Positions 1 to 64,000 of a stretch of 64,000 nucleotides of DNA are shown piece by piece; the first letter of the stretch is position 1; each line of letters begins with the position of its first letter. The translations under genes and the position numbers were made by a program. A model generated the notes under the pieces. That model did not search any database, had not been told where the DNA came from, and was given only the letters and a program-made list of their open reading frames with translations. Source of the stretch: Ideonella alba (GTDB lineage Bacteria > Pseudomonadota > Gammaproteobacteria > Burkholderiales > Burkholderiaceae_C); NCBI RefSeq assembly GCF_018069875.1, contig NZ_JAGQDF010000004.1, forward strand, positions 124,001 through 188,000. The letters are read 5' to 3'.

Positions 1-598
1 CCGAGACGGCCAGCTGGTACATCAGCGTCTTCTCGGGCGGCGCGGTGGACAGGCGGCTGGCGCGGATCGCCAGCGTGGTGCTGCCCCACAGCAGCGCGGC
101 CAGCACGCCCAGCGCGTCGCCCCACCACTGCTGCGGCCCGGCGGCCGGGGCGCTGAAGCCCTCGGCAAAGGCCCACACCACGCCGGCAAAGGCGGCCACC
201 AGCCCCGCCAGCTGCGCGCCGCGCAGGCGTTCGGCCGGCGCCACCAGCGGCATGCCCAGCGCCACCACGAAGGGCGAGAGGTAGATGAACACCGCCATGC
301 GCGACGCGGTGGTGTACTGCAGCCCGACGAAGATGCAGCCGAACTCGGCGGCGAACAACACCCCGGCCAGCAGTCCGCCGCGCAGCGTGCCGTCGAAGGG
401 GTTCAGGCTGATGCGCTGGCGCCGCGCCCAGGCCCACAGCAGCAGCGCCGCACCGGCCGAGCGCAGACCGGCCTGCAGCAGCGGCGGGATGTCGCGCACC
501 GCCACCTTGCTGGCCACCTGGTTCAAGCCCCACAGCGCCGCGCAGCCCACCAGGCAGACCACCGCGAACGCGTCCAGCTGGGTGCGCCGGTCAGTCAT
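1..598 (-). CDS. EamA/DMT-family transporter (C-terminus cut by window edge)
   Basis: Inner-membrane drug/metabolite transporter of the EamA (DMT) type; the substrate cannot be told. Translating the minus strand from the ATG at 598 gives MTDRRTQLDAFAVVCLVGC followed by alternating hydrophobic segments, including the ALWG-NQV motif of EamA repeat 1 and, near the window edge, LLWGSTTLAIRASRLSTAPP, which opens repeat 2. About 199 residues are present of the usual 290-300; the rest lies outside the window. The ATG overlaps the end of the rhombosortase gene by 8 bases, so it is probably the third gene of a glnE-rrtA-eamA transcription unit. It is a close relative of the EamA protein at 48705-49598. 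Family call is firm; transport direction and substrate are unknown. Confidence 0.85.
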   Translation of the reverse strand, partial: MTDRRTQLDAFAVVCLVGCAALWGLNQVASKVAVRDIPPLLQAGLRSAGAALLLWAWARRQRISLNPFDGTLRGGLLAGVLFAAEFGCIFVGLQYTTASRMAVFIYLSPFVVALGMPLVAPAERLRGAQLAGLVAAFAGVVWAFAEGFSAPAAGPQQWWGDALGVLAALLWGSTTLAIRASRLSTAPPEKTLMYQLAVS

Positions 599-1160
599 GT
601 CGTGTCCATCCACAGATCAGCAGCGCCGCCACGGCGCCGGCCAGTGCGCCACTGGCATGCGCGCCGGGCGCCAGCGCAAAATCCCAACCCTCGACCGCCC
701 GCGTCGCGCCGCGCCAGGGCGCTTCCAGCGCCAGCTTGAGCAGCAGGCCGGCGGCCAGCGCCAGGCCGATCGCGCGCTCGCGCGGGTGGCTGTGGCGCAC
801 CAGGCGCCAGATCAGCACCGCCACGCCGGCATGCAGCACCCCCGACAGGCCGCCGAAATGCAGCAGCGTGGGTTGCATCAGCAGCCCCAGCTGGGTCAGC
901 GGCCAGGCCAGCGCCCAGGCCAGGGCTTCGCGCGGGCCGGCCCCGGCGCGCCAGCCCAGCCAGGCCAGCAGCGCGGTGGCGCCCAGGTTCATCGCCAGGT
1001 GCATCGGGCTCCAGTGCACGCCCGCCGCCGTGAAGGCGCGCCAGGGCTGGGCCGCGGCCAGCGCCGGCTGCCAGTCCCAGCGGGCACGGTCGGCCCCCCA
1101 CAGCGCGCCGGCCAGCAGGGCCAGCGCCAGGGCCACGCCGGGCCAGGCCCAGCGGTTCAC
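591..1160 (-). CDS. rrtA: Rhombosortase (rhomboid-family intramembrane serine protease)
   Basis: Probable rhombosortase, an inner-membrane rhomboid-like protease that processes proteins carrying a GlyGly-CTERM tail. With the GTG start at 1160 the protein has 189 residues and about six hydrophobic segments. Visible rhomboid features are the oxyanion-type HLAMN segment (about residues 54-58), the nucleophile motif GLSGVLHA (Ser about 106), and a late-helix His in GAHASG (about 168). The GTG overlaps the glnE stop as GTGA, which favours this start over an ATG at 1187 inside glnE; the downstream EamA gene overlaps its end. No protein in the window ends in an evident GlyGly-CTERM tail, so substrates must lie elsewhere. 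Rhombosortase versus generic small rhomboid is judged from length and the GLSGVLH motif. Confidence 0.85.
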   Translation of the reverse strand: MNRWAWPGVALALALLAGALWGADRARWDWQPALAAAQPWRAFTAAGVHWSPMHLAMNLGATALLAWLGWRAGAGPREALAWALAWPLTQLGLLMQPTLLHFGGLSGVLHAGVAVLIWRLVRHSHPRERAIGLALAAGLLLKLALEAPWRGATRAVEGWDFALAPGAHASGALAGAVAALLICGWTRHD

Positions 1161-3910
1161 GCCGGCCCGCCGAACACGGCCTGCCACAGCGCCTGGATCG
1201 CGGCGCGCTGCGGCGCCAGTTCGGTGGGATCGAAGTGCGTGGGCCGCTCGTCCAGGCGGGCGCGGTGCTGGGCGCGGCGCAGCTCGCGGTAGGCATCGGC
1301 GGCCGCCACGCCCACGCCGGCGGGCAGCAGGCCGGCGGCCTCGGCGCGCTGCAGCAGCGCGATGTTGCCGGCGTTGTCCAGCAGGCTGGGCTGGCCCGCG
1401 CCGTGGTGCAGCACCAGGTACTGCACCGCGAACTCGGCGTCCATCATGCCGCCGTCGCTGTGCTTGACGTCGAAGCGGCCCTCGGCCACCGGGTGGGCTG
1501 AGCGCACCTTCTCGCGCATCGTCACCACCTCCTGGCGCAGCGCGCTGTTGTCGCGCTCGGAGGCGATCACCGCGCGCCGCGTGGCCTCGAAGCGCTCGGC
1601 CAGCGCCGCCGGGCCGGTGACGAAGCGCGCCCGCGTGATGGCCTGGTGCTCCCAGGTCCAGGCAGCATTGCTGCCGCGGCCGATCTGGTAGTTCTCGAAC
1701 GAGGTGATCGAGGTCACCAGCAGGCCCGAGTTGCCGTTGGGGCGCAGCGCGGTGTCGATGTCGAACAGCTCGCCGGCCGCGGTCTGCAGTGTGAGCCAGG
1801 TGATCAGCTTGCGCACGAAGGCGGCGTAGACCATCTGCGCCTGATCAGGGTCGGCCTCGTCGGCGTCGTCGTACAGGAAGACCAGGTCCAGGTCGCTGCC
1901 ATAGCCCAGCTCCAGCCCGCCGAGCTTGCCGTAGGCGATGACCGCGAACTGCGGCGTCTCGCGGTGGCGCTGGCGCAGGTGGGCCCAGGCCCAGCGGGCC
2001 GAGGTGTCGAGCACCGCGTCGGCCAGCGCCGACAGGTCATCGGCCACCTGCTCCACCGTGATGCGTTGCTCGACGTCGCGCACCAGCGTGCGGAAGACCT
2101 CGGCGTGGTGGGCGCGGCGCAGCGTATCCAGCAGTTCGCCCTCGTCGGCCTCGCCGGCGCGCACCCAGGCGGCGTGGCGGGCGTCCAGGTCGGCGACGAA
2201 GCTGTCGCGCTCGAAGCGCTCGGCGATCTGCCGCTCGTCGGCCAGCTCGTCGATCACGCCCGGGTGGCGCATCAGGAAGCGCATCGGCCAGCGCGCCAGG
2301 CCCAGCAGGCGCAGCAGGCGCTTGTGCACCTCGGTGCGCTCCTGCAGCAGCGCCAGGTAGCTTTCGCGGCGCAGCAGTGGCTCGAGCCAGTCGACGAAGC
2401 GCAGCGCCGCGTCCAGGCTGCAGCCCTCGTCGGCCACGTACTGCGCGGCGCGGCGCACCAGCACGCCCAGGCGCAGCCGGCCTTCGTCGCGCATCGCCTG
2501 CACCTTGGGACCACGGGCGAAGCCCTGCACGCGCTCGGCCAGCGCCGGCGGCAGTTTCTCCAGCAGCTGCTCGCTGTCGATCGGCAGCGGCGCGCCGCAG
2601 CTGCGGCAGCCGCCGCCGCCGGGGCGCGGCGCATCGGGCGAGCGGCCATCGTGGAGCAGCGCGTCGAACTCGGTGGCCACCAGCTCGCGCACCTGGCCCA
2701 GCTGGTCCAGCAGCTCGCAGGCGTCGGCGTTGCACTGCAGCTGCATGCCGGCGGCGATCCAGCCCAGGTCGGCGTCGGCGGTGGGCAGCAGGTGGGTCTG
2801 CTGGTCGTCGAGGTACTGGATGCGGTGCTCGACGCGGCGAAGGAAGACGTAGGCCTCGGTCAGCGCGGCGGCGGTGTCGGCCTTCATCAGGCCACCGGCC
2901 ACCAGCCGGGCCAGCGCGCTGCGGGTGGAGCGGGTGCGGATCTCGGGGAACTGGCCGCCGCGCGCCACCTGCAGCAGCTGGACGATGAACTCGATCTCGC
3001 GGATGCCGCCGCGCGAGAGCTTCACGTCGTTGGCCCGTTCGGGCCGGCCGGCGGCGCGGCGCTGGGCCTCGTCGCGGATCTTGCGGTGCAGCTGGCGCAG
3101 GCCCTCGAAGACGCCGTAGTCCAGGTAGCGCCGGTAGACGAAGGGCGTGACCAGCTGGCGCAGCGGCAGCGCGCGGCCGCTGGCCACGCTGGCGCGCGGC
3201 GCCACCACGCGGCTCTTGAGCCAGGCAAAGCGCTCCCACTCGCGCCCTTGCACCAGGAAGTACTCCTCCAGCATCGCCAGGCTGACCACCGGCGGGCCGG
3301 AGTTGCCATTGGGGCGCAGCGCCAGGTCCACGCGGAAGACGAAGCCGTCCTCGGTGACGTCGCCGATCAGCGCGTAGAGCTTCTTGGCGACGCCCGCGAA
3401 GTACTCGTGGGCGGTGATCTTCAGCGGGCCGGTGGTCTCGCCTTCGTCCTCATACACGTAGATCAGGTCGATGTCGGACGAGACATTCAGCTCGCGCGCG
3501 CCCAGCTTGCCCATGCCGATGATCCAGAAGTCGATCACCCGGCCCTGCTCGTCCAGTGGCGCGCCGTGGCGCTCGTCCATCTCCAGCCGTGCCTGGGCCA
3601 GGGCCAGCTCCAGCGTGGCCTCGGCCAGATGGGTCATCGGCAGCACCACGTCGTCCAGCGGCACGGCCTGCTCCACATCCAGCACCACCAGCCGCTCGAT
3701 CACCAGCTGGCGCGCCACGCGCAGCGCCGAGGCCAGCGGCCGGCCATCGGCCTGCAGGCGCCGCACCAGCGCGGTGATGGTGGCGACATCGGGCACGCCG
3801 GGCGGCAGCAGCGCCCGTTCGGTGTCGTAGCGGCGGCGCACCCGCTGGACGAAGCGGCTGTGGTCGGCGGCGGCCGTCGGCAAGGGGGTCACAGCTTGTA
3901 AGGAACCCAT
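1157..3910 (-). CDS. glnE: Bifunctional glutamine synthetase adenylyltransferase/adenylyl-removing enzyme
   Basis: GlnE adds AMP to and removes it from glutamine synthetase, tuning ammonium assimilation under PII control in the cytoplasm. The 917-residue product is of usual length and keeps both nucleotidyltransferase domains. The N-terminal one (adenylyl removal) has GMGKLGARELNVSSDIDLIY, and the C-terminal one (adenylylation) has YGKLGGLELGYGSDLDLVFL; each shows the GxxxLG...SDxDL signature with its metal-binding aspartates. A linker near residue 430 carries an unusual glycine-rich CRSCG stretch. The gene begins at an ATG at 3910, divergent from the YhdP-like gene 104 bases away, and its stop overlaps the rhombosortase start, suggesting co-transcription with the membrane genes behind it. 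Identification is secure. Confidence 0.97.
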   Translation of the reverse strand: MGSLQAVTPLPTAAADHSRFVQRVRRRYDTERALLPPGVPDVATITALVRRLQADGRPLASALRVARQLVIERLVVLDVEQAVPLDDVVLPMTHLAEATLELALAQARLEMDERHGAPLDEQGRVIDFWIIGMGKLGARELNVSSDIDLIYVYEDEGETTGPLKITAHEYFAGVAKKLYALIGDVTEDGFVFRVDLALRPNGNSGPPVVSLAMLEEYFLVQGREWERFAWLKSRVVAPRASVASGRALPLRQLVTPFVYRRYLDYGVFEGLRQLHRKIRDEAQRRAAGRPERANDVKLSRGGIREIEFIVQLLQVARGGQFPEIRTRSTRSALARLVAGGLMKADTAAALTEAYVFLRRVEHRIQYLDDQQTHLLPTADADLGWIAAGMQLQCNADACELLDQLGQVRELVATEFDALLHDGRSPDAPRPGGGGCRSCGAPLPIDSEQLLEKLPPALAERVQGFARGPKVQAMRDEGRLRLGVLVRRAAQYVADEGCSLDAALRFVDWLEPLLRRESYLALLQERTEVHKRLLRLLGLARWPMRFLMRHPGVIDELADERQIAERFERDSFVADLDARHAAWVRAGEADEGELLDTLRRAHHAEVFRTLVRDVEQRITVEQVADDLSALADAVLDTSARWAWAHLRQRHRETPQFAVIAYGKLGGLELGYGSDLDLVFLYDDADEADPDQAQMVYAAFVRKLITWLTLQTAAGELFDIDTALRPNGNSGLLVTSITSFENYQIGRGSNAAWTWEHQAITRARFVTGPAALAERFEATRRAVIASERDNSALRQEVVTMREKVRSAHPVAEGRFDVKHSDGGMMDAEFAVQYLVLHHGAGQPSLLDNAGNIALLQRAEAAGLLPAGVGVAAADAYRELRRAQHRARLDERPTHFDPTELAPQRAAIQALWQAVFGGPA

Positions 3911-4014
3911 CGGGCGGTCATGGGGTCTGTGCTAGATTGAAACGAGCAGGCCAGCGCGTCCGCCGGGCGTCTGGGCAGCGTACGCCGGGCGGTTGGAAGT
4001 GGTCTGGTGAGTTG

Positions 4015-7000
4015 ATGTCAGCGTCCCCCTCCGTCCCGTCGCCTTCTGGTGTGCATGTCAGCGCCCCCGCCTGGAAGCGGTGGTTTGGCCGTGGCCTGCG
4101 CGTCCTACTGTACGCCGTGCTGGCGCTGTGGAGCGTGCTGCTGCTGGCGTGGCTGACTCTGCACTGGGGGATATTGCCGCGCATCGGCGACTGGCGGCCG
4201 CAGATCGAGCAGGCCGCCAGCCGGGCGCTGGGGCTGCCGGTGCGCATCGGCGCGCTGCAGGTGGTGTCCAACAGCTGGGTGCCGGTGCTGGAGCTGCGCG
4301 AGGTGGAGCTGCAGGACGACCGCGGCCAGCGCGCGCTGCGCCTGCCGCGGGTGGTGGCCGCGGTGTCGCCCGGCTCGCTGCTGACCTGGCAGCTGCGCCT
4401 GAGCCAGCTGCACCTGGACGGGCCGGAGGCCGTGGTGCGGCGCGACGCCCAGGGCCGCTGGCACGTGGCCGGCCAGGGTCTGGACGACGCCCCCTCGCTG
4501 CAGGGCGAGGCGGCCGCCGACTGGCTGTTCGAGCAGCCCGAGGTGGTCATCCAGCGCGGCCGCCTGCTGCTGATCGACGAGCAGCGCGGCACCCCGCCGC
4601 TGGCGCTGGAGCAGCTCAGCGCGGTGCTGCGCAATGGCCTGCGCGAGCACCAGTGGCGCATCGACGCCCTGCCCCCGGCGCACTGGGGCGAGCAGATCAG
4701 CCTGCGCGGGCGCTTCCAGCAGCCGCTGCTGGCCCGCGCCGGCGACTGGAAGCGCTGGAGCGGCACGCTCTACGCCCAGGGGCCGCGGATCGAGGGCGCG
4801 GTGGTGCTGGCCGACCTGCGCGTGCCGCTGGCGCTGCAGGGCGGCTCGGGCCACTGGCGCGTCTGGCTGGAGGCGCGCCAGGGCCAGTGGCAGCACACCA
4901 CGCTGGACGTGGCGCTGGGCGCCACCTCGTTCCCGCTGCAGTCCGCCCGGGCGCCGCTGGCGCTGGCCCGGCTGGAGACCCGGCTGCAGCTCGACCGCCG
5001 CGACGACGGCTGGCGCCTGGCGGTCGACGGCCTGCGCTTCGACACCGCCGACGGCCTGCACTGGCCGCGCAGCCGCCTGGCCGTGCACTGGCGGCCCCAG
5101 GTCGGTCAGCCCGAGCTGTCCAGCCTGGACCTGGACACCCCCGGCGCCGGCGAGATCGAGGGCGACCGGCTCGACCTGGGCGCGCTGGCCACGCTGGCCG
5201 AGCACCTGCCGCTGGCCCCCGCCTGGCGGCAGACCCTGGCCGAGCTGGAGCCGCGCGGCCAGGTGCTGGGCCTGCAGGCGCGCTGGAGCGGCCCGCTGCA
5301 GCAGCCCGAGCACTACCGCGTCAAGGCCCGGCTGCAGGACCTGGCGATCGCCTCGCGCGCCTCGCCCGAGGCCGGTGGCGTCGGCCGCCCCGGCTGGCGC
5401 GGTGTGGGCCTGGAGCTGGACGCCGACGAGCGCGGCGGCCAGGCCCAGCTGAGCCTGCGCCAGGGCGCGCTGCTGCTGCCCGGCGTCTTCGAGGACCCGG
5501 TGCTGGCGCTGGACGAGTTCGACGCCCGGCTGGTCTGGAGCGTGCAGCCGCGGCGCCAGGGCGGTCCGCCGCAGATCGAGCTGCGCGTCCAGGACGGCCG
5601 CTTCGCCAATGCCGACGCGCGCGGCGACCTGCAGCTGCGCTGGCGCACCGGCGACGGTGCCGCCGGCGCGCCCGGCCGCGGCCAGCGCTACCCGGGCACG
5701 CTGGAGCTGAGCGGCCAGCTGATGCAGGCGCGCGCCGCCGCGGTGGCGCGCTACCTGCCGCTGGGCGTGGCGGCGTCGGCGCGGCGCTATGTCGAGGCGG
5801 CGGTGCGCGAGGGCGTGGTGCCGCGCGCCAGCTTCCGCGTGCGCGGCGACCTGTGGGACTTCCCCTTCGCCGGCCGCAGCGACGGCGATTTCCACGTCGC
5901 CGCCCAGGTCGAGCGGGCGGTGCTGGACTACGCGCCGGCCGCGCTGGTCGGCCCGGGCCCCGGCTGGCCGGCCTTCACCGATGTCGCGGGCGAGCTGGTC
6001 TTCGACCGCGGCTCGATGGCCATCCGCCGCGCCAAGGCCCGGCTGTGGGGCGTGGCGCTGCACGATGTCAATGGCCGCATCGACGACCTGATCGAGCACC
6101 CGCGCCTGCGCATCGAAGGCGCCGGCCGCGGGCCGCTGACCGATGCGCTGCGCTTCGTCGACGCCTCGCCCGTGGCCGGCTGGACCCGCGGCGCGCTGGG
6201 CCAGGCGGTGGGCAGCGGCGCCGCCGACCTGAAGCTGGCGCTGGACATCCCGCTGGACGACGCCAGCCGCGCCACCGTCCAGGGCAGCGTGGTGCTGGGC
6301 GGCAACGATGTGCGCTTGCGGCGCGACCTGCCGCTGCTGCGCCAGGCGCGCGCGCGCATCGAGTTCAGCGACAGCGGCTTCTCGGTCAGCGGCGGCCAGG
6401 CCCAGGCGCTGGGCGGCGAGGCCCGCTTCGAGGCCAGCAGCCAGCCCGACGGCCGCGTGCAGGTAAAGGTGCAGGGCCAGGCCAGCGCCGAGGGCCTGCG
6501 CCAGGCCAGCGAGCTGGGTGCGCTGGCCCGCCTGGGCCAGCTGGCCAGCGGCAGCACGCCCTACCAGCTGCAGCTGGGCTTCGTCGGCGAGCGCACCGAG
6601 GCGCTGTTCACCAGCCCGCTCAGCGGCCTGGCGATCGAGCTGCCGGCGCCGCTGCGCAAGCCGGCCGCCGAGAGCTGGCCGCTGCGCGTGCAGCTGAGCC
6701 CGCTGGACAACCGCGGCGGCCCGCCGCGCGAGACCCTGCGCGTCGACCTGGGCCCGGTGCTGCACGCCGAGTACCAGCGCGAGGGGGTGGGCGACAGCCC
6801 GCGCGTGCTGCGCGGCAGCCTGGGCATCGGCGAAGCGGCGCCAGCCCTGCCCGCCGCCGGCGTGCTGGCCAGCCTGAAGCTGGGCCGGGTGGACCTGGAC
6901 GAATGGTGGGCCTGGGCCCGCGGCCAGGGGAGCGATGCGGGCGTGGGCGGGTCCGCCGCCGCGCTGCTGCCCACCGAGCTGCGCGCCAGCGCGCAGGCGC

Positions 7001-8091
7001 TGCACAACGCGGCGCTGCCGCTCAGCCAGGTGCAGCTGTCGGGCAGCCGCCGCCCGGCCGACGGCCTGTGGCAGGCGCGCCTGCAGTCCGACCAGGCCCA
7101 GGGCCAGCTGGAATGGCGGGCCGGCACGGCCGCGCTGCCGGGTGGCCAGATCGTCGCCCGGCTGACACGCCTGTCGGTGCCCGACAGCCCCGTGGCCGAG
7201 GCCCGACCCGGCCCCGCCCCCGAGCCTGCGCGCAGCGCCGGCGGCCTGCCAGCCCTGGACGTGGTGGTGAACGAACTCGACTGGAAGGGCAAGCGCCTGG
7301 GCCGCCTGGAGCTCGACAGTCCCGCCACCGCCGCCGACGCGCGCGAGTGGCCGATCAACCGCCTGCTGATCCAGCGGCCCGAGGCCCGGCTGCAGGCCCA
7401 GGGCCGCTGGAGCGCCCAGCCCCAGCCCGGCACCCGGCTGGACCTGACGCTGCAGCTGGCCGACAGCGGCGCGCTGCTCGAGCAATGGGGACTGGGCCGC
7501 GTGCTCAAGGGCGGCAAGGGCGAGATCAGCGGCCGCCTGGGCTGGCCCGGCGGCCCGATGGAGCCGCCCGGCGCGATGCTCAGCGGCGAGCTCAAGCTGG
7601 CGCTGGGCGAGGGCCAGATCCTGAAGGTGGAGCCCGGCGCCGGCCGGCTGCTGGGCATCCTCAGCCTGCAGTCGCTGCCGCGCCGGCTGACCCTGGACTT
7701 CCGCGACATCTTCCAGGAGGGCTTCTCTTTCGACGACATCAGCGGCGACATCCGCCTGGCCGACGGCGTGGCGCGCACCAGCAACCTGCGCCTGCGCGGC
7801 CTGCAGGCCGCGGTGCTGGTGGAGGGCAGCGCCGACATGCGGCGCGAGACCCAGGACCTGCACATGCTGGTGGTGCCCGAACTCAACGCCGGCGCCGCGT
7901 CGCTGGCCTATGCGGCGGTGAACCCCGCGATCGCGCTGGGCACCTTCATCGCCCAGTACCTGCTGCGCGAGCCGCTGCAGCAGGCCGGCACGCGCGAGTT
8001 CCGGGTGCGCGGCAGCTGGGACCAGCCGCAGGTCGAGGCCATCGAGCGCGCGGCGGCCGCATCCGCCCCGGGCCCGACCGCCCAGCGCTGA
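4015..8091 (+). CDS. yhdP: YhdP-type AsmA-like giant envelope protein (TIGR02099 family)
   Basis: Very large protein of the YhdP/TamB/AsmA superfamily, thought in enterobacteria to form a periplasm-spanning conduit for phospholipid transport to the outer membrane. From the ATG at 4015 it has 1358 residues: a short variable cytoplasmic N-terminus, one transmembrane segment (about residues 22-45, LRVLLYAVLALWSVLLLAWL), then a long periplasmic beta-rich region ending in the conserved AsmA-like C-terminus (FDDISGDIRLADGVARTSNL). An upstream in-frame ATG at 3937 would add 26 unusual basic residues and is less likely. It is a solo gene divergent from glnE; the nitrilase gene follows 17 bases after its stop. 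Family placement is strong; the lipid-transport role is inferred from homologues. Confidence 0.9.
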   Translation: MSASPSVPSPSGVHVSAPAWKRWFGRGLRVLLYAVLALWSVLLLAWLTLHWGILPRIGDWRPQIEQAASRALGLPVRIGALQVVSNSWVPVLELREVELQDDRGQRALRLPRVVAAVSPGSLLTWQLRLSQLHLDGPEAVVRRDAQGRWHVAGQGLDDAPSLQGEAAADWLFEQPEVVIQRGRLLLIDEQRGTPPLALEQLSAVLRNGLREHQWRIDALPPAHWGEQISLRGRFQQPLLARAGDWKRWSGTLYAQGPRIEGAVVLADLRVPLALQGGSGHWRVWLEARQGQWQHTTLDVALGATSFPLQSARAPLALARLETRLQLDRRDDGWRLAVDGLRFDTADGLHWPRSRLAVHWRPQVGQPELSSLDLDTPGAGEIEGDRLDLGALATLAEHLPLAPAWRQTLAELEPRGQVLGLQARWSGPLQQPEHYRVKARLQDLAIASRASPEAGGVGRPGWRGVGLELDADERGGQAQLSLRQGALLLPGVFEDPVLALDEFDARLVWSVQPRRQGGPPQIELRVQDGRFANADARGDLQLRWRTGDGAAGAPGRGQRYPGTLELSGQLMQARAAAVARYLPLGVAASARRYVEAAVREGVVPRASFRVRGDLWDFPFAGRSDGDFHVAAQVERAVLDYAPAALVGPGPGWPAFTDVAGELVFDRGSMAIRRAKARLWGVALHDVNGRIDDLIEHPRLRIEGAGRGPLTDALRFVDASPVAGWTRGALGQAVGSGAADLKLALDIPLDDASRATVQGSVVLGGNDVRLRRDLPLLRQARARIEFSDSGFSVSGGQAQALGGEARFEASSQPDGRVQVKVQGQASAEGLRQASELGALARLGQLASGSTPYQLQLGFVGERTEALFTSPLSGLAIELPAPLRKPAAESWPLRVQLSPLDNRGGPPRETLRVDLGPVLHAEYQREGVGDSPRVLRGSLGIGEAAPALPAAGVLASLKLGRVDLDEWWAWARGQGSDAGVGGSAAALLPTELRASAQALHNAALPLSQVQLSGSRRPADGLWQARLQSDQAQGQLEWRAGTAALPGGQIVARLTRLSVPDSPVAEARPGPAPEPARSAGGLPALDVVVNELDWKGKRLGRLELDSPATAADAREWPINRLLIQRPEARLQAQGRWSAQPQPGTRLDLTLQLADSGALLEQWGLGRVLKGGKGEISGRLGWPGGPMEPPGAMLSGELKLALGEGQILKVEPGAGRLLGILSLQSLPRRLTLDFRDIFQEGFSFDDISGDIRLADGVARTSNLRLRGLQAAVLVEGSADMRRETQDLHMLVVPELNAGAASLAYAAVNPAIALGTFIAQYLLREPLQQAGTREFRVRGSWDQPQVEAIERAAAASAPGPTAQR

Positions 8092-8108
8092 GGACTATGC
8101 TTGCGGTC

Positions 8109-8909
8109 ATGAAGATCGCCGCGCTGCAGACCGTCTCCACGCCCGACGTGGACCGCAACCTCGACACCGCCGGGCGGCTGCTGGCCCAGGCCGCCGCCCA
8201 GGGCGTGCGCTTGGCCGCGCTGCCCGAGTACTTCTGCCTGATGGGCCGGCGCGACGAGGACAAGCTGGCCATCGCCGAGGACGACGGCGCCGGTCCGATC
8301 CAGGACTTCCTGGCGGCACAGGCGCGCCGCCATGGGATGTGGATCATCGGTGGCACGCTGCCGATCAAGGCGGCCACGCCGGGCCGCGTGCGCAACGCCT
8401 GCTGCGCCTGGAACCCGACCGGCGAGCGCGTGGCGCGCTACGACAAGATCCACCTGTTCGCCTTCGACAACGGCGGCGAGCGCTACGACGAAGCCCGCGT
8501 GCTGGAGGCCGGGGACACCCCCGTGGCCTTCGAGGCCGAGGGCTGGCGCATCGGCCTGTCGGTCTGCTACGACCTGCGCTTTCCCGAGCTGTACCGCGCG
8601 CTGATGCAGCCGCCCTGCGACCTGCTGGTGGTGCCGGCGGCCTTCACCCACACCACCGGCCAGGCGCACTGGGACCTGCTGCTGCGCGCCCGCGCGGTCG
8701 AAAACCAGTGCTTCGTGCTGGCCCCCGCGCAGGGCGGCCGGCACGAGAACGGTCGCCGCACCTGGGGCCACAGCCAGCTCATCGACCCCTGGGGCCAGGT
8801 GCTGGCCTGCCAGGACGAGGGCGAGGCGGTGGTGGCCGCCGAGGCCGACCCGGCTGTTCAGACGCGTGTGCGCCAGCAGCTGCCGGCGCTGGCGCACCGG
8901 CGGCTGTGA
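8109..8909 (+). CDS. Nit1/Nit2-type carbon-nitrogen hydrolase (nitrilase superfamily)
   Basis: Cytoplasmic nitrilase-superfamily amidase, closest in layout to the Nit1/Nit2 group that repairs deaminated glutathione or hydrolyses omega-amides. The 266-residue protein keeps the Glu-Lys-Cys triad: Glu in LPEYF (about residue 41), Lys in RYDKIHLF and Cys in LSVCYDLRFPELYR. Beginning at ATG 8109 gives the family-typical MKIAALQT. An in-frame ATG at 8097 lies within a -10-like TATGCT (8096-8101), placed so that transcription would begin at or next to 8109, so the mRNA may be leaderless and the gene may not depend on the YhdP promoter. Family is certain; the exact amide substrate is inferred from subgroup resemblance. 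Confidence 0.92.
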   Translation: MKIAALQTVSTPDVDRNLDTAGRLLAQAAAQGVRLAALPEYFCLMGRRDEDKLAIAEDDGAGPIQDFLAAQARRHGMWIIGGTLPIKAATPGRVRNACCAWNPTGERVARYDKIHLFAFDNGGERYDEARVLEAGDTPVAFEAEGWRIGLSVCYDLRFPELYRALMQPPCDLLVVPAAFTHTTGQAHWDLLLRARAVENQCFVLAPAQGGRHENGRRTWGHSQLIDPWGQVLACQDEGEAVVAAEADPAVQTRVRQQLPALAHRRL

Positions 8910-8922
8910 GCACTGGGGGACG

Positions 8923-9933
8923 TCAGGGCTGCTCGACCGCCAGGCCGAAGTAGCGCGGCATCGTCGGGTCGCTGCTTTCCCAGCCGAAGACCGTCAGGCC
9001 CAGGCCGGTGGGCAGGCCGGCGACCGCATTGAAGTTCACGGTCTGGCCCGAGCAGTTCTTGCCACTGCCTGCAGCGCGCCCGACCACGCCGTCGTGGCCC
9101 AGGTTGACGAGCATGGTCTGCTTGACGCAGTTCTCGTTGGCGCGGCGCACGAAGCTCTGGGTGGCGGCGTCGGCCGACAGCACGCGGCGGTGCTCGAAAT
9201 TGACCCCGCTGAGCTGGCCGTCGGCCGACTGCGAGAAGCTCCAGTTGGCATCGCGGCTGCCCACCGCCGGCAGCGAGCGCGCCACCGCGGGGGTCAGCAC
9301 ATGCAGCTGGTTCAGGCTGGCCACCACGTGCACCGCGCCGTTCTTGTTCTTGAAGGTGAAGACGCGGTCGACACCGCCGTCGGTGAATTGCAGGTCGTAG
9401 CCGCCGTCGGGGTTGGCCACCAGCTGGCCGAACACGCTGCCCGGGGCGCCGCAGGCCCCGATGCCGCCGTCGCCGCAGGTGGACAGGCGCAGCTGGCCCT
9501 TGCTGTCGACCTGCACCTGACCGCTGTCGGTGTGGAACAGGCCGTCGTCGCCCATGCTGGCGCCGATCATGTTGTAGGTGCCGGCAAGGGCCTTGCGCGG
9601 CAGCGTCATCTCGGGCAGACCGATGGTCATGCCCAGCGGGCTGCGGATGATGAACACGCCACTGCGCGACACCATCATCGGCTCCATGTCGGGCGTCATG
9701 TAGGCGCAGCTCTCGGCCTGCGGGGTGAGCGTCGCGGTTTCGCCGTTCCACAGCGTCACCGTCAGCGTGTCGCCGTCCAGGTGCAGCACGTGGTGGCGCC
9801 AGTTGGGGTCGGATTCGCGGAAATTGATCACCCGGTAGTCGCCGGTGGCCAGCGAGGGGCAGTTGACCGCTGCCGACGCCGGCAGGGCAGACAGGACGAG
9901 GGCGGCGGCAGACAGCCAGTGGCGCAGGGACAT
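8923..9933 (-). CDS. Exported protein of unknown function
   Basis: I do not recognise a characterised family. The 336-residue product begins with a clear Sec signal peptide (MSLRHWLSAAALVLSALPASA, cleavage expected after ASA), and the mature part is soluble, beta-rich and repetitive in character, with segments such as LHLDGDTLTVTLWNGETATL. The cysteines (in VNCPSL, ESCAYM, LSTCGDG, GACGAP, NENCVKQ and KNCSGQ) number six, fitting periplasmic disulfides. It converges on the nitrilase gene with only 13 bases between the stops and diverges from the DUF294 gene. It may be a periplasmic or secreted structural or binding protein; no catalytic motif is visible. Confidence 0.75.
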   Translation of the reverse strand: MSLRHWLSAAALVLSALPASAAVNCPSLATGDYRVINFRESDPNWRHHVLHLDGDTLTVTLWNGETATLTPQAESCAYMTPDMEPMMVSRSGVFIIRSPLGMTIGLPEMTLPRKALAGTYNMIGASMGDDGLFHTDSGQVQVDSKGQLRLSTCGDGGIGACGAPGSVFGQLVANPDGGYDLQFTDGGVDRVFTFKNKNGAVHVVASLNQLHVLTPAVARSLPAVGSRDANWSFSQSADGQLSGVNFEHRRVLSADAATQSFVRRANENCVKQTMLVNLGHDGVVGRAAGSGKNCSGQTVNFNAVAGLPTGLGLTVFGWESSDPTMPRYFGLAVEQP

Positions 9934-10060
9934 GGAACAACAGGGGTGGGTTGAGGTGCAGGCAGCCTACCAAGCCGGGCAGCGCGCCGCATCGGCCATT
10001 GGGTTGAGGTGGCCGTGCATCTGTCACTGAACGGCGCAAGCGGCCTGGCGGCACGCCGCC

Positions 10061-11968
10061 TTGCGCTGCAACAGGCTGGTGTCAGCCAGGGCTGACCACA
10101 ATCAAGGCTCCGCCACCGCCGCGCCGCCGCCTGTGCCCAACGCCTTCAACTTCGGCATCTCGCCCTTCGACTGCCTCGGCAACGACGAGCGGCAGCTCGT
10201 GCGTGACCACCTGGACATCGCCTACTTCCGCGCCGGCGACACGGTGCTGGACCCGGCCACCGCGCCCACCCACCTGTTCATCGTGATCAAGGGCACGGTC
10301 GAGCAGCGCGACGGCGACGAGCTCGTCGGCCGCTACGGCCCCGAGGACAGCTTTGACGGCCGCGCGCTGGTGGCCGGCAAGGTCTCCAGCCGCTTCGTGG
10401 CTGCGGAAGAGGTGCTGGCCTACCAGCTGGCGCGCCAGGCGGTGGCCGAACTGATCTCGCGCAACGCCACCTTCGGCGCGCTGCTGTTCGCCGACCTGTC
10501 GAAGAAGCTCTCAGCGCTGTCGGCGCGCGGCAGCCAGCACGAGATGCAGTCGCTCAGCATGGCCCGCGTCGGCCAGGCCAGCGTGCGGCCGGTGCAGACG
10601 GTGGACGCCGGCACCGACATCGTCTCGGTGGTGCGCGTCTTCAGCGACAGCCGCACCGACCACGTGCTGGTGCGCGACACGCTGAGCGACCCGCCGCGCC
10701 TGGGCATCTTCACCACCACCGGCCTGCAGCGCGCCATCCTGCACGGCACGCCGCTGGACCAACTGCCAGTGCGCGAGCTGGCCACCTTCAAGCTGGTCAG
10801 CGTGTCACCCGATGACTACCTGTTCGACGCCCAGGCGGTAATGATCCGCCACAAGGTGCGCCGCGTGGTGGTGGCCACGCGCACCGAATCGGGAAGCGAG
10901 ACCATCCTGGGCACGCTCGACCAGCTCGACCTGCTGAGTTTCCTGTCCAACCACAGCTACCTGATCACGCGGCAGATCCTGGAAGCCACCGACCTGGACG
11001 GCCTGAAGACCGCCGCCGGCCAGATCAACGGCCTGATCAGCCTGCTCTACCGCGGCGGCACGCCGGTGGCGCTGGTGGCGCGGGTGGTGCAGGAGCTCAA
11101 CGCGCAATTGTTCGAGCGCGCCTGGCGTCTGATCGCGCCGGAGGAGCTGGTCGACAACAGCTGCCTGTTCGTGATGGGCAGCGAGGGCCGCGGCGAGCAG
11201 CTGCTGAAGACCGACCAGGACAACGCGCTGATCCTGCGCGACGGCTACGCGCCGCCTGCGGACCTGGCGGACATCTGCCAGCGCTTCTCAGATGCCCTGA
11301 CCGACTTCGGCTACCCCGAATGTCCGGGCCGCATCATGCTCAGCAACCCGGAATGGCGCCACCCGGCGGCCGAGTTCGCGCAGACGGTGCGCCGCTGGCT
11401 GGTGATGCCCACGCCCGAGAGCCTGATGGCGCTGGCCATCTTCATCGACGCCCATGCGGTCTGCGGCGACGCCCACCTGCTGGAGGACGTGCGCGCCGAG
11501 GTCTTCAAGCTGGTCACCGACAACGACGCGCTGATGGCCCGCTTCGCCGCCGCGATCAACGCCTTCGAGTCCGGCCAAGGCTGGTGGAACCGTCTGCTGG
11601 CGCTGGGCGACGAGGGCCAGCAGCTCGACCTGAAGAAGGCCGGCACCTTCCCGCTGGTGCACGGCGTGCGCGCACTGGCGCTGGCCCACCGCATCCCGGC
11701 CACCGGCACCGTGGCGCGCATCGAGGCGCTGGCCGCCGACAGCCGCCTGCCGCCCGACCTGGCCACCAGCCTGGTCGACAGCCTGCACTTCTTCATGGGC
11801 CTGAAGCTCAAGACCGGCCTGGACGCGCTGGAGCGCGGCGAGCGCGCCGGCGGCATCCCGCTGAACCAGCTCAGCAGCCTGGACCGCGACCTGCTGAAGG
11901 ACGCGCTGGGCGTGGTCAAGCGCTTCCGCACCATGCTGCACCAGCGCTTCCGCCTCGATATGGTCTGA
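10061..11968 (+). CDS. cNMP-binding/CBS/DUF294 nucleotidyltransferase-like signalling protein
   Basis: Multi-domain cytoplasmic regulator of the DUF294 type. Domain order is a cyclic-nucleotide-binding-like beta-barrel (about residues 35-135, including FIVIKGTVEQRDGDELVGRYG), a CBS pair (about 155-300), a nucleotidyltransferase-like domain with GSEGRGEQLLKTDQDNALIL (from about residue 373) and the DUF294 C-terminal domain. GS-x10-12-D-x-D is the classic nucleotidyltransferase signature and is intact. The N-terminus is uncertain: the longest frame begins with TTG at 10061, while GTG codons at 10079 and 10133 are alternatives and the conserved part begins near VPNAFNFG. In related genomes this family sits beside a DnaQ-like exonuclease and an acetate-type sodium symporter; here the exonuclease follows directly and actP lies about 4 kb on. 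Adenine-nucleotide sensing is inferred. Confidence 0.88.
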   Translation: MRCNRLVSARADHNQGSATAAPPPVPNAFNFGISPFDCLGNDERQLVRDHLDIAYFRAGDTVLDPATAPTHLFIVIKGTVEQRDGDELVGRYGPEDSFDGRALVAGKVSSRFVAAEEVLAYQLARQAVAELISRNATFGALLFADLSKKLSALSARGSQHEMQSLSMARVGQASVRPVQTVDAGTDIVSVVRVFSDSRTDHVLVRDTLSDPPRLGIFTTTGLQRAILHGTPLDQLPVRELATFKLVSVSPDDYLFDAQAVMIRHKVRRVVVATRTESGSETILGTLDQLDLLSFLSNHSYLITRQILEATDLDGLKTAAGQINGLISLLYRGGTPVALVARVVQELNAQLFERAWRLIAPEELVDNSCLFVMGSEGRGEQLLKTDQDNALILRDGYAPPADLADICQRFSDALTDFGYPECPGRIMLSNPEWRHPAAEFAQTVRRWLVMPTPESLMALAIFIDAHAVCGDAHLLEDVRAEVFKLVTDNDALMARFAAAINAFESGQGWWNRLLALGDEGQQLDLKKAGTFPLVHGVRALALAHRIPATGTVARIEALAADSRLPPDLATSLVDSLHFFMGLKLKTGLDALERGERAGGIPLNQLSSLDRDLLKDALGVVKRFRTMLHQRFRLDMV

Positions 11969-11984
11969 CAGACATGGTGCCCCC

Positions 11985-12045
11985 ACGCTCCCTGCCGGTC
12001 GCTGCCCCCCAAGGGGGCTCTGGCAGCGGACCGGCGAAGCCGGAT
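11985..12045. repeat. GC-rich palindromic intergenic element
   Basis: Intergenic stretch between the DUF294 and exonuclease genes with two imperfect dyads in tandem: a C-run/G-run hairpin around GCCCCCCAAGGGGGC (12004-12018) and a CCGGC-GAA-GCCGG hairpin near 12032-12044. From memory, similar C-run/G-run elements are dispersed in many Burkholderiales genomes between genes. It may act as a weak terminator or a REP-like sequence. There is no T-tract, so the function is uncertain. Confidence 0.6.
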
Positions 12046-12089
12046 CCGCGCCAGCGGCTTGGTCATCTCTGCATTGCCACTCTGGTTCC

Positions 12090-12770
12090 ATGAGTTCTGC
12101 ACCAAGCAAGGCGCTTCCGCAAACGCCGACGATCTGGAATTTGCCGTGGCTGAAGCTCAAGCGCGAGTGGATGCTCTATCACCTGGGCGACCAGCGCTTT
12201 CGCTTCCTGTATGACGAGCCGCCGCCCGACGAGTGGGTGTCGGTGGACTGCGAGACCACCGGGCTGAACCCGAACAAGGACGAGATCATCTCGATCGGTG
12301 CGGTGCGCATCGTCGGCAACCGGGTGATGACCAGCGAGAAGCTGCAGCTGCTGGTCAAGCCCAGCAAGGCGGTCTCGGCCGAGGCGATCAAGGTGCACGG
12401 CCTGCGCGAACAGGACGTGGCCGGCGGCCTGGACATCGACGAAGCCATGCACCGGCTGCTGCGCTTCATCGGCCCGCGGCCGCTGGTGGGCTATTACCTG
12501 GAGTTCGACGCGGCGCTGATCAACCGCGCGCTGTTCCCGATGCTGGGCGTGCGGCTGCCGCAGCCGCAGGTCGAGATCTCGGCGCTCTACTACGACTGGA
12601 AGCAGCGCACGCTGCCGCCCTACCAGCACGGCGCCAGCATCGACCTGCGCCTGGCGACGATGATGGCCGACCTGGACCTGCCCACGCGCCACGCGCACGA
12701 CGCGGTGAACGACGCGATCATGGCGGCACTGGCCTTCCTGAAGCTCAAGGCGCTGCTGCAGGCGCCCTGA
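12090..12770 (+). CDS. DEDDh 3'-5' exonuclease (DnaQ/PolC-epsilon-like)
   Basis: Stand-alone proofreading-type exonuclease of the DnaQ superfamily, 226 residues. The motifs are intact: Exo I VSVDCETTGLNP (Asp and Glu, about residues 53-55), Exo II in LVGYYLEFDAALINR (Asp) and Exo III HAHDAVNDA (His and Asp), which defines the DEDDh class. It would hydrolyse single-stranded DNA or RNA from the 3' end using two metals. It follows the DUF294-CBS gene in the same orientation, separated by the palindromic element. The pairing with DUF294 proteins and acetate-type symporters is known from other proteobacteria, but the biochemical reason is not established. It is not the replicative epsilon subunit, whose gene is normally next to rnhA. 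Confidence 0.9.
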   Translation: MSSAPSKALPQTPTIWNLPWLKLKREWMLYHLGDQRFRFLYDEPPPDEWVSVDCETTGLNPNKDEIISIGAVRIVGNRVMTSEKLQLLVKPSKAVSAEAIKVHGLREQDVAGGLDIDEAMHRLLRFIGPRPLVGYYLEFDAALINRALFPMLGVRLPQPQVEISALYYDWKQRTLPPYQHGASIDLRLATMMADLDLPTRHAHDAVNDAIMAALAFLKLKALLQAP

Positions 12771-12793
12771 GCACGCGCCGGGGGCGTCGGGCC

Positions 12794-13375
12794 TCAGGCG
12801 GCCAGCTGCCGGCCCAGCTCGGCCACGTTGCGGGCGTGCAGGTCGGGCGCGATCGTCGTGCCCAGGGCCTGCTCCAGCAGGCGCGCCGAGAACAGGCCGA
12901 CCAGCACCTCGCCGTCGCCGTTGCGGCGCACCACCGGCAGGTAGCGCAGGCTCTGCGCGTGCATCGTGGCGACGATGTCGCCCACGCGCGCGCTGTCCAG
13001 TTGCCGGGCATCAATGACCTGCCACTGCGACAGCGGCGTCATCAGCCGCTCCAGGCGCAGGTCCTGGTGCGGCACGCCGTCGGCCATCGCCGCCTGCAGC
13101 GGGCGCTCGCCCAGCAGATCGTCGCGGGTGACGTAGCCAACCAGCTCGCCGTCGATGCCGCTGACCCAGGCCATCTGCACCCGGGCGGCGTGCAGCAGCG
13201 CCAGCGTGGCGTCGATGCCGTCCAGGTGGTCGGCGGTGAGGCAGGGGCCGGTCAGCAGATCGGACATGAAGGCGCGGGCGGGGTCGTCAACGCGGGCCTG
13301 GCGCAGCGGCCGCACCAGCCGGGGCGTGGTGGTCAGGCTGCCCAGCGGCAGCGGCAGGAAGGAGCGGGCAATCAT
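12794..13375 (-). CDS. CBS-domain pair protein
   Basis: Small cytoplasmic protein (193 residues) built almost entirely from two CBS motifs, the first around residues 42-95 (LTADHLDGIDATLALLHAAR ... ELVGYVTRDDLL) and the second around 110-175 (DIVATMHAQSLRYLPVVRRN ... VLVGLFSARLL). CBS pairs bind adenosyl ligands such as AMP, ATP or SAM and act as energy or ligand sensors. No attached catalytic or DNA-binding domain is visible. It converges on the exonuclease gene (23 bases between stops) and diverges from the esterase-like gene. Its position near a second CBS-containing protein (10061-11968) in the acetate-linked region fits an energy-sensing role, but that is inference. Confidence 0.88.
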   Translation of the reverse strand: MIARSFLPLPLGSLTTTPRLVRPLRQARVDDPARAFMSDLLTGPCLTADHLDGIDATLALLHAARVQMAWVSGIDGELVGYVTRDDLLGERPLQAAMADGVPHQDLRLERLMTPLSQWQVIDARQLDSARVGDIVATMHAQSLRYLPVVRRNGDGEVLVGLFSARLLEQALGTTIAPDLHARNVAELGRQLAA

Positions 13376-13463
13376 TCGGCGGTCTTTCGGTGGGAGGACG
13401 GGCCGATGTTGCGCCGGCGCACATCAGGAAATCATCAGGATCGGGGAGAGACCGGGCGCGGGC

Positions 13464-13469
13464 TACAGT
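13464..13469 (+). promoter_or_regulatory. -10-like hexamer 7 nt before an ATG (possible leaderless promoter)
   Basis: TACAGT sits 7 bases upstream of the ATG at 13477, so a transcript starting at normal spacing would begin at or beside the start codon. No Shine-Dalgarno sequence is visible. The surrounding GGGCGCGGGCTACAGT recurs upstream of the GH3 gene at about 49640-49655. No convincing -35 element is seen. Confidence 0.45.
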
Positions 13470-13476
13470 GCGCGCC

Positions 13477-14928
13477 ATGAGCGCACGTCGCCATTCCTGC
13501 GCCCTGCTGCTGGGCGTGCTGCTGGCCGCCCGGCCCGGTCTGGCGCCGGCCCAGGCGGTGGTGCTGGACCGCTTCCTGGCGCCGATCGACGAACGCCGTC
13601 TAGACGACGGCCGCCAGGCGGTGTCCTGGATCCGCCGCGCCGCCCACCCGATCGCCGGCGCGGCCCCCGACCTGGCGCCGCTGGCCGCCCGCCTGGCCGA
13701 GGCCGAGGTCATCGGCCTGGGCGAGATCACCCATGGCAGCCAGGAGGACATGGCGCTGAAGGCACAGTTGCTGCGCCTGCTGGTCGAGCGCCACGGCCTG
13801 CGGCTGATCGCGCTGGAAGCCAACCGCGCGGTCGGCCTGCGCCTGCAGCGCTTCATCGACCCCGACAGCACCGAGACCGACGTGGCCGCCGCGCTGCGCG
13901 ACTCGGGCATCTTCAGCGTCTACCGCTGCGAGGCCCTGGGCGCGCTGCTGCTGTGGCTGCGCGACTGGAACCGCGAGCACGCGCCCGGCGTGCGCCTGGT
14001 GGGCATCGACGTGCAGGACCCGGGCCGCGACGCGCAGGCGGCAATGCAGGCGCTGCGCCGCCTGGACGCAGCCCGCGCCGCCACGCTGGAAGCACCGCTG
14101 GCCGAGCTGCTGGTCGAGCGCGTGCCCCATGTGTCGGTGCTGTTCCCTCAGGCGCGGCGCGCGCAGTGGCAGCGCTGGAGCGCCGCCGCCGCCTCACTGG
14201 AAGACGCGCTGCGCGGCCAGCCCGATGCCCAGGAGGCGCAGGAGGCCGCCTGGTCGCTGCGCATGGCGCTGCAGACCTTCGAGTTCGATGTGGGCACCGC
14301 CGGCGCGCCGGTGGACCTGCCGCCCGAGGCCTTTTCGCGGCGCGACAGCGCGATGGCCGAGCGCCTGCTGCGCGCGCGCCGCGGCAACGAGCGCGCCGCG
14401 CTGTGGGCCCACGACACGCATGTGGCCGCCAACGGCTACGACATGTTCTCGCCCGCCGCGCCCACCGTGGGCCGGGTGCTGCGCGACCGGCTGGGCGCCG
14501 ACGGCTATGTGGCGCTGAACTTCAGCTTCCGCCACGCCAGCTTCCATGCCCACGGCGTGGCCGCCGACGGCAGCGTGGACCTGCGCGGCGCGTTCAAGGT
14601 CTGGCGCATCACCGCTGGCCCGGGCGCGCTGGGCCATGCGCTGGCCAGCACCGGCCTGCACAGCTTCTGGGTCGACCTGCGCGAGCTGCCCGGCGAGCGC
14701 TGGGCGCTGGCGTTCCGTCAGGAGCCGTGGCGGCGCTTGGCTTTCGGTGACGGCGTCGCGCCCGAGCAGCTGGCCGCCGCCGATGTGGGCTGGCCGCTGG
14801 CCTGGGGCACCGACCTGCTGGTGCACCTGGACACGCTGACGCCCTCGCGGCTGTACGGCCCGGCTCAGCCGCCGGCCATGCCCGCCACGCCAGCCAGCAG
14901 CCCGACCACGCCAGCCAGCACGAAGTAG
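13477..14928 (+). CDS. Erythromycin-esterase-like exported hydrolase
   Basis: Member of the erythromycin esterase superfamily (EreA/EreB/SucC fold), 483 residues from the ATG at 13477, with a hydrophobic N-terminal signal (CALLLGVLLAARPGLAPAQA). The family motif LGEITHGSQED (catalytic Glu and His region, about residue 86), the following IALEAN, and WAHDTHVAANGYDM further on (second metal/acid-base His region) are all present. Many chromosomal homologues do not confer macrolide resistance, and the substrate is unknown; export to the periplasm is predicted from the signal. The last 64 bases overlap the convergent membrane-protein gene (14865-15335). Resistance activity should not be assumed. 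Confidence 0.85.
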   Translation: MSARRHSCALLLGVLLAARPGLAPAQAVVLDRFLAPIDERRLDDGRQAVSWIRRAAHPIAGAAPDLAPLAARLAEAEVIGLGEITHGSQEDMALKAQLLRLLVERHGLRLIALEANRAVGLRLQRFIDPDSTETDVAAALRDSGIFSVYRCEALGALLLWLRDWNREHAPGVRLVGIDVQDPGRDAQAAMQALRRLDAARAATLEAPLAELLVERVPHVSVLFPQARRAQWQRWSAAAASLEDALRGQPDAQEAQEAAWSLRMALQTFEFDVGTAGAPVDLPPEAFSRRDSAMAERLLRARRGNERAALWAHDTHVAANGYDMFSPAAPTVGRVLRDRLGADGYVALNFSFRHASFHAHGVAADGSVDLRGAFKVWRITAGPGALGHALASTGLHSFWVDLRELPGERWALAFRQEPWRRLAFGDGVAPEQLAAADVGWPLAWGTDLLVHLDTLTPSRLYGPAQPPAMPATPASSPTTPASTK

Positions 14929-15335
14929 GCGAAGGACACGCCCACCGCGATCAGCAGCACCCGGCCCCAGGCGCGGCGGACATAGGCCTCGCCGTGGCGC
15001 TGGCGCACCAGGCGGATCTGCTCCAGGCCCGGCCCCAGGTACCAGGCCAGCAGGTAGGCCAGGCCGGTGGCCGAGCTCACGCGCCCGGCGATCACCTCGT
15101 CCTGCCAGGCCAGTTGCACCACCACGTAGAACACGCCGATCGCCAGGCCCACCAGCATCCAGCGGGCCGAGCGCCGCTGCCGGCCGGCATCGCCCAGCGC
15201 GCGCCAGTTCAGCGCATGCAGCCAGGCGCCGAAGACCGGCGAGAACAGCAGGCTCCACAACGCGGCGGCCTGCGGGTTCCACAAGGCCGGCGCGGTGGTG
15301 GGCGCGGCGACAGTGTCAGACGACGGCTCGTTCAT
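14865..15335 (-). CDS. Small integral membrane protein of unknown function
   Basis: Hydrophobic 156-residue protein with about three transmembrane helices after a polar N-terminus: SLLFSPVFGAWLHALNW region, WMLVGLAIGVFYVVVQLAW, and a C-terminal VLLIAVGVSFAYFVLAGVVG helix ending in glycines. ATG 15335 is chosen because the alternative ATG at 15350 lies at the edge of the actP terminator. It belongs to an uncharacterised group of bacterial proteins sharing the LWNPxAAxxWSLxFxPxFGAWLHxxNW pattern. It reads in the same direction as actP but is separated from it by that terminator. Its 3' end overlaps the esterase-like gene on the opposite strand by 64 bases. Confidence 0.75.
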   Translation of the reverse strand: MNEPSSDTVAAPTTAPALWNPQAAALWSLLFSPVFGAWLHALNWRALGDAGRQRRSARWMLVGLAIGVFYVVVQLAWQDEVIAGRVSSATGLAYLLAWYLGPGLEQIRLVRQRHGEAYVRRAWGRVLLIAVGVSFAYFVLAGVVGLLAGVAGMAGG

Positions 15336-15350
15336 CACAGTCGGCTCCAT

Positions 15351-15377
15351 GAAAGAAGCCGGGCAAGGGCCCGGCTT
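15351..15377 (-). terminator. Rho-independent terminator downstream of actP
   Basis: On the minus strand a perfect 9-bp stem AAGCCGGGC / GCCCGGCTT (15377-15369 and 15364-15356) encloses a 4-base loop and is followed by CTTTC. It lies 44 bases after the actP stop and just before the coding start of the next minus-strand gene. Confidence 0.8.
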
Positions 15378-15420
15378 GTCGTGTCGGGGAGCGGGCCGCA
15401 GCCCGCCCCTGCCGGGTCGG

Positions 15421-17229
15421 TCAGTGGCCCGAGGCGCCGGAAGCACCCAGGCCGGTTTCCGAGCGCACCTGCTGCGCTTCGAAGTCGGCACGCTCCTTCT
15501 TGGCCTGGTCGCTGTTGTCCAGGATGGAGAACAGCCAGACGCCGACGAAGCCGATGGTCATCGAGAACAGCGCGGGCGAGCTGTACTGGAACCAGGCCGA
15601 GCCCTTCGGGTAGCCCAGCGTGGCTTCCCACACCGCGGGCGAGACGACCGTCAGGCCGACCGACGAGATCAGGCCCAGGAAGCCACCGATCACCGCGCCC
15701 TTGGTGGTGCAGCCCTTCCACAGCATGCTCAGGAAGAGCACCGGGAAGTTGGCCGACGCGGCGATCGCGAAGGCCAGCGCCACCATGAAGGCGATGTTCT
15801 GCTTCTCGAAGGCGATGCCCAGGACCACCGCGACGACGCCCAGCGCCAGCGTGGTGATGCGCGAGACACGCAGCTCGGCCGCGCTGTCGGCCTTGCCGGC
15901 CTTGAACACCGTGGCGTACAGGTCGTGCGAGACCGCCGAGGCACCCGACAGCGTCAGGCCGGCCACCACCGCCAGGATGGTCGCGAAGGCCACCGCCGAG
16001 ATGAAGCCGAAGAACACGTCGCCGCCCACCACCTTGGCCACCAGCACGGCCGCCATGTTGGCGCCGCCGGCCTTGATCGTGCCCTTGGCCACATCCGCGT
16101 ACTCGGGATTGGTCAGCACCAGGGTGATCGCGCCGAAGCCGATGATGAAGATCAGCACGTAGAAGTAGCCGATCCAGGTGGTCGCCCAGAACACGCTCTT
16201 GCGGGCTTCCTTGGCGTCAGGCACCGTGAAGAAGCGCATCAGGATGTGCGGCAGGCCAGCGGTACCGAACATCAGCGCCATGCCGAAGCTGATGGCCGAG
16301 ATCGGGTCCTTGATGAAGCCGCCCGGGCCCATGATCGACAGGCCCACCTTGGCGGGGTCGATGGCTTCGGCCTTGGCCAGCGCGGCAGCCGCGCTGGCAG
16401 CCGCTTCTGGCGACGACGCCGCCGAGGCCGCCGCAGCGAACTTGGCGATGTCGGCGCTCTTGCCGGCGGCGGCGATCGCGGTCTTCACTTCCACGCCCTT
16501 GGCGAACAGCGCTTCCGGCGAGAAGCCGAACTGCGACATCACCATGAAGGCCATGAAGGTCACGCCGCACAGCAGCATGATGGCCTTGATGATCTGCACC
16601 CAGGTGGTGGCGGTCATGCCACCGAAGAGCACGTAGATCATCATCAGGCCACCGACCAGCACCACCGCGACCCAGTAGTCCAGGCCGAACAGCAGCTTGA
16701 TCAGCGAGCCCGCGCCCACCATCTGCGCGATCAGGTAGAAGGCCACGACGACCAGCGTGCCCGAGGCCGCGAAGGCGCGGATCGGGGTCTGCTTGAAGCG
16801 GTAGCCGGCCACGTCGGCGAAGGTGAACTTGCCCAGGTTGCGCAGGCGCTCGGCCATCAGGAAGGTGATGACCGGCCAGCCGACCAGGAAGCCGATGGAG
16901 TAGATCAGACCGTCATAGCCCGAGGCCATCACCGCGGCGGAAATGCCCAGGAAGGACGCGGCCGACATGTAGTCGCCGGCGATCGCCAGGCCGTTCTGGA
17001 AGCCGGTGATGCCACCGCCGGCGGTGTAGAAGTCGGCGGCGGAGCGGGTCTTGGCGGCGGCCCACTTGGTGATCCACAGCGTGGCGGCCACGAAGATGCC
17101 GAACATCACGATGGCGGTCCAGTTGGTGGCCTGCTTGGTCGTCTGACCCAGGTCACCACCGGCGGCCAGCGCGGTGCCGGCCACAGCGGCCAGCGCGCCG
17201 ACAGCGGCGAGTTGCTTGAGGGCGCGCAT
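15421..17229 (-). CDS. actP: Cation/acetate symporter ActP (sodium:solute symporter family)
   Basis: Inner-membrane sodium/solute symporter importing acetate and related short-chain monocarboxylates. The 602-residue protein has an N-terminal signal-like helix ([18 protein letters not shown]), then the SSF core with motifs [20 protein letters not shown] and [22 protein letters not shown]. Between two transmembrane segments (about residues 240-300) is an alanine-rich, charged loop ([20 protein letters not shown]) that is absent in enterobacterial ActP. ATG 17229 is chosen over the GTG one codon earlier because a strong AGGAGG lies 7 bases upstream; it overlaps the DUF485 stop as TGATG. The DUF485-actP pair is the standard acetate uptake arrangement. 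Identification is firm; substrate range is inferred. Confidence 0.93.
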
Positions 17230-17537
17230 CACTTCACCTCCTCTTCGAGGATCTGCTTGGTCAGCGCGTCAAACTCGCTGTTGGCCCGGCGCACGTAGAT
17301 GCCGGTGATCACGATGGTGAAGACGATCACGCCCATGCCCAGCGGAATGCCCAGCGTGGTCACGCCCGAACCCAGCGGCTGCGCCAGGAAGGGCTTGTTG
17401 AACGCGATCAGCGCGATGTAGCCGTAATACACGACCAGCATCAGGATGGCGAGCATCCAGCCGAAGCTGTTGCGCTTGCTCTTGAGTTCCCGGTATTTCG
17501 GGTTGGCCTGGATGCGGGCCACGACAGGATCCGTCAT
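17229..17537 (-). CDS. yjcH: DUF485 inner-membrane protein (YjcH-like partner of ActP)
   Basis: Small membrane protein of 102 residues with two transmembrane helices ([20 protein letters not shown] and [19 protein letters not shown]) preceded by the family signature [20 protein letters not shown]485 proteins are encoded immediately upstream of, and probably assist, ActP-type symporters. ATG 17537 is preferred over a GTG at 17546 because AAGGAG is correctly spaced before it. Its stop overlaps the actP start, so translation is coupled. The 227-base region upstream, shared with the divergent rep gene, should hold the promoter; it contains several TTGCG/GACAA repeats near 17675-17695 but no operator I can name. 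Confidence 0.92.
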
Positions 17538-17764
17538 GGGTCTCACTCCTTATGTTGGTGAATCGGCAGGGGCGCAGGGGCTCCTGTTCGGGCCGCAGTG
17601 TGGGAGCCGATGCTGACCGCCGACTGACCTGCTTGTTGCACCGCGAAACACCTCGGACACAGCGGTGACAGTGTTGAATGTTGCGTTGCGACAAGCTTCG
17701 ACGCGCCGTACGGGGTGGGCTTGGCTATGATCCGCGGCCCGCTTTTTCCCTCGTACAGGCCTGC

Positions 17765-19831
17765 ATGTCCGCCCCTTCCTCGCCCGCCGCCACGCTGAAC
17801 GCCGCCCAGATGGCCGCGGTGCATCACCTGGCCGGTCCGTGCCTGGTGCTGGCCGGCGCAGGCTCAGGGAAAACCCGGGTGATTACCCACAAGATTGCTC
17901 GCCTTTTGCAGGCCGATGTGCCGGCGCGGCGCATCGCCGCCATCACCTTCACCAACAAGGCCGCGCTGGAAATGCGCGAGCGCGCCCGCGCGCTGGTGGG
18001 CCCGCGCGCCGCCAAGGACCTGGTGATCAGCACCTTCCACTCACTGGGCGTGCGCCTGCTGCGCGAGGACGGCGGCCTGCTGGGCCTGAAGCCGCAGTTC
18101 AGCATCCTGGACGCCGACGACGTGCTGGGCGTGCTGCGCGACGCCGGCAGCTGCAGCGACAACAAGATCGCCCGGCAGTGGCAGTGGACCATTAGCCTGT
18201 GGAAGAACCAGGGCCTGAACAGCACCACCGCACTCGCCGCCGCCAGTAATGACGAAGAGCTGCTGGCCGCCAAGGTGATGCGCCTGTACGAAGAGCGCCT
18301 GATCGCCTACCAGGCGGTGGACTTCGACGACCTGATCGGCCTGCCGCTGAAGCTGCTGACCACGCGCGAGGAGGCCCGCAGCAAATGGCAGAAGGCCTTC
18401 GGCCATGTGCTGGTGGACGAGTACCAGGACACCAACGCCGTGCAGTACGAGCTGCTCAAGGCCCTGGTGGGCCCGGCCGACAGCCCGGCCCGCGTGCCCT
18501 TCACCGCGGTGGGCGACGATGACCAGAGCATCTACGGCTGGCGCGGCGCCACCATCGAAAACCTCAAGCGCCTGCCCGAGGACTTCCCCGACCTCAAGGT
18601 CATCCCGCTGGAGCAGAACTACCGCTCCACCGGTGCCATCCTGCGCGCCGCCAACGCGGTGATCGCCGGCAACCCCAAGCTGTTCGAGAAGAAGCTGTGG
18701 TCCGACCTGGGCGACGGCGAGCCGGTGCGCGTGATCGAGTGCGACGGCGAGGAGCACGAGGCCGAGCGCGCCGTGGCCTTCATCCAGGGCCTGCGCGCGC
18801 AGGGCGCCAGCGGTGGCACCGACTTCGCCCACTTCGCCATCCTCTACCGCACCAACTTCCAGTCCAAGGTGCTGGAGCACAAGCTGCGCGCGGCGCAGAT
18901 TCCCTACAAGGTCAGCGGCGGCCAGAGCTTCTTCGACAAGGCCGAGATCAAGGACCTGTGCGCCTGGCTGCGCCTGCTGGTGAACCAGGACGACGACCCC
19001 GCCTTCCTGCGCGCCGCCACCACGCCCAAGCGCGGCATCGGCCACACCACGCTGGGCAAGCTGGGCGAGTTCTCGGCGCAGTGGAAGGTCAGCATGTTCG
19101 AGGCCCTGTTCGCCGAGAGCCTGGCCGCGGCGCTGGGCGCCAAGGCGATTGCCACGCTGCATGAGTTCGGCCGCGCCGTGAACGAGCTGGAATACAAGGC
19201 CCGCACCACCGTGGGCCATGACGATGCCCGCGCGCTGCTGATGGGCTGGCTGACCGACATCGGCTATGAGCAGCACCTCTACGACAACGAGGACTCCGAG
19301 AAGGTGGCCGCGGCGCGCTGGAACAACGTGATCGACTTTGTCGACTGGGTGTCGCGGCGCTGCGGCGGCGAGATCCGCAACGAGGGCGGCATCGTCGAAG
19401 AGACGGAGAAGCAGAGCGTGCTGGACGTGGCGCAGACGATCAGCGTGATCCTCAGCCTGGCCGAGCGCGGCGAGGAGACCGACCAGGTCACCCTCACCAC
19501 GCTGCACGCCAGCAAGGGCCTGGAGTGGCCGCACGTGATGCTGGCCGGCGTGAACGAAGGCATCCTGCCCTTCAAGAGCGACGGCGAGGACATGACGCCC
19601 GAGCGCCTGGAAGAAGAGCGCCGCCTGATGTACGTGGGCATCACCCGCGCCCAGCGCACGCTGGTGGTCAGCACCCTGCGCCGGCGCAAGAAGGGCCGCG
19701 ACACCGTGCAAGGCGTGCCCAGCCGCTTCATCGCCGAGATGAAGCTCTCCGAGGCCGGCAGCGGCGAGGACCCCAAGGAACGTCTGAAGAAACTGCGCGC
19801 CGCGCTGGCCGCCAAAGCAGCGGGCGCTTGA
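17765..19831 (+). CDS. rep: ATP-dependent DNA helicase Rep (UvrD/Rep superfamily I)
   Basis: Superfamily 1A 3'-5' DNA helicase that helps replication forks past protein roadblocks. The 688 residues match Rep in length and order of motifs: Q-motif LNAAQMAAV, Walker A GAGSGKT (about 31-37), motif Ia TFTNKAALEM, motif II DEYQDTN, motif III GDDDQSIYGWRGA, motif IV QNYRST, motif V LTTLHASKGLEW and motif VI YVGITRAQRTL. The short linker to the C-terminus and lack of a UvrD-like tail favour Rep over UvrD or PcrA. ATG 17765 is followed by the conserved N-terminus. A TATGAT (17726-17731) is a plausible -10. It diverges from DUF485-actP. Confidence 0.93.
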   Translation: MSAPSSPAATLNAAQMAAVHHLAGPCLVLAGAGSGKTRVITHKIARLLQADVPARRIAAITFTNKAALEMRERARALVGPRAAKDLVISTFHSLGVRLLREDGGLLGLKPQFSILDADDVLGVLRDAGSCSDNKIARQWQWTISLWKNQGLNSTTALAAASNDEELLAAKVMRLYEERLIAYQAVDFDDLIGLPLKLLTTREEARSKWQKAFGHVLVDEYQDTNAVQYELLKALVGPADSPARVPFTAVGDDDQSIYGWRGATIENLKRLPEDFPDLKVIPLEQNYRSTGAILRAANAVIAGNPKLFEKKLWSDLGDGEPVRVIECDGEEHEAERAVAFIQGLRAQGASGGTDFAHFAILYRTNFQSKVLEHKLRAAQIPYKVSGGQSFFDKAEIKDLCAWLRLLVNQDDDPAFLRAATTPKRGIGHTTLGKLGEFSAQWKVSMFEALFAESLAAALGAKAIATLHEFGRAVNELEYKARTTVGHDDARALLMGWLTDIGYEQHLYDNEDSEKVAAARWNNVIDFVDWVSRRCGGEIRNEGGIVEETEKQSVLDVAQTISVILSLAERGEETDQVTLTTLHASKGLEWPHVMLAGVNEGILPFKSDGEDMTPERLEEERRLMYVGITRAQRTLVVSTLRRRKKGRDTVQGVPSRFIAEMKLSEAGSGEDPKERLKKLRAALAAKAAGA

Positions 19832-19949
19832 TCTGGGTTAAGCGCTGCGGTTTGCCGCGCGCGGGCATCGGCGTAGAGTGGTTTTCAGGCGGCCCCCTTC
19901 AGCGGTGGGCCAAAGACAGACCCCCTTCGAACACCCAGGAGAGCCCTGC

Positions 19950-20171
19950 ATGTTTCCCGAGTACCGCGACCTGATCAGCCAGCTCAAGACCACCGACCAC
20001 CACTTCCAGCACCTGTTCGACCAGCACAACGCGCTGGACCAGAAGATCAAGAACATGGAAGCCCACATCGAGCCGGGCACGCATGAGGAGATCGAGGCGC
20101 TGAAGAAGGAGAAGCTGCACCTGAAGGACCAGCTGTACGCGGTCCTGCGCAAGGCCAGCGCGGCGGCGTGA
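19950..20171 (+). CDS. YdcH/DUF465 family small coiled-coil protein
   Basis: Protein of 73 residues, mostly helical and charged, with the YdcH pattern MFPEYRDLISQLKTTDHHF followed by the coiled-coil-like IKNMEAHIEPGTHEEIEALKKEKLHLKDQLY. The family is widespread in proteobacteria, cytoplasmic, and of unknown function. A good AGGAG lies before the ATG, and a TAGAGT at 19874-19879 could be the -10, so it probably has its own promoter behind rep. A hairpin follows about 20 bases after the stop. Confidence 0.85.
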   Translation: MFPEYRDLISQLKTTDHHFQHLFDQHNALDQKIKNMEAHIEPGTHEEIEALKKEKLHLKDQLYAVLRKASAAA

Positions 20172-20190
20172 GCGCCTGGGGCCCAGGTCG

Positions 20191-20214
20191 ACGGCGGATC
20201 GCCTGATCCGCCGT
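20191..20214 (+). terminator. Perfect hairpin after the YdcH gene (possible terminator)
   Basis: ACGGCGGATC and GATCCGCCGT form a perfect 10-bp stem with a 4-base GCCT loop, followed by TGGCTGCTTC. The T-tract is poor, so it may be a weak terminator or an mRNA-stabilising hairpin. Confidence 0.55.
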
Positions 20215-20270
20215 TGGCTGCTTCAGGCGGACTCGGGTCGTACGCAGTGCGATTCCGGTTGGCAGTGATC

Positions 20271-20301
20271 GCCCCACAGCGGCCGCAGGCCGCTGTGGGG
20301 C
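20271..20301. repeat. 14-bp perfect inverted repeat in a convergent intergenic region
   Basis: A perfect 14-bp stem (20271-20284 with 20288-20301) and a 3-base loop lie between the YdcH gene and the convergent hydrolase gene. Together with the hairpin at 20191-20214 and a GGGCC-TC-GGCCC dyad near 20312-20325 it fills the 248-base gap. It could terminate transcription from both sides or be a REP-type element; there is no T-tract on either side. Confidence 0.6.
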
Positions 20302-20419
20302 GCTCCCTATGCGGGCCTCGGCCCGAAGCAGCTGCAAGCCCGCACCACCAGCGCCGGAGTGCAGCGAACGCTCGGCGTGGCGGCGCGCCGGGCCCGGCCC
20401 CCCGGGGCGCGCCTGATGC

Positions 20420-21268
20420 TCAGGCCCCTTCGCTCAGGCAGCCTTGTCGAATGAGCGCGCCCATCTGCGCGTTGAAGTGCTCGGGCTGCTCCAGCTGCGG
20501 CGTGTGACCGCAGCGGTCGATCACGTCCAGCTGCAGGTGGGCATGGCGCGCGCAGCTGTCCTGCGAATGCGCCACCGGGATGACGGCGTCCTGGCGCCCG
20601 TGCAGCAGCAGCGTCGGCACGCGGCTCATGGCCAGCGAGGCCTGGGCCTGCTCGATCAGGGCGACACGCTGGCCACGCAGGCCGGTCATCTGCCGCACGC
20701 AGTCCAGGAAGGCGCGCTGGGCGCCGGCGCGCATCACGTTGCGGCGGATGAGTGCGCGCAGTTCCGGCGTGACCACGAAGTCCGGCCCGAAGATGGCCTG
20801 GACCTGCTGGGTCACCGCCGTCTCACCGGGTCGCGCCATCAGTTCGCCCAGGCCGGGCAGCGTCATCAGCCTGAACGGCAGCGGCGCGGCCGTTCCCAGG
20901 TTGGCGCTGGCCGCCAGCAGCATGCTGCGCACGCGTGCCGGCTGGCTCAGGTGCATCTGCAGACAGATGGCGCCGCCCAGGGAGTTGCCCACCAGGTGGA
21001 CCTGGTGGATGGCCAGCGCGTCCAGCAGCGCCCACAGGGTCTGCGCGAAACGCGGCGGCGAGTCGGCCTGCGCGCTGAAGTCGGACAGGCCGTGGCCGGG
21101 CAGGTCCACCGCCAGCAGGCGCAGATCCTGGTGGGCCACCGCGAACTGCGCCGACCAGAGCTCCAACGAGCCGCCCACGCCGTGCAGCAGCAGCACGGCG
21201 GGCCCCGTGCCGCCGGCATCGCGGCAGCGGATCTTCAGGCCATCCAGGTTCACATGGAAATCGTTCAT
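20420..21268 (-). CDS. Alpha/beta-fold hydrolase
   Basis: Cytoplasmic alpha/beta hydrolase, 282 residues, with an N-terminal HGVGGSLELW oxyanion segment (about residues 29-38). The triad is the nucleophile Ser in VGNSLGG, Asp in LLHGRQDAVIPV and His in DRCGHTPQLEQPEHF. The layout resembles meta-cleavage product hydrolases and small esterases. It is the last gene of a minus-strand group with the binding protein (42 bases upstream), the coniferyl-alcohol-dehydrogenase-like SDR and the aldehyde dehydrogenase. That suggests a role in cleaving an aromatic ester or ring-fission product, but the substrate is not readable from sequence. Confidence 0.87.
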   Translation of the reverse strand: MNDFHVNLDGLKIRCRDAGGTGPAVLLLHGVGGSLELWSAQFAVAHQDLRLLAVDLPGHGLSDFSAQADSPPRFAQTLWALLDALAIHQVHLVGNSLGGAICLQMHLSQPARVRSMLLAASANLGTAAPLPFRLMTLPGLGELMARPGETAVTQQVQAIFGPDFVVTPELRALIRRNVMRAGAQRAFLDCVRQMTGLRGQRVALIEQAQASLAMSRVPTLLLHGRQDAVIPVAHSQDSCARHAHLQLDVIDRCGHTPQLEQPEHFNAQMGALIRQGCLSEGA

Positions 21269-21309
21269 GGCGTTCTTTCACTGGGTTCGCCGGACGGGCC
21301 GGTGGCCGC

Positions 21310-22467
21310 TCAGGGCTTCGCCGGTGCACCGGCCTCCAGCTTGAAGCGGCCCTGCTCGATGCGCAGCATCACCACACCGCGCCGGTCGAAGCCGAGGTGG
21401 TCGCTGGGCGTGTAGTTCAGGACGCCGTGCGAGACGGCGATCTCCTTCTCGCTCTCCAGCGCGTCACGCAGGGCCTGGCGAAACGCGGGCGTGCCGGGTT
21501 GAGCGCGCCGCGCGGCCACCGGCACGATGCGTTCGAGCACCTTCAGCGCGTCGAAGGCATGGGCGCCGAACTGCGTGCGCGAGCCGGGGCCGTGCAGCTT
21601 CTCGAAGCGGGTCACGTAGTCCATCGCCACCGGGCGGAACGGGCTGGCCGGGTCGAGTTGCTCGGCCACCAGCACCGGGCCGGCGGGCAGCACCGCGCCG
21701 TCCATGGCCTGGCCGCCCACGCGCACCAGGTCGAGCGATCCCGAGCCGTGCGTGTGGTAGATCGGCCCTCGCCAGCCTCGCTCCTTCAGGTTGATCTGCG
21801 GCATCGCACCGGCCGAGCCCGCCGCCACCAGCAGCACGGCGTCGGGCTGGGCGGCCACCACCTTCAGGGCCTGCGCGGTGATCGCCGTGTCGGTGGGCGC
21901 GAAGCGCTCGGTGGCCACGATCTCCAGCCCGGCCTGGCGGGCCGAGGCGGTGAAGGCCTGCAGCCACATCTCGCCGTAGCCCTCGCCCCAGCCCAGGAAG
22001 GCCACGCGCCTGACCTTGTCGGCCACCATGCGGGCGGCCAGCGCCTGCGACATCAGCGGCACTGGCTGCGGCAGCGGAAAGGTCCAGTCGTCGGCACCGC
22101 CGGGCCGCGGCGCCGGGGCGAAGGCCAGTTGCACGGTCTTCGACTCGGCGGCCACGGTGGCGATCGAGAACACCCCGGGCACGCCCGAGGAGCCCAGGAT
22201 CACGTCGGCCTTGTTCTCGGTGACGAAGCGGCGCGCGTTGCGCACCGCTGCCGCCGGATCGGAGGCGTCGTCGAGCACGATCAGCCTGACCGGCTCGCCG
22301 GCGATGCGCTCGGGCCACAGCGCCAGCGAGGCCTTCTGCGGCAGGCCCAGCGAGGACAGCGGGCCGGTGAGCGACAAGCTGACGCCGACGGTCAGCTCGG
22401 CGTGGGCGGTGATCGCGGTGGCGAACAGCAGCGCGGCGACGCCCAGGCGTCGGATGTCATTGAACAT
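21310..22467 (-). CDS. ABC transporter periplasmic substrate-binding protein (LivK-like)
   Basis: Type I periplasmic binding protein of the branched-chain amino acid/aromatic acid group, 385 residues from ATG 22467. A signal peptide (LGVAALLFATAITAHA) is followed by ELTVGVSLSLTGPLSSLGL, the typical opening of this family, and by GSSGVPGVFSIATVAAESK around the ligand cleft. An ATG at 22485 is an alternative start; the GGAG before 22467 is better spaced. Members in aromatic degradation loci bind benzoate- or phenylpropanoid-like acids. No permease or ATPase gene is adjacent, so it must use a transporter encoded elsewhere. Role in aromatic uptake is inferred from neighbours. Confidence 0.88.
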   Translation of the reverse strand: MFNDIRRLGVAALLFATAITAHAELTVGVSLSLTGPLSSLGLPQKASLALWPERIAGEPVRLIVLDDASDPAAAVRNARRFVTENKADVILGSSGVPGVFSIATVAAESKTVQLAFAPAPRPGGADDWTFPLPQPVPLMSQALAARMVADKVRRVAFLGWGEGYGEMWLQAFTASARQAGLEIVATERFAPTDTAITAQALKVVAAQPDAVLLVAAGSAGAMPQINLKERGWRGPIYHTHGSGSLDLVRVGGQAMDGAVLPAGPVLVAEQLDPASPFRPVAMDYVTRFEKLHGPGSRTQFGAHAFDALKVLERIVPVAARRAQPGTPAFRQALRDALESEKEIAVSHGVLNYTPSDHLGFDRRGVVMLRIEQGRFKLEAGAPAKP

Positions 22468-22533
22468 GTGTGTCTCCGTGGTCATGGCTCCGCCTCGCCG
22501 CAAGGTGCGGCGGGCGGAATCCTCAGGGTGGGA

Positions 22534-23301
22534 TCAGAGGTAGGTCGACGCGAGGCCGCCGTCGACCGGCAGGTTGATGCCGCTGACCCAGCGCGAGGCA
22601 TCGCTGCACAGGAAGGCGATCACCGGCGCCACCTCGTCGCTGAAGGCCGGCCGCTTCATGCGGTGGGCGTCCTGCTGCACGCGCTCCTGGCCCAGCATCT
22701 GCACGAAGTCGCCCAGGATGGGCGTGAACACCGGGCCGGGCGCCACGCAGTTCATGCGCACGCCGCGCTCGAGGAAGATCTTCTGCGACTGCGTGATGGT
22801 CCAGACGATCAACGCCTCCTTGAAGTACTGGTAGCAGCTCTCCTGCGCCACCGGGTGGTCGCGCAGCCAGTGCGCGCCTTCGGCAAAGCTCTGGGTGGCG
22901 CCCAGCGCGCGGTGCAGTTCCAGCCGCGCCGGCCACTCCGCGCCCAGGATGGACGAGATGTTGACCACCGAGCCGCCCTCGCCCATGCGTGGCAGCACCG
23001 CCTGCGTCAGGTGGCGCAGGCCCAGGTAGTTGACGCGGGCGACCAGCTCGGCCGGCGCGGTGCCCGGCACGCCGGCGATGTTGGCCAGCGCGTCGATGTG
23101 CGCGGGCAGCTGGGCCACGGCGGCGTCGATGGCCGCCGGGTCGCCCAGATCCACCTTGACAAAGCCGTCCAGCGTCAGCGTCGGGTCGTGGCGGTCCAGG
23201 CCGATGACGCGCGCGCCGCCCTGGCGGGCCAGTTTCGCGACATCGGCGCCGATGCCCGAGCAGCAGCCGGTGACCACGAGGGTCTTGCCTTGCAGATTCA
23301 T
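22534..23301 (-). CDS. calA: Coniferyl-alcohol-dehydrogenase-like SDR
   Basis: Short-chain dehydrogenase/reductase of 255 residues strongly resembling CalA, which oxidises coniferyl alcohol to coniferyl aldehyde with NAD. The N-terminal cofactor site is VVTGCCSGIG; NIAGVPGTAP is the NAG-type motif; SSILGAEW gives the catalytic Ser region and CYQYFKEAL the YxxxK pair; NCVAPGPVFTPIL and INLPVDGGLAST close the fold. The AEW and YQYFKEALIVW signatures are characteristic of CalA and not of generic 3-oxoacyl reductases. ATG 23301 is 20 bases after the aldehyde dehydrogenase stop, so the two form an alcohol-to-acid pair. The exact alcohol remains to be shown. Confidence 0.87.
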   Translation of the reverse strand: MNLQGKTLVVTGCCSGIGADVAKLARQGGARVIGLDRHDPTLTLDGFVKVDLGDPAAIDAAVAQLPAHIDALANIAGVPGTAPAELVARVNYLGLRHLTQAVLPRMGEGGSVVNISSILGAEWPARLELHRALGATQSFAEGAHWLRDHPVAQESCYQYFKEALIVWTITQSQKIFLERGVRMNCVAPGPVFTPILGDFVQMLGQERVQQDAHRMKRPAFSDEVAPVIAFLCSDASRWVSGINLPVDGGLASTYL

Positions 23302-23321
23302 GGGGTGTTCCTGGTTGATCG

Positions 23322-24800
23322 TCAGAAGGGGAAGGCCGGCGGTGCGGCCTTGAGGGTGAGCCACTGCCAGCGCGTGTACTCGTCAATGTCCGCCGGGCCG
23401 CCCACGGCGCTGCCGTTGCCGCCCAGGCCTGGACCGCCGAAGGGGTTGGTGCACTCGTCGTTGACCGTCTGGTCGTTGATGTGGACCATGCCGGCGTTGA
23501 GCTGCTCGCCAATCGCCATGGCCCGCGCCACGTCGCGGCCGATCACCGCGGCCGCCAGGCCGCCCTGGCTGGTGTTGGCCAGGGCCACGGCCTCCTCGTC
23601 GCTGGCGAAGCTGACCAGGTTGACCACCGGGCCGAAGGGCTCCTCGTCGAAGGCGCGCATGCCCGGCTGGACGCCCGACAGCACGGTCGGGCGGTAGCAC
23701 AGGCCCTCGTGGGTGCCGCCGGCCTCCAGCGTCGCGCCCTGCGCCACGCTGTCCTTCACCACGCTGTCGAAGCGCTGCAGCTGGCGGGCGTCGATCATCG
23801 GGCCCAGGGCCACCTGGCCGCTGGCGCCGTCGCCCACCGGCAGGTGCCGGGCCTTGCCCACCAGGCGCTCGCGAATGCCGGCGGCCACCGCCTCGTGCAC
23901 CAGCACGCGGTTGCTGGCCATGCAGATCTGGCCCTGGTGGAACCAGGCCCCGAAGGCGGCGGCACTGGCCGCGGCGTCCAGGTCGGCGTCGTCCAGGATG
24001 ATCAGGTTGTTGGCCCCGCCCAGCTCCAGCGAGACCTTCTTCAGGTGCCGGCCGGCCAGCTCGCCGATGCGCCGCCCCACCGCGGGCGAGCCGGTGAAGG
24101 CGATCATCGGCACGCGCGGGTCCGTCACCAGGGCCTCGCCGGCCTCGGCGTCGCCCGGCAGCACCTGCAGCAGGCCGTCGGGCAGCCCGGCGTGTTTGAA
24201 CGCCTCGGCCATGATCACGCCGCCGGACAGCGGGGTGCGCGGATCAGGCTTGAGCACCACCGCGTTGCCCAGCGCCAGCGCCGGGGCCACCGAGCGGATG
24301 CCCAGGATCAGCGGGAAGTTGAACGGCGAGATCACGCCCACCACGCCGTGCGGCACGCGCCGGGCGATCGACAGCCGCCCCGGCACCGAGGGCAGCACCT
24401 GGCCCTGGGCCTGCATCGGCAGGCCGGCGGCGATCTGGCAGATCTGGATCGCCTCCTTCACCTCGTGCTGGCCCTTGGGCACGATGCCGCCGGTCTCGCG
24501 GGCGATCAGCAGGGCCAGCTCGTCGAAGTGCGCCTGCAGCCACTGCGCCGCGCGCAGCAGCACCGCGGCGCGTTCACGCGCCCCGGTGGCGACCCAGTCG
24601 CGCTGGGCGGCGTGGGCATGGCCGATCGCCTCGTTCATGTCCTCGGCATTGGCGATGCCGGCGTGCGTCAGGACCGCGCCGGTGGCGGGCTCGTGCACGG
24701 CGCGTGCACCGCCGCGCGCGGGGCGCCATTGGCCGCGGTCGAAAACGTGGCCACTGGCCGGGGCAGCGTCGAACAGGCTGAGGGTCTCGGGGGCTCCCAT
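23322..24800 (-). CDS. Benzaldehyde/vanillin-type aldehyde dehydrogenase
   Basis: NAD(P)-dependent aldehyde dehydrogenase, 492 residues, converting an aromatic aldehyde to the acid. Visible motifs: Rossmann region FTGSPAVGRRIGELAG, general-base Glu in SLELGGANN, nucleophile Cys in FHQGQICMASNRVL, and EEPFGPVVNLV. The C-terminal GGPADIDEYTRWQWLTLKA is typical of the benzaldehyde/vanillin/coniferyl aldehyde group. ATG 24800 has AGGAG upstream. It is the first gene of the minus-strand operon that continues with the CalA-like SDR, and the -24/-12-like promoter lies about 60 bases upstream. Which aromatic aldehyde is the physiological substrate cannot be decided here. Confidence 0.9.
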   Translation of the reverse strand: MGAPETLSLFDAAPASGHVFDRGQWRPARGGARAVHEPATGAVLTHAGIANAEDMNEAIGHAHAAQRDWVATGARERAAVLLRAAQWLQAHFDELALLIARETGGIVPKGQHEVKEAIQICQIAAGLPMQAQGQVLPSVPGRLSIARRVPHGVVGVISPFNFPLILGIRSVAPALALGNAVVLKPDPRTPLSGGVIMAEAFKHAGLPDGLLQVLPGDAEAGEALVTDPRVPMIAFTGSPAVGRRIGELAGRHLKKVSLELGGANNLIILDDADLDAAASAAAFGAWFHQGQICMASNRVLVHEAVAAGIRERLVGKARHLPVGDGASGQVALGPMIDARQLQRFDSVVKDSVAQGATLEAGGTHEGLCYRPTVLSGVQPGMRAFDEEPFGPVVNLVSFASDEEAVALANTSQGGLAAAVIGRDVARAMAIGEQLNAGMVHINDQTVNDECTNPFGGPGLGGNGSAVGGPADIDEYTRWQWLTLKAAPPAFPF

Positions 24801-24857
24801 GGTCGGGTCTCCTGGATGGTGGAAGGGGATGCAGCCGGGCAACCGGCCCGTGCTGCT

Positions 24858-24874
24858 TTGCAAACCGCAGGCCC
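24858..24874 (-). promoter_or_regulatory. Candidate sigma-54 (-24/-12) promoter of the aldehyde dehydrogenase operon
   Basis: On the minus strand GGGCCTGCGGTTTGCAA keeps the two invariant doublets at exact spacing: GG (24873-24872) and GC (24861-24860) are separated by 10 bases, and the -12 half reads TTGCA. The -24 half is GGC rather than the full TGGCAC. The expected start site is near 24849, about 50 bases before the ATG at 24800. The divergent gene encodes a sigma-54-dependent activator, which supports the call. Confidence 0.6.
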
Positions 24875-24980
24875 TGCGGCATGCCTGGCCGCCGCGCGGG
24901 GGCGCCAGGGTGTCGGCGCTTCCGAGGTGAACTCCGGACTTTCCCGGCCCCCCAGGCGGGGCTCCGCGGCACATCCGGCG

Positions 24981-25027
24981 ATCAGGATTAACCCTGATCA
25001 GGGCTTGATGTATTGATCAGGTCAAGC
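24981..25027. promoter_or_regulatory. Two dyads, candidate upstream activating sites for the XylR-type regulator
   Basis: ATCAGG-N6-CCTGAT (24981-24998) and GCTTGA-N13-TCAAGC (25003-25027) are perfect inverted repeats, and both contain or border TGATCA cores. XylR/DmpR/HbpR activators bind TTGATCAA-rich dyads 100-200 bases upstream of the -24/-12 promoter. Here the centres are about 120-150 bases from the -12 element at 24860, and the sites also overlap the likely regulator promoter, allowing autoregulation. Confidence 0.6.
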
Positions 25028-25060
25028 CCACACTGGCGCCCTTTGCCTGCTGAAATCCGC

Positions 25061-26821
<1,761 letters not shown>

Positions 26822-28264
26822 TCAGCGCCGCTGCCGCACCCTCGCATACGCCCGCCAGAACCCCGCATCCTGGCTGGTCGCGAAGTTGATGCGCATCAGC
26901 GTGGTCGGCTGCCGCCGGGCATGGAACAGGTGGCCGGGGGCGAGCAGCCAGCCGTCGTCGTGCATGGCCTGGGCCAGGGCTTCGGTGTCGGTGCCGGTGT
27001 CCACCCAGCCGAACAGGCCGGCGGGTGGCGTGACGAAGCGGCAGCCGTGGGCTTCGGCCAGTTGCACGGTGCGCAGGCGGGCGCCGTCCAGGCGCTGCAC
27101 CACGCGCTCGGCATGGCGGCGCAGCGCGCCCTGCTCCAGGCACAGCGCCATGGCCTGCTCCAGCAGCGCGGGCGTGGTGAGGGTGGACAGCAGCTTGGTG
27201 TCGACCAGGCGCTCCACCAGCGTCTGCGGTGCGGCCAGGAAACCCACGCGCCAGCCGGGCGACAGGATCTTCGAGAAGCCTGAGACATAGAGCGTGCGCT
27301 GCAGGCCGTCCAGCGCCGCCATGCGCGGCAGGTGCGGCGGCGCCAGGTGGGCGTAGGTGTCGTCTTCCACCACCCAGAAGTCGTGCGCCTCGGCCAGCTT
27401 CAGCACCTGGTGGGCGGTGCCCAGGCTGAGCGAGCCGCCGGTGGGGTTGTGCAGCACCGACACGGTCACGTACAGGCGCGGCTGGTGGGCCTGCACCAGC
27501 GCGGCCATCACCGCCAGGTCGGGGCCGTCGGGTGTGCGCGGCACCGGCAGCAGCCGCACGCCCAGCTGCGTCAGGCGGGCGTATTCCACCGCCCAGGCGG
27601 GCTCATCCACCAGCACCGCGTCGCCCGGGCGCAGCAGGGTGCGCGAGATCAGGTCCAGCGCATGCGTGGCGCCGGTGGCGGTGATGATCTGGCGCGGCTC
27701 GGCGCGCACGCCGAAGTCGGCCAGGCGCACCGCCAGCGCGTGGCGCAGTCGCGGATCACCGGACGGGTGGCCGTACTGCAGCGCGGCCACCGGGTCGGCC
27801 TGGGTCAGCACGCGGCGCAGCGTGCTGGTCAGCAGCGGCAGGTCCAGCCAGTCGGGCGGCAGGGTGCCCAGGCCGGGCGCAGGGCGGTCGCCCGCACCCG
27901 CGAACATGCCGCGGATCAGTGCGGTGGCATCCACCGGCGGCGTCAGCGCGGGGGCGCTGCTGGGTGTGGCGGGGCGGTGCTGGGCGTCGCGCACGAAGAA
28001 GCCGCGCTGGCGGCGCGCTTCCACCAGGCCCTGGGCCAGCAGCTGGTCATAGGCGGCCACCACGGTGTGCGGGCTGACGCCGTGGCGGCGCGCGCATTCA
28101 CGCACCGACGGCAGGCGCGCGCCAGGCGCCAGCAGGCGCTGGCGGATGCGCTCGGTGAACTGCGCGGCCAGCTGCTCGGCCAGGGTCTGGCCGGCGTGGC
28201 GGGCCAGGGTGCCGGGGCTGGCGGGCGGCGGGGCGGTGGTGGGATCGAACTCGCGGGCGGCCAT
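26822..28264 (-). CDS. MocR-family (GntR/aminotransferase fusion) transcriptional regulator
   Basis: Chimeric regulator of 480 residues: an N-terminal GntR winged helix-turn-helix (about 25-95, LPSVRECARRHGVSPHTVVAAYDQL) joined to a fold-type I aminotransferase-like domain with the PLP lysine in VSGFSKILSPGWRVGF and the HNPTGG motif. MocR proteins sense PLP or PLP-amino-acid adducts and control PLP, amino-acid or taurine/GABA genes. It is divergent from lysE, the first gene of a five-gene operon containing racemase and aminotransferase genes. A tandem 11-bp repeat (28334-28355) in the shared region is the likely operator. The product could have residual transaminase activity, but regulation is the usual role. 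Confidence 0.92.
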   Translation of the reverse strand: MAAREFDPTTAPPPASPGTLARHAGQTLAEQLAAQFTERIRQRLLAPGARLPSVRECARRHGVSPHTVVAAYDQLLAQGLVEARRQRGFFVRDAQHRPATPSSAPALTPPVDATALIRGMFAGAGDRPAPGLGTLPPDWLDLPLLTSTLRRVLTQADPVAALQYGHPSGDPRLRHALAVRLADFGVRAEPRQIITATGATHALDLISRTLLRPGDAVLVDEPAWAVEYARLTQLGVRLLPVPRTPDGPDLAVMAALVQAHQPRLYVTVSVLHNPTGGSLSLGTAHQVLKLAEAHDFWVVEDDTYAHLAPPHLPRMAALDGLQRTLYVSGFSKILSPGWRVGFLAAPQTLVERLVDTKLLSTLTTPALLEQAMALCLEQGALRRHAERVVQRLDGARLRTVQLAEAHGCRFVTPPAGLFGWVDTGTDTEALAQAMHDDGWLLAPGHLFHARRQPTTLMRINFATSQDAGFWRAYARVRQRR

Positions 28265-28333
28265 GATGAATCAGGGAGAACCCGCGCTGTAGCGATCGGC
28301 CGACCGATACAGATCATGCGGGTGCGCTGGACA

Positions 28334-28355
28334 ACTGTACTGGTACTGTATTGGT
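28334..28355 (+). promoter_or_regulatory. Tandem 11-bp direct repeat, candidate MocR operator
   Basis: ACTGTACTGGT (28334-28344) is followed immediately by ACTGTATTGGT (28345-28355), two head-to-tail copies with one mismatch. Head-to-tail repeats one helical turn apart are the usual binding site of dimeric MocR regulators. The repeat lies in the 112-base region between the MocR and lysE genes and covers the -35 position of the putative lysE promoter. Confidence 0.65.
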
Positions 28356-28363
28356 AGGCTGCC

Positions 28364-28369
28364 TACACT
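28364..28369 (+). promoter_or_regulatory. -10-like hexamer of the lysE operon
   Basis: TACACT ends 7 bases before the lysE ATG at 28377, predicting a start of transcription at or near the initiation codon. The tandem operator repeat sits just upstream, over the -35 region, which is itself poor and would suit an activator-dependent promoter. Confidence 0.45.
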
Positions 28370-28376
28370 GTCCAGC

Positions 28377-28994
28377 ATGGACGCGCTGCCCTGGACCGAC
28401 TTCATCGCCCTGCTGGGCGTGGTCACGGCCATGGCCTTCACGCCGGGGCCCAACACCATGCTGTCGGCCGCGCTGGCGGTGAACCGCGGGCTGCCGGCGG
28501 CGCTGCGCTTCTGCCTGGCGGTGCCGGTGGGCTGGTGCCTGATGCTGCTGGCCTGCGCGCTGGGCCTGGGCGCGCTGATCCAGGCCTGGCCGGCGCTGCG
28601 CGGCGCCATCACCGTGGCCGGGCTGGGCTATCTGCTGTGGCTGGCGGGGAAGCTGTGGCGCAGCGGAGAGCTGGGCGAGGCCGACGCGGCGCGGCTGCAG
28701 GTGGGTTTCTGGCAGGGCGTGGCGCTGCAGTTCGTCAACATCAAGGCCTGGATGGCGGCGCTGATGGTGGTGGCCGGCTGGGTGGCGCCCGGCGCGGCCG
28801 AAGGCTTCTGGGCCCGGCTGGCGGTGGTGCTGCCGGTGATGGCGGCCTATGCCTTCGCCAGCAACGCCAGCTACGCGCTGCTGGGCGGCCTGCTGCGCGG
28901 CTGGCTGGCCCGCGGCGCGCGGCTGCTGTGGTTCAACCGCACGATGGCGCTGCTGCTGCTGGCCACCGCTGTGTGGATGGCGAGGACGGCATGA
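28377..28994 (+). CDS. LysE/RhtB-family amino-acid exporter
   Basis: Inner-membrane exporter of 205 residues with about six hydrophobic segments. The signature AFTPGPNTMLSAALAVNRG at residues 20-40 is the LysE/RhtB N-terminal motif, and FVNIKAWMAAL later matches the F-x-NPKA-type motif (NIKA here). Such proteins export amino acids such as lysine, homoserine, threonine or their analogues. It is the first gene of an operon whose next four genes are each joined by overlap or a 1-base gap, and it faces the MocR regulator. The amino acid exported is unknown; the operon suggests one that is also racemised and transaminated. Confidence 0.9.
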   Translation: MDALPWTDFIALLGVVTAMAFTPGPNTMLSAALAVNRGLPAALRFCLAVPVGWCLMLLACALGLGALIQAWPALRGAITVAGLGYLLWLAGKLWRSGELGEADAARLQVGFWQGVALQFVNIKAWMAALMVVAGWVAPGAAEGFWARLAVVLPVMAAYAFASNASYALLGGLLRGWLARGARLLWFNRTMALLLLATAVWMARTA

Positions 28995-29875
28995 ACTCGG
29001 CCAACAAGGGGTTGATGATCGGCGCGCTGGGCGTGCTGATCTTTGCGATGACGCTGCCGATGACGCGGCTGGCCGTGGGCCCGCTGGAGGCGCCGCAGCT
29101 GCCGCCGGCCTTTGTCACCGCGGGCCGCGCGGCCGGCGCGGGGCTGCTGAGCGTGGTCTACCTGTGGGCAGTGGGCGCGGCGCGGCCGCGCGGCGCACAG
29201 TGGGGCCTGCTGGGCGTGAGCGCGCTGGGCACGGTGCTGGGCTTTCCGCTGGGGCTGGCGCTGGCGCTGCGGCAGGTGCCGTCGATGCATGCGGCCGTCA
29301 TCACCGGTCTGCTGCCGCTGGCCACCGCGGCCATCGCCGCGCTGGCGCTGCGCCAGCGCGCGTCGCTGGGCTTCTGGGTCTGTGCGGTGCTGGGCTGCGC
29401 GCTGGTGCTGGCCTTTGCCGCCTTTGAGGGCGGCGGCGCGTTGGTGGCGGCGGACGGCTGGCTGCTGATGGCGATGCTGTGTGCCTCGGGCGGCTATGTG
29501 GCGGGCGCACGCCTGACCGCGCAGATGCCGGCCGAGCAGGTGATCAGCTGGGTGCTGGTGATGAGCCTGCCGCTGACGCTGCCGGCCGCGGCCTGGAGCG
29601 CGCCGGCCAGCTTCGCCAGCGTGCAGGCGGCGTCCTGGGGCGCCTTCGCCTATGTCACGCTGTTCTCGATGTGGTTGGGCTTCTTCGCCTGGTACCGCGG
29701 GCTGGCGCTGGGTGGCGCGCTGCGGGTGAGCCAGGTGCAGCTGATCCAGCCCTTCCTGTCGCTGCTGCTGGCGGTGCCGGTGCTGGGCGAGGCGCTCAAG
29801 CCCTCGACGCTGGGGTTTTCAGTGGCGGTGATCGCCGTGGTGTTCGTGGGCAAGCGCATGCCCGTGGGGAGATGA
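28991..29875 (+). CDS. EamA/DMT-family transporter in the lysE operon
   Basis: Ten-helix-type transporter of 294 residues with two EamA repeats, the second ending in LGEALKPSTLGFSVAVIAVVFVGKR. ATG 28991 overlaps the lysE stop as ATGA. The N-terminus (MNSANKGLMIGALGVLIFAM) differs from the EamA proteins at 1-598 and 48705-49598, so it is not a recent copy of these. Two different putative exporters in one operon suggest export of two metabolites or redundancy. Substrate unknown. Confidence 0.87.
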   Translation: MNSANKGLMIGALGVLIFAMTLPMTRLAVGPLEAPQLPPAFVTAGRAAGAGLLSVVYLWAVGAARPRGAQWGLLGVSALGTVLGFPLGLALALRQVPSMHAAVITGLLPLATAAIAALALRQRASLGFWVCAVLGCALVLAFAAFEGGGALVAADGWLLMAMLCASGGYVAGARLTAQMPAEQVISWVLVMSLPLTLPAAAWSAPASFASVQAASWGAFAYVTLFSMWLGFFAWYRGLALGGALRVSQVQLIQPFLSLLLAVPVLGEALKPSTLGFSVAVIAVVFVGKRMPVGR

Positions 29876-29876
29876 G

Positions 29877-30587
29877 ATGAGGACGATGGGGCTGCTGGGC
29901 GGCATGAGCTGGGAATCGACCGCGGTGTACTACCGCCTGATGAACCAGGGCGTGGCCGCGCGCCGCGGCGGGCTGCACAGCGCGCCGCTGCGCCTGGCCA
30001 GCGTGGACTTTGCCGAGGTGGCCGCGCTGCAGCGCGCCGGCGCCTGGCAGCAGGCGGGCGAGCTGCTGGGCCGCACCGGCGCCGGGCTGCGCGCGGCGGG
30101 CGCGCAGGCGCTGCTGATCGCCACCAACACCATGCACAAGGTGGCCGACACCGTGGTGCGCGAAAGCGGCCTGCCGCTGCTGCACATTGGCGATGCCACC
30201 GGCCAGGCGCTGCGCGCCGCGGGCGTGCGCCGCGCCGGCCTGCTGGGCACGCGCTTCACGATGGAAGACGGCTTCCTGGCGCGCCACCTGAATGAGGGCT
30301 ACGGCATCGACGTGGCCGTGCCGGCCGAAGCTGACCGCGCCGAGGTGCACCGCATCATCTTCGACGAGCTGTGCCGCGGCGTGCAGCACGACTCGTCACG
30401 CGCCACGTTCGCGCGCATCATCGGTGCGCTGGCCGAGTCCGGCTGCGACGCCGTGATCCTGGGCTGCACCGAGATCTCGCTGCTGGTGGACCCGGCGGTG
30501 CCCGGCTGGCCCGTGCCCCTGTTCGACACCACCGCGCTGCATGCGCAGGCCGCGGTGGACTGGATGCTGCAAGAGGAGACCGCATGA
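29877..30587 (+). CDS. Aspartate/glutamate racemase family protein (YgeA-like)
   Basis: Cofactor-independent amino-acid racemase of 236 residues with the opening MRTMGLLGGMSWESTAVYYR and the second catalytic motif ILGCTEISLLV (Cys). At the first catalytic position the sequence reads IATNTMHK: a Thr (residue 83) instead of the usual Cys. The E. coli YgeA-type enzyme, described as an L-Asp/Glu-specific racemase with Thr83/Cys197, has the same replacement, so this looks like a subgroup feature and not inactivation. The gene starts one base after the EamA stop and its end overlaps the aminotransferase start. Substrate in this organism is unknown. Confidence 0.88.
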   Translation: MRTMGLLGGMSWESTAVYYRLMNQGVAARRGGLHSAPLRLASVDFAEVAALQRAGAWQQAGELLGRTGAGLRAAGAQALLIATNTMHKVADTVVRESGLPLLHIGDATGQALRAAGVRRAGLLGTRFTMEDGFLARHLNEGYGIDVAVPAEADRAEVHRIIFDELCRGVQHDSSRATFARIIGALAESGCDAVILGCTEISLLVDPAVPGWPVPLFDTTALHAQAAVDWMLQEETA

Positions 30588-31795
30588 ACTCGATCTGGAC
30601 CCTGGCGCGCCGCGCCGACCGCCTGAACCCGTCGATCATCCGCGAGATCCTCAAGGTCACCGAGCAGCCCGGCGTGCTGTCGCTGGCCGGCGGCCTGCCC
30701 TCGGCCGAGACCTTTCCCATCGAGGCGATGCGCGAGGCCTGCGCCCAGGTGCTGACCGACACACCGAAGGAAGCGCTGCAGTACGCCGCCAGCGAGGGCT
30801 ACGGCCCGTTGCGCGAGTGGGTGGCGGCCACGCTGAACGCGCAAGGCCAGCAGGTGAACGCGGCGCAGGTGCTGATCACCACCGGCTCGCAGCAGGGCCT
30901 GGACCTGGTGGCCAAGGTGCTGGTGGATGCCGGCGCGCCGGTGGCGGTGGAAACGCCCACCTACCTGGGCGCGCTGCAGGCCTTTGCGCCTTTCGAGCCG
31001 ATCTTCGCCAGCGTGGCCAGCGACCACGAGGGCCCGCTGCCCGGCGCGATCGAGGCGCTGCGCCACGACGCACCCGGCTGTCGCTTCCTCTACGTGCTGC
31101 CCAACTTCCAGAACCCCTCGGGCCGGGTGATGCCCGAGGCGCGCCGTCAGGCGGTGGTGGCCGCGGCGCAGGCCGCGCGCGTGCCGCTGGTGGAAGACAA
31201 CCCCTACGGCGACCTGTGGTTCGACGCGCCGCCCGCGCGCCCGCTGGCCGCGCGCTGGGCCGAGGGCACGGTCTACCTGGGCTCGTTCTCCAAGGTGCTG
31301 GCGCCGGGTCTGCGCCTGGGCTATGTGGTGGCGCCGCCCGCGCTGCACCCCAAGCTGCTGCAGGCCAAGCAGGCGGCCGACCTGCACACGCCGGGCTTCA
31401 ACCAGCGCGTGGTGCACCAGGTGATCAAGGACGGCTTCCTGGACCAGCACATCCCCACCATCCGCGCCCGCTACCGCGCCCAGCGCGACGCCATGGCCGC
31501 CGCGCTCACCGAGCACCTGCCCGCCGGCAGCGAGTGGAGCGCGCCGCAGGGTGGCATGTTCTTCTGGGTGCGCCTGCCCGCCGGCTGTCACGCGATGGCC
31601 ATGCTCGACAGCGCAGTCCATGCCGGTGTGGCCTATGTGCCGGGCGAGGCCTTCTACGCCCATGCGCCCGACCGCCGCACGATCCGCCTGTCCTTCGTCA
31701 CGCTGGGGCCCGAGGAGATCCGTCAGGCGGTGGCGCTGCTGGGCGGCGTGATCCGCCGCCACCTGAACGAGGAACTGCAGGAGGACACGCCGTGA
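30584..31795 (+). CDS. PLP-dependent class I aminotransferase (LysN/2-aminoadipate type)
   Basis: Fold-type I aminotransferase of 403 residues without the HTH domain of MocR. The N-terminus SIIREILKVTEQPGVLSLAGGLPSAETFP is typical of the 2-aminoadipate/multi-substrate LysN group. NFQNPSGRVM contains the Asn that contacts PLP, EDNPYGDLWF supplies Asp and Tyr contacts, and the Schiff-base Lys is in LGSFSKVLAPGLRLGY. ATG 30584 overlaps the racemase stop as ATGA. The operon context suggests it transaminates the amino acid made by the racemase or exported by LysE. The donor and acceptor cannot be named from sequence. Confidence 0.9.
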   Translation: MNSIWTLARRADRLNPSIIREILKVTEQPGVLSLAGGLPSAETFPIEAMREACAQVLTDTPKEALQYAASEGYGPLREWVAATLNAQGQQVNAAQVLITTGSQQGLDLVAKVLVDAGAPVAVETPTYLGALQAFAPFEPIFASVASDHEGPLPGAIEALRHDAPGCRFLYVLPNFQNPSGRVMPEARRQAVVAAAQAARVPLVEDNPYGDLWFDAPPARPLAARWAEGTVYLGSFSKVLAPGLRLGYVVAPPALHPKLLQAKQAADLHTPGFNQRVVHQVIKDGFLDQHIPTIRARYRAQRDAMAAALTEHLPAGSEWSAPQGGMFFWVRLPAGCHAMAMLDSAVHAGVAYVPGEAFYAHAPDRRTIRLSFVTLGPEEIRQAVALLGGVIRRHLNEELQEDTP

Positions 31796-32625
31796 TCCAC
31801 CGCTTCACGCAGCTGGATGTGTTCACCGCGGTGCCGCTGCGCGGCAACCCGCTGGCCGTGGTGCACGACGCCGACGGCCTGAGCGACGCGCAGATGGCCG
31901 CCTTCGCGCGCTGGACCAACCTGAGCGAAACCACCTTCCTGCTCGCGCCCACCCAGGCCGAGGCCGACTACCGCGTGCGCATCTTCACCCCCGGCGGCGA
32001 GCTGCCCTTTGCCGGCCACCCCACGCTGGGCAGCGCCCACGCCTGGCTGGCCGCCGGTGGCGATGCCAAGCGCCCGGGGATGGTGGTGCAGGAATGCGGC
32101 GTGGGCCTGGTGCGCGTGCGGCGCGACGGCGCGCGGCTGGCGTTTGCGGCGCCGCCGCTGCGGCGCAGCGGCCCGGCCGATGTCGACACCTGCGCCCAGG
32201 TGGCCGATGCCCTGCGCGTGCGGATGGACGAGTTGCTCGCCGTCGAGTGGGTCGACAACGGCCCCGGCTGGATCGCCGCGCAACTGGCCGACGCGGATGC
32301 CGTGCTGCGCCTGCAACCCGACTTCGCCGCGATGCGCGGCCTGAAGCTGGGCGTGGTGGGCGCCTACCCGGCGGGTGCCGAATGCGCCTTCGAGGTGCGG
32401 GCCTTCGTGCCCGGCCTGGGCGTGCCCGAGGACCCGGTCACTGGCAGCCTCAACGCCGGCCTGGCGCAGTGGCTGATCGGCAGCGGCCGCGCGCCGGCGC
32501 GCTACGTGGCCTCGCAGGGCCTGGCGCTGGGCCGCGCCGGCCGCGTGCACGTGGCACAGGACGGCGACACGGTGTGGATCGGCGGCGATGTGGCGCCGTG
32601 CATCAGCGGCACGGTCAGCCTCTGA
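31792..32625 (+). CDS. PhzF-family isomerase-like protein
   Basis: PhzF/diaminopimelate-epimerase-fold protein of 277 residues starting at GTG 31792, which overlaps the aminotransferase stop as GTGA. It opens with VIHRFTQLDVFTAVPLRGNPLAVV, has the catalytic Glu in NLSETTFLL (about residue 46), GELPFAGHPTLGSAHAW, and ends with the EDPVTGSLNAGLAQWL motif. PhzF itself isomerises a phenazine precursor, but most members, including this one outside any phenazine cluster, have unknown substrates. It closes the five-gene operon; the convergent Lrp gene ends 6 bases later. Confidence 0.9.
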   Translation: MIHRFTQLDVFTAVPLRGNPLAVVHDADGLSDAQMAAFARWTNLSETTFLLAPTQAEADYRVRIFTPGGELPFAGHPTLGSAHAWLAAGGDAKRPGMVVQECGVGLVRVRRDGARLAFAAPPLRRSGPADVDTCAQVADALRVRMDELLAVEWVDNGPGWIAAQLADADAVLRLQPDFAAMRGLKLGVVGAYPAGAECAFEVRAFVPGLGVPEDPVTGSLNAGLAQWLIGSGRAPARYVASQGLALGRAGRVHVAQDGDTVWIGGDVAPCISGTVSL

Positions 32626-32631
32626 CGTCCC

Positions 32632-33102
32632 TCAGGCAATCGGCAGCGCCAAGCTGCGCTTGAGCGGCTCGATCACCACCTGGGTGGTGATGCGGCTGAT
32701 CTGCGGCACCTCGGCCATCAGGCGGGCGCACAGCGCGTCGTAGGTGGGCATGTCGGACGCCAGCACCACGGCCACCAGGTCGGCCTCGCCGGTCACGTAC
32801 CAGGCCTGCTGCACCGCCGGCTCGGCGGCCAGCCAGGCCTTCAGCCGCGGCAACGCGGCGTAGTTGTCGCGGCCAATCGTCAGGCCGGCGATCAGCGTCA
32901 GGCCGCGGCCCATCACCGCGGGGTCGAGCACCGCCACCTCGGCCTGGATCACGCCGCGCTCGCGCAGCCGCTTCAGGCGCCGCTGAACCGCCGACGCCGA
33001 CAGGCCGATCTCGGCCGCCAGCGCCTCGGCCTTGCAGTGCGCATCGGCCTGCACGCGGGTCAGCAGGTGGCGGTCGAAGTCGTCCAGCTCGGGCAGGCTC
33101 AT
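32632..33102 (-). CDS. Lrp/AsnC-family transcriptional regulator
   Basis: Feast/famine regulator of 156 residues: an N-terminal helix-turn-helix (about 5-60, FDRHLLTRVQADAHCKAEAL then IGLSASAVQRRLKRLRERGVI) and an amino-acid-sensing RAM domain (about 70-150). It is divergent from the PLP C-S lyase-like gene, a classic regulator-target arrangement, and both start regions carry -10-like hexamers very close to the ATG (TAGACT at 33116-33111 for this gene, 8 bases away), suggesting a leaderless mRNA. Sulfur amino acids are likely effectors by context only. Confidence 0.92.
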   Translation of the reverse strand: MSLPELDDFDRHLLTRVQADAHCKAEALAAEIGLSASAVQRRLKRLRERGVIQAEVAVLDPAVMGRGLTLIAGLTIGRDNYAALPRLKAWLAAEPAVQQAWYVTGEADLVAVVLASDMPTYDALCARLMAEVPQISRITTQVVIEPLKRSLALPIA

Positions 33103-33207
33103 CGGCGCGCAGTCTAGCTGCGTCCGCGGGTGGCCTGCTGCGGCCAGACCGCATGGGTGGGCCTCGCTTTGCGGCCGCGCCGCGCACGCGCCGCCGACAC
33201 TGCCGCG

Positions 33208-34440
33208 ATGTCCGACCGACCCGCCGCCGACCCCGCCTGGGGCCTGGCCACCACCGCGCTGCACGCCCACCTGCAGCCCGACGCCGCCACCGGCGCGATC
33301 CAGCCGGGCATCGCGATGTCGGTCAACCACCTGTTCACGCCGGGCGAGGCCGCCTTCTCGGCCCAGGGTGTGGACGATCTGGCCCAGCTGCCCTACCTCT
33401 ACGCCCGCTGGGGCAACCCCACGGTGCGCCAGCTGGAGCAGCGCCTGGCCGCGCTGGAAGGCGCCGAGGACGCGCTGGCCACCGCCACCGGCGTGGCTGC
33501 GGTGGCCGCCGTCTGTTTCGGCCTGCTGCGCGCGGGCGACCATGTGCTGCTCAGCGACGTCTGCTATGCCGGCGCGCAGGAGCTGGTGCGCACGCTGCTG
33601 CCCGACTTTGGCGTGGCGGTCAGCGCCGTCAACCTGTCGGACCTGGACGCCGTGCGCGCCGCGATGCGGCCCACGACGCGGCTGGTCCATGCCGAGACGC
33701 CCTGCAACCCGCTGCTGCGCCTGACCGACCTGCGCGCGCTGGCCGACATCGCGCATGCGCACGGGGCGCTGCTGTCGGTGGACTCCACCCTCGCCACGCC
33801 GGTCTTCAGCCGTCCGCTGGCCCACGGTGCCGACCTGGTGCTGCACTCACTGACCAAGTTCATCAACGGCCATGGCGACGCGCTGGGCGGCGCGGTGATC
33901 GGGCCACGCGCGCTGATCGCCCGGCTGCGGGCGCGGGCCGGCGTGTACCTGGGCGCCACGCTGTCGGCGCACAACGCCTGGCTGATCCTGCGCGGCATCG
34001 ACACGCTGGACGTGCGGCTGCGCCGCGCCGCCGAGTCGGCCGGCCAGATCGCGCGCTGTCTGCAGACCCACCCGGCCGTGCGCACCGTCACCTGGCCCGG
34101 CCTGCCCGACCACCCGCAGCATGCGCTGGCGCAGCGCCAGATGCCGGGATTCGGCGCGGTGCTCACCTTCCAGGTCCACGCACCCGGCCCGCAGGTGGCC
34201 CGGCGCCTGGCGCGCCATCTGCGCGTGGCGCACTACGCCTTCTCGCTGGGCCACCAGCGCAGCCTGGTGGTCTGGCTGGGCACCGACGAGATGCTGGCCA
34301 GCAGCTACCCGCTGCAGGGCGCCGCGCTGGCCGACTACCGCCGCTTTGCCGGCGACGGCGTGTTCCGCCTGAGCGTGGGCCTGGAAGACCCGGCCGACCT
34401 GATCGCCGACCTGGACCAGGCGCTGCGCGCCACCGATTGA
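33208..34440 (+). CDS. Cys/Met-metabolism PLP enzyme (cystathionine gamma-synthase/lyase family)
   Basis: Trans-sulfuration family enzyme of 410 residues. Motifs are YARWGNPTVRQLEQRLAALEG (phosphate and substrate Tyr/Arg region), ETPCNPLLRLTDL, the catalytic Asp in VDSTLATP and the PLP Lys in HSLTKFINGHGDALGG. The ETPCNP and SLTKF segments fit methionine gamma-lyase, cystathionine lyases or synthases equally; the DNT motif usual in cystathionine enzymes is DST here. ATG 33208 follows GACACT by 6 bases. It faces an Lrp regulator and is followed by an amino-acid binding protein and homocysteine methyltransferase, which favours a role in sulfur amino-acid turnover. Confidence 0.88.
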   Translation: MSDRPAADPAWGLATTALHAHLQPDAATGAIQPGIAMSVNHLFTPGEAAFSAQGVDDLAQLPYLYARWGNPTVRQLEQRLAALEGAEDALATATGVAAVAAVCFGLLRAGDHVLLSDVCYAGAQELVRTLLPDFGVAVSAVNLSDLDAVRAAMRPTTRLVHAETPCNPLLRLTDLRALADIAHAHGALLSVDSTLATPVFSRPLAHGADLVLHSLTKFINGHGDALGGAVIGPRALIARLRARAGVYLGATLSAHNAWLILRGIDTLDVRLRRAAESAGQIARCLQTHPAVRTVTWPGLPDHPQHALAQRQMPGFGAVLTFQVHAPGPQVARRLARHLRVAHYAFSLGHQRSLVVWLGTDEMLASSYPLQGAALADYRRFAGDGVFRLSVGLEDPADLIADLDQALRATD

Positions 34441-34461
34441 ACGTTCACCCCAAGGACCCCC

Positions 34462-35289
34462 ATGACCCTGCTGTTCCCTGCCACGCGCCGCACCTGGCTG
34501 CACGCCACCACCGCCCTGGCCCTGGCCACCCTGCTGGGCGCCTGCGGCCAGCGCGAGGCCGCCACCACCGCGGCCGCACCGGCCCCCGCCTCGGCCGCTT
34601 CGGCACCCGAGCGCGAGCTGGTGGTGGGCACCGACGCGGTCTACGCGCCCTTCGAGTACCAGGACGAGAAGGGCCAGATCGTCGGCTTCGACATCGACGT
34701 GCTGCGTGCCACCGCCGAGGCCGCCGGCCTGCGCGTGCGCTTCGTCAACACGCCCTGGGAGGGCATGTTCAACACCCTGCTGCAGGGCGACCGCGACGTG
34801 CTGGTCTCGGCGATCACGATCACCGACGAGCGCCGCCAGACCATGGCCTTCAGCGCGCCCTACTTCGACGCGGTGCAGTTGATCGCCGTGCCCAGCGCCT
34901 CGAAGGTGGCGCACTTCGCCGACCTGAAGACCCTGCGCGTGGGTGTGCAGACCGGCACCACCGGGGACGAGGCCGCGTCCCAGCTGATGGGCAAGACCAA
35001 CGCCAGGCTGCGCCGCTTTGAATCGACGCCGCTGGCGCTCAAGGAGCTGGAGTCCGGCGGCCTGGACGCGGTGGTGGCCGACAACGGCGTCATCGCCCAC
35101 TATGTGGCGAACAACGGCGGCACGCGCTTCCGCGCGGTCAGCGACCCGGCCTTCGTGCCCGAGCAGTACGGCTTTGCGCTGCGCCCGGCCGACAGCGCGC
35201 TGCGCGAACGCCTGGACGCCGGCCTGCGGGCGATCCGCGCCGATGGCCGCTACGATGCGATCCACACCCGCTGGTTCGGACCGAAGTGA
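34462..35289 (+). CDS. Amino-acid ABC transporter substrate-binding lipoprotein
   Basis: Type II periplasmic binding protein of 275 residues in the polar amino acid/cystine group. The lipobox LLGAC (Cys about residue 28) marks it as a lipoprotein; a low-complexity Ala/Pro linker follows, then VVGTDAVYAPFEYQDEKGQI, FDIDVLRAT, NTPWEGMFNTLLQGDRDVL and YGFALRPAD, all typical of the family. The stop overlaps the next start as TGATG. Neither permease nor ATPase genes are nearby, so it either serves a distant transporter or signals. Sulfur amino-acid binding is inferred from the flanking genes. Confidence 0.9.
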   Translation: MTLLFPATRRTWLHATTALALATLLGACGQREAATTAAAPAPASAASAPERELVVGTDAVYAPFEYQDEKGQIVGFDIDVLRATAEAAGLRVRFVNTPWEGMFNTLLQGDRDVLVSAITITDERRQTMAFSAPYFDAVQLIAVPSASKVAHFADLKTLRVGVQTGTTGDEAASQLMGKTNARLRRFESTPLALKELESGGLDAVVADNGVIAHYVANNGGTRFRAVSDPAFVPEQYGFALRPADSALRERLDAGLRAIRADGRYDAIHTRWFGPK

Positions 35290-36233
35290 TGACCCTGCGC
35301 CCCGACCCCATCGCCGCCTGGCTGGCACGCCGGCCCCACCTGGTGCTGGACGGCGCGCTGGCCACCGAGCTGGAGCGCCGCGGCGCCGACCTGCGCGATG
35401 CGCTGTGGTCGGCGCGCCTGCTGATCGAGCAGCCCGAGCTGATCCGCGCGGTGCACCTGGACTACTTCCGCGCCGGGGCCGATGTGGCCACCACCGCCAG
35501 CTACCAGGCCAGCTTCGAGGGCTTCGCGCGGCGCGGGCTGTCGCACAAGGATGCGGCGGCGCTGATGCGCCTGTCGGTGCGCCTGGCCACCGAGGCGCGC
35601 GACCAGGCGATGGCCGAGCGGGCCGCCGACGATGCCCGGCCCGCGCCGCTGGTGGCCGCGTCCGTCGGCCCCTACGGCGCGGTGCTGGCCGACGGCTCCG
35701 AGTACCGCGGCCACTACGGCCTGGACGAGGCCGCGCTGATCGCCTTCCACCGCCCGCGCCTGCAGCTGCTGGCCGCCAGCGGCGCCGACCTGCTGGCCTG
35801 CGAGACCATTCCCTGCATCGCCGAAGCGCGCGCGCTGGCGCAGCTGATGGACGAGGTGGGCACGCGCGGCTGGATCAGCTTCAGCGCGCGCGACGGCGGC
35901 CACGTCTGCGAGGGCGACACGATCGAGGACGCGGTGGCCGCGGTGCAGGGTGTCGACAGCGTGGTGGCGGTGGGCATCAACTGCACCGCGCCGCAGCACG
36001 TGGCCGAGCTGCTGGCGCGCGCCCGCACCCGCACGGCCAAGCCGCTGCTGGCCTACCCGAACGCCGGCGAGACCTGGGACGCCCAGGCCAAGCAGTGGCT
36101 GCCCTCGGCCGAGTGCGCGCACCGGCCATTCGACGAGATGGCGATGGACTGGGCCGCCGCCGGCGCGCGCCTGATCGGCGGCTGCTGCCGCACCGGGCCG
36201 GCGCAGATCGCGGCACTCTCCCGGCGCTGGTGA
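35289..36233 (+). CDS. mmuM: Homocysteine S-methyltransferase
   Basis: Zinc enzyme transferring a methyl group, usually from S-methylmethionine or SAM, to homocysteine to form methionine. The 314-residue protein starts with PHLVLDGALATELERRGADL and keeps the zinc cysteines in VGINCTAPQ and IGGCCRTGP. ATG 35289 overlaps the binding-protein stop; a GTG one codon earlier is an alternative. No S-methylmethionine permease gene (mmuP) is adjacent, but the upstream binding protein may fill that part. Together with the C-S lyase-like enzyme it forms a methionine/homocysteine recycling group. Confidence 0.92.
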   Translation: MTLRPDPIAAWLARRPHLVLDGALATELERRGADLRDALWSARLLIEQPELIRAVHLDYFRAGADVATTASYQASFEGFARRGLSHKDAAALMRLSVRLATEARDQAMAERAADDARPAPLVAASVGPYGAVLADGSEYRGHYGLDEAALIAFHRPRLQLLAASGADLLACETIPCIAEARALAQLMDEVGTRGWISFSARDGGHVCEGDTIEDAVAAVQGVDSVVAVGINCTAPQHVAELLARARTRTAKPLLAYPNAGETWDAQAKQWLPSAECAHRPFDEMAMDWAAAGARLIGGCCRTGPAQIAALSRRW

Positions 36234-36255
36234 GGCCCGGCGGCACAATCGCCGC

Positions 36256-36927
36256 ATGCAGCACACCGAAGTCGACCATCTGGTGGTCGCCGCCGCCACG
36301 CTGGCGCAGGCCGCCGCCTGGGCCGAGGCCACGCTGGGCGTGACGCCGCAGCCCGGCGGCCGCCACGCGCTGATGGGCACGCACAACGCACTGCTCGGCC
36401 TGGCCGGCAGCGTGTACCCCCAGACGTACCTGGAGCTGATCGCGATCGACCCCGAAGCACCGGCGCCCGGCCGCGCGCGCTGGTTCGGTCTGGACGATGC
36501 CGCGCTGCAGGCGCGCCTGGCGGCCCAGGGCCCCGAGCTGGTCGGTTTCGTCGCCCGCTCCAGCATGGTCGACATGCACCGCTGGGGCCTGATCAACGCG
36601 CACTTCCAGCCCGGACCCATCCTGTCGGCCAGCCGCGAGACGCCCGAGGGCACGCTCAGCTGGAAGATCGTGGTGGCCGACGACGGCCGCCCGCTGGCCG
36701 GCGGCGCGGTGCCCACGCTGATCCAGTGGACCGGGCCGCACCCGGCCACGCGCATCGCCCCCAGCGGGCTGGACCTGACAGCGCTGACCGTGCGCGGCCT
36801 GCCCGATCTGGCGCACCAGGTGCTGCGCCTTCGCCCGCTGACCCGCGCCGCGCTGCCCGGCCCGGCGCTGGAAGCCACGCTGGCCACGCCGCGCGGCCCC
36901 GTCACCCTCGCCACCCACGTCGCATGA
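36256..36927 (+). CDS. VOC/glyoxalase-like domain protein
   Basis: Protein of 223 residues with one evident vicinal-oxygen-chelate module at the N-terminus (VDHLVVAAATLAQAAAWAEATLG, then GTHNALLGL and QTYLELIAIDP) and a more divergent second half, the layout of the Glyoxalase_3-like family. Metal ligands would be His in DHLV and Glu in YLELI. CACAAT (36244-36249) ends 6 bases before the ATG, and no Shine-Dalgarno is seen, so the mRNA may be leaderless. The gene overlaps the following flavin reductase as ATGA. Reaction unknown. Confidence 0.83.
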   Translation: MQHTEVDHLVVAAATLAQAAAWAEATLGVTPQPGGRHALMGTHNALLGLAGSVYPQTYLELIAIDPEAPAPGRARWFGLDDAALQARLAAQGPELVGFVARSSMVDMHRWGLINAHFQPGPILSASRETPEGTLSWKIVVADDGRPLAGGAVPTLIQWTGPHPATRIAPSGLDLTALTVRGLPDLAHQVLRLRPLTRAALPGPALEATLATPRGPVTLATHVA

Positions 36928-37484
36928 TGGATCGACACCTTCTGTTCCTGGTCGCCAGCAGCCGCGAGGCCGGCCACATCGGCAACACCGAGGCGCTGGC
37001 GCGCCACGCCGCCGAAGCGCTGCCCGCCGGCACCCGCCAGACCTGGCTGCGCCTGGCCGACCTGGCGCTGCCACCGTTTGTGGATCAGCGCCACACCGTG
37101 GGCCAGTACCCACCGCCGGAGGGTGGCCTGAAGACGCTGGCTGATTCCCTGCTGGACTGCACCGATCTGGTCGCGGTCAGCCCGGTCTACTGGTTCAGCA
37201 TCCCCGCGCCGCTGAAGCTGGCGCTGGACCACTGGAGCGGCCTGCTGCGCGTGCCGGGGCTGGACTTCAAGGCACGCATGGCGGGCAAGCGCTTCTGGGT
37301 CGTCTCGACCAGCGGCCACCGCGCCAAGGCCCAGCCGCAGTTCGACAGCCTGGCGCTGTGCGCCGAGTTCATGGGCATGCGCTGGATGCCGCCCCTGTGG
37401 GGCCCCGGCGGCGCGCCGGGCATGGTGCAGGGCGATGCGGCACTCTGGGCCAGCGCCCGCGATTGGCTGACGGCAGTGGCCTGA
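36924..37484 (+). CDS. NAD(P)H-dependent flavin oxidoreductase (flavodoxin-like)
   Basis: Flavodoxin-fold FMN reductase or quinone reductase, 186 residues. It has the N-terminal phosphate-binding segment VASSREAGHIGNTEALAR, then VAVSPVYWFSIPAPLKLALDHW, which resembles the SPIYWxxxPxxLKxFiDR motif of NAD(P)H-dependent FMN reductases, and a C-terminal FMGMRWMPPLWGPGG. Translation is coupled to the VOC gene by a 4-base overlap (ATG 36924; an ATG at 36927 is also possible). Cytoplasmic. Electron acceptor unknown. Confidence 0.87.
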   Translation: MMDRHLLFLVASSREAGHIGNTEALARHAAEALPAGTRQTWLRLADLALPPFVDQRHTVGQYPPPEGGLKTLADSLLDCTDLVAVSPVYWFSIPAPLKLALDHWSGLLRVPGLDFKARMAGKRFWVVSTSGHRAKAQPQFDSLALCAEFMGMRWMPPLWGPGGAPGMVQGDAALWASARDWLTAVA

Positions 37485-37610
37485 GCGCGCGCAGACGCCT
37501 GCGGGTGGGCACCAATGCCGCCGCTGGCGCGGCTTGGTAAAGTCTGGATACACATGGGCGCCGCCACACGCAGCAGCGCCTTGTCCATTGACCCACCTCC
37601 AGGGAGTTCC

Positions 37611-38297
37611 ATGTCGCGTTTGATGACCGCGGCGGCCGTGATGGTCGCCGCCCTGCTGTCTGCTTGTGCCTCGAAACCGCAATTGCCTGTGCCGCTCAAT
37701 GACGCGGCGATCAAGGCCACCGACGCCCGCATCGGCGTGGTGATGGCGCCGCTGCCCAAGGCCGATACCTTCTTCCCCGGCGCCGACTGCCTGCTGTGCA
37801 TCGCCACGGCCTCGGCCGTCAACAGCAAGCTCACCACCCAGGCCCAGACCCTGGGCGCCGAGGACCTCGCGGCGCTGCACAAGCTCGCCACCGAAGCCAT
37901 CGGCAAGCGTGGTGGCCAGGCCGTGACGCTGGTCGCCCCCATCCAGCCCGAGGAGCTGCCCAAGCTGGACGGCGACGTCCCCAACCGCGCCCGCCGGGAC
38001 TTCAGGGGCCTGGCCGCACAGCACCAGGTCGATCGCCTGCTGGTTGTCGAGATCAAGCAGCTGGGCTTCCTGCGCCCCTACGCCGCCTACATCGCCACCG
38101 ACGCGCCGCGCGCCGTCGTCAAGGGTACGGCCTACCTGGTCAACCTGAAGACCAACGAGTACGAGTGGTACCTGCCGATCGATGTGGCCAAAGGGGCGGC
38201 CAATTGGGATCAGCCGCCTGCCTACCCGGACCTGACCAACGCGTACTACCAGGCGATCGAGTTGGCCAAGGACGCGGTGCTGACCCCGCTGCGCTGA
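37611..38297 (+). CDS. Outer-membrane-type lipoprotein, GNA1162-like
   Basis: Lipoprotein of 228 residues: signal MSRLMTAAAVMVAALLSAC with lipobox LLSAC (Cys19). The mature part has DCLLCIATASAVN and a mixed alpha/beta domain (VDRLLVVEIKQLGFLRPYAAYI ... AYLVNLKTNEYEWYLP) resembling the GNA1162/LpoB-like group, although I am not certain of this. AGGGAG precedes ATG 37611, and TAAAGT (37538-37543) may be the -10. The next exported protein starts 3 bases after its stop, so the two are expressed together and probably act together in the envelope. Function unknown. Confidence 0.75.
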   Translation: MSRLMTAAAVMVAALLSACASKPQLPVPLNDAAIKATDARIGVVMAPLPKADTFFPGADCLLCIATASAVNSKLTTQAQTLGAEDLAALHKLATEAIGKRGGQAVTLVAPIQPEELPKLDGDVPNRARRDFRGLAAQHQVDRLLVVEIKQLGFLRPYAAYIATDAPRAVVKGTAYLVNLKTNEYEWYLPIDVAKGAANWDQPPAYPDLTNAYYQAIELAKDAVLTPLR

Positions 38298-38299
38298 GC

Positions 38300-39187
38300 A
38301 TGGCGAGCCTCCTCATGGGGCGTTGGCGCCTCGTGCTGGCGGGCGTGTCGGTGGGTGTGCTGGCGACGCTGTCCACTGCGGCGGCCGCGGCGCCCGACCC
38401 GGCCACGCCGGCGCGCTGGCCGGTCGCTGCCGGCCAGTGGACGCTGCAGTTGCCCAAGGACCTGCAGCGCCTGGAGTTCCATGGCGAACTGAACGTCGAC
38501 CAGGGCGCCGCCGGCGGCGGCGCCATGATGTACCCGGCGCCCAGCCTGGCGGGCTTCCTGGCCGCTGTGCTGACCCACGCCGCCCTGGTGGAGAGCAGCA
38601 AGTCGGCGCAGCGCGACAAGGCGCTGGCCGAGGCGGACCAGACCCTGCAGCCGCTGGCGCCGGCGCTTGAGGCCCTGTCACCGACCGCACTGTCCGCGGC
38701 GGTCGCCCCCCTGCTTGGCGCGGCGCCACAGCCCGCCTGGCAGGTGGAGGTGGCGCCCGTCTATGTCTTCAGCCGCGACCTGCGCAGCCTCAGTGTGGAG
38801 AGCCATCTTCTGCTGCGGCGTGCCGCCGCCGACGAGGTCCTGGCGCGCACGGCGGTGCGGGCCACCGCAGCACCGCTGGCCGCCGAGCGCGTACCCGCCG
38901 GCTGGACGGACAACGACGGCCAGGCCCTGCGCCAGACCGCTGCGCAGCTGCTGGTGCAGGCGGTCACGGCTGGGCTCCGGTCGCTGGCCGGTGACTGGGA
39001 CCAGGCCACGGCGCCGCAACGCACGGTGCGTTACCCCTTCGGTGGGGGCGAGCGCATCGAGCGGGTTCAGGTGCTGGAGAGCCGCTGCGAGGGGGCCGTG
39101 GTGCGCCACCTGCGCGGCGATCTGATGGTCATCCCCTGGCGGGATCCGTCCCGTGCGGGCGAGTGCCCGCCCAGCGATCGCCCTTGA
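38300..39187 (+). CDS. Exported protein of unknown function, partner of the preceding lipoprotein
   Basis: The 295-residue product begins with a signal peptide (LVLAGVSVGVLATLSTAAAAA) and a mature region that starts as a beta-rich stretch (WTLQLPKDLQRLEFHGELNVDQ), continues with an alanine-rich helical section and ends with a basic YPFGGGERIERVQVLESRCEG segment containing a lone Cys. I do not recognise a family. The ATG at 38300 is 2 bases past the upstream stop codon; ATG 38315 is an alternative. Co-translation with the lipoprotein suggests a shared envelope role. Confidence 0.7.
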   Translation: MASLLMGRWRLVLAGVSVGVLATLSTAAAAAPDPATPARWPVAAGQWTLQLPKDLQRLEFHGELNVDQGAAGGGAMMYPAPSLAGFLAAVLTHAALVESSKSAQRDKALAEADQTLQPLAPALEALSPTALSAAVAPLLGAAPQPAWQVEVAPVYVFSRDLRSLSVESHLLLRRAAADEVLARTAVRATAAPLAAERVPAGWTDNDGQALRQTAAQLLVQAVTAGLRSLAGDWDQATAPQRTVRYPFGGGERIERVQVLESRCEGAVVRHLRGDLMVIPWRDPSRAGECPPSDRP

Positions 39188-39238
39188 GCAGCCGGGGCCG
39201 AGGGGCCCGCCGGATGGTCGCGGGCCCGCCCTGGCGCC

Positions 39239-39244
39239 TATAGT
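39239..39244 (+). promoter_or_regulatory. -10-like element upstream of sodC
   Basis: TATAGT lies 29 bases before the sodC GTG. The -35 position (about 39216-39221) is weak. The 86-base gap upstream also holds a GGGCCCG-rich dyad near 39203-39229 that may end the preceding transcript. Confidence 0.4.
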
Positions 39245-39273
39245 CAGCCTTCAGCCCTCACCTGGAGACCACC

Positions 39274-39807
39274 GTGCGACTGCCCATCCTGCCTACCCTG
39301 AGCCTGCTTGCCGCAGCCCTTGTCCTGCCCGGCTGCGCGATGCACGGCCCGGCTCACACGGGCCCGGCCGCCGTGGCCACGCTGGCCCCCACCGCCGGCA
39401 ACGCCACCGCCGGTCAGGTGATGTTCCACGAGATGGGCGGCCACCTGATGGCCCATGCCCGCATCACCGGCCTGAAGCCTAATGCCGAGCACGGCTTCCA
39501 CCTGCATGAGAAGGGCGACTGCTCGGCGCCCGATGGCACCAGCGCCGGGGGCCACTTCAACCCCACCGGCCAGCCGCATGGCCCGCAGGGCGCGGCGCAC
39601 CACGCCGGTGACATGCCGGCGCTGAAGGCCGATGCCAATGGCGTGGCCGACGTGCACTTCCACCTGGACGGCCCGACCATCGCCGCCGGGCCCGCCAGCA
39701 TCATCGGCCGCAGCGTGATCGTCCACGCAATGCCCGACGACTACACCACCCAGCCCACAGGCAACTCGGGTGCGCGCATCGCCTGCGGCGTGATCGCGGC
39801 CCGCTGA
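39274..39807 (+). CDS. sodC: Cu/Zn superoxide dismutase, lipoprotein form
   Basis: Periplasmic copper/zinc superoxide dismutase converting superoxide to oxygen and peroxide. The 177-residue precursor starts with GTG 39274 (CTGGAGACC upstream) and has a lipobox VLPGC (Cys21), so it is membrane-anchored. Metal ligands are seen in GFHLHEKGDCS (two His), GGHFNPTG (His), PHGPQGAAHHAGDMP (His and Asp) and SVIVHAMPDDY (His); the disulfide cysteines are in GDCS and IACGV. Size and motifs match bacterial SodC. Zinc dependence may link it with the ZnuD-like receptor behind it. Confidence 0.95.
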   Translation: MRLPILPTLSLLAAALVLPGCAMHGPAHTGPAAVATLAPTAGNATAGQVMFHEMGGHLMAHARITGLKPNAEHGFHLHEKGDCSAPDGTSAGGHFNPTGQPHGPQGAAHHAGDMPALKADANGVADVHFHLDGPTIAAGPASIIGRSVIVHAMPDDYTTQPTGNSGARIACGVIAAR

Positions 39808-39847
39808 GCGCAGCACCCTCCGCGCGGATCAGGCACACTTCCGGCCG

Positions 39848-40237
39848 ATGACCCGACTGTCCTGGACCCGCCTGTGGCACCAGCGCCTCGCCGCGCTGGC
39901 GCTGGGGGCGTTGCTGGGTCTGCAGGGCATCGGCCTGTGGCACGGCATTGCGCATGCGCTGCCGGGGGTGCAGCAGACTGCTGGCACAGCGGCCTCCTCG
40001 GCCGCTCACTTCGCGGCCCACGGCGCGAACGGCCACCACGGGCACTGGGGCCACAGCGCCGGCGATCTGGCCTGCGAGCTGCTGGACCACCTGGCCCAGG
40101 CCACACCGCTGGCCGCCGCGCCCTTGGCGCTGGCATCGCCGCCGCTGCCAGCGGCGGCACCTGACACGCCCGCCCCGGCAGGCCGCGCGGCCGACACCCC
40201 GTCGGCCTTCCTCGCCCGCGCCCCCCCGCGGGGCTGA
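39848..40237 (+). CDS. DUF2946-like His-rich membrane protein
   Basis: Small protein of 129 residues with an N-terminal hydrophobic helix (LAALALGALLGLQGIGLWHGIAHAL) and a His-rich segment with Cys (HGANGHHGHWGHSAGDLACELLDHLAQAT), then a Pro/Ala-rich tail. The pattern matches DUF2946 proteins that precede zinc or copper TonB receptor genes and are often metal-regulated. It lies 99 bases upstream of the ZnuD-like gene in the same orientation. Metal binding is likely from composition; the molecular role is unknown. No Zur operator was recognised in the 40-base region before it. Confidence 0.75.
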   Translation: MTRLSWTRLWHQRLAALALGALLGLQGIGLWHGIAHALPGVQQTAGTAASSAAHFAAHGANGHHGHWGHSAGDLACELLDHLAQATPLAAAPLALASPPLPAAAPDTPAPAGRAADTPSAFLARAPPRG

Positions 40238-40336
40238 ACGTTCCCACCGTCATCCGCTGCCCTGGCCGCCAGGCCTGGGCAGTGCCATTGCTGTGGCCCT
40301 GCCCGCTCGCGGGCTGGCCGAACGTTCGAGTCCTTC

Positions 40337-42346
40337 ATGCGCCTCACCCTGATTGCTGCCGCCTGCGTCGCGGCCGGGCCCGCCTGGGCCCAAGACGCCA
40401 CCACCGCCACCCCCTCCCAACAAATCGTCGTCACCGGCAACCCGCTGCGCCAGGCCGACCCGGCCGCCCCGGCGTCGGTGCTCAGCGACGAGGCCCTGGC
40501 CGTGCGCCGCAGCAGCACGCTGGGCGAGACGCTGGACGGCCTGCCCGGCGTGGCCGCCACCGGCTTCGGCCCCAACGCCAGCCGGCCGGTGATCCGCGGC
40601 CAGGACGGCGACCGCATCCGCATCCTCAGCAACGCCGGGGCATCGCTGGATGCGTCCAGCCTGAGCTTCGACCATGCGGTGCCGCTGGACCCGCTGGTGA
40701 TCGAGCGCATCGAGGTGCTGCGCGGCCCGGCCGCGCTGCTGTACGGCGGCAGCGCGCTGGGCGGCGTGGTCAATGCGATCGACAACCGCATCCCGAAGTC
40801 GCCGCTGGCACCGCTGTCGGGCGCACTGGAGTTGCGCGGCGGCGGCGCGGCGCAGGAGCGCGCGCTGTCAGGCCTGGTCGAAGGCGGCGCCGACGGCCTG
40901 GCCTGGCATGCCGACGCCTTTGCCCGCCGCACCAGTGACCTGGCGGTGCCGCGCTTCACGGTGGACGGCGACAGCCGCACCCGCGTGCTCAACTCGGCCA
41001 GTGACGCCACAGGCGGTGCGCTGGGCCTGTCCAAGGTCTGGGCCGACGGCTACGCCGGCGCCAGCATCGACACCTACCGCAACGACTATGGCGTGGTCGT
41101 CGAGCCCGATGTGACGATCCACATGAAGCGCGACAAGCTGGCGCTGGCCGGTGAGTGGCGCGCGCTGGCGGGCCCGATCAGCACCGTGCGCGCGCAGGCG
41201 GCCTTCACCGACTACCAGCACCAGGAGGTGGAAGGCAGCGGTGCCGTGGGCACCACCTTCGCGACGAAGGGCGGCGACGCGCGCGTCGAGGCGGTGCAGG
41301 CCAGCACCGCGCTGGGCGCCGGCCGGCTGGACGGCGCCTGGGGCCTGCAGTGGGAGCGCGCGCGCTTCTCGGCGCTGGGCGAGGAGGCCTTCGTGCCCAG
41401 CACACTGACGCAGCAGCTGGCGCTGTTCGGCCTGCAGCGCTGGAGCCTGGGCAAGGACCTCAGCGTCAGTGCCGGCCTGCGCGCCGAGCAGGTGCAGGTC
41501 GATTCCGACGGCGATGCGAATGGTGGCACGCCGCGCTTTGGCGCGCCGCAGCAGCGGCACTTTCACCCGCTGAGTGCCTCGCTGGCGGCCAGCTGGGGTC
41601 TGGGTGCCGGCTGGCAGGCCACCGCCAGCCTGGCGCGCTCGCAGCGTGCCCCCACGTCGTACGAGCTGTACGCCGATGGCGTGCACGCCGCCACCGCGGC
41701 TTATGAGCGCGGCAACCTGAACCAGGCGCTGGAAAGCGGCCGGCAGTTCGACCTGGGCCTGGCCTGGCAGCAGGGCCCCCACAGCGCGCGCCTGAGCGTG
41801 TTCCACAGCCGCTTTGCCAACTACATCGCGCTGGCCGCCACCGGCACCGACTTCACCACCGACGAGGGCGAGGTGGTGCCGGTCTACGCCTTCACTGGCG
41901 TGCCCGCCCGACTGCGCGGCCTGGAGGCTGAAGGCCGCTGGCAGGCCTGGTCCCAGGCCGGCCAGACACTGACGCTGGAAGCCCAGGCCGACCTGGTGCG
42001 CGGCGAGCGCAGCGACACCGGCGAGCCGCTGCCGCGCCTGGCGCCGTGGCGCGTGTCCGTGGCGGCCGACTGGCAGACCGGCCCCTGGGGCCTGCGTCTG
42101 GACGTGCAGCACGCCGCGCGCCAGGACCGCGTGGACGCCAACGACACGCCCACCCCCGGCTGGACCCTGGCCCACCTGCGCGCCAGCTGGACCACCCGCC
42201 TGGCCGGCCACGACACGGTGGTGTTCGCCCGCATCAACAACCTGGGCAACACGCTGGCCACCTCGGCCAGCGCCATCCCCACGGTGCGCGCGCTGTCGCC
42301 GCTGCCGGGACGCAGCGTGGCGGCCGGCGTGCGGGTGGCATTCTGA
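40337..42346 (+). CDS. znuD: TonB-dependent outer-membrane receptor, ZnuD-like
   Basis: Outer-membrane transporter of 669 residues: signal peptide MRLTLIAAACVAAGPAWA, a TonB-box/plug region (SQQIVVTGNPLRQ; LGETLDGLPGVAATGFGPNA, RPVIRGQDGDRIRIL, ERIEVLRGPAALLYGGSALGGVVN) and a 22-strand-type barrel ending in Phe (VAAGVRVAF). The segment PTSYELYADGVHAATAAYERGN is characteristic of ZnuD zinc/haem receptors. A loop with His-containing residues follows the plug (VEPDVTIHMKR). The DUF2946-like gene before it fits a zinc uptake module. Its stop abuts the convergent aminotransferase stop as TGATCA. Zinc as substrate is inferred from family resemblance. Confidence 0.87.
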   Translation: MRLTLIAAACVAAGPAWAQDATTATPSQQIVVTGNPLRQADPAAPASVLSDEALAVRRSSTLGETLDGLPGVAATGFGPNASRPVIRGQDGDRIRILSNAGASLDASSLSFDHAVPLDPLVIERIEVLRGPAALLYGGSALGGVVNAIDNRIPKSPLAPLSGALELRGGGAAQERALSGLVEGGADGLAWHADAFARRTSDLAVPRFTVDGDSRTRVLNSASDATGGALGLSKVWADGYAGASIDTYRNDYGVVVEPDVTIHMKRDKLALAGEWRALAGPISTVRAQAAFTDYQHQEVEGSGAVGTTFATKGGDARVEAVQASTALGAGRLDGAWGLQWERARFSALGEEAFVPSTLTQQLALFGLQRWSLGKDLSVSAGLRAEQVQVDSDGDANGGTPRFGAPQQRHFHPLSASLAASWGLGAGWQATASLARSQRAPTSYELYADGVHAATAAYERGNLNQALESGRQFDLGLAWQQGPHSARLSVFHSRFANYIALAATGTDFTTDEGEVVPVYAFTGVPARLRGLEAEGRWQAWSQAGQTLTLEAQADLVRGERSDTGEPLPRLAPWRVSVAADWQTGPWGLRLDVQHAARQDRVDANDTPTPGWTLAHLRASWTTRLAGHDTVVFARINNLGNTLATSASAIPTVRALSPLPGRSVAAGVRVAF

Positions 42347-43522
42347 TCAGCGCAGCGCCGAGGTGAAGGCGGCGATGCGCCGCATCGCCTCCTGCAGCCG
42401 CTCCATCCCGGTGGCATAGGTGAAACGCACCCAGCGGTCGCGCTCGTGCACGCCGAAGTCCAGGCCGGGCACGACGCAGACGCCGGCCTCGTCGAGCAGG
42501 CGGTTGGCGAAGACCTCGCCGCTCAGGCCCCAGCGCGAGACATCGGCGTAGACGTAGAAGGCGCCGTCGGGCTCGGTGGGGATCTCGAAGCCCATCGCGC
42601 GCAGCGCCGGCACCACGTAGTCGCGCCGCTGCGCGAAGGCCTGGCGGCGCTGCTCGTAGATCGCCAGGCTCTCGGGCTCGAAGCAGCCCAGCGCGGCGTA
42701 CTGCGCGGTGGCCGGCGGGCAGATGAACAGGTTCATCGCCAGCTTCTCGGCCTGCGGCACCAGCGCCTCGGGCAGCACCAGCCAGCCCAGGCGCCAGCCG
42801 GTCATGCAGAAGTACTTGCTGAAGCTGTTGATGACGATGACGTCGTCGCCCAGCGCCAGCGCGCTCCTGGGCGTGGGGCCGCCGTAGGTGAGCTGGTTGT
42901 AGATCTCGTCAAACACCAGAAAACCGCGCCGCTCGCGCACCGCGTCCAGCACGCGCTGCAGCGCCTCGGGCGCGATGGTGGTGCCGGTGGGGTTGGAGGG
43001 CGAGGCCAGCATCACGCCGCGGGTGCGCGGGCCCCAGTGGGCGCGCACGTCGTCGCCATCGAGTTGGAAGCGCTGCCCGGGACCGGCGGGGATCAGCCGT
43101 GTCGTGCCGTCGAAGGCGCTGACGAAGTGGCGGTTGCAGGGGTAGGTGGGGTCGGGCATCAGCACCTCGTCGCCCACGCCCACCAGCAGCGCGCAGGCCA
43201 GCTGCAACGCGCCCGAGGCACCGGCGGTGACCAGGATGCGGCTGGCCGGCACGTCCAGGCCGTGCACGCGGCGGTAGTGCGCCGAGATGGCCTCGCGCAG
43301 CGGCGTGATGCCGCTGTACGAGGTGTAGCGCGTGCGGCCCTCGGCCACCGCCCGGTTCAGCGCCTCGACCACTGCGGGCGGCGCGGTGAAGTCGGGCTCG
43401 CCCACGCTCATCTGGATGATCGGCCGGCCTTCGGCGGCCAGCGCGTCGGCGCGGCGGAACAGCGCCATCGCGTGGAAGGGGTCGATGGCATCGACGCGGG
43501 CGGCGGTGGGATAGGGCAGCAT
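42347..43522 (-). CDS. Class I/II PLP-dependent aminotransferase
   Basis: Fold-type I aminotransferase, 391 residues from ATG 43522 (GGAG upstream; a TTG at 43534 is the longer alternative). Motifs: MSVGEPDFTAPPAVVEAL, RYTSYSGITPLREAI, SPSNPTGTTI, FDEIYNQLTYGG and the PLP Lys in NSFSKYFCMTGWRLGWLVLP. The set is that of the aspartate/aromatic aminotransferase I-gamma group. It is the third PLP-enzyme-type gene cluster of the window but stands alone. The serine-hydrolase gene precedes it by 36 bases in the same direction and may be co-transcribed. Substrate not determinable. Confidence 0.88.
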   Translation of the reverse strand: MLPYPTAARVDAIDPFHAMALFRRADALAAEGRPIIQMSVGEPDFTAPPAVVEALNRAVAEGRTRYTSYSGITPLREAISAHYRRVHGLDVPASRILVTAGASGALQLACALLVGVGDEVLMPDPTYPCNRHFVSAFDGTTRLIPAGPGQRFQLDGDDVRAHWGPRTRGVMLASPSNPTGTTIAPEALQRVLDAVRERRGFLVFDEIYNQLTYGGPTPRSALALGDDVIVINSFSKYFCMTGWRLGWLVLPEALVPQAEKLAMNLFICPPATAQYAALGCFEPESLAIYEQRRQAFAQRRDYVVPALRAMGFEIPTEPDGAFYVYADVSRWGLSGEVFANRLLDEAGVCVVPGLDFGVHERDRWVRFTYATGMERLQEAMRRIAAFTSALR

Positions 43523-43558
43523 GCGCGGCTCCAAGGTGAGTTGTCGGGGCTCCGGCGC

Positions 43559-44617
43559 TCAGGGCCAGAGCAGGTTCATCCAGTCGGGCGCCGAGGTGTC
43601 GGCATCCTCGTCGCGGTTACTCAGCACCAGCAGGGCCTCGCCGGTGGCGGGGCGGCGCAGGCACAGCGCGCGAAAGCCGGCGTAGGCGCCACCGTGGAAG
43701 ACCACCTCGTGTCCGCCTCGCGGCAGCACCTCCACGCCGAAGCGGTAGCTCTGGCCGGGTGGCGCAAAGCGGGTGTCGTCGGCCATGGCGCGCGCCAGCA
43801 GGCTGTGCGGGCCGCGCGCCTGCCAGTCGGCCAGCCAGGCGGCCTCGGCGCGCTCCAGATCGGCCAGTGTGGACCACAGGCCGCCGTCGCCCCAACTGGC
43901 CAGCGGCACTGGCTGGTCGCGCCAGGCGCCGGCGGGGTCGCGGGCATAGCTGCGCGCACGGCGCGGCAGCACGCGCCATGGATCGCGCTCGAAGCCGGTG
44001 TCGCGCATGCCCCAGGGGCCGAAGAAGCGCTGCTGCGCCAGCTCGGCCAGACTGAGCCCGCTGAGCTGCTGCAGCCGCTCGGCCAACAGCACGTAGTTGC
44101 TGTTGCTGTACTCGTGGCGCTCGCCCGGCGTGAAGTGCAGGCCGCCGCTGCGGGCGATCAGTGCCAGTGCCTGCGCCTGATCCACCAGATCGTTCTCGTG
44201 GTGGGCCAGTTGCGCCTGCCACAGCGACAGGTAGTCGGGCAGGCCGGTGGTGTGGCGCAGCGCATGGCCGATACGGATGGGATGGTCCATCTCGGCCAGC
44301 GCGGGCAAGTGGGCGCGCAGGTCGTCCATCAGGTCCAGCTGGCCGTCGGCCACGGCCTGCAGGACCAGCGCCGAGACCCAGGGCTTGGCCTCGGAGGCCA
44401 GGTAGCAGCGGGTGTGTTCGGTCAGCGGGGCGTCCCACTCCAGGTGCGCGCAGCCCTGAACGCGGCGGCGCAGCACACGGCCGTGCTGCAGCCAGGACAG
44501 TGCGAAACCCGGCGCCGACGGCGAGGCGGCGCGATCGGCCAGCACCTGGTCCAGCCGCGCCAGCAGCGGCGACGGATCGGACAAGGGATGGGGCGGTGGC
44601 ACGGTCTCGGGCAGCAT
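43559..44617 (-). CDS. Beta-lactamase-fold serine hydrolase (class C/esterase type)
   Basis: Penicillin-binding-like serine hydrolase of 352 residues from ATG 44617. The three active-site motifs of the family are present: SxxK as LASEAKPW (Ser75, Lys78), YxN as EYSNSNYVLL and HGG in VFHGGAYAGF. Most chromosomal members are esterases or D-aminopeptidases, not beta-lactamases. No signal peptide is evident with this start; upstream in-frame ATGs reach 44674 but would overlap the divergent oxidoreductase gene. Only 34 bases separate its start from that gene. Substrate unknown. Confidence 0.83.
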   Translation of the reverse strand: MLPETVPPPHPLSDPSPLLARLDQVLADRAASPSAPGFALSWLQHGRVLRRRVQGCAHLEWDAPLTEHTRCYLASEAKPWVSALVLQAVADGQLDLMDDLRAHLPALAEMDHPIRIGHALRHTTGLPDYLSLWQAQLAHHENDLVDQAQALALIARSGGLHFTPGERHEYSNSNYVLLAERLQQLSGLSLAELAQQRFFGPWGMRDTGFERDPWRVLPRRARSYARDPAGAWRDQPVPLASWGDGGLWSTLADLERAEAAWLADWQARGPHSLLARAMADDTRFAPPGQSYRFGVEVLPRGGHEVVFHGGAYAGFRALCLRRPATGEALLVLSNRDEDADTSAPDWMNLLWP

Positions 44618-44651
44618 GCAGGCTGGTTTCCAACACGGACTGTGCATTGTC

Positions 44652-46550
44652 ATGGACGGCGCCCACCCCATCACCCGCCGCGATCTGGTTCATGGTGCTG
44701 CCCTGGCGGCGCTGGGCGGTGCTGCCCAGGCCCAGGGTCTGGCCGGCCAGACCGACGCCGACAACGCCACCGCCCACGCCTGGCGCGACCAGCCCAACCG
44801 ATGGGACGACCAGGCCGCGCTGCGCGACGAGGACGAGCCCGACCTGCTGGTGGTGGGCGCGGGCATCAGCGGCCTGGCGGGCGCCTGGTGGTTCCGCGAG
44901 CACGCGGGGCGGCCGGTGACGATCCGCGTGCTGGAGGCCGCCAGCGAGCTGGGCGGTCATGCGCGCCGCAACAGCTTCACCAGCCGCAGCGGCGCCACGC
45001 TGATCGGCTACGGCGGCTCGCAGTCGCTGGACTCGCCCTCGCTGTTCTCGCCTGCGGTGCATGCGCTGCTGCGCGGCGTGGGCATTGATCTGCAGCGCTT
45101 CAACAGCGCCTTCGACCACCGCTGGCACCAGCGCCACGGGCTGACCGGTCATGCGGTGCATTTCGGCCGCGCCGACTGGGGCCAGGCGCGCACCGTGCTG
45201 CGCGCAGCGAACGAAGCGCCGGCCGCCTGGCTGGCGCGCACGCCGCTGGGCGCCACCGCGCAGCGGGTGCTGGCGCGCTTGTTCGATGAGGCCTCGAGCC
45301 ACGATCCGCTGCCCGGCCTGCGCACCCGGGCCGCACGTGCCGGCGTGCTGGCGAGGCAGACCTACGCGCAGTTCCTGCGCCGCGGCTGGGGCGCCGACGA
45401 CGAGACGCTGCGCTGGTTCCAGGTGTCGACGCAGGGTTACTTCGGCGTGGGCATCGACGCCACCACGGCGCTGGACGCCTGGGCCGCCGGCCTGCCGGGC
45501 TTCCAGTCGCTGGACCTGGGCGAGCGGCCGTTTGCCGCCAACTCGCCCAGCGGCCGGCAGCTCAGGCTCAGCACCGACGACTACATCCACCACTTCCCCG
45601 ACGGCAATGCCGGTGTGGTGCGGGCGCTGTTGCGCGCGCTGTTGCCCGCCGCGCTGCCCGGCGCCGAGGGCATGGACGGTCTGGTTGATGCACCGCTGCT
45701 GAGCGAGCGCCTGGACGAGCCTGGCCAGCCGGTGCGCATCGGCCTGCGCCACACCGTGGTGGGCCTGCGCCACCGGGGTCCGCCCGGCCCGGCGCAACGC
45801 GTGGAGCTGCGCTACCTGGACCCGCAGGGCCGGCTGCGCAGCGTGCGGGCGCGCCAGGTGCTGCTGGCCTGCTGGCACCGCGTGATCGCGCGGCTGACCG
45901 ACGAGCTGCCGGCGGCCCAGCGCCGCGCGCTGGACGACCAGGTCAAGGTGCCGCTGCTCTACACCAATGTGCTGCTGTCGAACTGGCGCGCGTTCCAGGC
46001 CGCGGGGGTGTCGGGCATCCGCGTGGTCGATGGCTTCTGGGGCGATGTGGCGCTGGACTTTCCGGTGGCGCTGGGCCGTCAGCGCCCGCCCGCGTCGCCG
46101 GATGAGCCGATCCTGCTGCACCTGGGCAAGGTGGTGGTGCCGGGCGGCGGTGGGTCGGCGCGCGAACAGGCGGCAGCCGGCCGCAAGCAGCTGCTGGCCT
46201 GGGACTTCAGCTTCATCGAGGGTCAGGTGCGCACACTGCTGGACGAGGCACTGGGCGCGCATGGCTTTGACAGCGGGCGCGACATCGAGGCCATCACCGT
46301 CAACCGCTGGGCCCACGGCTATGCCTACGAGTACATGCGGCCCTGGGACGCGTACTGGCCGCGCGGCCCGCTGCCCTGCGAGACCGCGCGCCGCGGCTGG
46401 GGCCGGGTGGCGATTGCCAACAGCGACGCTGGCGCCTACGCCTATGCGCACAGCGCGATCGACCAGGCCACGCGCGCGGTGCAGGAGCTGCTGCCTGCCG
46501 CCCGCCTGCCCGAGTGGCGGCGTTTTCCAGGACCGGCGATGCCGACCTGA
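44652..46550 (+). CDS. Tat-exported FAD-dependent oxidoreductase
   Basis: Flavoprotein of 632 residues of the amine-oxidase/phytoene-desaturase type. The N-terminus ITRRDLVHGAALAALGGAAQA is a good twin-arginine signal, predicting export of the folded FAD enzyme. The dinucleotide-binding motif follows at DLLVVGAGISGLAGAWW (about residues 65-80) with ASELGGHARRNSF, the NGxxxDxG-like helper segment. A C-terminal GWGRVAIANSDAGAYAYAHSAIDQA matches the FAD-site motif of this superfamily. ATG 44652 is chosen because it begins the Tat signal; ATG 44616 would add 12 residues. Substrate unknown; an amine or a polyene-like compound is possible. Confidence 0.83.
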   Translation: MDGAHPITRRDLVHGAALAALGGAAQAQGLAGQTDADNATAHAWRDQPNRWDDQAALRDEDEPDLLVVGAGISGLAGAWWFREHAGRPVTIRVLEAASELGGHARRNSFTSRSGATLIGYGGSQSLDSPSLFSPAVHALLRGVGIDLQRFNSAFDHRWHQRHGLTGHAVHFGRADWGQARTVLRAANEAPAAWLARTPLGATAQRVLARLFDEASSHDPLPGLRTRAARAGVLARQTYAQFLRRGWGADDETLRWFQVSTQGYFGVGIDATTALDAWAAGLPGFQSLDLGERPFAANSPSGRQLRLSTDDYIHHFPDGNAGVVRALLRALLPAALPGAEGMDGLVDAPLLSERLDEPGQPVRIGLRHTVVGLRHRGPPGPAQRVELRYLDPQGRLRSVRARQVLLACWHRVIARLTDELPAAQRRALDDQVKVPLLYTNVLLSNWRAFQAAGVSGIRVVDGFWGDVALDFPVALGRQRPPASPDEPILLHLGKVVVPGGGGSAREQAAAGRKQLLAWDFSFIEGQVRTLLDEALGAHGFDSGRDIEAITVNRWAHGYAYEYMRPWDAYWPRGPLPCETARRGWGRVAIANSDAGAYAYAHSAIDQATRAVQELLPAARLPEWRRFPGPAMPT

Positions 46551-46616
46551 CAGTCTGGGGATGTGGGCGCCGCATGCGGCGCGCAGAATCCACCGTCAGA
46601 CCACAGGGAGACGGCG

Positions 46617-48692
46617 ATGGACGAGCACTGCGACCTCGTGATGAAGGGCGGCATCACCAGCGGCGTGGTCTACCCGCGGCTGGTGGCCGAGCTGGCCACG
46701 CGCTACCGCTTCAAGAACATCGGCGGCACCTCGGCCGGGGCGATTGCCGCCGGCGCCTGCGCCGCCGCGGAGTACGGCCGCCGCCACGGCCATGCGCAGG
46801 CCTTCGAGCGCCTGGGCGAGCTGCCGCAGCAGCTGGGCGAGCCCATCACGCCCGAGGGCCGCACGCGGCTGTTCACGCTGTTCCGGCCGGCGCCGGCGCT
46901 GCGCCGGCATTTCGCGGTGATGGTGGGCGCGCTCAACGCCGGCCCGCGCGACGCCGCCCGCGCGGTGCTGTGGAGTCTGGTGAAGATGCAGGCGGGTCTG
47001 GCGCTGCTGGCGCTGGCCCTGGGCAGCGTGCTGCTGTGGCCGCTGCTGCTGGCGGTGGCGCCGGCACTGCCCACCGCCGCGATGGCCACCGGCGGTGCCA
47101 CGGCCATGGCCATTTGTGCTCTGGCGGCCGCGCTGGCCAGTCGCGCGCTGCTGCACGGTCATGCACTGCGCGCGGCCGGCGTGGCCGCGCTGGCGGTGGG
47201 CGCGCTGGCGGTCTTCCTGCGCTTGCTGGCGCCTGCCACCGACTGGCCGGCCGCGCTGGGCCACGGCCTGGCCGTGTGGCTGGTGGCGCTGCTGTGGATG
47301 CTGCCGGTGGTGGCGCTGGTGACCTGGCGCTTCGGCCGCGGCCTGCTGGCCGGGCTGCATGCCAATGGCTACGGCCTGTGCAGCGGCCAGGGCGACGCAC
47401 ACACGCCGCCGGACCAGCCGGCGCTGACCGACTGGCTCACCGGCTACTTCAACACCCTGGCCGGCAAGGCGCCCGACGGGCCGCCGCTGCGCTTCGGTGA
47501 ACTCTGGGGCCATGACGACCCCGAGCTGCCGCGCGACATCAACCTCGAGGTGATGACCAGCGCGGTGAGCCAGCAGATGGTCTATGGCATTCCGCTGCGC
47601 CCCGGCACACCGCGCTTCTTCTACGACCCGGTGGAGTGGGCGCGGCTGTTTCCGCCGTCGGTGATGCAGGCGCTGGACGAGGCGCTGCGCGCCCACCCCG
47701 AAGGCGATGGCAGCGAGCCACTGCGCGAAGGCAGCCGCGTGCTGGGCCCCGAGGGCCGGCCGCTGCGCCCGCTGCCACGGCGCGCCGACTGGCCGGTGGT
47801 GGTGGCCGTGCGCATGAGCCTGAGCTTTCCGGTGCTGCTCTCGGCGGTGCCGCTGTACGCGATCGACTGGAGCCTGAAGACCAATGCGCAGTGCCGCCAG
47901 GCGATCGACGCCGCCGCCACGCCCGAGCAGCGCGCCGCCCACCCGCTGCAGGCCAAGCGCATCTGGTTCTCGGACGGCGGCATCGGCAGCAACATGCCGC
48001 TGCACCTGTTCGACGCGCTGCTGCCCGGCCACCCCACCTTTGCGGTCAACCTCAAGACCGCCCACCCCGACTACCCGATCCATGACCAGGTGCCGGGCAA
48101 CGAGGGCGGGCGGGTCTACCTGCCGGTGGACAACCGCGGCGGCAGCCAGCGCTTCTGGAACGCGCCCAACGATGCCGCGCCGCTGGGCGGGCTGGTCGGC
48201 TTCCTGGCCTCGATTGTCGACACCATGCAGAACTGGCGCGACGAGATCCAGTTCCCCTATCCGGGCTTTCGCGACCGCATCGTGCAGATCAGCCAGCGCC
48301 CCGACGAGGGCGGTCTGAACCTGGACATGCCGTCGAAGAACATCGAGGCGCTCTCCGGCGCCGGCGCGATGGCCGCGGCGCGCCTGATCGACCGCTTCCA
48401 CCCGGCCGGTGCCGAGGGCGGCGCCGGCTGGCACAACCACGAGCAGGTGCGCCTGGGCACCTTCCTGGGCACGGTGCAGCCGGGCAGCGCGGCGCTGGCG
48501 CCGTCACTGGCCTCGGGCGAGTGGACCCCGCTGCTGAAGGACCTGCGCTACGACGCGCCGCAGCGCGCGCTGGCCGGCGAGTTCATGGCCGTGCTGAACC
48601 AGCTGGCCCAGCTGGGCCCGGACAGCGGCCTGTCGCTGGAAAGCGGCGCGCTCAAGCCGCTGGCGCAGATCCGCATCACGCCGCGGATCTGA
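46617..48692 (+). CDS. Patatin-like phospholipase with membrane-helix insertion
   Basis: Patatin-family serine lipase of 691 residues. The N-terminal lobe holds the oxyanion segment MKGGITSGVVYP (about 9-20) and the nucleophile elbow GGTSAG (Ser39); the catalytic Asp is in WFSDGGIGSNMPL (Asp453). Between them, where soluble patatins have a short loop, sits a hydrophobic region of about 115 residues with roughly four transmembrane segments (about 124-150, 158-178, 185-204, 216-237). ATG 46617 has AGGGAG upstream. The order Ser-insert-Asp means the insertion divides the catalytic domain. The protein should be an inner-membrane lipid hydrolase. Lipid class unknown. Confidence 0.85.
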   Translation: MDEHCDLVMKGGITSGVVYPRLVAELATRYRFKNIGGTSAGAIAAGACAAAEYGRRHGHAQAFERLGELPQQLGEPITPEGRTRLFTLFRPAPALRRHFAVMVGALNAGPRDAARAVLWSLVKMQAGLALLALALGSVLLWPLLLAVAPALPTAAMATGGATAMAICALAAALASRALLHGHALRAAGVAALAVGALAVFLRLLAPATDWPAALGHGLAVWLVALLWMLPVVALVTWRFGRGLLAGLHANGYGLCSGQGDAHTPPDQPALTDWLTGYFNTLAGKAPDGPPLRFGELWGHDDPELPRDINLEVMTSAVSQQMVYGIPLRPGTPRFFYDPVEWARLFPPSVMQALDEALRAHPEGDGSEPLREGSRVLGPEGRPLRPLPRRADWPVVVAVRMSLSFPVLLSAVPLYAIDWSLKTNAQCRQAIDAAATPEQRAAHPLQAKRIWFSDGGIGSNMPLHLFDALLPGHPTFAVNLKTAHPDYPIHDQVPGNEGGRVYLPVDNRGGSQRFWNAPNDAAPLGGLVGFLASIVDTMQNWRDEIQFPYPGFRDRIVQISQRPDEGGLNLDMPSKNIEALSGAGAMAAARLIDRFHPAGAEGGAGWHNHEQVRLGTFLGTVQPGSAALAPSLASGEWTPLLKDLRYDAPQRALAGEFMAVLNQLAQLGPDSGLSLESGALKPLAQIRITPRI

Positions 48693-48704
48693 GCGTCCTG
48701 CCGA

Positions 48705-49598
48705 TCAGCGCCGACTGGCCAGCCACACGCCACCCAGCACCAGCACGCTGCCGGCCAGGAAGCGCGCCTCGATCGGCTCGCCCAGCAGAAAGAGGCCCAG
48801 CACCACGCCAAAGACCGGCGTGAGAAAGCTGAACGCGCCCAGCGGCGCCGCTTGGTAGTGGCGCAGCAGCCAGAACCAGACCAGGAAGCTGGCGCTGGAC
48901 ACCACCAGGCTCTGGAAGGCCAGGTGGGCCCAGGCCAGCGGCACCGGCGTGAAGTGCGCCTCGCCCAGCAACAGCGCCGCCGGCAACAGCAGCGCACAGG
49001 CCAGGCCCAGCTGCCACATCAGGGTCTCGGCCGGCGGGGCGGAGGACAGGCTGGAGCAGCGGATGCACACCGTCGTCGCGCCCCACGAGGCACCGGCCAG
49101 CAGGGCCAGCAGGTCGCCCAGCAGCACCGCCGGGGCCTCGGGCATCGCACCCTGCGGCGCGCGGCCCAGGAAGGCCAGCGCGATGCCCACGAAGGCCAGG
49201 CCGATGCCCAGCCACTGGCGCCGCACCAGGCGCTCGGCCGGCAGCCGCCAGTGCAGGCCCACCGCCGCGAAGATCGGCGAGGTGTAGAGCAGCACCACCA
49301 CGTGCGAGGCGTGCGTGAGTTTCAGCGCCTGCGCCACCATCAGGTATTCGATGGCGAACAGCGCGCCGGCCAGCACCCCGGGGCGCCAGCGCGTCAGGCC
49401 CGATTGCCGCCACGCGGCCCAGCCGCCGCCCAGGGCCATGATCAGCCCCAGCGCGATGCCCGAGCGCAGGCCGATCATCGTGGCCGGGCTGACCAGCGGC
49501 GCCGCGGCCTTCAGCGAGATCTGCTGCAGGCCCCAGGTCAGGCACAGCAGCAGCATCAGGCCGCTGGCGCGGCCATCGAGGGGAAGTCGTCGATCCAT
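48705..49598 (-). CDS. EamA/DMT-family transporter (paralogue of the one at 1-598)
   Basis: Ten-helix drug/metabolite transporter of 297 residues with two EamA repeats: repeat 1 opens LMLLLCLTWGLQQISLKAA, repeat 2 LLALLAGASWGATTVCIRCSSLSSAPPAETLMWQ, ending at LGGVWLASRR. The second-repeat segment is nearly the same as that of the truncated EamA protein at the window start (LLWGSTTLAIRASRLSTAPPEKTLMYQ), so the two are paralogues. GACAAT (49612-49607 on the minus strand) ends 8 bases before the ATG, suggesting a leaderless transcript. It diverges from the GH3 gene. Substrate unknown. Confidence 0.88.
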   Translation of the reverse strand: MDRRLPLDGRASGLMLLLCLTWGLQQISLKAAAPLVSPATMIGLRSGIALGLIMALGGGWAAWRQSGLTRWRPGVLAGALFAIEYLMVAQALKLTHASHVVVLLYTSPIFAAVGLHWRLPAERLVRRQWLGIGLAFVGIALAFLGRAPQGAMPEAPAVLLGDLLALLAGASWGATTVCIRCSSLSSAPPAETLMWQLGLACALLLPAALLLGEAHFTPVPLAWAHLAFQSLVVSSASFLVWFWLLRHYQAAPLGAFSFLTPVFGVVLGLFLLGEPIEARFLAGSVLVLGGVWLASRR

Positions 49599-49687
49599 CG
49601 GCCCGGATTGTCGGGGCAGACCCGGGTCCGGGCCCGCGGGGGCGCGGGCTACAGTCGGCGCGCCCCTTTGCTGCCTGCCGTGTCCCC

Positions 49688-51973
49688 ATGAGCCCACCCC
49701 GTCTGCCGCTGCGCCGCCGCTTTCTCCAGGCCGCGGCCGCGCTGCTGGCGGCGCGCAGTGCCGCGGCGCGGCCCACCGCGAAGGACGACGCCGCGATCGA
49801 GCGCCTGCTGCGCCGCATGACGCTGGAGGAGAAAGCCGGCCAGCTGAGCCTGTTCTTCGACGACGCGCGCGAGGATGCGGTCAACGCGAACCCGGCGCAG
49901 GTCGAGCGGGCGATGGCCGACATCGGCGCCGAGATCGCCGCCGGGCGCGTCGGTGGCCTGTTCAACGGCATCGGCGTGGCCAGCGGGTGGGCGCTGCAAC
50001 GCATCGCGGTGGAACGCTCGCGGCTGGGCATTCCGCTGCTGTTCGCGGCCGATGTGATCCATGGCCTGCGCACCGTCTTCCCGGTGCCGTTGGGCGAGGC
50101 CGCGGCCTTCGACACCGCACTGGCCGAGCGCACCGCCCGCGCCGCCGCCGAAGAGGCCACGGCCGTGGGCATCCACTGGACCTTCGCGCCGATGGTGGAC
50201 GTGGCGCGCGACCAGCGCTGGGGCCGCGTCGTCGAGGGCGCCGGCGAGGACACCTGGTGGGGACAGCAGCTGGCCGCGGCGCGGGTGCGCGGTTTCCAGG
50301 GCCGCTCGCTGCGCGACGACGACAGTCTGCTGGCCACCGTCAAGCACTTCGCCGGTTATGGCGCCGTGGCCGGCGGCATGGACTACAACAGCGTGGAGCT
50401 GTCCGACGCCACGCTGCATGACGTGCACCTGCCGCCGTTTCGCGCCGGCCTGGAGGCGGGCGCGCTGGCGGTGATGACGGCCTTCCACGACCTGAACGGC
50501 ATCCCCGCCACCGCCCACCACGGCCTGCTGACCGGGGTGCTGCGCCAGCAGTGGGGCTTCGGTGGCCTGGTGGTGTCGGACTTCGCGTCCGATGTCGAAC
50601 TGGTGACCCATGGCCTGGCAGCCGACGACAAGGATGCGGCGCGGCGCGCCATCCTGGCCGGCTGCGACATGTCGATGGCCAGCGCGCTCTACAACCGCCA
50701 CCTGCCGGCGCTGGTGCGCGAGGGTGCGGTGCCGATGGCGGTGCTGGACCGCTCGGTGCGGCGGGTGCTGCGGGTGAAGCAGGCGCTGGGTCTGTTCGAG
50801 CGGCCCTACCGCTCGCTCGACCCTACGCGCGAGCGCAGCGCGCTGCGCCGCCCGCAGACGGTGGCGCTGGCGCGCGAAGCGGCGCGCCGCTCGGTGGTGC
50901 TGCTGAAGAACGAGGGGCGTCTGCTGCCGCTGCCGGCGCAGGGACAGCGCATCGCGCTGATCGGGCCCTTCGCGCAGGACCGTGTGCACCTGATGGGGCC
51001 CTGGGCCCTGTGGAACGAGCCGGCGCAGGGTGTGAGCCTGGAAGACGGCCTGCGCGCCGCACTGGCCGACCCGGCCGCGCTGCAGGTGGTGCCGGGCTGC
51101 GGCATCGAGACAGCGCTGGACGGTGGCATCGCGGCCGCCGTGGCCGCGGCGCGTGCGGCCGACGTGGTGATCCTGTCGGTGGGCGAGAGCGACGCGCTGT
51201 CGGGCGAGTCGGCCTCGCGCACCGACATCGGTCTGCCGCCGGTGCAGCAGGCACTGGCCGAGGCGGTGGCCGCCACCGGCACGCCGATGGTGGTGGTGCT
51301 GCAGCATGGCCGTGCGCTGGCCCTGAGCGGCGCGGTGCGCGCGGCCCCCGCGATCCTGGCCGGCTGGTACCTGGGCCAGCAGTCCGGCCACGCGCTGGCC
51401 GACCTGCTGCTGGGCCAGCAGGCGCCCTCAGGCCGCCTGCCGGTGAGCTTTCCGCAGGCCTCGGGCCAGCAACCCTACTTCTACAACCACCGCAACACCG
51501 GCCGGCCGCAGGAACGTGCCGACGAGACGCGCTTCAGGTCGCGCTACCTGGAGGTGACGAACGAGGCGCTCTACCCCTTCGGCCACGGCCTGGGCTACGG
51601 CGAGATCGTCTACGAGGCGCTGAGCCTGGACACCGACACCCTGGCCTGGGACGGCCGTTGCCAGGTGCGTGTGCAGGTGCGCAACCTGGGGCCGCGCGCG
51701 ATGCGCGAGGTGGTGCAGCTCTACATCCACCAGCGCGTGGCCAGCCCGGTGCGGCCGGTGCGCGAACTGCGCGGCGTGCAGGCGGTGGAGCTGGCCGCCG
51801 GCGAGGCCGCCAGCGTGGCCTTCACGCTGAGCCGCCACGACCTGGCGCACCGCGATGCCCAGGGCCGCGCGCGCGTGGAGCCCGGCTGGTTCGACCTCTG
51901 GCTGGCGCCGTCGGCCGCGGCCGGCACGCCGGTGTCCTTGCGCCTGCTCGGGCCTACTCCTTCACCGCGCTGA
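49688..51973 (+). CDS. Glycoside hydrolase family 3 beta-glucosidase (BglX-like)
   Basis: Periplasmic-type beta-glucosidase of 761 residues. The N-terminus LPLRRRFLQAAAALLAARSAAA is a twin-arginine-like signal. The GH3 catalytic domain has ADVIHGLRTVFPVPLGEAA, VKHFAGYGAVAGGMDYNSVE and the nucleophile Asp298 in GLVVSDFASDVEL. The second domain has RRSVVLLKNEGRLLPL and IALIGPFAQD, and a C-terminal fibronectin III-like domain follows (about 660-750, VRVQVRNLGPRAMREVVQLYI). It fits BglX, removing terminal beta-glucosyl residues. The convergent M1-permease gene overlaps its last 20 bases. The upstream TACAGT at 49650-49655 shares 16 bases of context with the esterase promoter. Confidence 0.92.
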   Translation: MSPPRLPLRRRFLQAAAALLAARSAAARPTAKDDAAIERLLRRMTLEEKAGQLSLFFDDAREDAVNANPAQVERAMADIGAEIAAGRVGGLFNGIGVASGWALQRIAVERSRLGIPLLFAADVIHGLRTVFPVPLGEAAAFDTALAERTARAAAEEATAVGIHWTFAPMVDVARDQRWGRVVEGAGEDTWWGQQLAAARVRGFQGRSLRDDDSLLATVKHFAGYGAVAGGMDYNSVELSDATLHDVHLPPFRAGLEAGALAVMTAFHDLNGIPATAHHGLLTGVLRQQWGFGGLVVSDFASDVELVTHGLAADDKDAARRAILAGCDMSMASALYNRHLPALVREGAVPMAVLDRSVRRVLRVKQALGLFERPYRSLDPTRERSALRRPQTVALAREAARRSVVLLKNEGRLLPLPAQGQRIALIGPFAQDRVHLMGPWALWNEPAQGVSLEDGLRAALADPAALQVVPGCGIETALDGGIAAAVAAARAADVVILSVGESDALSGESASRTDIGLPPVQQALAEAVAATGTPMVVVLQHGRALALSGAVRAAPAILAGWYLGQQSGHALADLLLGQQAPSGRLPVSFPQASGQQPYFYNHRNTGRPQERADETRFRSRYLEVTNEALYPFGHGLGYGEIVYEALSLDTDTLAWDGRCQVRVQVRNLGPRAMREVVQLYIHQRVASPVRPVRELRGVQAVELAAGEAASVAFTLSRHDLAHRDAQGRARVEPGWFDLWLAPSAAAGTPVSLRLLGPTPSPR

Positions 51974-54900
51974 GGTTGTCCTCCGAGTTGCGGTCGATGC
52001 GCTTGTTGTACGGATCGACCCCCACGTAGGCCGGCTTGCTGGCCACCGTCAGCGTGATCTGCTGGCTGCCGCTGGTCAGGCGCTGGCGCTGCATCGCCAG
52101 CACCGACTGGGCGGTGTAGCCGGTCTTGCCGGGCTCGACGGTGAAGGCGCCGATGTCGCAGGCCTCGTCCAGCGGTGCCTCGGTCTCGACGCCCTTGCCG
52201 TCGGCATACAGCTTGCGCGCCTCCACCGTGAAGCGCACGTCCCAGCGGCCGTCGGGGCGGCGGGTGGCGCTGGCGTCGCGGGCCTTCAGGTCGAGCAGCG
52301 TGATCTTCTCGAAGAGGTCGGTGATCAGGGCCTGGTGGGCGGCGTTGCCCAGGCCGGCCTCGGCGCGCAGCAGGCGCAGGAAGTCGGTGCTGTTGGCGTA
52401 GGGCGCGGGCTGGAAGGCGTACTGCTGCAGCAGCTTGGCCAGCGTGCGGTTGACCACCTCCACGCCCAGCGCCTCCTTGGCCCACCACATCGCCAGCGAG
52501 CCCTTCTGGTAGTGGATGTAGGGCTGGTTCTCCACCCGGGCCAGCGGCATCTCCTCGACCACCTCGCCGCCGCGCGAGCGCAGGTAGCGGTCGAGCTCGT
52601 ACTTCAGGAAGCGGCGCATCTGCTCAGGGCCGTAGAGCTGCTCCATCACCAGCAGTGCCGAGTACTGCGCGAAGCTCTCCACCAGCAGCGTGTTGCCCTG
52701 CTGCGGGCTGGGCGAGAGCTGGTGTCCCCACCACTGGTGGGCGATCTCGTGCGCGGTGACGTAGGTCACCACGTCGATCTTGTCGGGGTCGTCCAGCCGG
52801 GTCAGGAAGCCGATGTTCTCGCTGTACGGAATGGTGTTGGCAAAGCTCTGCGCGAAGTTGGCGTAGCTGGGGAACTCCAGGATGCGCGCCTGGCGGAACT
52901 GGTAGGGCGAGAACTGCTGGCCGAACAGCTGCAGCGAGGCCTTCATCGCCGCCAGCATGCGCGGCACGTTGTAGTCGTGCCCCGGGTGGTGGTAGACGGC
53001 CAGCTCGATCGGGCCCAGCCGGTCGGTCTTCACCGCGTAGCGCGCCGACTGGATGCTGAAGAAATGGTTGATCGGCGCGTCGGTCCTGAAGCGCACGGTG
53101 CGGCGGCCGTCCTTCGTCACATCGCTGACGGTGTAGCCGGGGGCGATCGGGGTCTGGTCGGCGTCGGTGCCCACCGTGATCTCGGCCTGCACCCAGTCGC
53201 TGTCGCCGCGCAGGCCGTTGAAGGCGCGGGCCGAGTCGTCCTCCAGCGTGGGGGGCCGCAGGTCGGCCGGCAGGCCCTGCTTGCGGCGCTTGGCGCGGTC
53301 CTTCAGGAAGCCCTCGCGCGAGACGCCCAGGCCCGGCGCGATGTCACCGTTGTCGACGAAGCTGCCGTTCTCGACGATGCGCGTCAGTGGCGCGCCATTG
53401 ACGAAGCCGCGCTCCTGCAGCGTGGTGGCAAAGCCCAGCTCGCGCACCTCGCCCGGCTGCATCGGCGTGTCCAGGCGGTAGCGCCGGAAGCCCCAGTCCG
53501 GATGGTCGGCGCTGACGGTGGCGCCGGGGATGTCCAGGCGGTCGATCACCAGCCGCGGCGCCCAGGCGACGATCAGCTCGGCGATCGGGCCGCCGCTGCG
53601 GTTCTCGAGGCGGTAGCGGCCAGTGGTGACGGCGCGCGCCTCACGCGGGTAGAGCTGCACGTCCAGCGTGACCGCGGTGATGCGTGGCTGGGGCAGCTTC
53701 TCCAGCGGCAGCATGGCGCGCTCGGCCTCGGCCAGGATCCGCTCCTGCTCGGGCAGCGGCTGGTAGCGGTTGAGGATGTTGGTGTTCCAGAAGATCCAGC
53801 CGCCCAGGCCCACCCAGGCCAGCGCGGCGGCCGTGCCCAGCCAGCCGGCCGGCCCGCGCAGGCGCGCGCGCGCCTGCGGCCAGCGCTGGCGCAGCGTGCT
53901 GCCGGCGCCACGCTGCCAGAAGGCGTAGGCCCCCACCGCCAGCAGCAATGCGCAGGCGCTCCAGTACAGCTGGTACCAGACCATGCCGATCCAGAAGCGC
54001 GACATGCCGCCCATGTCCGACAAGGGCACCGGCGGCGTGCCGCTGTAGTTGTAGAGGTTGTGCTCGAAGCCGGCCGAGGCCAGCGCGATGGCCGCCACCA
54101 CCTGCAGCAGCATCAGCCCCCAGCCGATGTACTTCTGCGGCACCAGCACCTGCACGAACACCGACAGCACCGCCAGCTGCAGCGACAGCAGCACCGTGGG
54201 CAGCACGAACCACCACAGGTAGGACAGCGGCTGCAGCTGCGTGAAGCCCTTGGCCAGTTGCACCGCCATGCCGGTCAGCGCGGCCACCAGCGAGGTGGCC
54301 AGCAGCACCAGCGCGATCGCGGCGATCTTGGGCAGCAGGTGGGCCCAGCCAGGTGCGGCGGTGGCGTCGACGATCTCGTGCATGCGGCGCTCGCGGTCGC
54401 GCCAGACCAGCTCGCCGCCGTAATAGATCGCGATGATGATGGGCATCAGCGTGAACGCGCCCTGCAGCGCTTCCACCATCAGCCGTGTCACCGGGTAGCT
54501 GCCGCTGCCGTACCACTCGTTGCTGAACCAAGCGCCACCGCCGGCGTTGAGCACGCCGATGAACAGCAGCACGAAGAAGGCCGGGCTGCGGAACACGAAG
54601 GCCATGTCGAAGCGCGCCAGGGCCAGGAACTGGGCGCGGCGGGTGGCGGCGTCGGCGCGTGGCGGCGGCAGGGACCGCGGCGGGGCCGCTGGCGTGGCGG
54701 TGGGCGCTTCAGGCGCCACCGCGGCGACCTTGGCCGCGCGCTGCTCGAAGCGGAAGCGCCAGGCCGTCCAGGCGAACAGCGCGCTGCCCAGGCCCAGCCA
54801 GAGCAGCCGGTTGGCCAGGAACAGGCCCGACAGCTCGGGCAGGCGCGTGTTGCGGTCGGCCGCGGTCCAGTACTTGGTGGCGATGCTCAGTGCCGACAGG

Positions 54901-55544
54901 CCGAAGGGATCGGACAGCGCCGAGACCACATCGCGCTCCATGTTGCGCAGCAGCCCGCGCGAGACGAAGTACAGCACCAGCAGCGCCACCGCCCCCACAT
55001 AGGACCACATCATCGAGCGGGTGCTGGTGGCCAGCGCGAAGAAGGCGCTGCCGATGATCACCAGCGTGGGCAGCGCGAAGACGAACAGCGCCCAGAGGTA
55101 GTCGCCCGGGCGGAAGGGGCCGACCTTCTCGGGGTCCAGCCAGGGCATCAGCGCGCCCACGCCGATGCCCAGCGGCACCGCGGCCAGCACCAGCAGCGCC
55201 GCGGCCAGCGCGCCGCTGAAGCGACCGCCCAGGTAGGCGCCCTTGCCCAGCCGGGTGCTGCGCAGGATGGGGGCGAAGCCGGTCTCGTCGTCGCGCAGCA
55301 CCGTGCCGGCCACCATGGCCACGACCACGAAGATCGCGAACAGGCTCATCACCGCCAGCGTCTGCACGATCGCGAAGGGCGAGTTCAGGTTGACGTTGCC
55401 CTTGCTGCCGATCTGGATCTGGTCCACCGTGGTGGCGCCGAAGGCCAGCAGGAAGAACAGCGCGAAGCCGACCCAGAGCACCGGGCTGCGCAGCTGGTAG
55501 CGCCACTCGAAGCGCGCCACCGCGCTGAAGAAGGAGCCGCCCAT
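51954..55544 (-). CDS. ABC transporter permease fused to M1-family metallo-aminopeptidase domain
   Basis: Unusual membrane protein of 1196 residues. The first half is an ABC-2-type permease: multiple helices with a repeat (FEWRYQLRSPVLWVGFALFF at residue 8 and again FDMAFVFRSPAFFVLLFIGV near 320), so two permease modules in tandem. The second half is an M1 peptidase domain with the zinc motif HEIAHQWWGHQ (His932, Glu933, His936) and the downstream ligand Glu956 in LVESFAQY. ATG 55544 lies one base after the ATPase stop with AGGAG upstream. The zinc Glu is 20 residues after the second His, one more than in canonical M1 enzymes; this appears to be usual for the fusion family. The peptidase domain is placed after the last helix, so it is probably periplasmic. 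Substrate unknown. Confidence 0.9.
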   Translation of the reverse strand: MGGSFFSAVARFEWRYQLRSPVLWVGFALFFLLAFGATTVDQIQIGSKGNVNLNSPFAIVQTLAVMSLFAIFVVVAMVAGTVLRDDETGFAPILRSTRLGKGAYLGGRFSGALAAALLVLAAVPLGIGVGALMPWLDPEKVGPFRPGDYLWALFVFALPTLVIIGSAFFALATSTRSMMWSYVGAVALLVLYFVSRGLLRNMERDVVSALSDPFGLSALSIATKYWTAADRNTRLPELSGLFLANRLLWLGLGSALFAWTAWRFRFEQRAAKVAAVAPEAPTATPAAPPRSLPPPRADAATRRAQFLALARFDMAFVFRSPAFFVLLFIGVLNAGGGAWFSNEWYGSGSYPVTRLMVEALQGAFTLMPIIIAIYYGGELVWRDRERRMHEIVDATAAPGWAHLLPKIAAIALVLLATSLVAALTGMAVQLAKGFTQLQPLSYLWWFVLPTVLLSLQLAVLSVFVQVLVPQKYIGWGLMLLQVVAAIALASAGFEHNLYNYSGTPPVPLSDMGGMSRFWIGMVWYQLYWSACALLLAVGAYAFWQRGAGSTLRQRWPQARARLRGPAGWLGTAAALAWVGLGGWIFWNTNILNRYQPLPEQERILAEAERAMLPLEKLPQPRITAVTLDVQLYPREARAVTTGRYRLENRSGGPIAELIVAWAPRLVIDRLDIPGATVSADHPDWGFRRYRLDTPMQPGEVRELGFATTLQERGFVNGAPLTRIVENGSFVDNGDIAPGLGVSREGFLKDRAKRRKQGLPADLRPPTLEDDSARAFNGLRGDSDWVQAEITVGTDADQTPIAPGYTVSDVTKDGRRTVRFRTDAPINHFFSIQSARYAVKTDRLGPIELAVYHHPGHDYNVPRMLAAMKASLQLFGQQFSPYQFRQARILEFPSYANFAQSFANTIPYSENIGFLTRLDDPDKIDVVTYVTAHEIAHQWWGHQLSPSPQQGNTLLVESFAQYSALLVMEQLYGPEQMRRFLKYELDRYLRSRGGEVVEEMPLARVENQPYIHYQKGSLAMWWAKEALGVEVVNRTLAKLLQQYAFQPAPYANSTDFLRLLRAEAGLGNAAHQALITDLFEKITLLDLKARDASATRRPDGRWDVRFTVEARKLYADGKGVETEAPLDEACDIGAFTVEPGKTGYTAQSVLAMQRQRLTSGSQQITLTVASKPAYVGVDPYNKRIDRNSEDNLSAVKE

Positions 55545-55545
55545 C

Positions 55546-56457
55546 TCAGGCTCCTTGCGCGGCGGCAGCGGCAACGCTGGCGCGGTGGCGGTGCAGCGTG
55601 GCGAAGTAGACGTCTTCCAGCGTGGGCTCGGCGGGCGCGAAGCCGGGGCCCGGCGCGCCCGCGCCCGGCTCGGCCAGCGCGCGGATCACGGTGCGCCCGG
55701 CGCGCAGCCGGGTGGCGATCACCGCGTGGCGCTCACGCGCCGCCGGCAGCTCGGCCTTGTCGATGTCGGCCTGCCAGATGCGGCCGGCCAGCGACGCGAT
55801 CAGCGCCGACGGCGTGCCGCTCTCGACGATGCGCCCGCCCACCAGGATGGCGGTGCGCGGGCACAGGTCGGTGACGTCGTCAACGATGTGGGTGGACAGG
55901 ATCACCACCACCTGCTCGCCGATCTCGGCCAGCAGGTTGTTGAAGCGGTTGCGCTCCTCGGGGTCGAGGCCGGCGGTGGGCTCGTCGACGATGATCAGCC
56001 GCGGCTGGCCGATCAGCGCCTGCGCAATGCCGAAGCGCTGGCGCATGCCCCCTGAGTAGCCGGCCACGGCCTTCTTGCGCGCCTCCCACAGGTTGACCTG
56101 GCGCAGCAGCGACTCGACCGTGTCGCGCCGCTCACCGCGGCCGGCCACGCCCTTGAGCACCGCCAGGTGGTCCAGCAGGTCCTCGGCCGACACGCGCGGG
56201 TAGACGCCGAAATCCTGCGGCAGGTAGCCCAGCGTGGCGCGCAGCGCCTCGGGCCGGGCCAGCACATCGATGTCGCCGAAGCGGATCTGACCCTGGCTGG
56301 GAATCTGCAGCGTGGCCAGGCAGCGCATCAGGCTGCTCTTGCCGGCGCCGTTGGGCCCGAGCAGGCCGAACATGCCGGCCGGGATGTCGAGCGAGACCCC
56401 ATCGAGCGCGCGTGTGCCGTTGGGGTAGACGTGGGTGAGGTCGCGGATGTTCAGCAT
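55546..56457 (-). CDS. ABC transporter ATP-binding protein, partner of the M1-fused permease
   Basis: ATPase of 303 residues with Walker A GPNGAGKSS, Q-loop LGYLPQDFGVY, signature YSGGMRQRFG, Walker B LIIVDEPTAGLD and switch His in LSTHIVDD. The C-terminus after about residue 215 resembles the extension of DrrA/NatA-type exporters. ATG 56457 starts MLNIRDLTHVYPNG; ATG 56466 is possible. It precedes the permease by one base, an obvious two-gene ABC-2 operon. Direction (export or extraction from the membrane) is inferred from the subfamily. Confidence 0.92.
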   Translation of the reverse strand: MLNIRDLTHVYPNGTRALDGVSLDIPAGMFGLLGPNGAGKSSLMRCLATLQIPSQGQIRFGDIDVLARPEALRATLGYLPQDFGVYPRVSAEDLLDHLAVLKGVAGRGERRDTVESLLRQVNLWEARKKAVAGYSGGMRQRFGIAQALIGQPRLIIVDEPTAGLDPEERNRFNNLLAEIGEQVVVILSTHIVDDVTDLCPRTAILVGGRIVESGTPSALIASLAGRIWQADIDKAELPAARERHAVIATRLRAGRTVIRALAEPGAGAPGPGFAPAEPTLEDVYFATLHRHRASVAAAAAQGA

Positions 56458-56589
56458 GGCGCGCATGCTGCCGCATGTCGGGCGCGCTGGCGGCGGGCGG
56501 CCGACCAAACGCGGGAATCTCCCGATGAATCGCCGGATGGGCGCCCTGGACGGCGGAACCTGCGCGGCGCGGGCGGGTCCGCGCCCAGA

Positions 56590-56617
56590 AACGACAAAGC
56601 CCGCTTGGGGCGGGCTT
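56590..56617 (-). terminator. Rho-independent terminator downstream of tRNA-fMet
   Basis: On the minus strand AAGCCCGC / GCGGGCTT (56617-56610 with 56604-56597) form a perfect 8-bp stem with a 5-base loop, followed by TGTCGTTTC. It starts 15 bases after the tRNA 3' end. Confidence 0.8.
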
Positions 56618-56632
56618 CATTCATGGGTTCAG

Positions 56633-56709
<77 letters not shown>

Positions 56710-56770
56710 ACTGAAGCTAGCAGTGTAGCACGGAAAGTGGCGATCAGTCCAGGTGCGCGCCAAAAAGCGA

Positions 56771-58603
56771 TCAGAGACCGGCGCGCTGCAGCGTGACGTT
56801 GAAACGCGACGCATCCTCGAAGCCGACAACGCGCAGGCCGTTCATCTCGCGGCCCTGGGCGTCGAAGAAGATGGTGCCGGGCGGGCCGAACAGGTTGAAG
56901 CGCTTGAGCAGCGCGCGGTCGTCGGCGCTGTTGGCGGTGACGTCGGCCTTCAGCAGCAGCGCGCCGGCCAGGCGCTGGCGCACCGCGGCATCGGTGAAGG
57001 TGAAGCGCTCCATCTCCTTGCAGCTGACGCACCAGTCGGCATAGAAGTCCAGCATCACCGGCCGGCCGGCGCTGGCCAGCGCGGCGTCGAGTTCGGCCAC
57101 GCTGCGCACCGGCTGCCAGGGCAGCGTGCTGGCCGCGACGGCGCCGCCGCCGGTGAAGTGGCCCAGCGGCTGCAGCGGATCACGGCCGCCCGAAGCGGCC
57201 CCCACCAGCTGCGAGACGCCGAGCGTCAAGGCCGCGATGCCGGCCGCACGCTGCACCCACACGCGCGGCGCGTGGCTGTGCGGATGGTTGTCGAAGGGGC
57301 GCAGCATGAAGCCGGTGACCAGCAGTAGCGCGCCCCAGCCAGCCAGCACCGCCCAGGCCGGCAGCACCGGCTGCACGATGTACAGCGCGGTGGCCAGCAG
57401 CAGCAGGCCGAAGAAGTGCTTGACCGCGTGCATCCAGGCACCCGAGCGCGGCAGCCAGGCGCCCGCCGAGGCGCCCAGCGCCAGCAGCGGCACGCTCATG
57501 CCGCAGGCCAGCGCAAACAGCGCGCTGCCGGCCAGCACCACGTCGCGGCTCTGGCTCAGGAAGACCAGCGCCCCGGCCAGTGGCGCGCTGACACAGGGGC
57601 TGACGATCAGCGCCGACAGGCCGCCCATCAGGAACACGCCGACGAAGCGCCCGCCCGGCAGCTGCGCCGACACGCCGTGCAGGTGGTTGTGCAGCGCACT
57701 GGGCAGGCGCAGCTCGTAGACGTCGAACATCGCCAGCGAGAAAGCCACCAGCAGCGCGGCGAAGCTGGCCAGCACCCAGGGTTTTTGCAGCGCCGCGGCC
57801 AGGCCCTCGCCGGCCAGGCCGGCGGCCACGCCCAGCGCGGTGTAGACCATCGCCATGCCCAGCGAGTAGGCCACGGCCAGGCCGAAGCTGCGGCCGCGCG
57901 AGACCTGCCCCTGGCCCGCGATCACCGACGACAGGATGGGCAGCATCGGCAGCACGCAGGGCGTGAAGGCCAGCAGCAGGCCCATCACGAAGAAGGCGCC
58001 CACCGTCGTCCACCAGTTGCCGTCGCGCAGCACGCGCTCGATGCGCGCGGTGTCGCCCTGGGCCTCGGGCGCTGTGGCCTGGGGCGGTGGCGTGGCGGCA
58101 CCGGCCAGCAGGCTGCCGGGGCTGGCTGCGGGCGTGGCGCTGGCCTCGTCGGTCAGCAGGCGCGCGCTGCCATCGCCACCGAACCCGGTCAGTGAGACCT
58201 GCAGGCGACGGGTATCGGGCGGGTAGCACAGGCCGGCGTCGGCGCAGCCCTGGGAGGTGACCTCGAGCACGAAGGGGCCGCTGGCTGCGCGCACCGGCAG
58301 GCGCACCGTCAGTGCGCCGCGGTAGGTCTCGACCTCCTTCTGGAAGGTCTCGTCGAACTTGACCTTGCCCTTGGGCAGCTCGGGCTCGCCCAGCGTGGCG
58401 CCATCGGCGGCGACGAACTTGAAGCGCTCGCGGTAGAGGTAGTAGCCGTCGGCGATGTCGAAGCGCAGCTGCACCGCATCGGGTCCGGCGGCCTGGGCCG
58501 ACAGCTTGAAGGCCTGGTCGGGCTCGAGGAAGTCGGCCGCGCGAGCGGACAGCAGCGCGCCCAGGGCGATCAGCAGCAGCGTGAAGAGGCGGAACAGGCG
58601 CAT
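56771..58603 (-). CDS. dsbD: Thiol:disulfide interchange protein DsbD
   Basis: Inner-membrane reductant shuttle passing electrons from cytoplasmic thioredoxin to periplasmic DsbC/DsbG and cytochrome c maturation. The 610 residues contain a signal peptide (LFTLLLIALGALLSARA), the N-terminal immunoglobulin-like alpha domain with GCADAGLCYPP, eight membrane helices with FTPCVLPMLPI and SPCVSAPLAGAL each carrying a redox Cys, and the C-terminal thioredoxin domain with DWCVSCKEME (Cys525, Cys528). CAGAAT (58616-58611, minus strand) ends 7 bases before the ATG. As the rplQ terminator lies just upstream, this should be its own promoter. Identification secure. Confidence 0.95.
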   Translation of the reverse strand: MRLFRLFTLLLIALGALLSARAADFLEPDQAFKLSAQAAGPDAVQLRFDIADGYYLYRERFKFVAADGATLGEPELPKGKVKFDETFQKEVETYRGALTVRLPVRAASGPFVLEVTSQGCADAGLCYPPDTRRLQVSLTGFGGDGSARLLTDEASATPAASPGSLLAGAATPPPQATAPEAQGDTARIERVLRDGNWWTTVGAFFVMGLLLAFTPCVLPMLPILSSVIAGQGQVSRGRSFGLAVAYSLGMAMVYTALGVAAGLAGEGLAAALQKPWVLASFAALLVAFSLAMFDVYELRLPSALHNHLHGVSAQLPGGRFVGVFLMGGLSALIVSPCVSAPLAGALVFLSQSRDVVLAGSALFALACGMSVPLLALGASAGAWLPRSGAWMHAVKHFFGLLLLATALYIVQPVLPAWAVLAGWGALLLVTGFMLRPFDNHPHSHAPRVWVQRAAGIAALTLGVSQLVGAASGGRDPLQPLGHFTGGGAVAASTLPWQPVRSVAELDAALASAGRPVMLDFYADWCVSCKEMERFTFTDAAVRQRLAGALLLKADVTANSADDRALLKRFNLFGPPGTIFFDAQGREMNGLRVVGFEDASRFNVTLQRAGL

Positions 58604-58648
58604 GGTCCGGATTCTGAGGGGCGCTCGGGGCGGGTGGTTCCCGGCCCA

Positions 58649-58677
58649 TGAAAAAAGGCCCGCACGGGGCGGGCCTT
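58649..58677 (-). terminator. Rho-independent terminator of the alpha ribosomal operon
   Basis: Downstream of rplQ on the minus strand AAGGCCCGC / GCGGGCCTT (58677-58669 with 58663-58655) form a 9-bp stem with a 5-base loop, followed by an uninterrupted TTTT run. It is the strongest terminator in the window. Confidence 0.92.
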
Positions 58678-58698
58678 GTTCGCGGGGGCAGCCGTGGA

Positions 58699-59094
58699 TT
58701 ACTCGGCAGCGGCCTCGGCGGGGGCCTCGGCCACTTCGGGGCGATCCACCAGCTCGACGAAGGCCATCGGCGCGTTGTCGCCGACGCGGAAGCCCATCTT
58801 CAGGATGCGGGTGTAGCCGCCCGGACGGGCGTTGTAGCGCTTGCCCAGGTCGTTGAACAGCTTGGTGACGACGTCACGGTCGCGCAGGCGGGCGAAGGCC
58901 AGGCGGCGGTTGGCCACGCTGTCGATCTTGGCCAGGGTGATCAGCGGCTCGACGACGCGGCGCAGTTCCTTGGCCTTGGGCAGGGTGGTCTTGATGGCTT
59001 CGTGGGTGAGCAGCGAGACCGACATGTTGCGCAGCATCGCGGCGCGGTGCTCGGAGGTGCGGTTCAGCTTGCGAAGGCCGTTACGGTGGCGCAT
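58699..59094 (-). CDS. rplQ: 50S ribosomal protein L17
   Basis: Last gene of the spc/alpha operon; 131 residues. [21 protein letters not shown] is the invariant L17 opening, and [23 protein letters not shown] the conserved second half. It ends with an Ala/Glu-rich tail that varies between genera. The 119-base gap to rpoA holds an ACCCCGG/CCGGGGT dyad (59117-59142). Confidence 0.97.
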
Positions 59095-59213
59095 GGTGCT
59101 TTCCTTTCGTTATGGAACCCCGGCCGGACAAGGTACCGGGGTGTGCACGTCAGCCCGAAGGCTGGTGGTGTTGTGCCGGCGCCCCGGGTGGAGCGGCCGG
59201 CGGGTTCAATGGA

Positions 59214-60206
59214 TCAGCGCTTGTCCAGGCCCTGGGGCGGCCAGTGCTCGAGGCGCGAGCCCAGGGTCAGGCCGCGCGAGGCGAGCACTTCCTTGATCTC
59301 GTTGAGCGACTTGCGGCCCAGGTTCGGGGTCTTGAGCAGCTCGGTCTCGGTGCGCTGGATCAGGTCGCCGATGTAGTAGATGTTCTCGGCCTTCAGGCAG
59401 TTGGCCGAGCGCACGGTCAGCTCGAGCTCGTCGACCGGACGCAGCAGGATCGGGTCGATCGGGCCGGCCGGCTTGTCACCGGTGGCGATCGGGCTGCCGA
59501 ACTCGGCGCCGGCATCCAGCTGGGCGAAGACCGCCAGCTGCTCGACCAGGATCTTGGCCGAGGCGCGGATGGCTTCCTCGGGCGAGATCGCGCCGTTGGT
59601 CTCGATCTCCATGACCAGCTTGTCGAGGTCGGTGCGCTGCTCGACGCGGGCGTTCTCGACCGCGTAGCTCACGCGCTTGACCGGCGAGAAGGAGGCGTCC
59701 AGCACGATGCGGCCGATCGACTTGGTCGGCTCGTCGCCGAAGCGGCGCAGGTTGCCCGGCACGTAGCCGCGGCCCTTCTCGACCTTGATCTGCATGTCGA
59801 GCTTGCCACCCTGGGCCAGGTTGGCGATGACGTGGTTCTTGTTGACGATCTCGACGTCGTGCGGCGTCTGGATGTCGTTGGCGGTGACCGGGCCTTCGCC
59901 CTCCTTGCGCAGGACCAGGGTGACTTCGTCGCGGTTGAGCAGACGGAAGACCACGCCCTTGAGGTTCAGCATGATGTGCACCACGTCCTCGGCGACACCG
60001 TCGATCGTGGAGTACTCGTGGAGCACGCCGGCGATGGTGACCTCGGTCGGTGCGTAACCCACCATCGACGACAGCAGCACGCGACGCAGCGCGTTGCCCA
60101 GCGTGTGACCGTAGCCGCGCTCGAAGGGCTCGAGCGTGACCTTGGCGCGGTGGCCGCCCAGCGGCTCCGCAACGATGGCTTTGGGTTTCAGCAGATTGGT
60201 TTGCAT
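59214..60206 (-). CDS. rpoA: RNA polymerase alpha subunit
   Basis: Alpha subunit of 330 residues. N-terminal assembly domain: [21 protein letters not shown] and [20 protein letters not shown]. Flexible linker about 235-250. C-terminal domain binding activators and UP elements: [22 protein letters not shown] followed by [17 protein letters not shown] with the residues of the 265 determinant ([11 protein letters not shown]). Gene order rpsD-rpoA-rplQ is canonical. The 159-base gap before it contains a CCGCTGCGG-N10-CCGCAGCGG dyad (60283-60310). Confidence 0.98.
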
Positions 60207-60365
60207 GTAAGTCCTGTTCCTCTCAATACCCTCGGCTCGTTACACCGATAAGGCTGGCGGACCACGCCGGAAGCGATGTCGACCGCTGCGGAACCGGCAT
60301 ACCGCAGCGGCAGTGGCCGCCACGCGCTGCCCCGCAACGGGACGGCGCGCCGCGGCCGGTATTCA

Positions 60366-60989
60366 TCAGCGCGAATACAGTTCGACGATCAGCGACTCGT
60401 TGATCTCGGCGCCGAATTCGTCGCGGTCGGGGGCCTTCTTGAAGGTGCCCTCGAGCTTGGTGGCGTCCACCGACACCCAGGCCGGCAGGCCGATCGACTC
60501 GGCCAGCTTCAGCGAGTCGGCGATGCGCAGCTGCTTCTTGGCCTTTTCGCGCACGGCGATCACGTCACCGGCCTTGACCTGGTACGACGGGATGTTGACG
60601 ACGATGCCGTTGACCGTCAGGGCCTTGTGCGAGACCAGCTGGCGGGCTTCCGCGCGGGTCGAGCCGAAGCCCATGCGGTAGACGACGTTGTCCAGACGCG
60701 ATTCCAGCAGCTGCAGCAGGTTCACGCCGGTCGAGCCCTTGCGGCGATCGGCTTCGGCGAAGTAGCGGCGGAATTGGCGCTCGAGCACGCCGTACATGCG
60801 CTTGACCTTCTGCTTCTCGCGCAGCTGCAGACCGAAGTCGGAGGTGCGGGCGCCGGAGGTGCGGCCATGCTGGCCCGGCTTGGATTCGAACTTGGCCTTG
60901 TCGCTGATGGCGCGGCGGGCGCTCTTCAGGAACAGGTCGGTGCCTTCACGGCGGGAGAGTTTGGCCTTGGGGCCGAGGTAACGTGCCAC
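60366..60989 (-). CDS. rpsD: 30S ribosomal protein S4
   Basis: Primary 16S-binding protein, 207 residues, opening [21 protein letters not shown], with the S4 RNA-binding domain at [39 protein letters not shown]. It lacks the zinc-type CxxC cluster of some S4 proteins. In many bacteria S4 represses its own operon. The 212-base gap upstream is the longest of this operon and contains an extended -10 element and a hairpin, so rpsD-rpoA-rplQ may have their own promoter. Confidence 0.98.
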
Positions 60990-61104
60990 GGTGTTGTCCT
61001 TCGTTGGTCGGTCTGACGCATCCGAGCCACGGCGGTGAGCCGTGACGATGCGCGAGTCTGTGGCCGGGGCACGGGGCCCGCGGGGCGACAGACGGTGGGC
61101 TTGG

Positions 61105-61143
61105 AGTCAAAATGGCCGACGCATGGCTAACGCCATCGCCGGC
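61105..61143 (-). terminator. Hairpin with T-run between rpsK and rpsD (possible attenuator)
   Basis: On the minus strand GCCGGCGATGGC (61143-61132), a GTTA loop, and GCCATGCGTCGGC (61127-61115) form a nearly perfect stem with one bulge, followed by CATTTT (61114-61109). The layout is that of an intrinsic terminator or attenuator placed in the leader of rpsD. Confidence 0.5.
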
Positions 61144-61160
61144 ATGCGGGAAAACTCTTC

Positions 61161-61169
61161 ATTGTAGCA
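61161..61169 (-). promoter_or_regulatory. Extended -10 promoter element before rpsD
   Basis: TGCTACAAT on the minus strand combines a TG dinucleotide with a near-consensus TACAAT -10. It lies 33 bases after the rpsK stop and 172 bases before the rpsD start. No good -35 is visible, consistent with an extended -10 promoter. Confidence 0.5.
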
Positions 61170-61201
61170 GGCCCGCGGCGAACCGGGGCCTGCAGCGCGC
61201 C

Positions 61202-61606
61202 TTAGATGCGGCGGCGCTTCTGCGGACGGCAGCCGTTGTGCGGAACCGGCGTGACGTCGGAGATCGAGTTGATGCGGATGCCCAGCGAAGCCAGGGCACG
61301 CACCGACGACTCGCGACCGGGGCCCGGGCCCTTGATGCGCACGTCCAGGTTCTTGATGCCCTGTTCCTGCGCGGCACGGCCGGCGTTCTCGGCAGCGACC
61401 TGGGCAGCGAACGGGGTCGACTTGCGCGAACCCTTGAAGCCCTGGCCACCCGACGAGGCCCACGACAGGGCGCCGCCCTGGCGGTCGGTGATGGTGATGA
61501 TGGTGTTGTTGAACGAGGCGTGCACGTGAGCGATGCCATCCGCGACGTTCTTGCGGATCTTCTTGCTCACGCGGCGGGCCGCGTTGTTGGCAGGGGACTT
61601 GGCCAT
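61202..61606 (-). CDS. rpsK: 30S ribosomal protein S11
   Basis: Protein of 134 residues, with [40 protein letters not shown], and the conserved end [18 protein letters not shown]. It forms part of the 30S platform. The gene follows rpsM by 23 bases. Confidence 0.98.
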
Positions 61607-61629
61607 GTCTTGGTCTTCCTACGGAGGGC

Positions 61630-61995
61630 TTACTTCTTCAGCGCGGCGGCACCCTTGCGCGGGCCCTTGCGGGTACGGGCATTGGTGCGGGTGCGCTGGC
61701 CGCGCATCGGCAGGCCGCGGCGGTGACGGAAGCCGCGGTAGCAGCCCAGGTCCATCAGGCGCTTGATGTTCATCGAGGTCTCGCGACGCAGGTCGCCCTC
61801 GATGGTCAGCTTGCCCACCTCTTCCCGGATCTTCTCCAGGTCGCCGTCGGTCAGGTCCTTGATCTTCTTGGAGAAGGGGATGCCCACCGCTTCGCAGATC
61901 TTCTGCGCGGTCGTGCGGCCGATACCGAAGATGTAGGTCAGGCCGATTTCCGCGTGCTTCTGCGGCGGAATGTTGATACCAGCAATACGTGCCAT
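61630..61995 (-). CDS. rpsM: 30S ribosomal protein S13
   Basis: Protein of 121 residues in the 30S head, contacting the P-site tRNA and the 50S subunit. [22 protein letters not shown] and the basic tail [20 protein letters not shown] are diagnostic. It lies 32 bases after rpmJ. Confidence 0.98.
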
Positions 61996-62027
61996 GGTGC
62001 TTCCTTGGATTCCTCAGCCGCCGGGGA

Positions 62028-62141
62028 TCAGCCCTGGCGCTGCTTGTGACGCGGGTCGGTGCAGATCACGCGCACGATGCCGTTGCGCCGGATGATCTTG
62101 CAGTTGCGGCACATCTTCTTGACCGATGCCGAGACTTTCAT
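62028..62141 (-). CDS. rpmJ: 50S ribosomal protein L36
   Basis: Very small gene of 37 residues, read from the minus strand: [20 protein letters not shown], then [17 protein letters not shown]. Cys-x2-Cys, the third Cys and the His make the zinc-ribbon, so it is the zinc-dependent (C+) form. Its place between infA and rpsM is standard for betaproteobacteria. Confidence 0.97.
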
Positions 62142-62178
62142 CGTCTTCTCCTTGACGGGTTCAAGCGCTCTTGAACGT

Positions 62179-62397
62179 TTACTTTGCGCGGAAAACGATC
62201 CGAGCGCGACTCAAATCGTAGGGCGTCAGCTCGACTGTCACCTTGTCGCCGGGGAGGATGCGGATGTAGTGCATGCGCATCTTGCCGGAGATGTGTCCGA
62301 GGACCACGTGCCCATTGTCCAGCTTCACGCGGAAGGTGGCGTTGGGCAGGTTCTCGAGGATCTCCCCCTGCATCTGGATGACGTCGTCTTTCGCCAT
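62179..62397 (-). CDS. infA: Translation initiation factor IF-1
   Basis: OB-fold protein of 72 residues, [20 protein letters not shown] ... [20 protein letters not shown] ... [18 protein letters not shown]. It blocks the A-site and promotes IF-2 and IF-3 action during initiation. Being inside the ribosomal operon between secY and rpmJ is the normal location in this lineage. A second infA elsewhere is common in Burkholderiales. Confidence 0.97.
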
Positions 62398-62437
62398 GGA
62401 AATGCGTTGACGGGCTGTGTTGCGGACCTCTGGCTCT

Positions 62438-63748
62438 TCAGCTCGCCTTGAAATTGGCCTTCTTCAGCAGCGACTCGTACTGATGACTCATCACGTACGA
62501 CTGCACCTGGGCCCAGAAGTCCATCGTGACGACCACGATGATCAGCAGGCTCGTGCCACCGAAGTAGAACGGAACGCTGTACTTGAGCTGCAGGAATTCC
62601 GGCAGCAGGCAGACCAGCGTGATGTACACGGCACCGGCCAGCGTCAGGCGGGCCAGGATCTTGTCGATGTGGCGCGCAGTCTGCTCGCCCGGCCGGATGC
62701 CCGGGATGAACGCACCGCTCTTCTTCAGGTTGTCGGCGGTCTCGCGGCTGTTGAACACCAGCGCCGTGTAGAAGAAGCAGAAGAACACGATCATCGCGGC
62801 GTACAGCATCACGTAGATCGGCTGACCCGGCTGCAGCGTGCCCGAGATGTCCTTCAGCCAGCGCATGTCGTCGCCGGTGGCGAACCAGCCGACCACCGTG
62901 GCGGGCAGCAGGATGATCGACGAGGCGAAGATCGGCGGGATCACGCCCGACATGTTCAGCTTCAGCGGCAGGTGCGAGGACTGGCCGCCATACACCTTGT
63001 TGCCGACCTGGCGCTTGGCGTAGTTGACCAGGATCTTGCGCTGACCCCGCTCGACGAACACCACCACATAGGTCACGATGCCGACCAGGGCGATCACGAA
63101 CAGCGCCACGATGATGCTCATCGCGCCGGTGCGCACCAGCTCGAACAGGCCGCCGATGGCGTTGGGCAGACCGGCCGCGATGCCCGAGAAGATCAGGATC
63201 GAGATGCCGTTGCCCAGACCGCGCTCGGTGATCTGCTCACCCAGCCACATCAGGAACATCGTGCCAGCTACCAGGCTGACCACCGCGGTCATGCGGAAGC
63301 CGAAGCCCGGGTTCAGCACCAGACCGGCCGAGCCTTCCAGCGCCAAGGCGATGCCCAGCGACTGAAAGATCGCCAGGCCCAGCGTGCCGTAGCGGGTGTA
63401 CTGGGTGATCTTGCGACGGCCGGACTCGCCTTCCTTCTTCAGGGCCTCGAGGCTGGGCACCACGTAGGTCATCAGCTGCATGATGATCGACGCCGAGATG
63501 TACGGCGTGATCCCCAGCGCGAAGACCGCGAAGCGCGACATCGCGCCACCCGAGAACATGTTGAACAGGTTCAGGATGCCGCCCTGCTGACCCTCGAAGA
63601 GGGCCTGCAGCTGCTGCGGGTTGATGCCCGGCACGGGGATATGCGCCCCGATGCGGTACACCACCAGCGCCAGCAAGAGGAAGACCAGCCGGCGATTGAG
63701 GTCGCCGAACTTGCCTGTCTTGGCCAGCTGAGTCGGAGAGGTTGCCAC
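62438..63748 (-). CDS. secY: Protein translocase subunit SecY
   Basis: Central pore of the Sec translocon, 436 residues with ten membrane helices. Recognised by [22 protein letters not shown] (helix 1), the plug-containing second segment with [20 protein letters not shown], helix 4-6 motifs [20 protein letters not shown], and the cytosolic loop [30 protein letters not shown] contacting the ribosome and SecA. It sits 29 bases after rplO and precedes infA. Confidence 0.98.
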
Positions 63749-63777
63749 GAGCGTGGGTGTCCTTCAGCGCGTGCCGA

Positions 63778-64000
63778 TCAGCCCAGCGTGCCGCCGGCGG
63801 CTTCGATCGCGGCCTTCGCGCCGGCGGTGGCACCGATGCCCTTGAGGGACACCTTGGCGCTCAGCTCGCCCGACTTGATGACCTTGACGTTCTTCGCCAG
63901 CTGGGGCACCAGGCCGGCCGCCTTCAGGGTCGACACGTCGACCTCGGCAGCGCCCAGGGCTTGCAGCTCGGAGAGCGTGATTTCGGCGTTGTACTTCAGC
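63778..64000 (-). CDS. rplO: 50S ribosomal protein L15 (N-terminus outside window)
   Basis: The last 73 codons of L15 run to the window edge: [40 protein letters not shown], then [20 protein letters not shown] and [13 protein letters not shown]. The C-terminal half with the VKVIxxGELxxKVxLKGxxxTxGAKxAIExAGG pattern identifies it. Only the C-terminal half is present because the 5' part is cut by the end of the window. Confidence 0.96.

Follow-up and report, generated by a model that had tools for sequence, protein, structure and literature searches.

What does a MocR-type regulator control when two exporters, a racemase, an aminotransferase (AT) and a PhzF-family isomerase lie packed on the strand facing it? 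The question is raised by one locus in a 64,000-nucleotide stretch of Ideonella alba DNA, the whole of which we call the window, where a preliminary description had proposed a coherent MocR-controlled unit that converts and exports an amino acid, possibly a D-amino acid. With belief and doubt evenly balanced, we read the locus as a MocR-activated amino-acid clearance operon.

Layout and predicted operator of the locus

All six genes lie where the preliminary description had placed them, and their family assignments exceed the Pfam cut-offs. The features are as follows:

26822-28264, minus strand, MocR-type regulator with a GntR winged helix and a class I aminotransferase domain (Pfam)
28304-28311, minus strand, predicted inverted operator box CCGATACA, differing from the box by one base
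28336-28354, plus strand, predicted double direct operator box TGTACTGG-TAC-TGTATTGG, 11-base period
28345-28374, minus strand, sigma-70-like promoter match toward MocR, by consensus only, overlapping the double box
28364-28369, plus strand, -10-like sequence TACACT, 7 bases 5′ of the first ATG
28377-28994, plus strand, LysE-family exporter (Pfam PF01810)
28991-29875, plus strand, EamA/DMT-family exporter (Pfam PF00892)
29877-30587, plus strand, Asp/Glu-racemase-family amino acid racemase, EcL-DER/YgeA-like (Pfam PF01177)
30584-31795, plus strand, class I aminotransferase, AT (Pfam PF00155)
31792-32625, plus strand, PhzF-family isomerase (Pfam PF02567)
36256-36927, plus strand, glyoxalase-like (VOC) gene, outside the operon coordinates (PF13468)

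The five plus-strand genes form the block claimed for them, with overlaps of 4 bases at three junctions and a 1-base gap at the fourth: the LysE/EamA and racemase/AT junctions are ATGA overlaps, the AT/PhzF junction is a GTGA overlap, and a single base separates EamA from the racemase. The exact starts are 28991 for EamA, 29877 for the racemase, 30584 for AT and a GTG at 31792 for PhzF. Among gene pairs seen at least five times in relatives, 270 of 362 junctions fall within -20 to +30, a figure tilted toward coupling because the start nearest a 4-base overlap was taken. The promoter scan found no internal plus-strand promoter in the operon. Between 26700 and 33300 there are four terminator-like sites versus 1.0 in shuffles, all within genes; on the operon strand there is a weak one in EamA and another in AT, which tells against our reading, and the same scan found none 3′ of PhzF. 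An Rfam scan of 24000-37500 gave no match.

The predicted operator occupies the MocR/LysE interval. Its 19-base double box, TGTRYTGGNNNTGTRYTGG, has its single exact match in the 5.5-Mb genome in that interval, and the identical 19-mer occurs at three loci of another family (L254, L255 and L256). The inverted box lies 32 bases before the next box, and the modal spacing in relatives is 31; the preferred spacings of the TGTRYTGG box are 11 for direct and 31 and 16 for inverted repeats. Allowing one mismatch, at least one such box is present in 87/87 intervals between MocR and the first gene and at least two in 84/87, compared with means of 35 and 8 in 50 base shuffles and with 28/86 and 2/86 in the AT interior. 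Because these intervals served both to derive the box and to count it, independent support for the operator consists of the sole exact match in the genome and the double box at 6 of the 13 MocR loci outside the host family. The box, spacing and start analyses leave out 3 of 89 MocR intervals (L127, L129 and L145, at least 420 bases each).

The position of TACACT, 7 bases before the ATG, suggests that the operon transcript may be leaderless. TANACT is present in 37/87 of the intervals. In 34/87 the in-frame start nearest to the promoter comes 19-27 bases past the double box, the other 53 having it elsewhere or none found. On the minus strand, the promoter match toward MocR was found once, versus a mean of 0.0 when the region was shuffled 50 times. 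The predicted operator (28304-28354), the TACACT element and the glyoxalase-like gene at 36256-36927 were absent from the preliminary description.

Both domains of the regulator score above cut-off (PF00392 at residues 28-91, PF00155 at 157-467). Its PLP-anchoring lysine K332 is kept in 87/87 relatives and the C-terminal arginine R458 in 86/87, with a gap in the remaining one; PLP sensing by MocR is a prediction.

Conservation and accessory genes in relatives

We compared 100 AT-anchored regions of the host family, taken from the top of the ranking of 153 genomes with an AT match, among the matches listed, with some same-genus genomes skipped. PhzF is clustered with AT in 90 of them, a divergent MocR in 89 (counted at 1e-60, so paralogues may be included), EamA in 81, the glyoxalase-like gene in 49, LysE in 48, AlaX in 20 and the racemase in only 16, where a partner cut off by the end of a contig or displaced by an insert was scored absent, for example the PhzF of L127, 6 kb away. 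MocR, AT and PhzF occur together in 82/100 regions, and with EamA as well in 69/100. The grouping exceeds chance, the same genes being clustered in most of the 100 sampled relatives. The conserved neighbourhood that had been suggested as a check is present, the genes adjoining in relatives, and the claim of one coherent MocR-controlled unit is supported by its retention there with a common predicted operator. ABC-F-like and ATP-synthase genes also stay near AT (in 49 and 24 regions), so neighbour conservation within the host family is partly simple inheritance. Of the 82 loci with MocR, AT and PhzF, 46 keep the grouping although the fetched stretch has none of the searched downstream flank genes, some stretches ending at contig ends.

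Relatives add a glyoxalase-like gene, threonine dehydratase, GST and AlaX to the cluster and, outside the host family, RidA. The early gene calls were crude and the names were given by eye, with a later Pfam check on single examples: GST, VOC and a PLP-dependent dehydratase in L183; an AlaX-type protein, LysE, EamA, RidA and GST in L241; RidA and PhzF in L251. The combinations vary: MocR, threonine dehydratase, LysE, EamA, RidA and AT in L234 and L255; MocR, VOC, AlaX, LysE, EamA, RidA, AT and GST in L241 and L248; MocR, threonine dehydratase, LysE, AT, GST, EamA and PhzF in L258; and threonine dehydratase, AT, GST, EamA and PhzF in L102. The dehydratase of L087 clears the PRK06110 cut-off, the AlaX of L093 is under that of the AlaXM equivalog (169 vs 300 bits), and 25 of the 33 clustered GST matches are only 33-40% identical to the query. 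Across the host family we show at the level of predicted genes and sites a tightly packed unit facing MocR, a conserved repeat operator upstream of a -10-like element, and interchangeable accessories.

The glyoxalase-like gene of the window belongs to the same family as the gene 3′ of PhzF in relatives (57% identity to the L050 cluster gene). An Lrp/CGS/SBP/HMT block lies between it and PhzF, which makes its operon membership doubtful, and we do not claim it as part of the operon. By Pfam, the genes of the window unit include no threonine dehydratase, RidA or tRNA-editing factor, and a single AlaX query of the genome gave only a 33% match in a 933-residue frame, presumably AlaRS. Part of the argument for clearance therefore rests on relatives.

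The joint recurrence of exporters, PLP enzymes, GST, glyoxalase-like proteins, RidA or PhzF and a tRNA-editing factor would also suit a locus dedicated to breaking down and resisting a single toxic amino acid of plant or microbial origin, vinylglycine- or canavanine-like for instance, and passages of PMC10018355 provide a canavanine precedent. We consider this quite unlikely: AT is found in 110 of 141 host-family genera sampled, most of the 100 regions carry the cluster, and because both are so widespread there, a general internal stress suits better than a niche toxin. A search of the class at E 1e-120 matched 4/274 genomes, three of them from the host family, the window's own genome included. 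Among 31 loci outside the host family, AT is without cluster partners in 14, save a MocR match beyond AT in L246.

Racemase, aminotransferase and PhzF

Racemisation had been placed at the heart of the pathway, possibly with a D-amino acid as product. The window racemase scores 198 bits against TIGR00035 (cut-off 93), and it aligns with PDB 5hqt, 5ell and 3ojc, which we take to be EcL-DER/YgeA racemases, gap-free to Cys197, including a Thr83/Cys197 pair. Among the 16 clustered racemases of relatives, T83 is kept in 14 (A and S in one each) and C197 in all. It thus resembles EcL-DER/YgeA over its whole length and in the Thr/Cys pair, but differs in reaching 273 bits against the PRK10200 equivalog cut-off of 417, and its activity is a prediction. 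Passages of PMC8142540 describe a Thr-for-Cys exchange in racemases of this type and list YgeA as a homoserine racemase. Making or converting a D-amino acid, perhaps of the homoserine type, and then exporting it would fit these features, as would the 24 of 37 racemase matches of at least 49% identity within 1 kb of AT (counted by eye). We nevertheless judge it very unlikely, the idea being weakened by the racemase's standing as a minority accessory: relatives that lack it retain the other operon genes, other accessories recur instead, and 16/100 clusters rule it out as the operon core. The closest solved relatives of AT, 2-aminoadipate and kynurenine aminotransferases, also speak against a D-amino acid.

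The nearest of these is 2egy, which we take to be LysN. The PLP lysine K237 and carboxylate arginine R368 of AT are kept in 100/100 relatives, and S17 and R20, which correspond to LysN Ser20 and Arg23, in 99/100. AT fits the LysN/KAT-II residue pattern, and may act on aminoadipate or on another substrate.

In PhzF, residues E46, H76, D214 and S219, presumably the catalytic Glu, His, Asp and Ser, are kept in 91/91 relatives. This invariance and the family membership itself would be expected if the operon carried out a phenazine-type biosynthesis with PhzF as the DHHA isomerase. We find that scarcely credible, and reject phenazine synthesis as the operon's role, because neither the unit nor the four downstream genes scanned hold another phenazine-type gene. 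No phenazine gene was noticed in the relatives' clusters, where the chosen queries were non-phenazine ones, and the best solved match of PhzF is the yeast protein 1ym5, presumably YHI9, rather than a phenazine PhzF. A PHZA_PHZB profile search of the genome gave no match, and neither did its controls.

RidA, an enamine/imine deaminase, offers another lead. Of the 31 loci outside the host family, 16 have it next to AT: it is the sole neighbour of cluster type in L244, L250, L252 and L253, and in L249 and L251 it separates AT from PhzF. Among the first 114 AT-anchored loci, 91 have PhzF only, 6 RidA only, 17 neither and none both; in a hand tally of the 31, 14 have RidA only, 2 both, 1 PhzF only and 14 neither. 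The six RidA-only genomes have no close PhzF, four holding 35-43% matches elsewhere and two none at E 1e-20. Strict replacement is ruled out by L249 and L251, two of 17 later loci, where both genes stand side by side. Since the RidA and PhzF groups belong to separate families, the pattern is the outcome of a few events rather than of many. The likeness to RidA deaminases is one of place: the slot beside AT that RidA holds in other families is held in the window by PhzF, another protein family.

Proteins like PhzF occur widely. PhzF-anchored loci, the best 80 of at least 555 confirmed and so favouring close relatives (61-76% identity to the window PhzF), carry titles from Burkholderiales, Nocardioides, Tsukamurella, and a Cyclobacteriaceae and a Thermaceae assembly. 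AT lies within 9.5 kb in 49/80 of these and is missing from that distance in 31/80, some on short contigs, so PhzF has other roles too.

A doubtful but possible reading is that PhzF works in metabolite repair, as a partner of RidA or in its place, clearing or tautomerising enamines or imines from PLP enzymes acting on an over-abundant amino acid; with the exporters, AT, dehydratase, GST, glyoxalase-like protein and AlaX it would complete an eject, dismantle and proofread response to one amino acid, with MocR as sensor. If the reading were true, the PhzF family would gain a general role outside phenazine synthesis. Such a role can be put to the test in a conserved operon that links PhzF to RidA, a tRNA-editing factor, amino acid exporters and a regulator that would sense a ligand and whose operator is predicted.

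Proposed amino-acid clearance and related systems

In the clearance operon, the aminotransferase domain of MocR would bind, as a PLP aldimine, an alpha-amino acid that is building up, probably to harmful levels, and would turn the operon on. EamA and LysE would export the amino acid, and AT, joined by threonine dehydratase in relatives and the racemase in the window's clade, would convert the remainder. The reactive enamine or imine products would be left to PhzF to clear or tautomerise, with RidA in its place in other families and the two together at two loci; among relatives, electrophiles may be handled by GST and glyoxalase-like proteins, and AlaX may hydrolyse mischarged tRNA-Ala. The likeliest class of substrate is that of the small amino acids, neutral or hydroxylated (serine, threonine, cysteine, homoserine), or of their toxic analogues. 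The window LysE scores best with a cysteine/O-acetylserine exporter model, under its cut-off (57 vs 193 bits), and a passage of PMC12188003 names as a RidA target the enamine formed from serine by Ser/Thr dehydratase. The MocR ligand, once found, should lead to the substrate.

Part of this logic has a parallel in the canavanine degradation operon, beside which, in passages of PMC10018355, stands the standalone editing protein CtdA. The likeness is one of working: a harmful amino acid is broken down, and a tRNA-editing factor encoded nearby guards against mischarging. The difference is that CtdA has a B3/4 editing domain, where relatives have AlaX (20/100) and the window unit no editing factor.

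The closest precedent is the PdxQ group of MocR regulons, which, as passages of PMC5320631 describe it, contains DMT and LysE exporters, aminotransferases, a GloA-family lyase and PhzF, with a suggested PhzF role in PLP metabolism. The window unit has the MocR, both exporters, the aminotransferase, PhzF and an operator of direct and inverted repeats, and relatives have a GloA-type gene. A vitamin-B6/PLP homeostasis regulon of this type, with MocR sensing PLP, exporters moving B6 vitamers or PLP-reactive compounds and PhzF at work in PLP metabolism, would also explain why MocR matches PdxR best among the NCBIfam models, though under cut-off (229 vs 320 bits), and why a PNPOx-like gene lies inside the L194 cluster and overlaps a lone PhzF in L067. 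We regard it as unlikely: pdxO, pdxO2 and pdxH, the defining genes, were not found between MocR and PhzF of the window, a PNPOx-like gene is in 1/100 clusters (best reading frame per gap above 380 bases, 34 gaps), and neither AlaX nor threonine dehydratase has an evident part in B6 metabolism. Membership of the PdxQ regulon we reject; further differences are the racemase here and the AlaX and GST of relatives. As to regulon genes elsewhere in the genome, no second exact copy of the double box was found.

Amino-acid clearance remains our preferred reading, and it too has antecedents in PMC5320631, passages of which mention further MocR regulons that contain RidA and threonine dehydratase, and propose that some regulons answer metabolic damage by PLP enzymes. 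The word unnamed, used in the preliminary description, suits the pathway itself, but MocR regulons of like content, joining PhzF, DMT/LysE exporters and aminotransferases, had been predicted in 2016 by Suvorova and Rodionov (PMC5320631). As far as those passages go, the PhzF-DMT linkage under MocR had already been proposed, and the window operon would be a variant of such regulons.

Gene layout of the window locus

The gene order and coordinates of the preliminary description are borne out by gene calls in the window, where five plus-strand genes, assigned to families by Pfam, diverge from the gene of a MocR-type regulator:

25013-26821, plus, XylR_N/V4R/sigma54-type regulator
26822-28264, minus, MocR-type regulator
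28377-28994, plus, LysE
28991-29875, plus, EamA
29877-30587, plus, Asp/Glu-racemase family
30584-31795, plus, class I aminotransferase (AT)
31792-32625, plus, PhzF

The junctions LysE/EamA, EamA/racemase, racemase/AT and AT/PhzF measure -4, +1, -4 and -4 bases. The stop of the minus-strand MocR gene abuts that of the XylR_N/V4R/sigma54-type regulator, with 0 bases between them. Beyond PhzF, 32634-36233 holds an Lrp-type regulator on the minus strand and, facing it, a Cys/Met-metabolism PLP enzyme, a family 3 solute-binding protein and a homocysteine S-methyltransferase (PRK09485, 409 bits vs a cut-off of 215). This block is a separate methionine/homocysteine unit and seems to split an ancestral pair of PhzF and a glyoxalase-like gene (VOC, PF13468); the window VOC gene lies 3.6 kb downstream, past this Lrp/CGS/SBP/HMT block.

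Conservation within and beyond the family

We drew 200 genomes from the taxonomic family of the window genome and found relatives of AT in 153 (E<=1e-90), PhzF in 139 (1e-60), MocR in 156 (1e-60; paralogues possible) and the racemase in 62 (1e-20). AT-anchored regions, one per genome, were then taken from 100 of the 153 AT-positive genomes and annotated by tblastn, with absence caused by a contig end scored as absence. PhzF was clustered with AT in 90 of the 100 regions, divergent MocR in 89, EamA in 81, VOC in 49, LysE in 48, threonine dehydratase (ThrDH) in 34, GST in 33, AlaX in 20 and a GNAT in 9. The conserved-neighbourhood check proposed in the preliminary description thus gave MocR, AT and PhzF jointly in 82/100 family regions, and EamA as well in 69/100. 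Most GST matches are weak, with 25 of 33 falling at 33-40% identity, and AlaX matches reach 62-73%; in one example, L183, Pfam confirms GST, VOC and a PLP-dependent dehydratase. In 46 of the 82 loci the fetched stretch contained none of the downstream flank genes sought (cytochromes, GNAT2, SMP-30-like, aldose-epimerase-like and atp genes, with families verified on single examples), and therefore the cluster stays together in differing surroundings.

The racemase bears on production of a D-amino acid, which the preliminary description had entertained. By eye, and with the window counted, 24 of the 37 racemase matches at >=49% identity lie within 1 kb of AT, and the 16 clustered racemases have an invariant C197, with position 83 being T in 14, A in 1 and S in 1. 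We do not favour D-amino-acid production, because the racemase is clustered in just 16/100 regions and is a clade accessory. With no AlaX found in a search of the window genome, VOC at a distance and the racemase present, the window carries the cluster in a reduced form.

Looking beyond the family, few genomes of the wider class sample have AT (4/274 at E 1e-120, 3 of the 4 being from the family), and at 1e-105 it occurs in 41/399 genomes of the order, 12 of them from the family. The AT regions of all 29 non-family order genomes and of one further genome, G211, were fetched as 31 stretches. Divergent MocR is present in 13 of these, with gene orders such as:

L241, L248: MocR / VOC AlaX LysE EamA RidA AT GST
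L234, L255: MocR / ThrDH LysE EamA RidA AT
L258: MocR / ThrDH LysE AT GST EamA PhzF
L249, L251: MocR / VOC (EamA in L251) AT RidA PhzF

Pfam backs RidA in L233, L241 and L251; it also backs PhzF in L251 and, in L241, the AlaX-type gene together with LysE, EamA and GST. The cluster is absent in 14 of the 31 stretches, save for a MocR match beyond AT in L246, and in 4 further stretches RidA is the only AT neighbour from the set. The strongest case for these genes functioning jointly, rather than being merely adjacent, is the overlapping repertoire in shuffled orders.

Seen from PhzF, the picture agrees: in the best 80 of 555 confirmed loci, an AT of the right kind lies within 9.5 kb in 49, with EamA nearby in 40, VOC in 35, MocR in 32 and AlaX in 30. 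The remaining 31 of these 80, including Nocardioides, Tsukamurella and Massilia, have no nearby AT, some being cut by contig ends, and therefore PhzF is not bound to this pathway everywhere. Among these 80 are Roseateles-type loci (L053, L055, L057, L058, L060, L062, L047) in which AT is separated from PhzF by an inserted ABC transporter of the branched-chain amino acid type, whose genes encode a binding protein, a permease, an ATPase and a fusion of permease and ATPase. Tandem PhzF duplicates occur at G003:C1:3933750-3935589 and in genomes G141, G085, G187, G190, G162 and G211, and those of G141, G190 and G162 sit within the cluster (merged matches in L195, L198, L204). In Tsukamurella L067, a PhzF gene (9986-10834) whose product is 69% identical to the window PhzF has its called start within an overlapping PNPOx-like gene (9367-9999).

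Candidate operator and promoter

Across 87 intervals between MocR and the first gene (86 from the family plus the window), the top 8-mers were TGTATTGG (33 intervals) and CTGTACTG (32), against a maximum of 6 in base shuffles (n=20). Allowing <=1 mismatch, at least one TGTRYTGG box occurs in 87/87 intervals and at least two in 84/87; the corresponding means of 50 shuffles were 35 and 8, and AT interiors gave 28/86 and 2/86. The leading box-pair spacings are ++11 (70 pairs), -+31 (50) and +-16 (43). The window carries:

28304-28311, box CCGATACA
28336-28354, double box with an 11-base period, TGTACTGGTACTGTATTGG

The double-box pattern has 1 exact match in the 5.5-Mb genome, and 3 at one mismatch vs 1 for the reversed pattern. 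The window's 19-mer is identical in L254, L255 and L256, loci of another family, and scoring at <=1 mismatch with two positions free places a double box between MocR and the first gene in 6 of the 13 non-family MocR loci.

A -10-like TACACT stands 9 bases past the window double box and 7 bases ahead of the first ATG, and an opposite-strand consensus promoter match, directed toward MocR, overlaps the double box, which is the arrangement that autoregulation would need. From known MocR systems, we infer that MocR would activate the operon. At 28364-28376 and in its relatives, the first ATG follows a -10-like element by 6-7 bases in 26/87 intervals, the gene after such an ATG being LysE, EamA or the racemase; a conserved leaderless operon is possible.

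Substrate and comparison with known MocR regulons

MocR retains the PLP lysine in 87/87 and the C-terminal arginine in 86/87, and therefore could bind an alpha-amino acid in aldimine form. In AT the lysine and arginine are conserved in 100/100 and a LysN-type Ser/Arg pair in 99/100, and PhzF retains Glu, His, Asp and Ser in 91/91. The nearest solved relatives are 2-aminoadipate aminotransferase for AT, Asp/Glu racemases of the EcL-DER kind for the racemase, and for PhzF a yeast protein first and PhzF second. Neither residues nor solved relatives fix the substrate.

The gene set points to disposal of an amino acid together with its damage. The exporters would dispose of the amino acid, with AT and ThrDH belonging to the same disposal set, and RidA, GST, glyoxalase-like proteins and AlaX would deal with the damage. 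RidA is described as clearing an enamine that harms PLP enzymes and is formed from serine by serine/threonine dehydratase (PMC12188003), and canavanine offers a precedent for a toxic-amino-acid operon with a tRNA-editing factor as its neighbour (PMC10018355). Because of this gene set and the reduced window version, we lean towards a clearance operon rather than production of a D-amino acid, with a confidence close to evenly balanced.

The main rival is a B6-related regulon. Suvorova and Rodionov 2016 (PMC5320631) predicted PdxQ regulons that include LysE, aminotransferases and GloA-type genes. They also predicted MocR regulons linking PhzF with DMT exporters, as well as further ones that contain RidA and threonine dehydratase, and suggested that some respond to damage by PLP enzymes. 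Among the open-licence PMC matches listed, no other paper treats the combination and none names AlaX alongside it; the words exporter, permease, MocR, isomerase, GntR and Burkholderi- do not occur in the Rid-family genomics paper PMC4433059, and a different membrane-protein family is the subject of the MocR paper PMC4944035. Given the predictions in PMC5320631, the present reading is therefore an extension of Suvorova and Rodionov.
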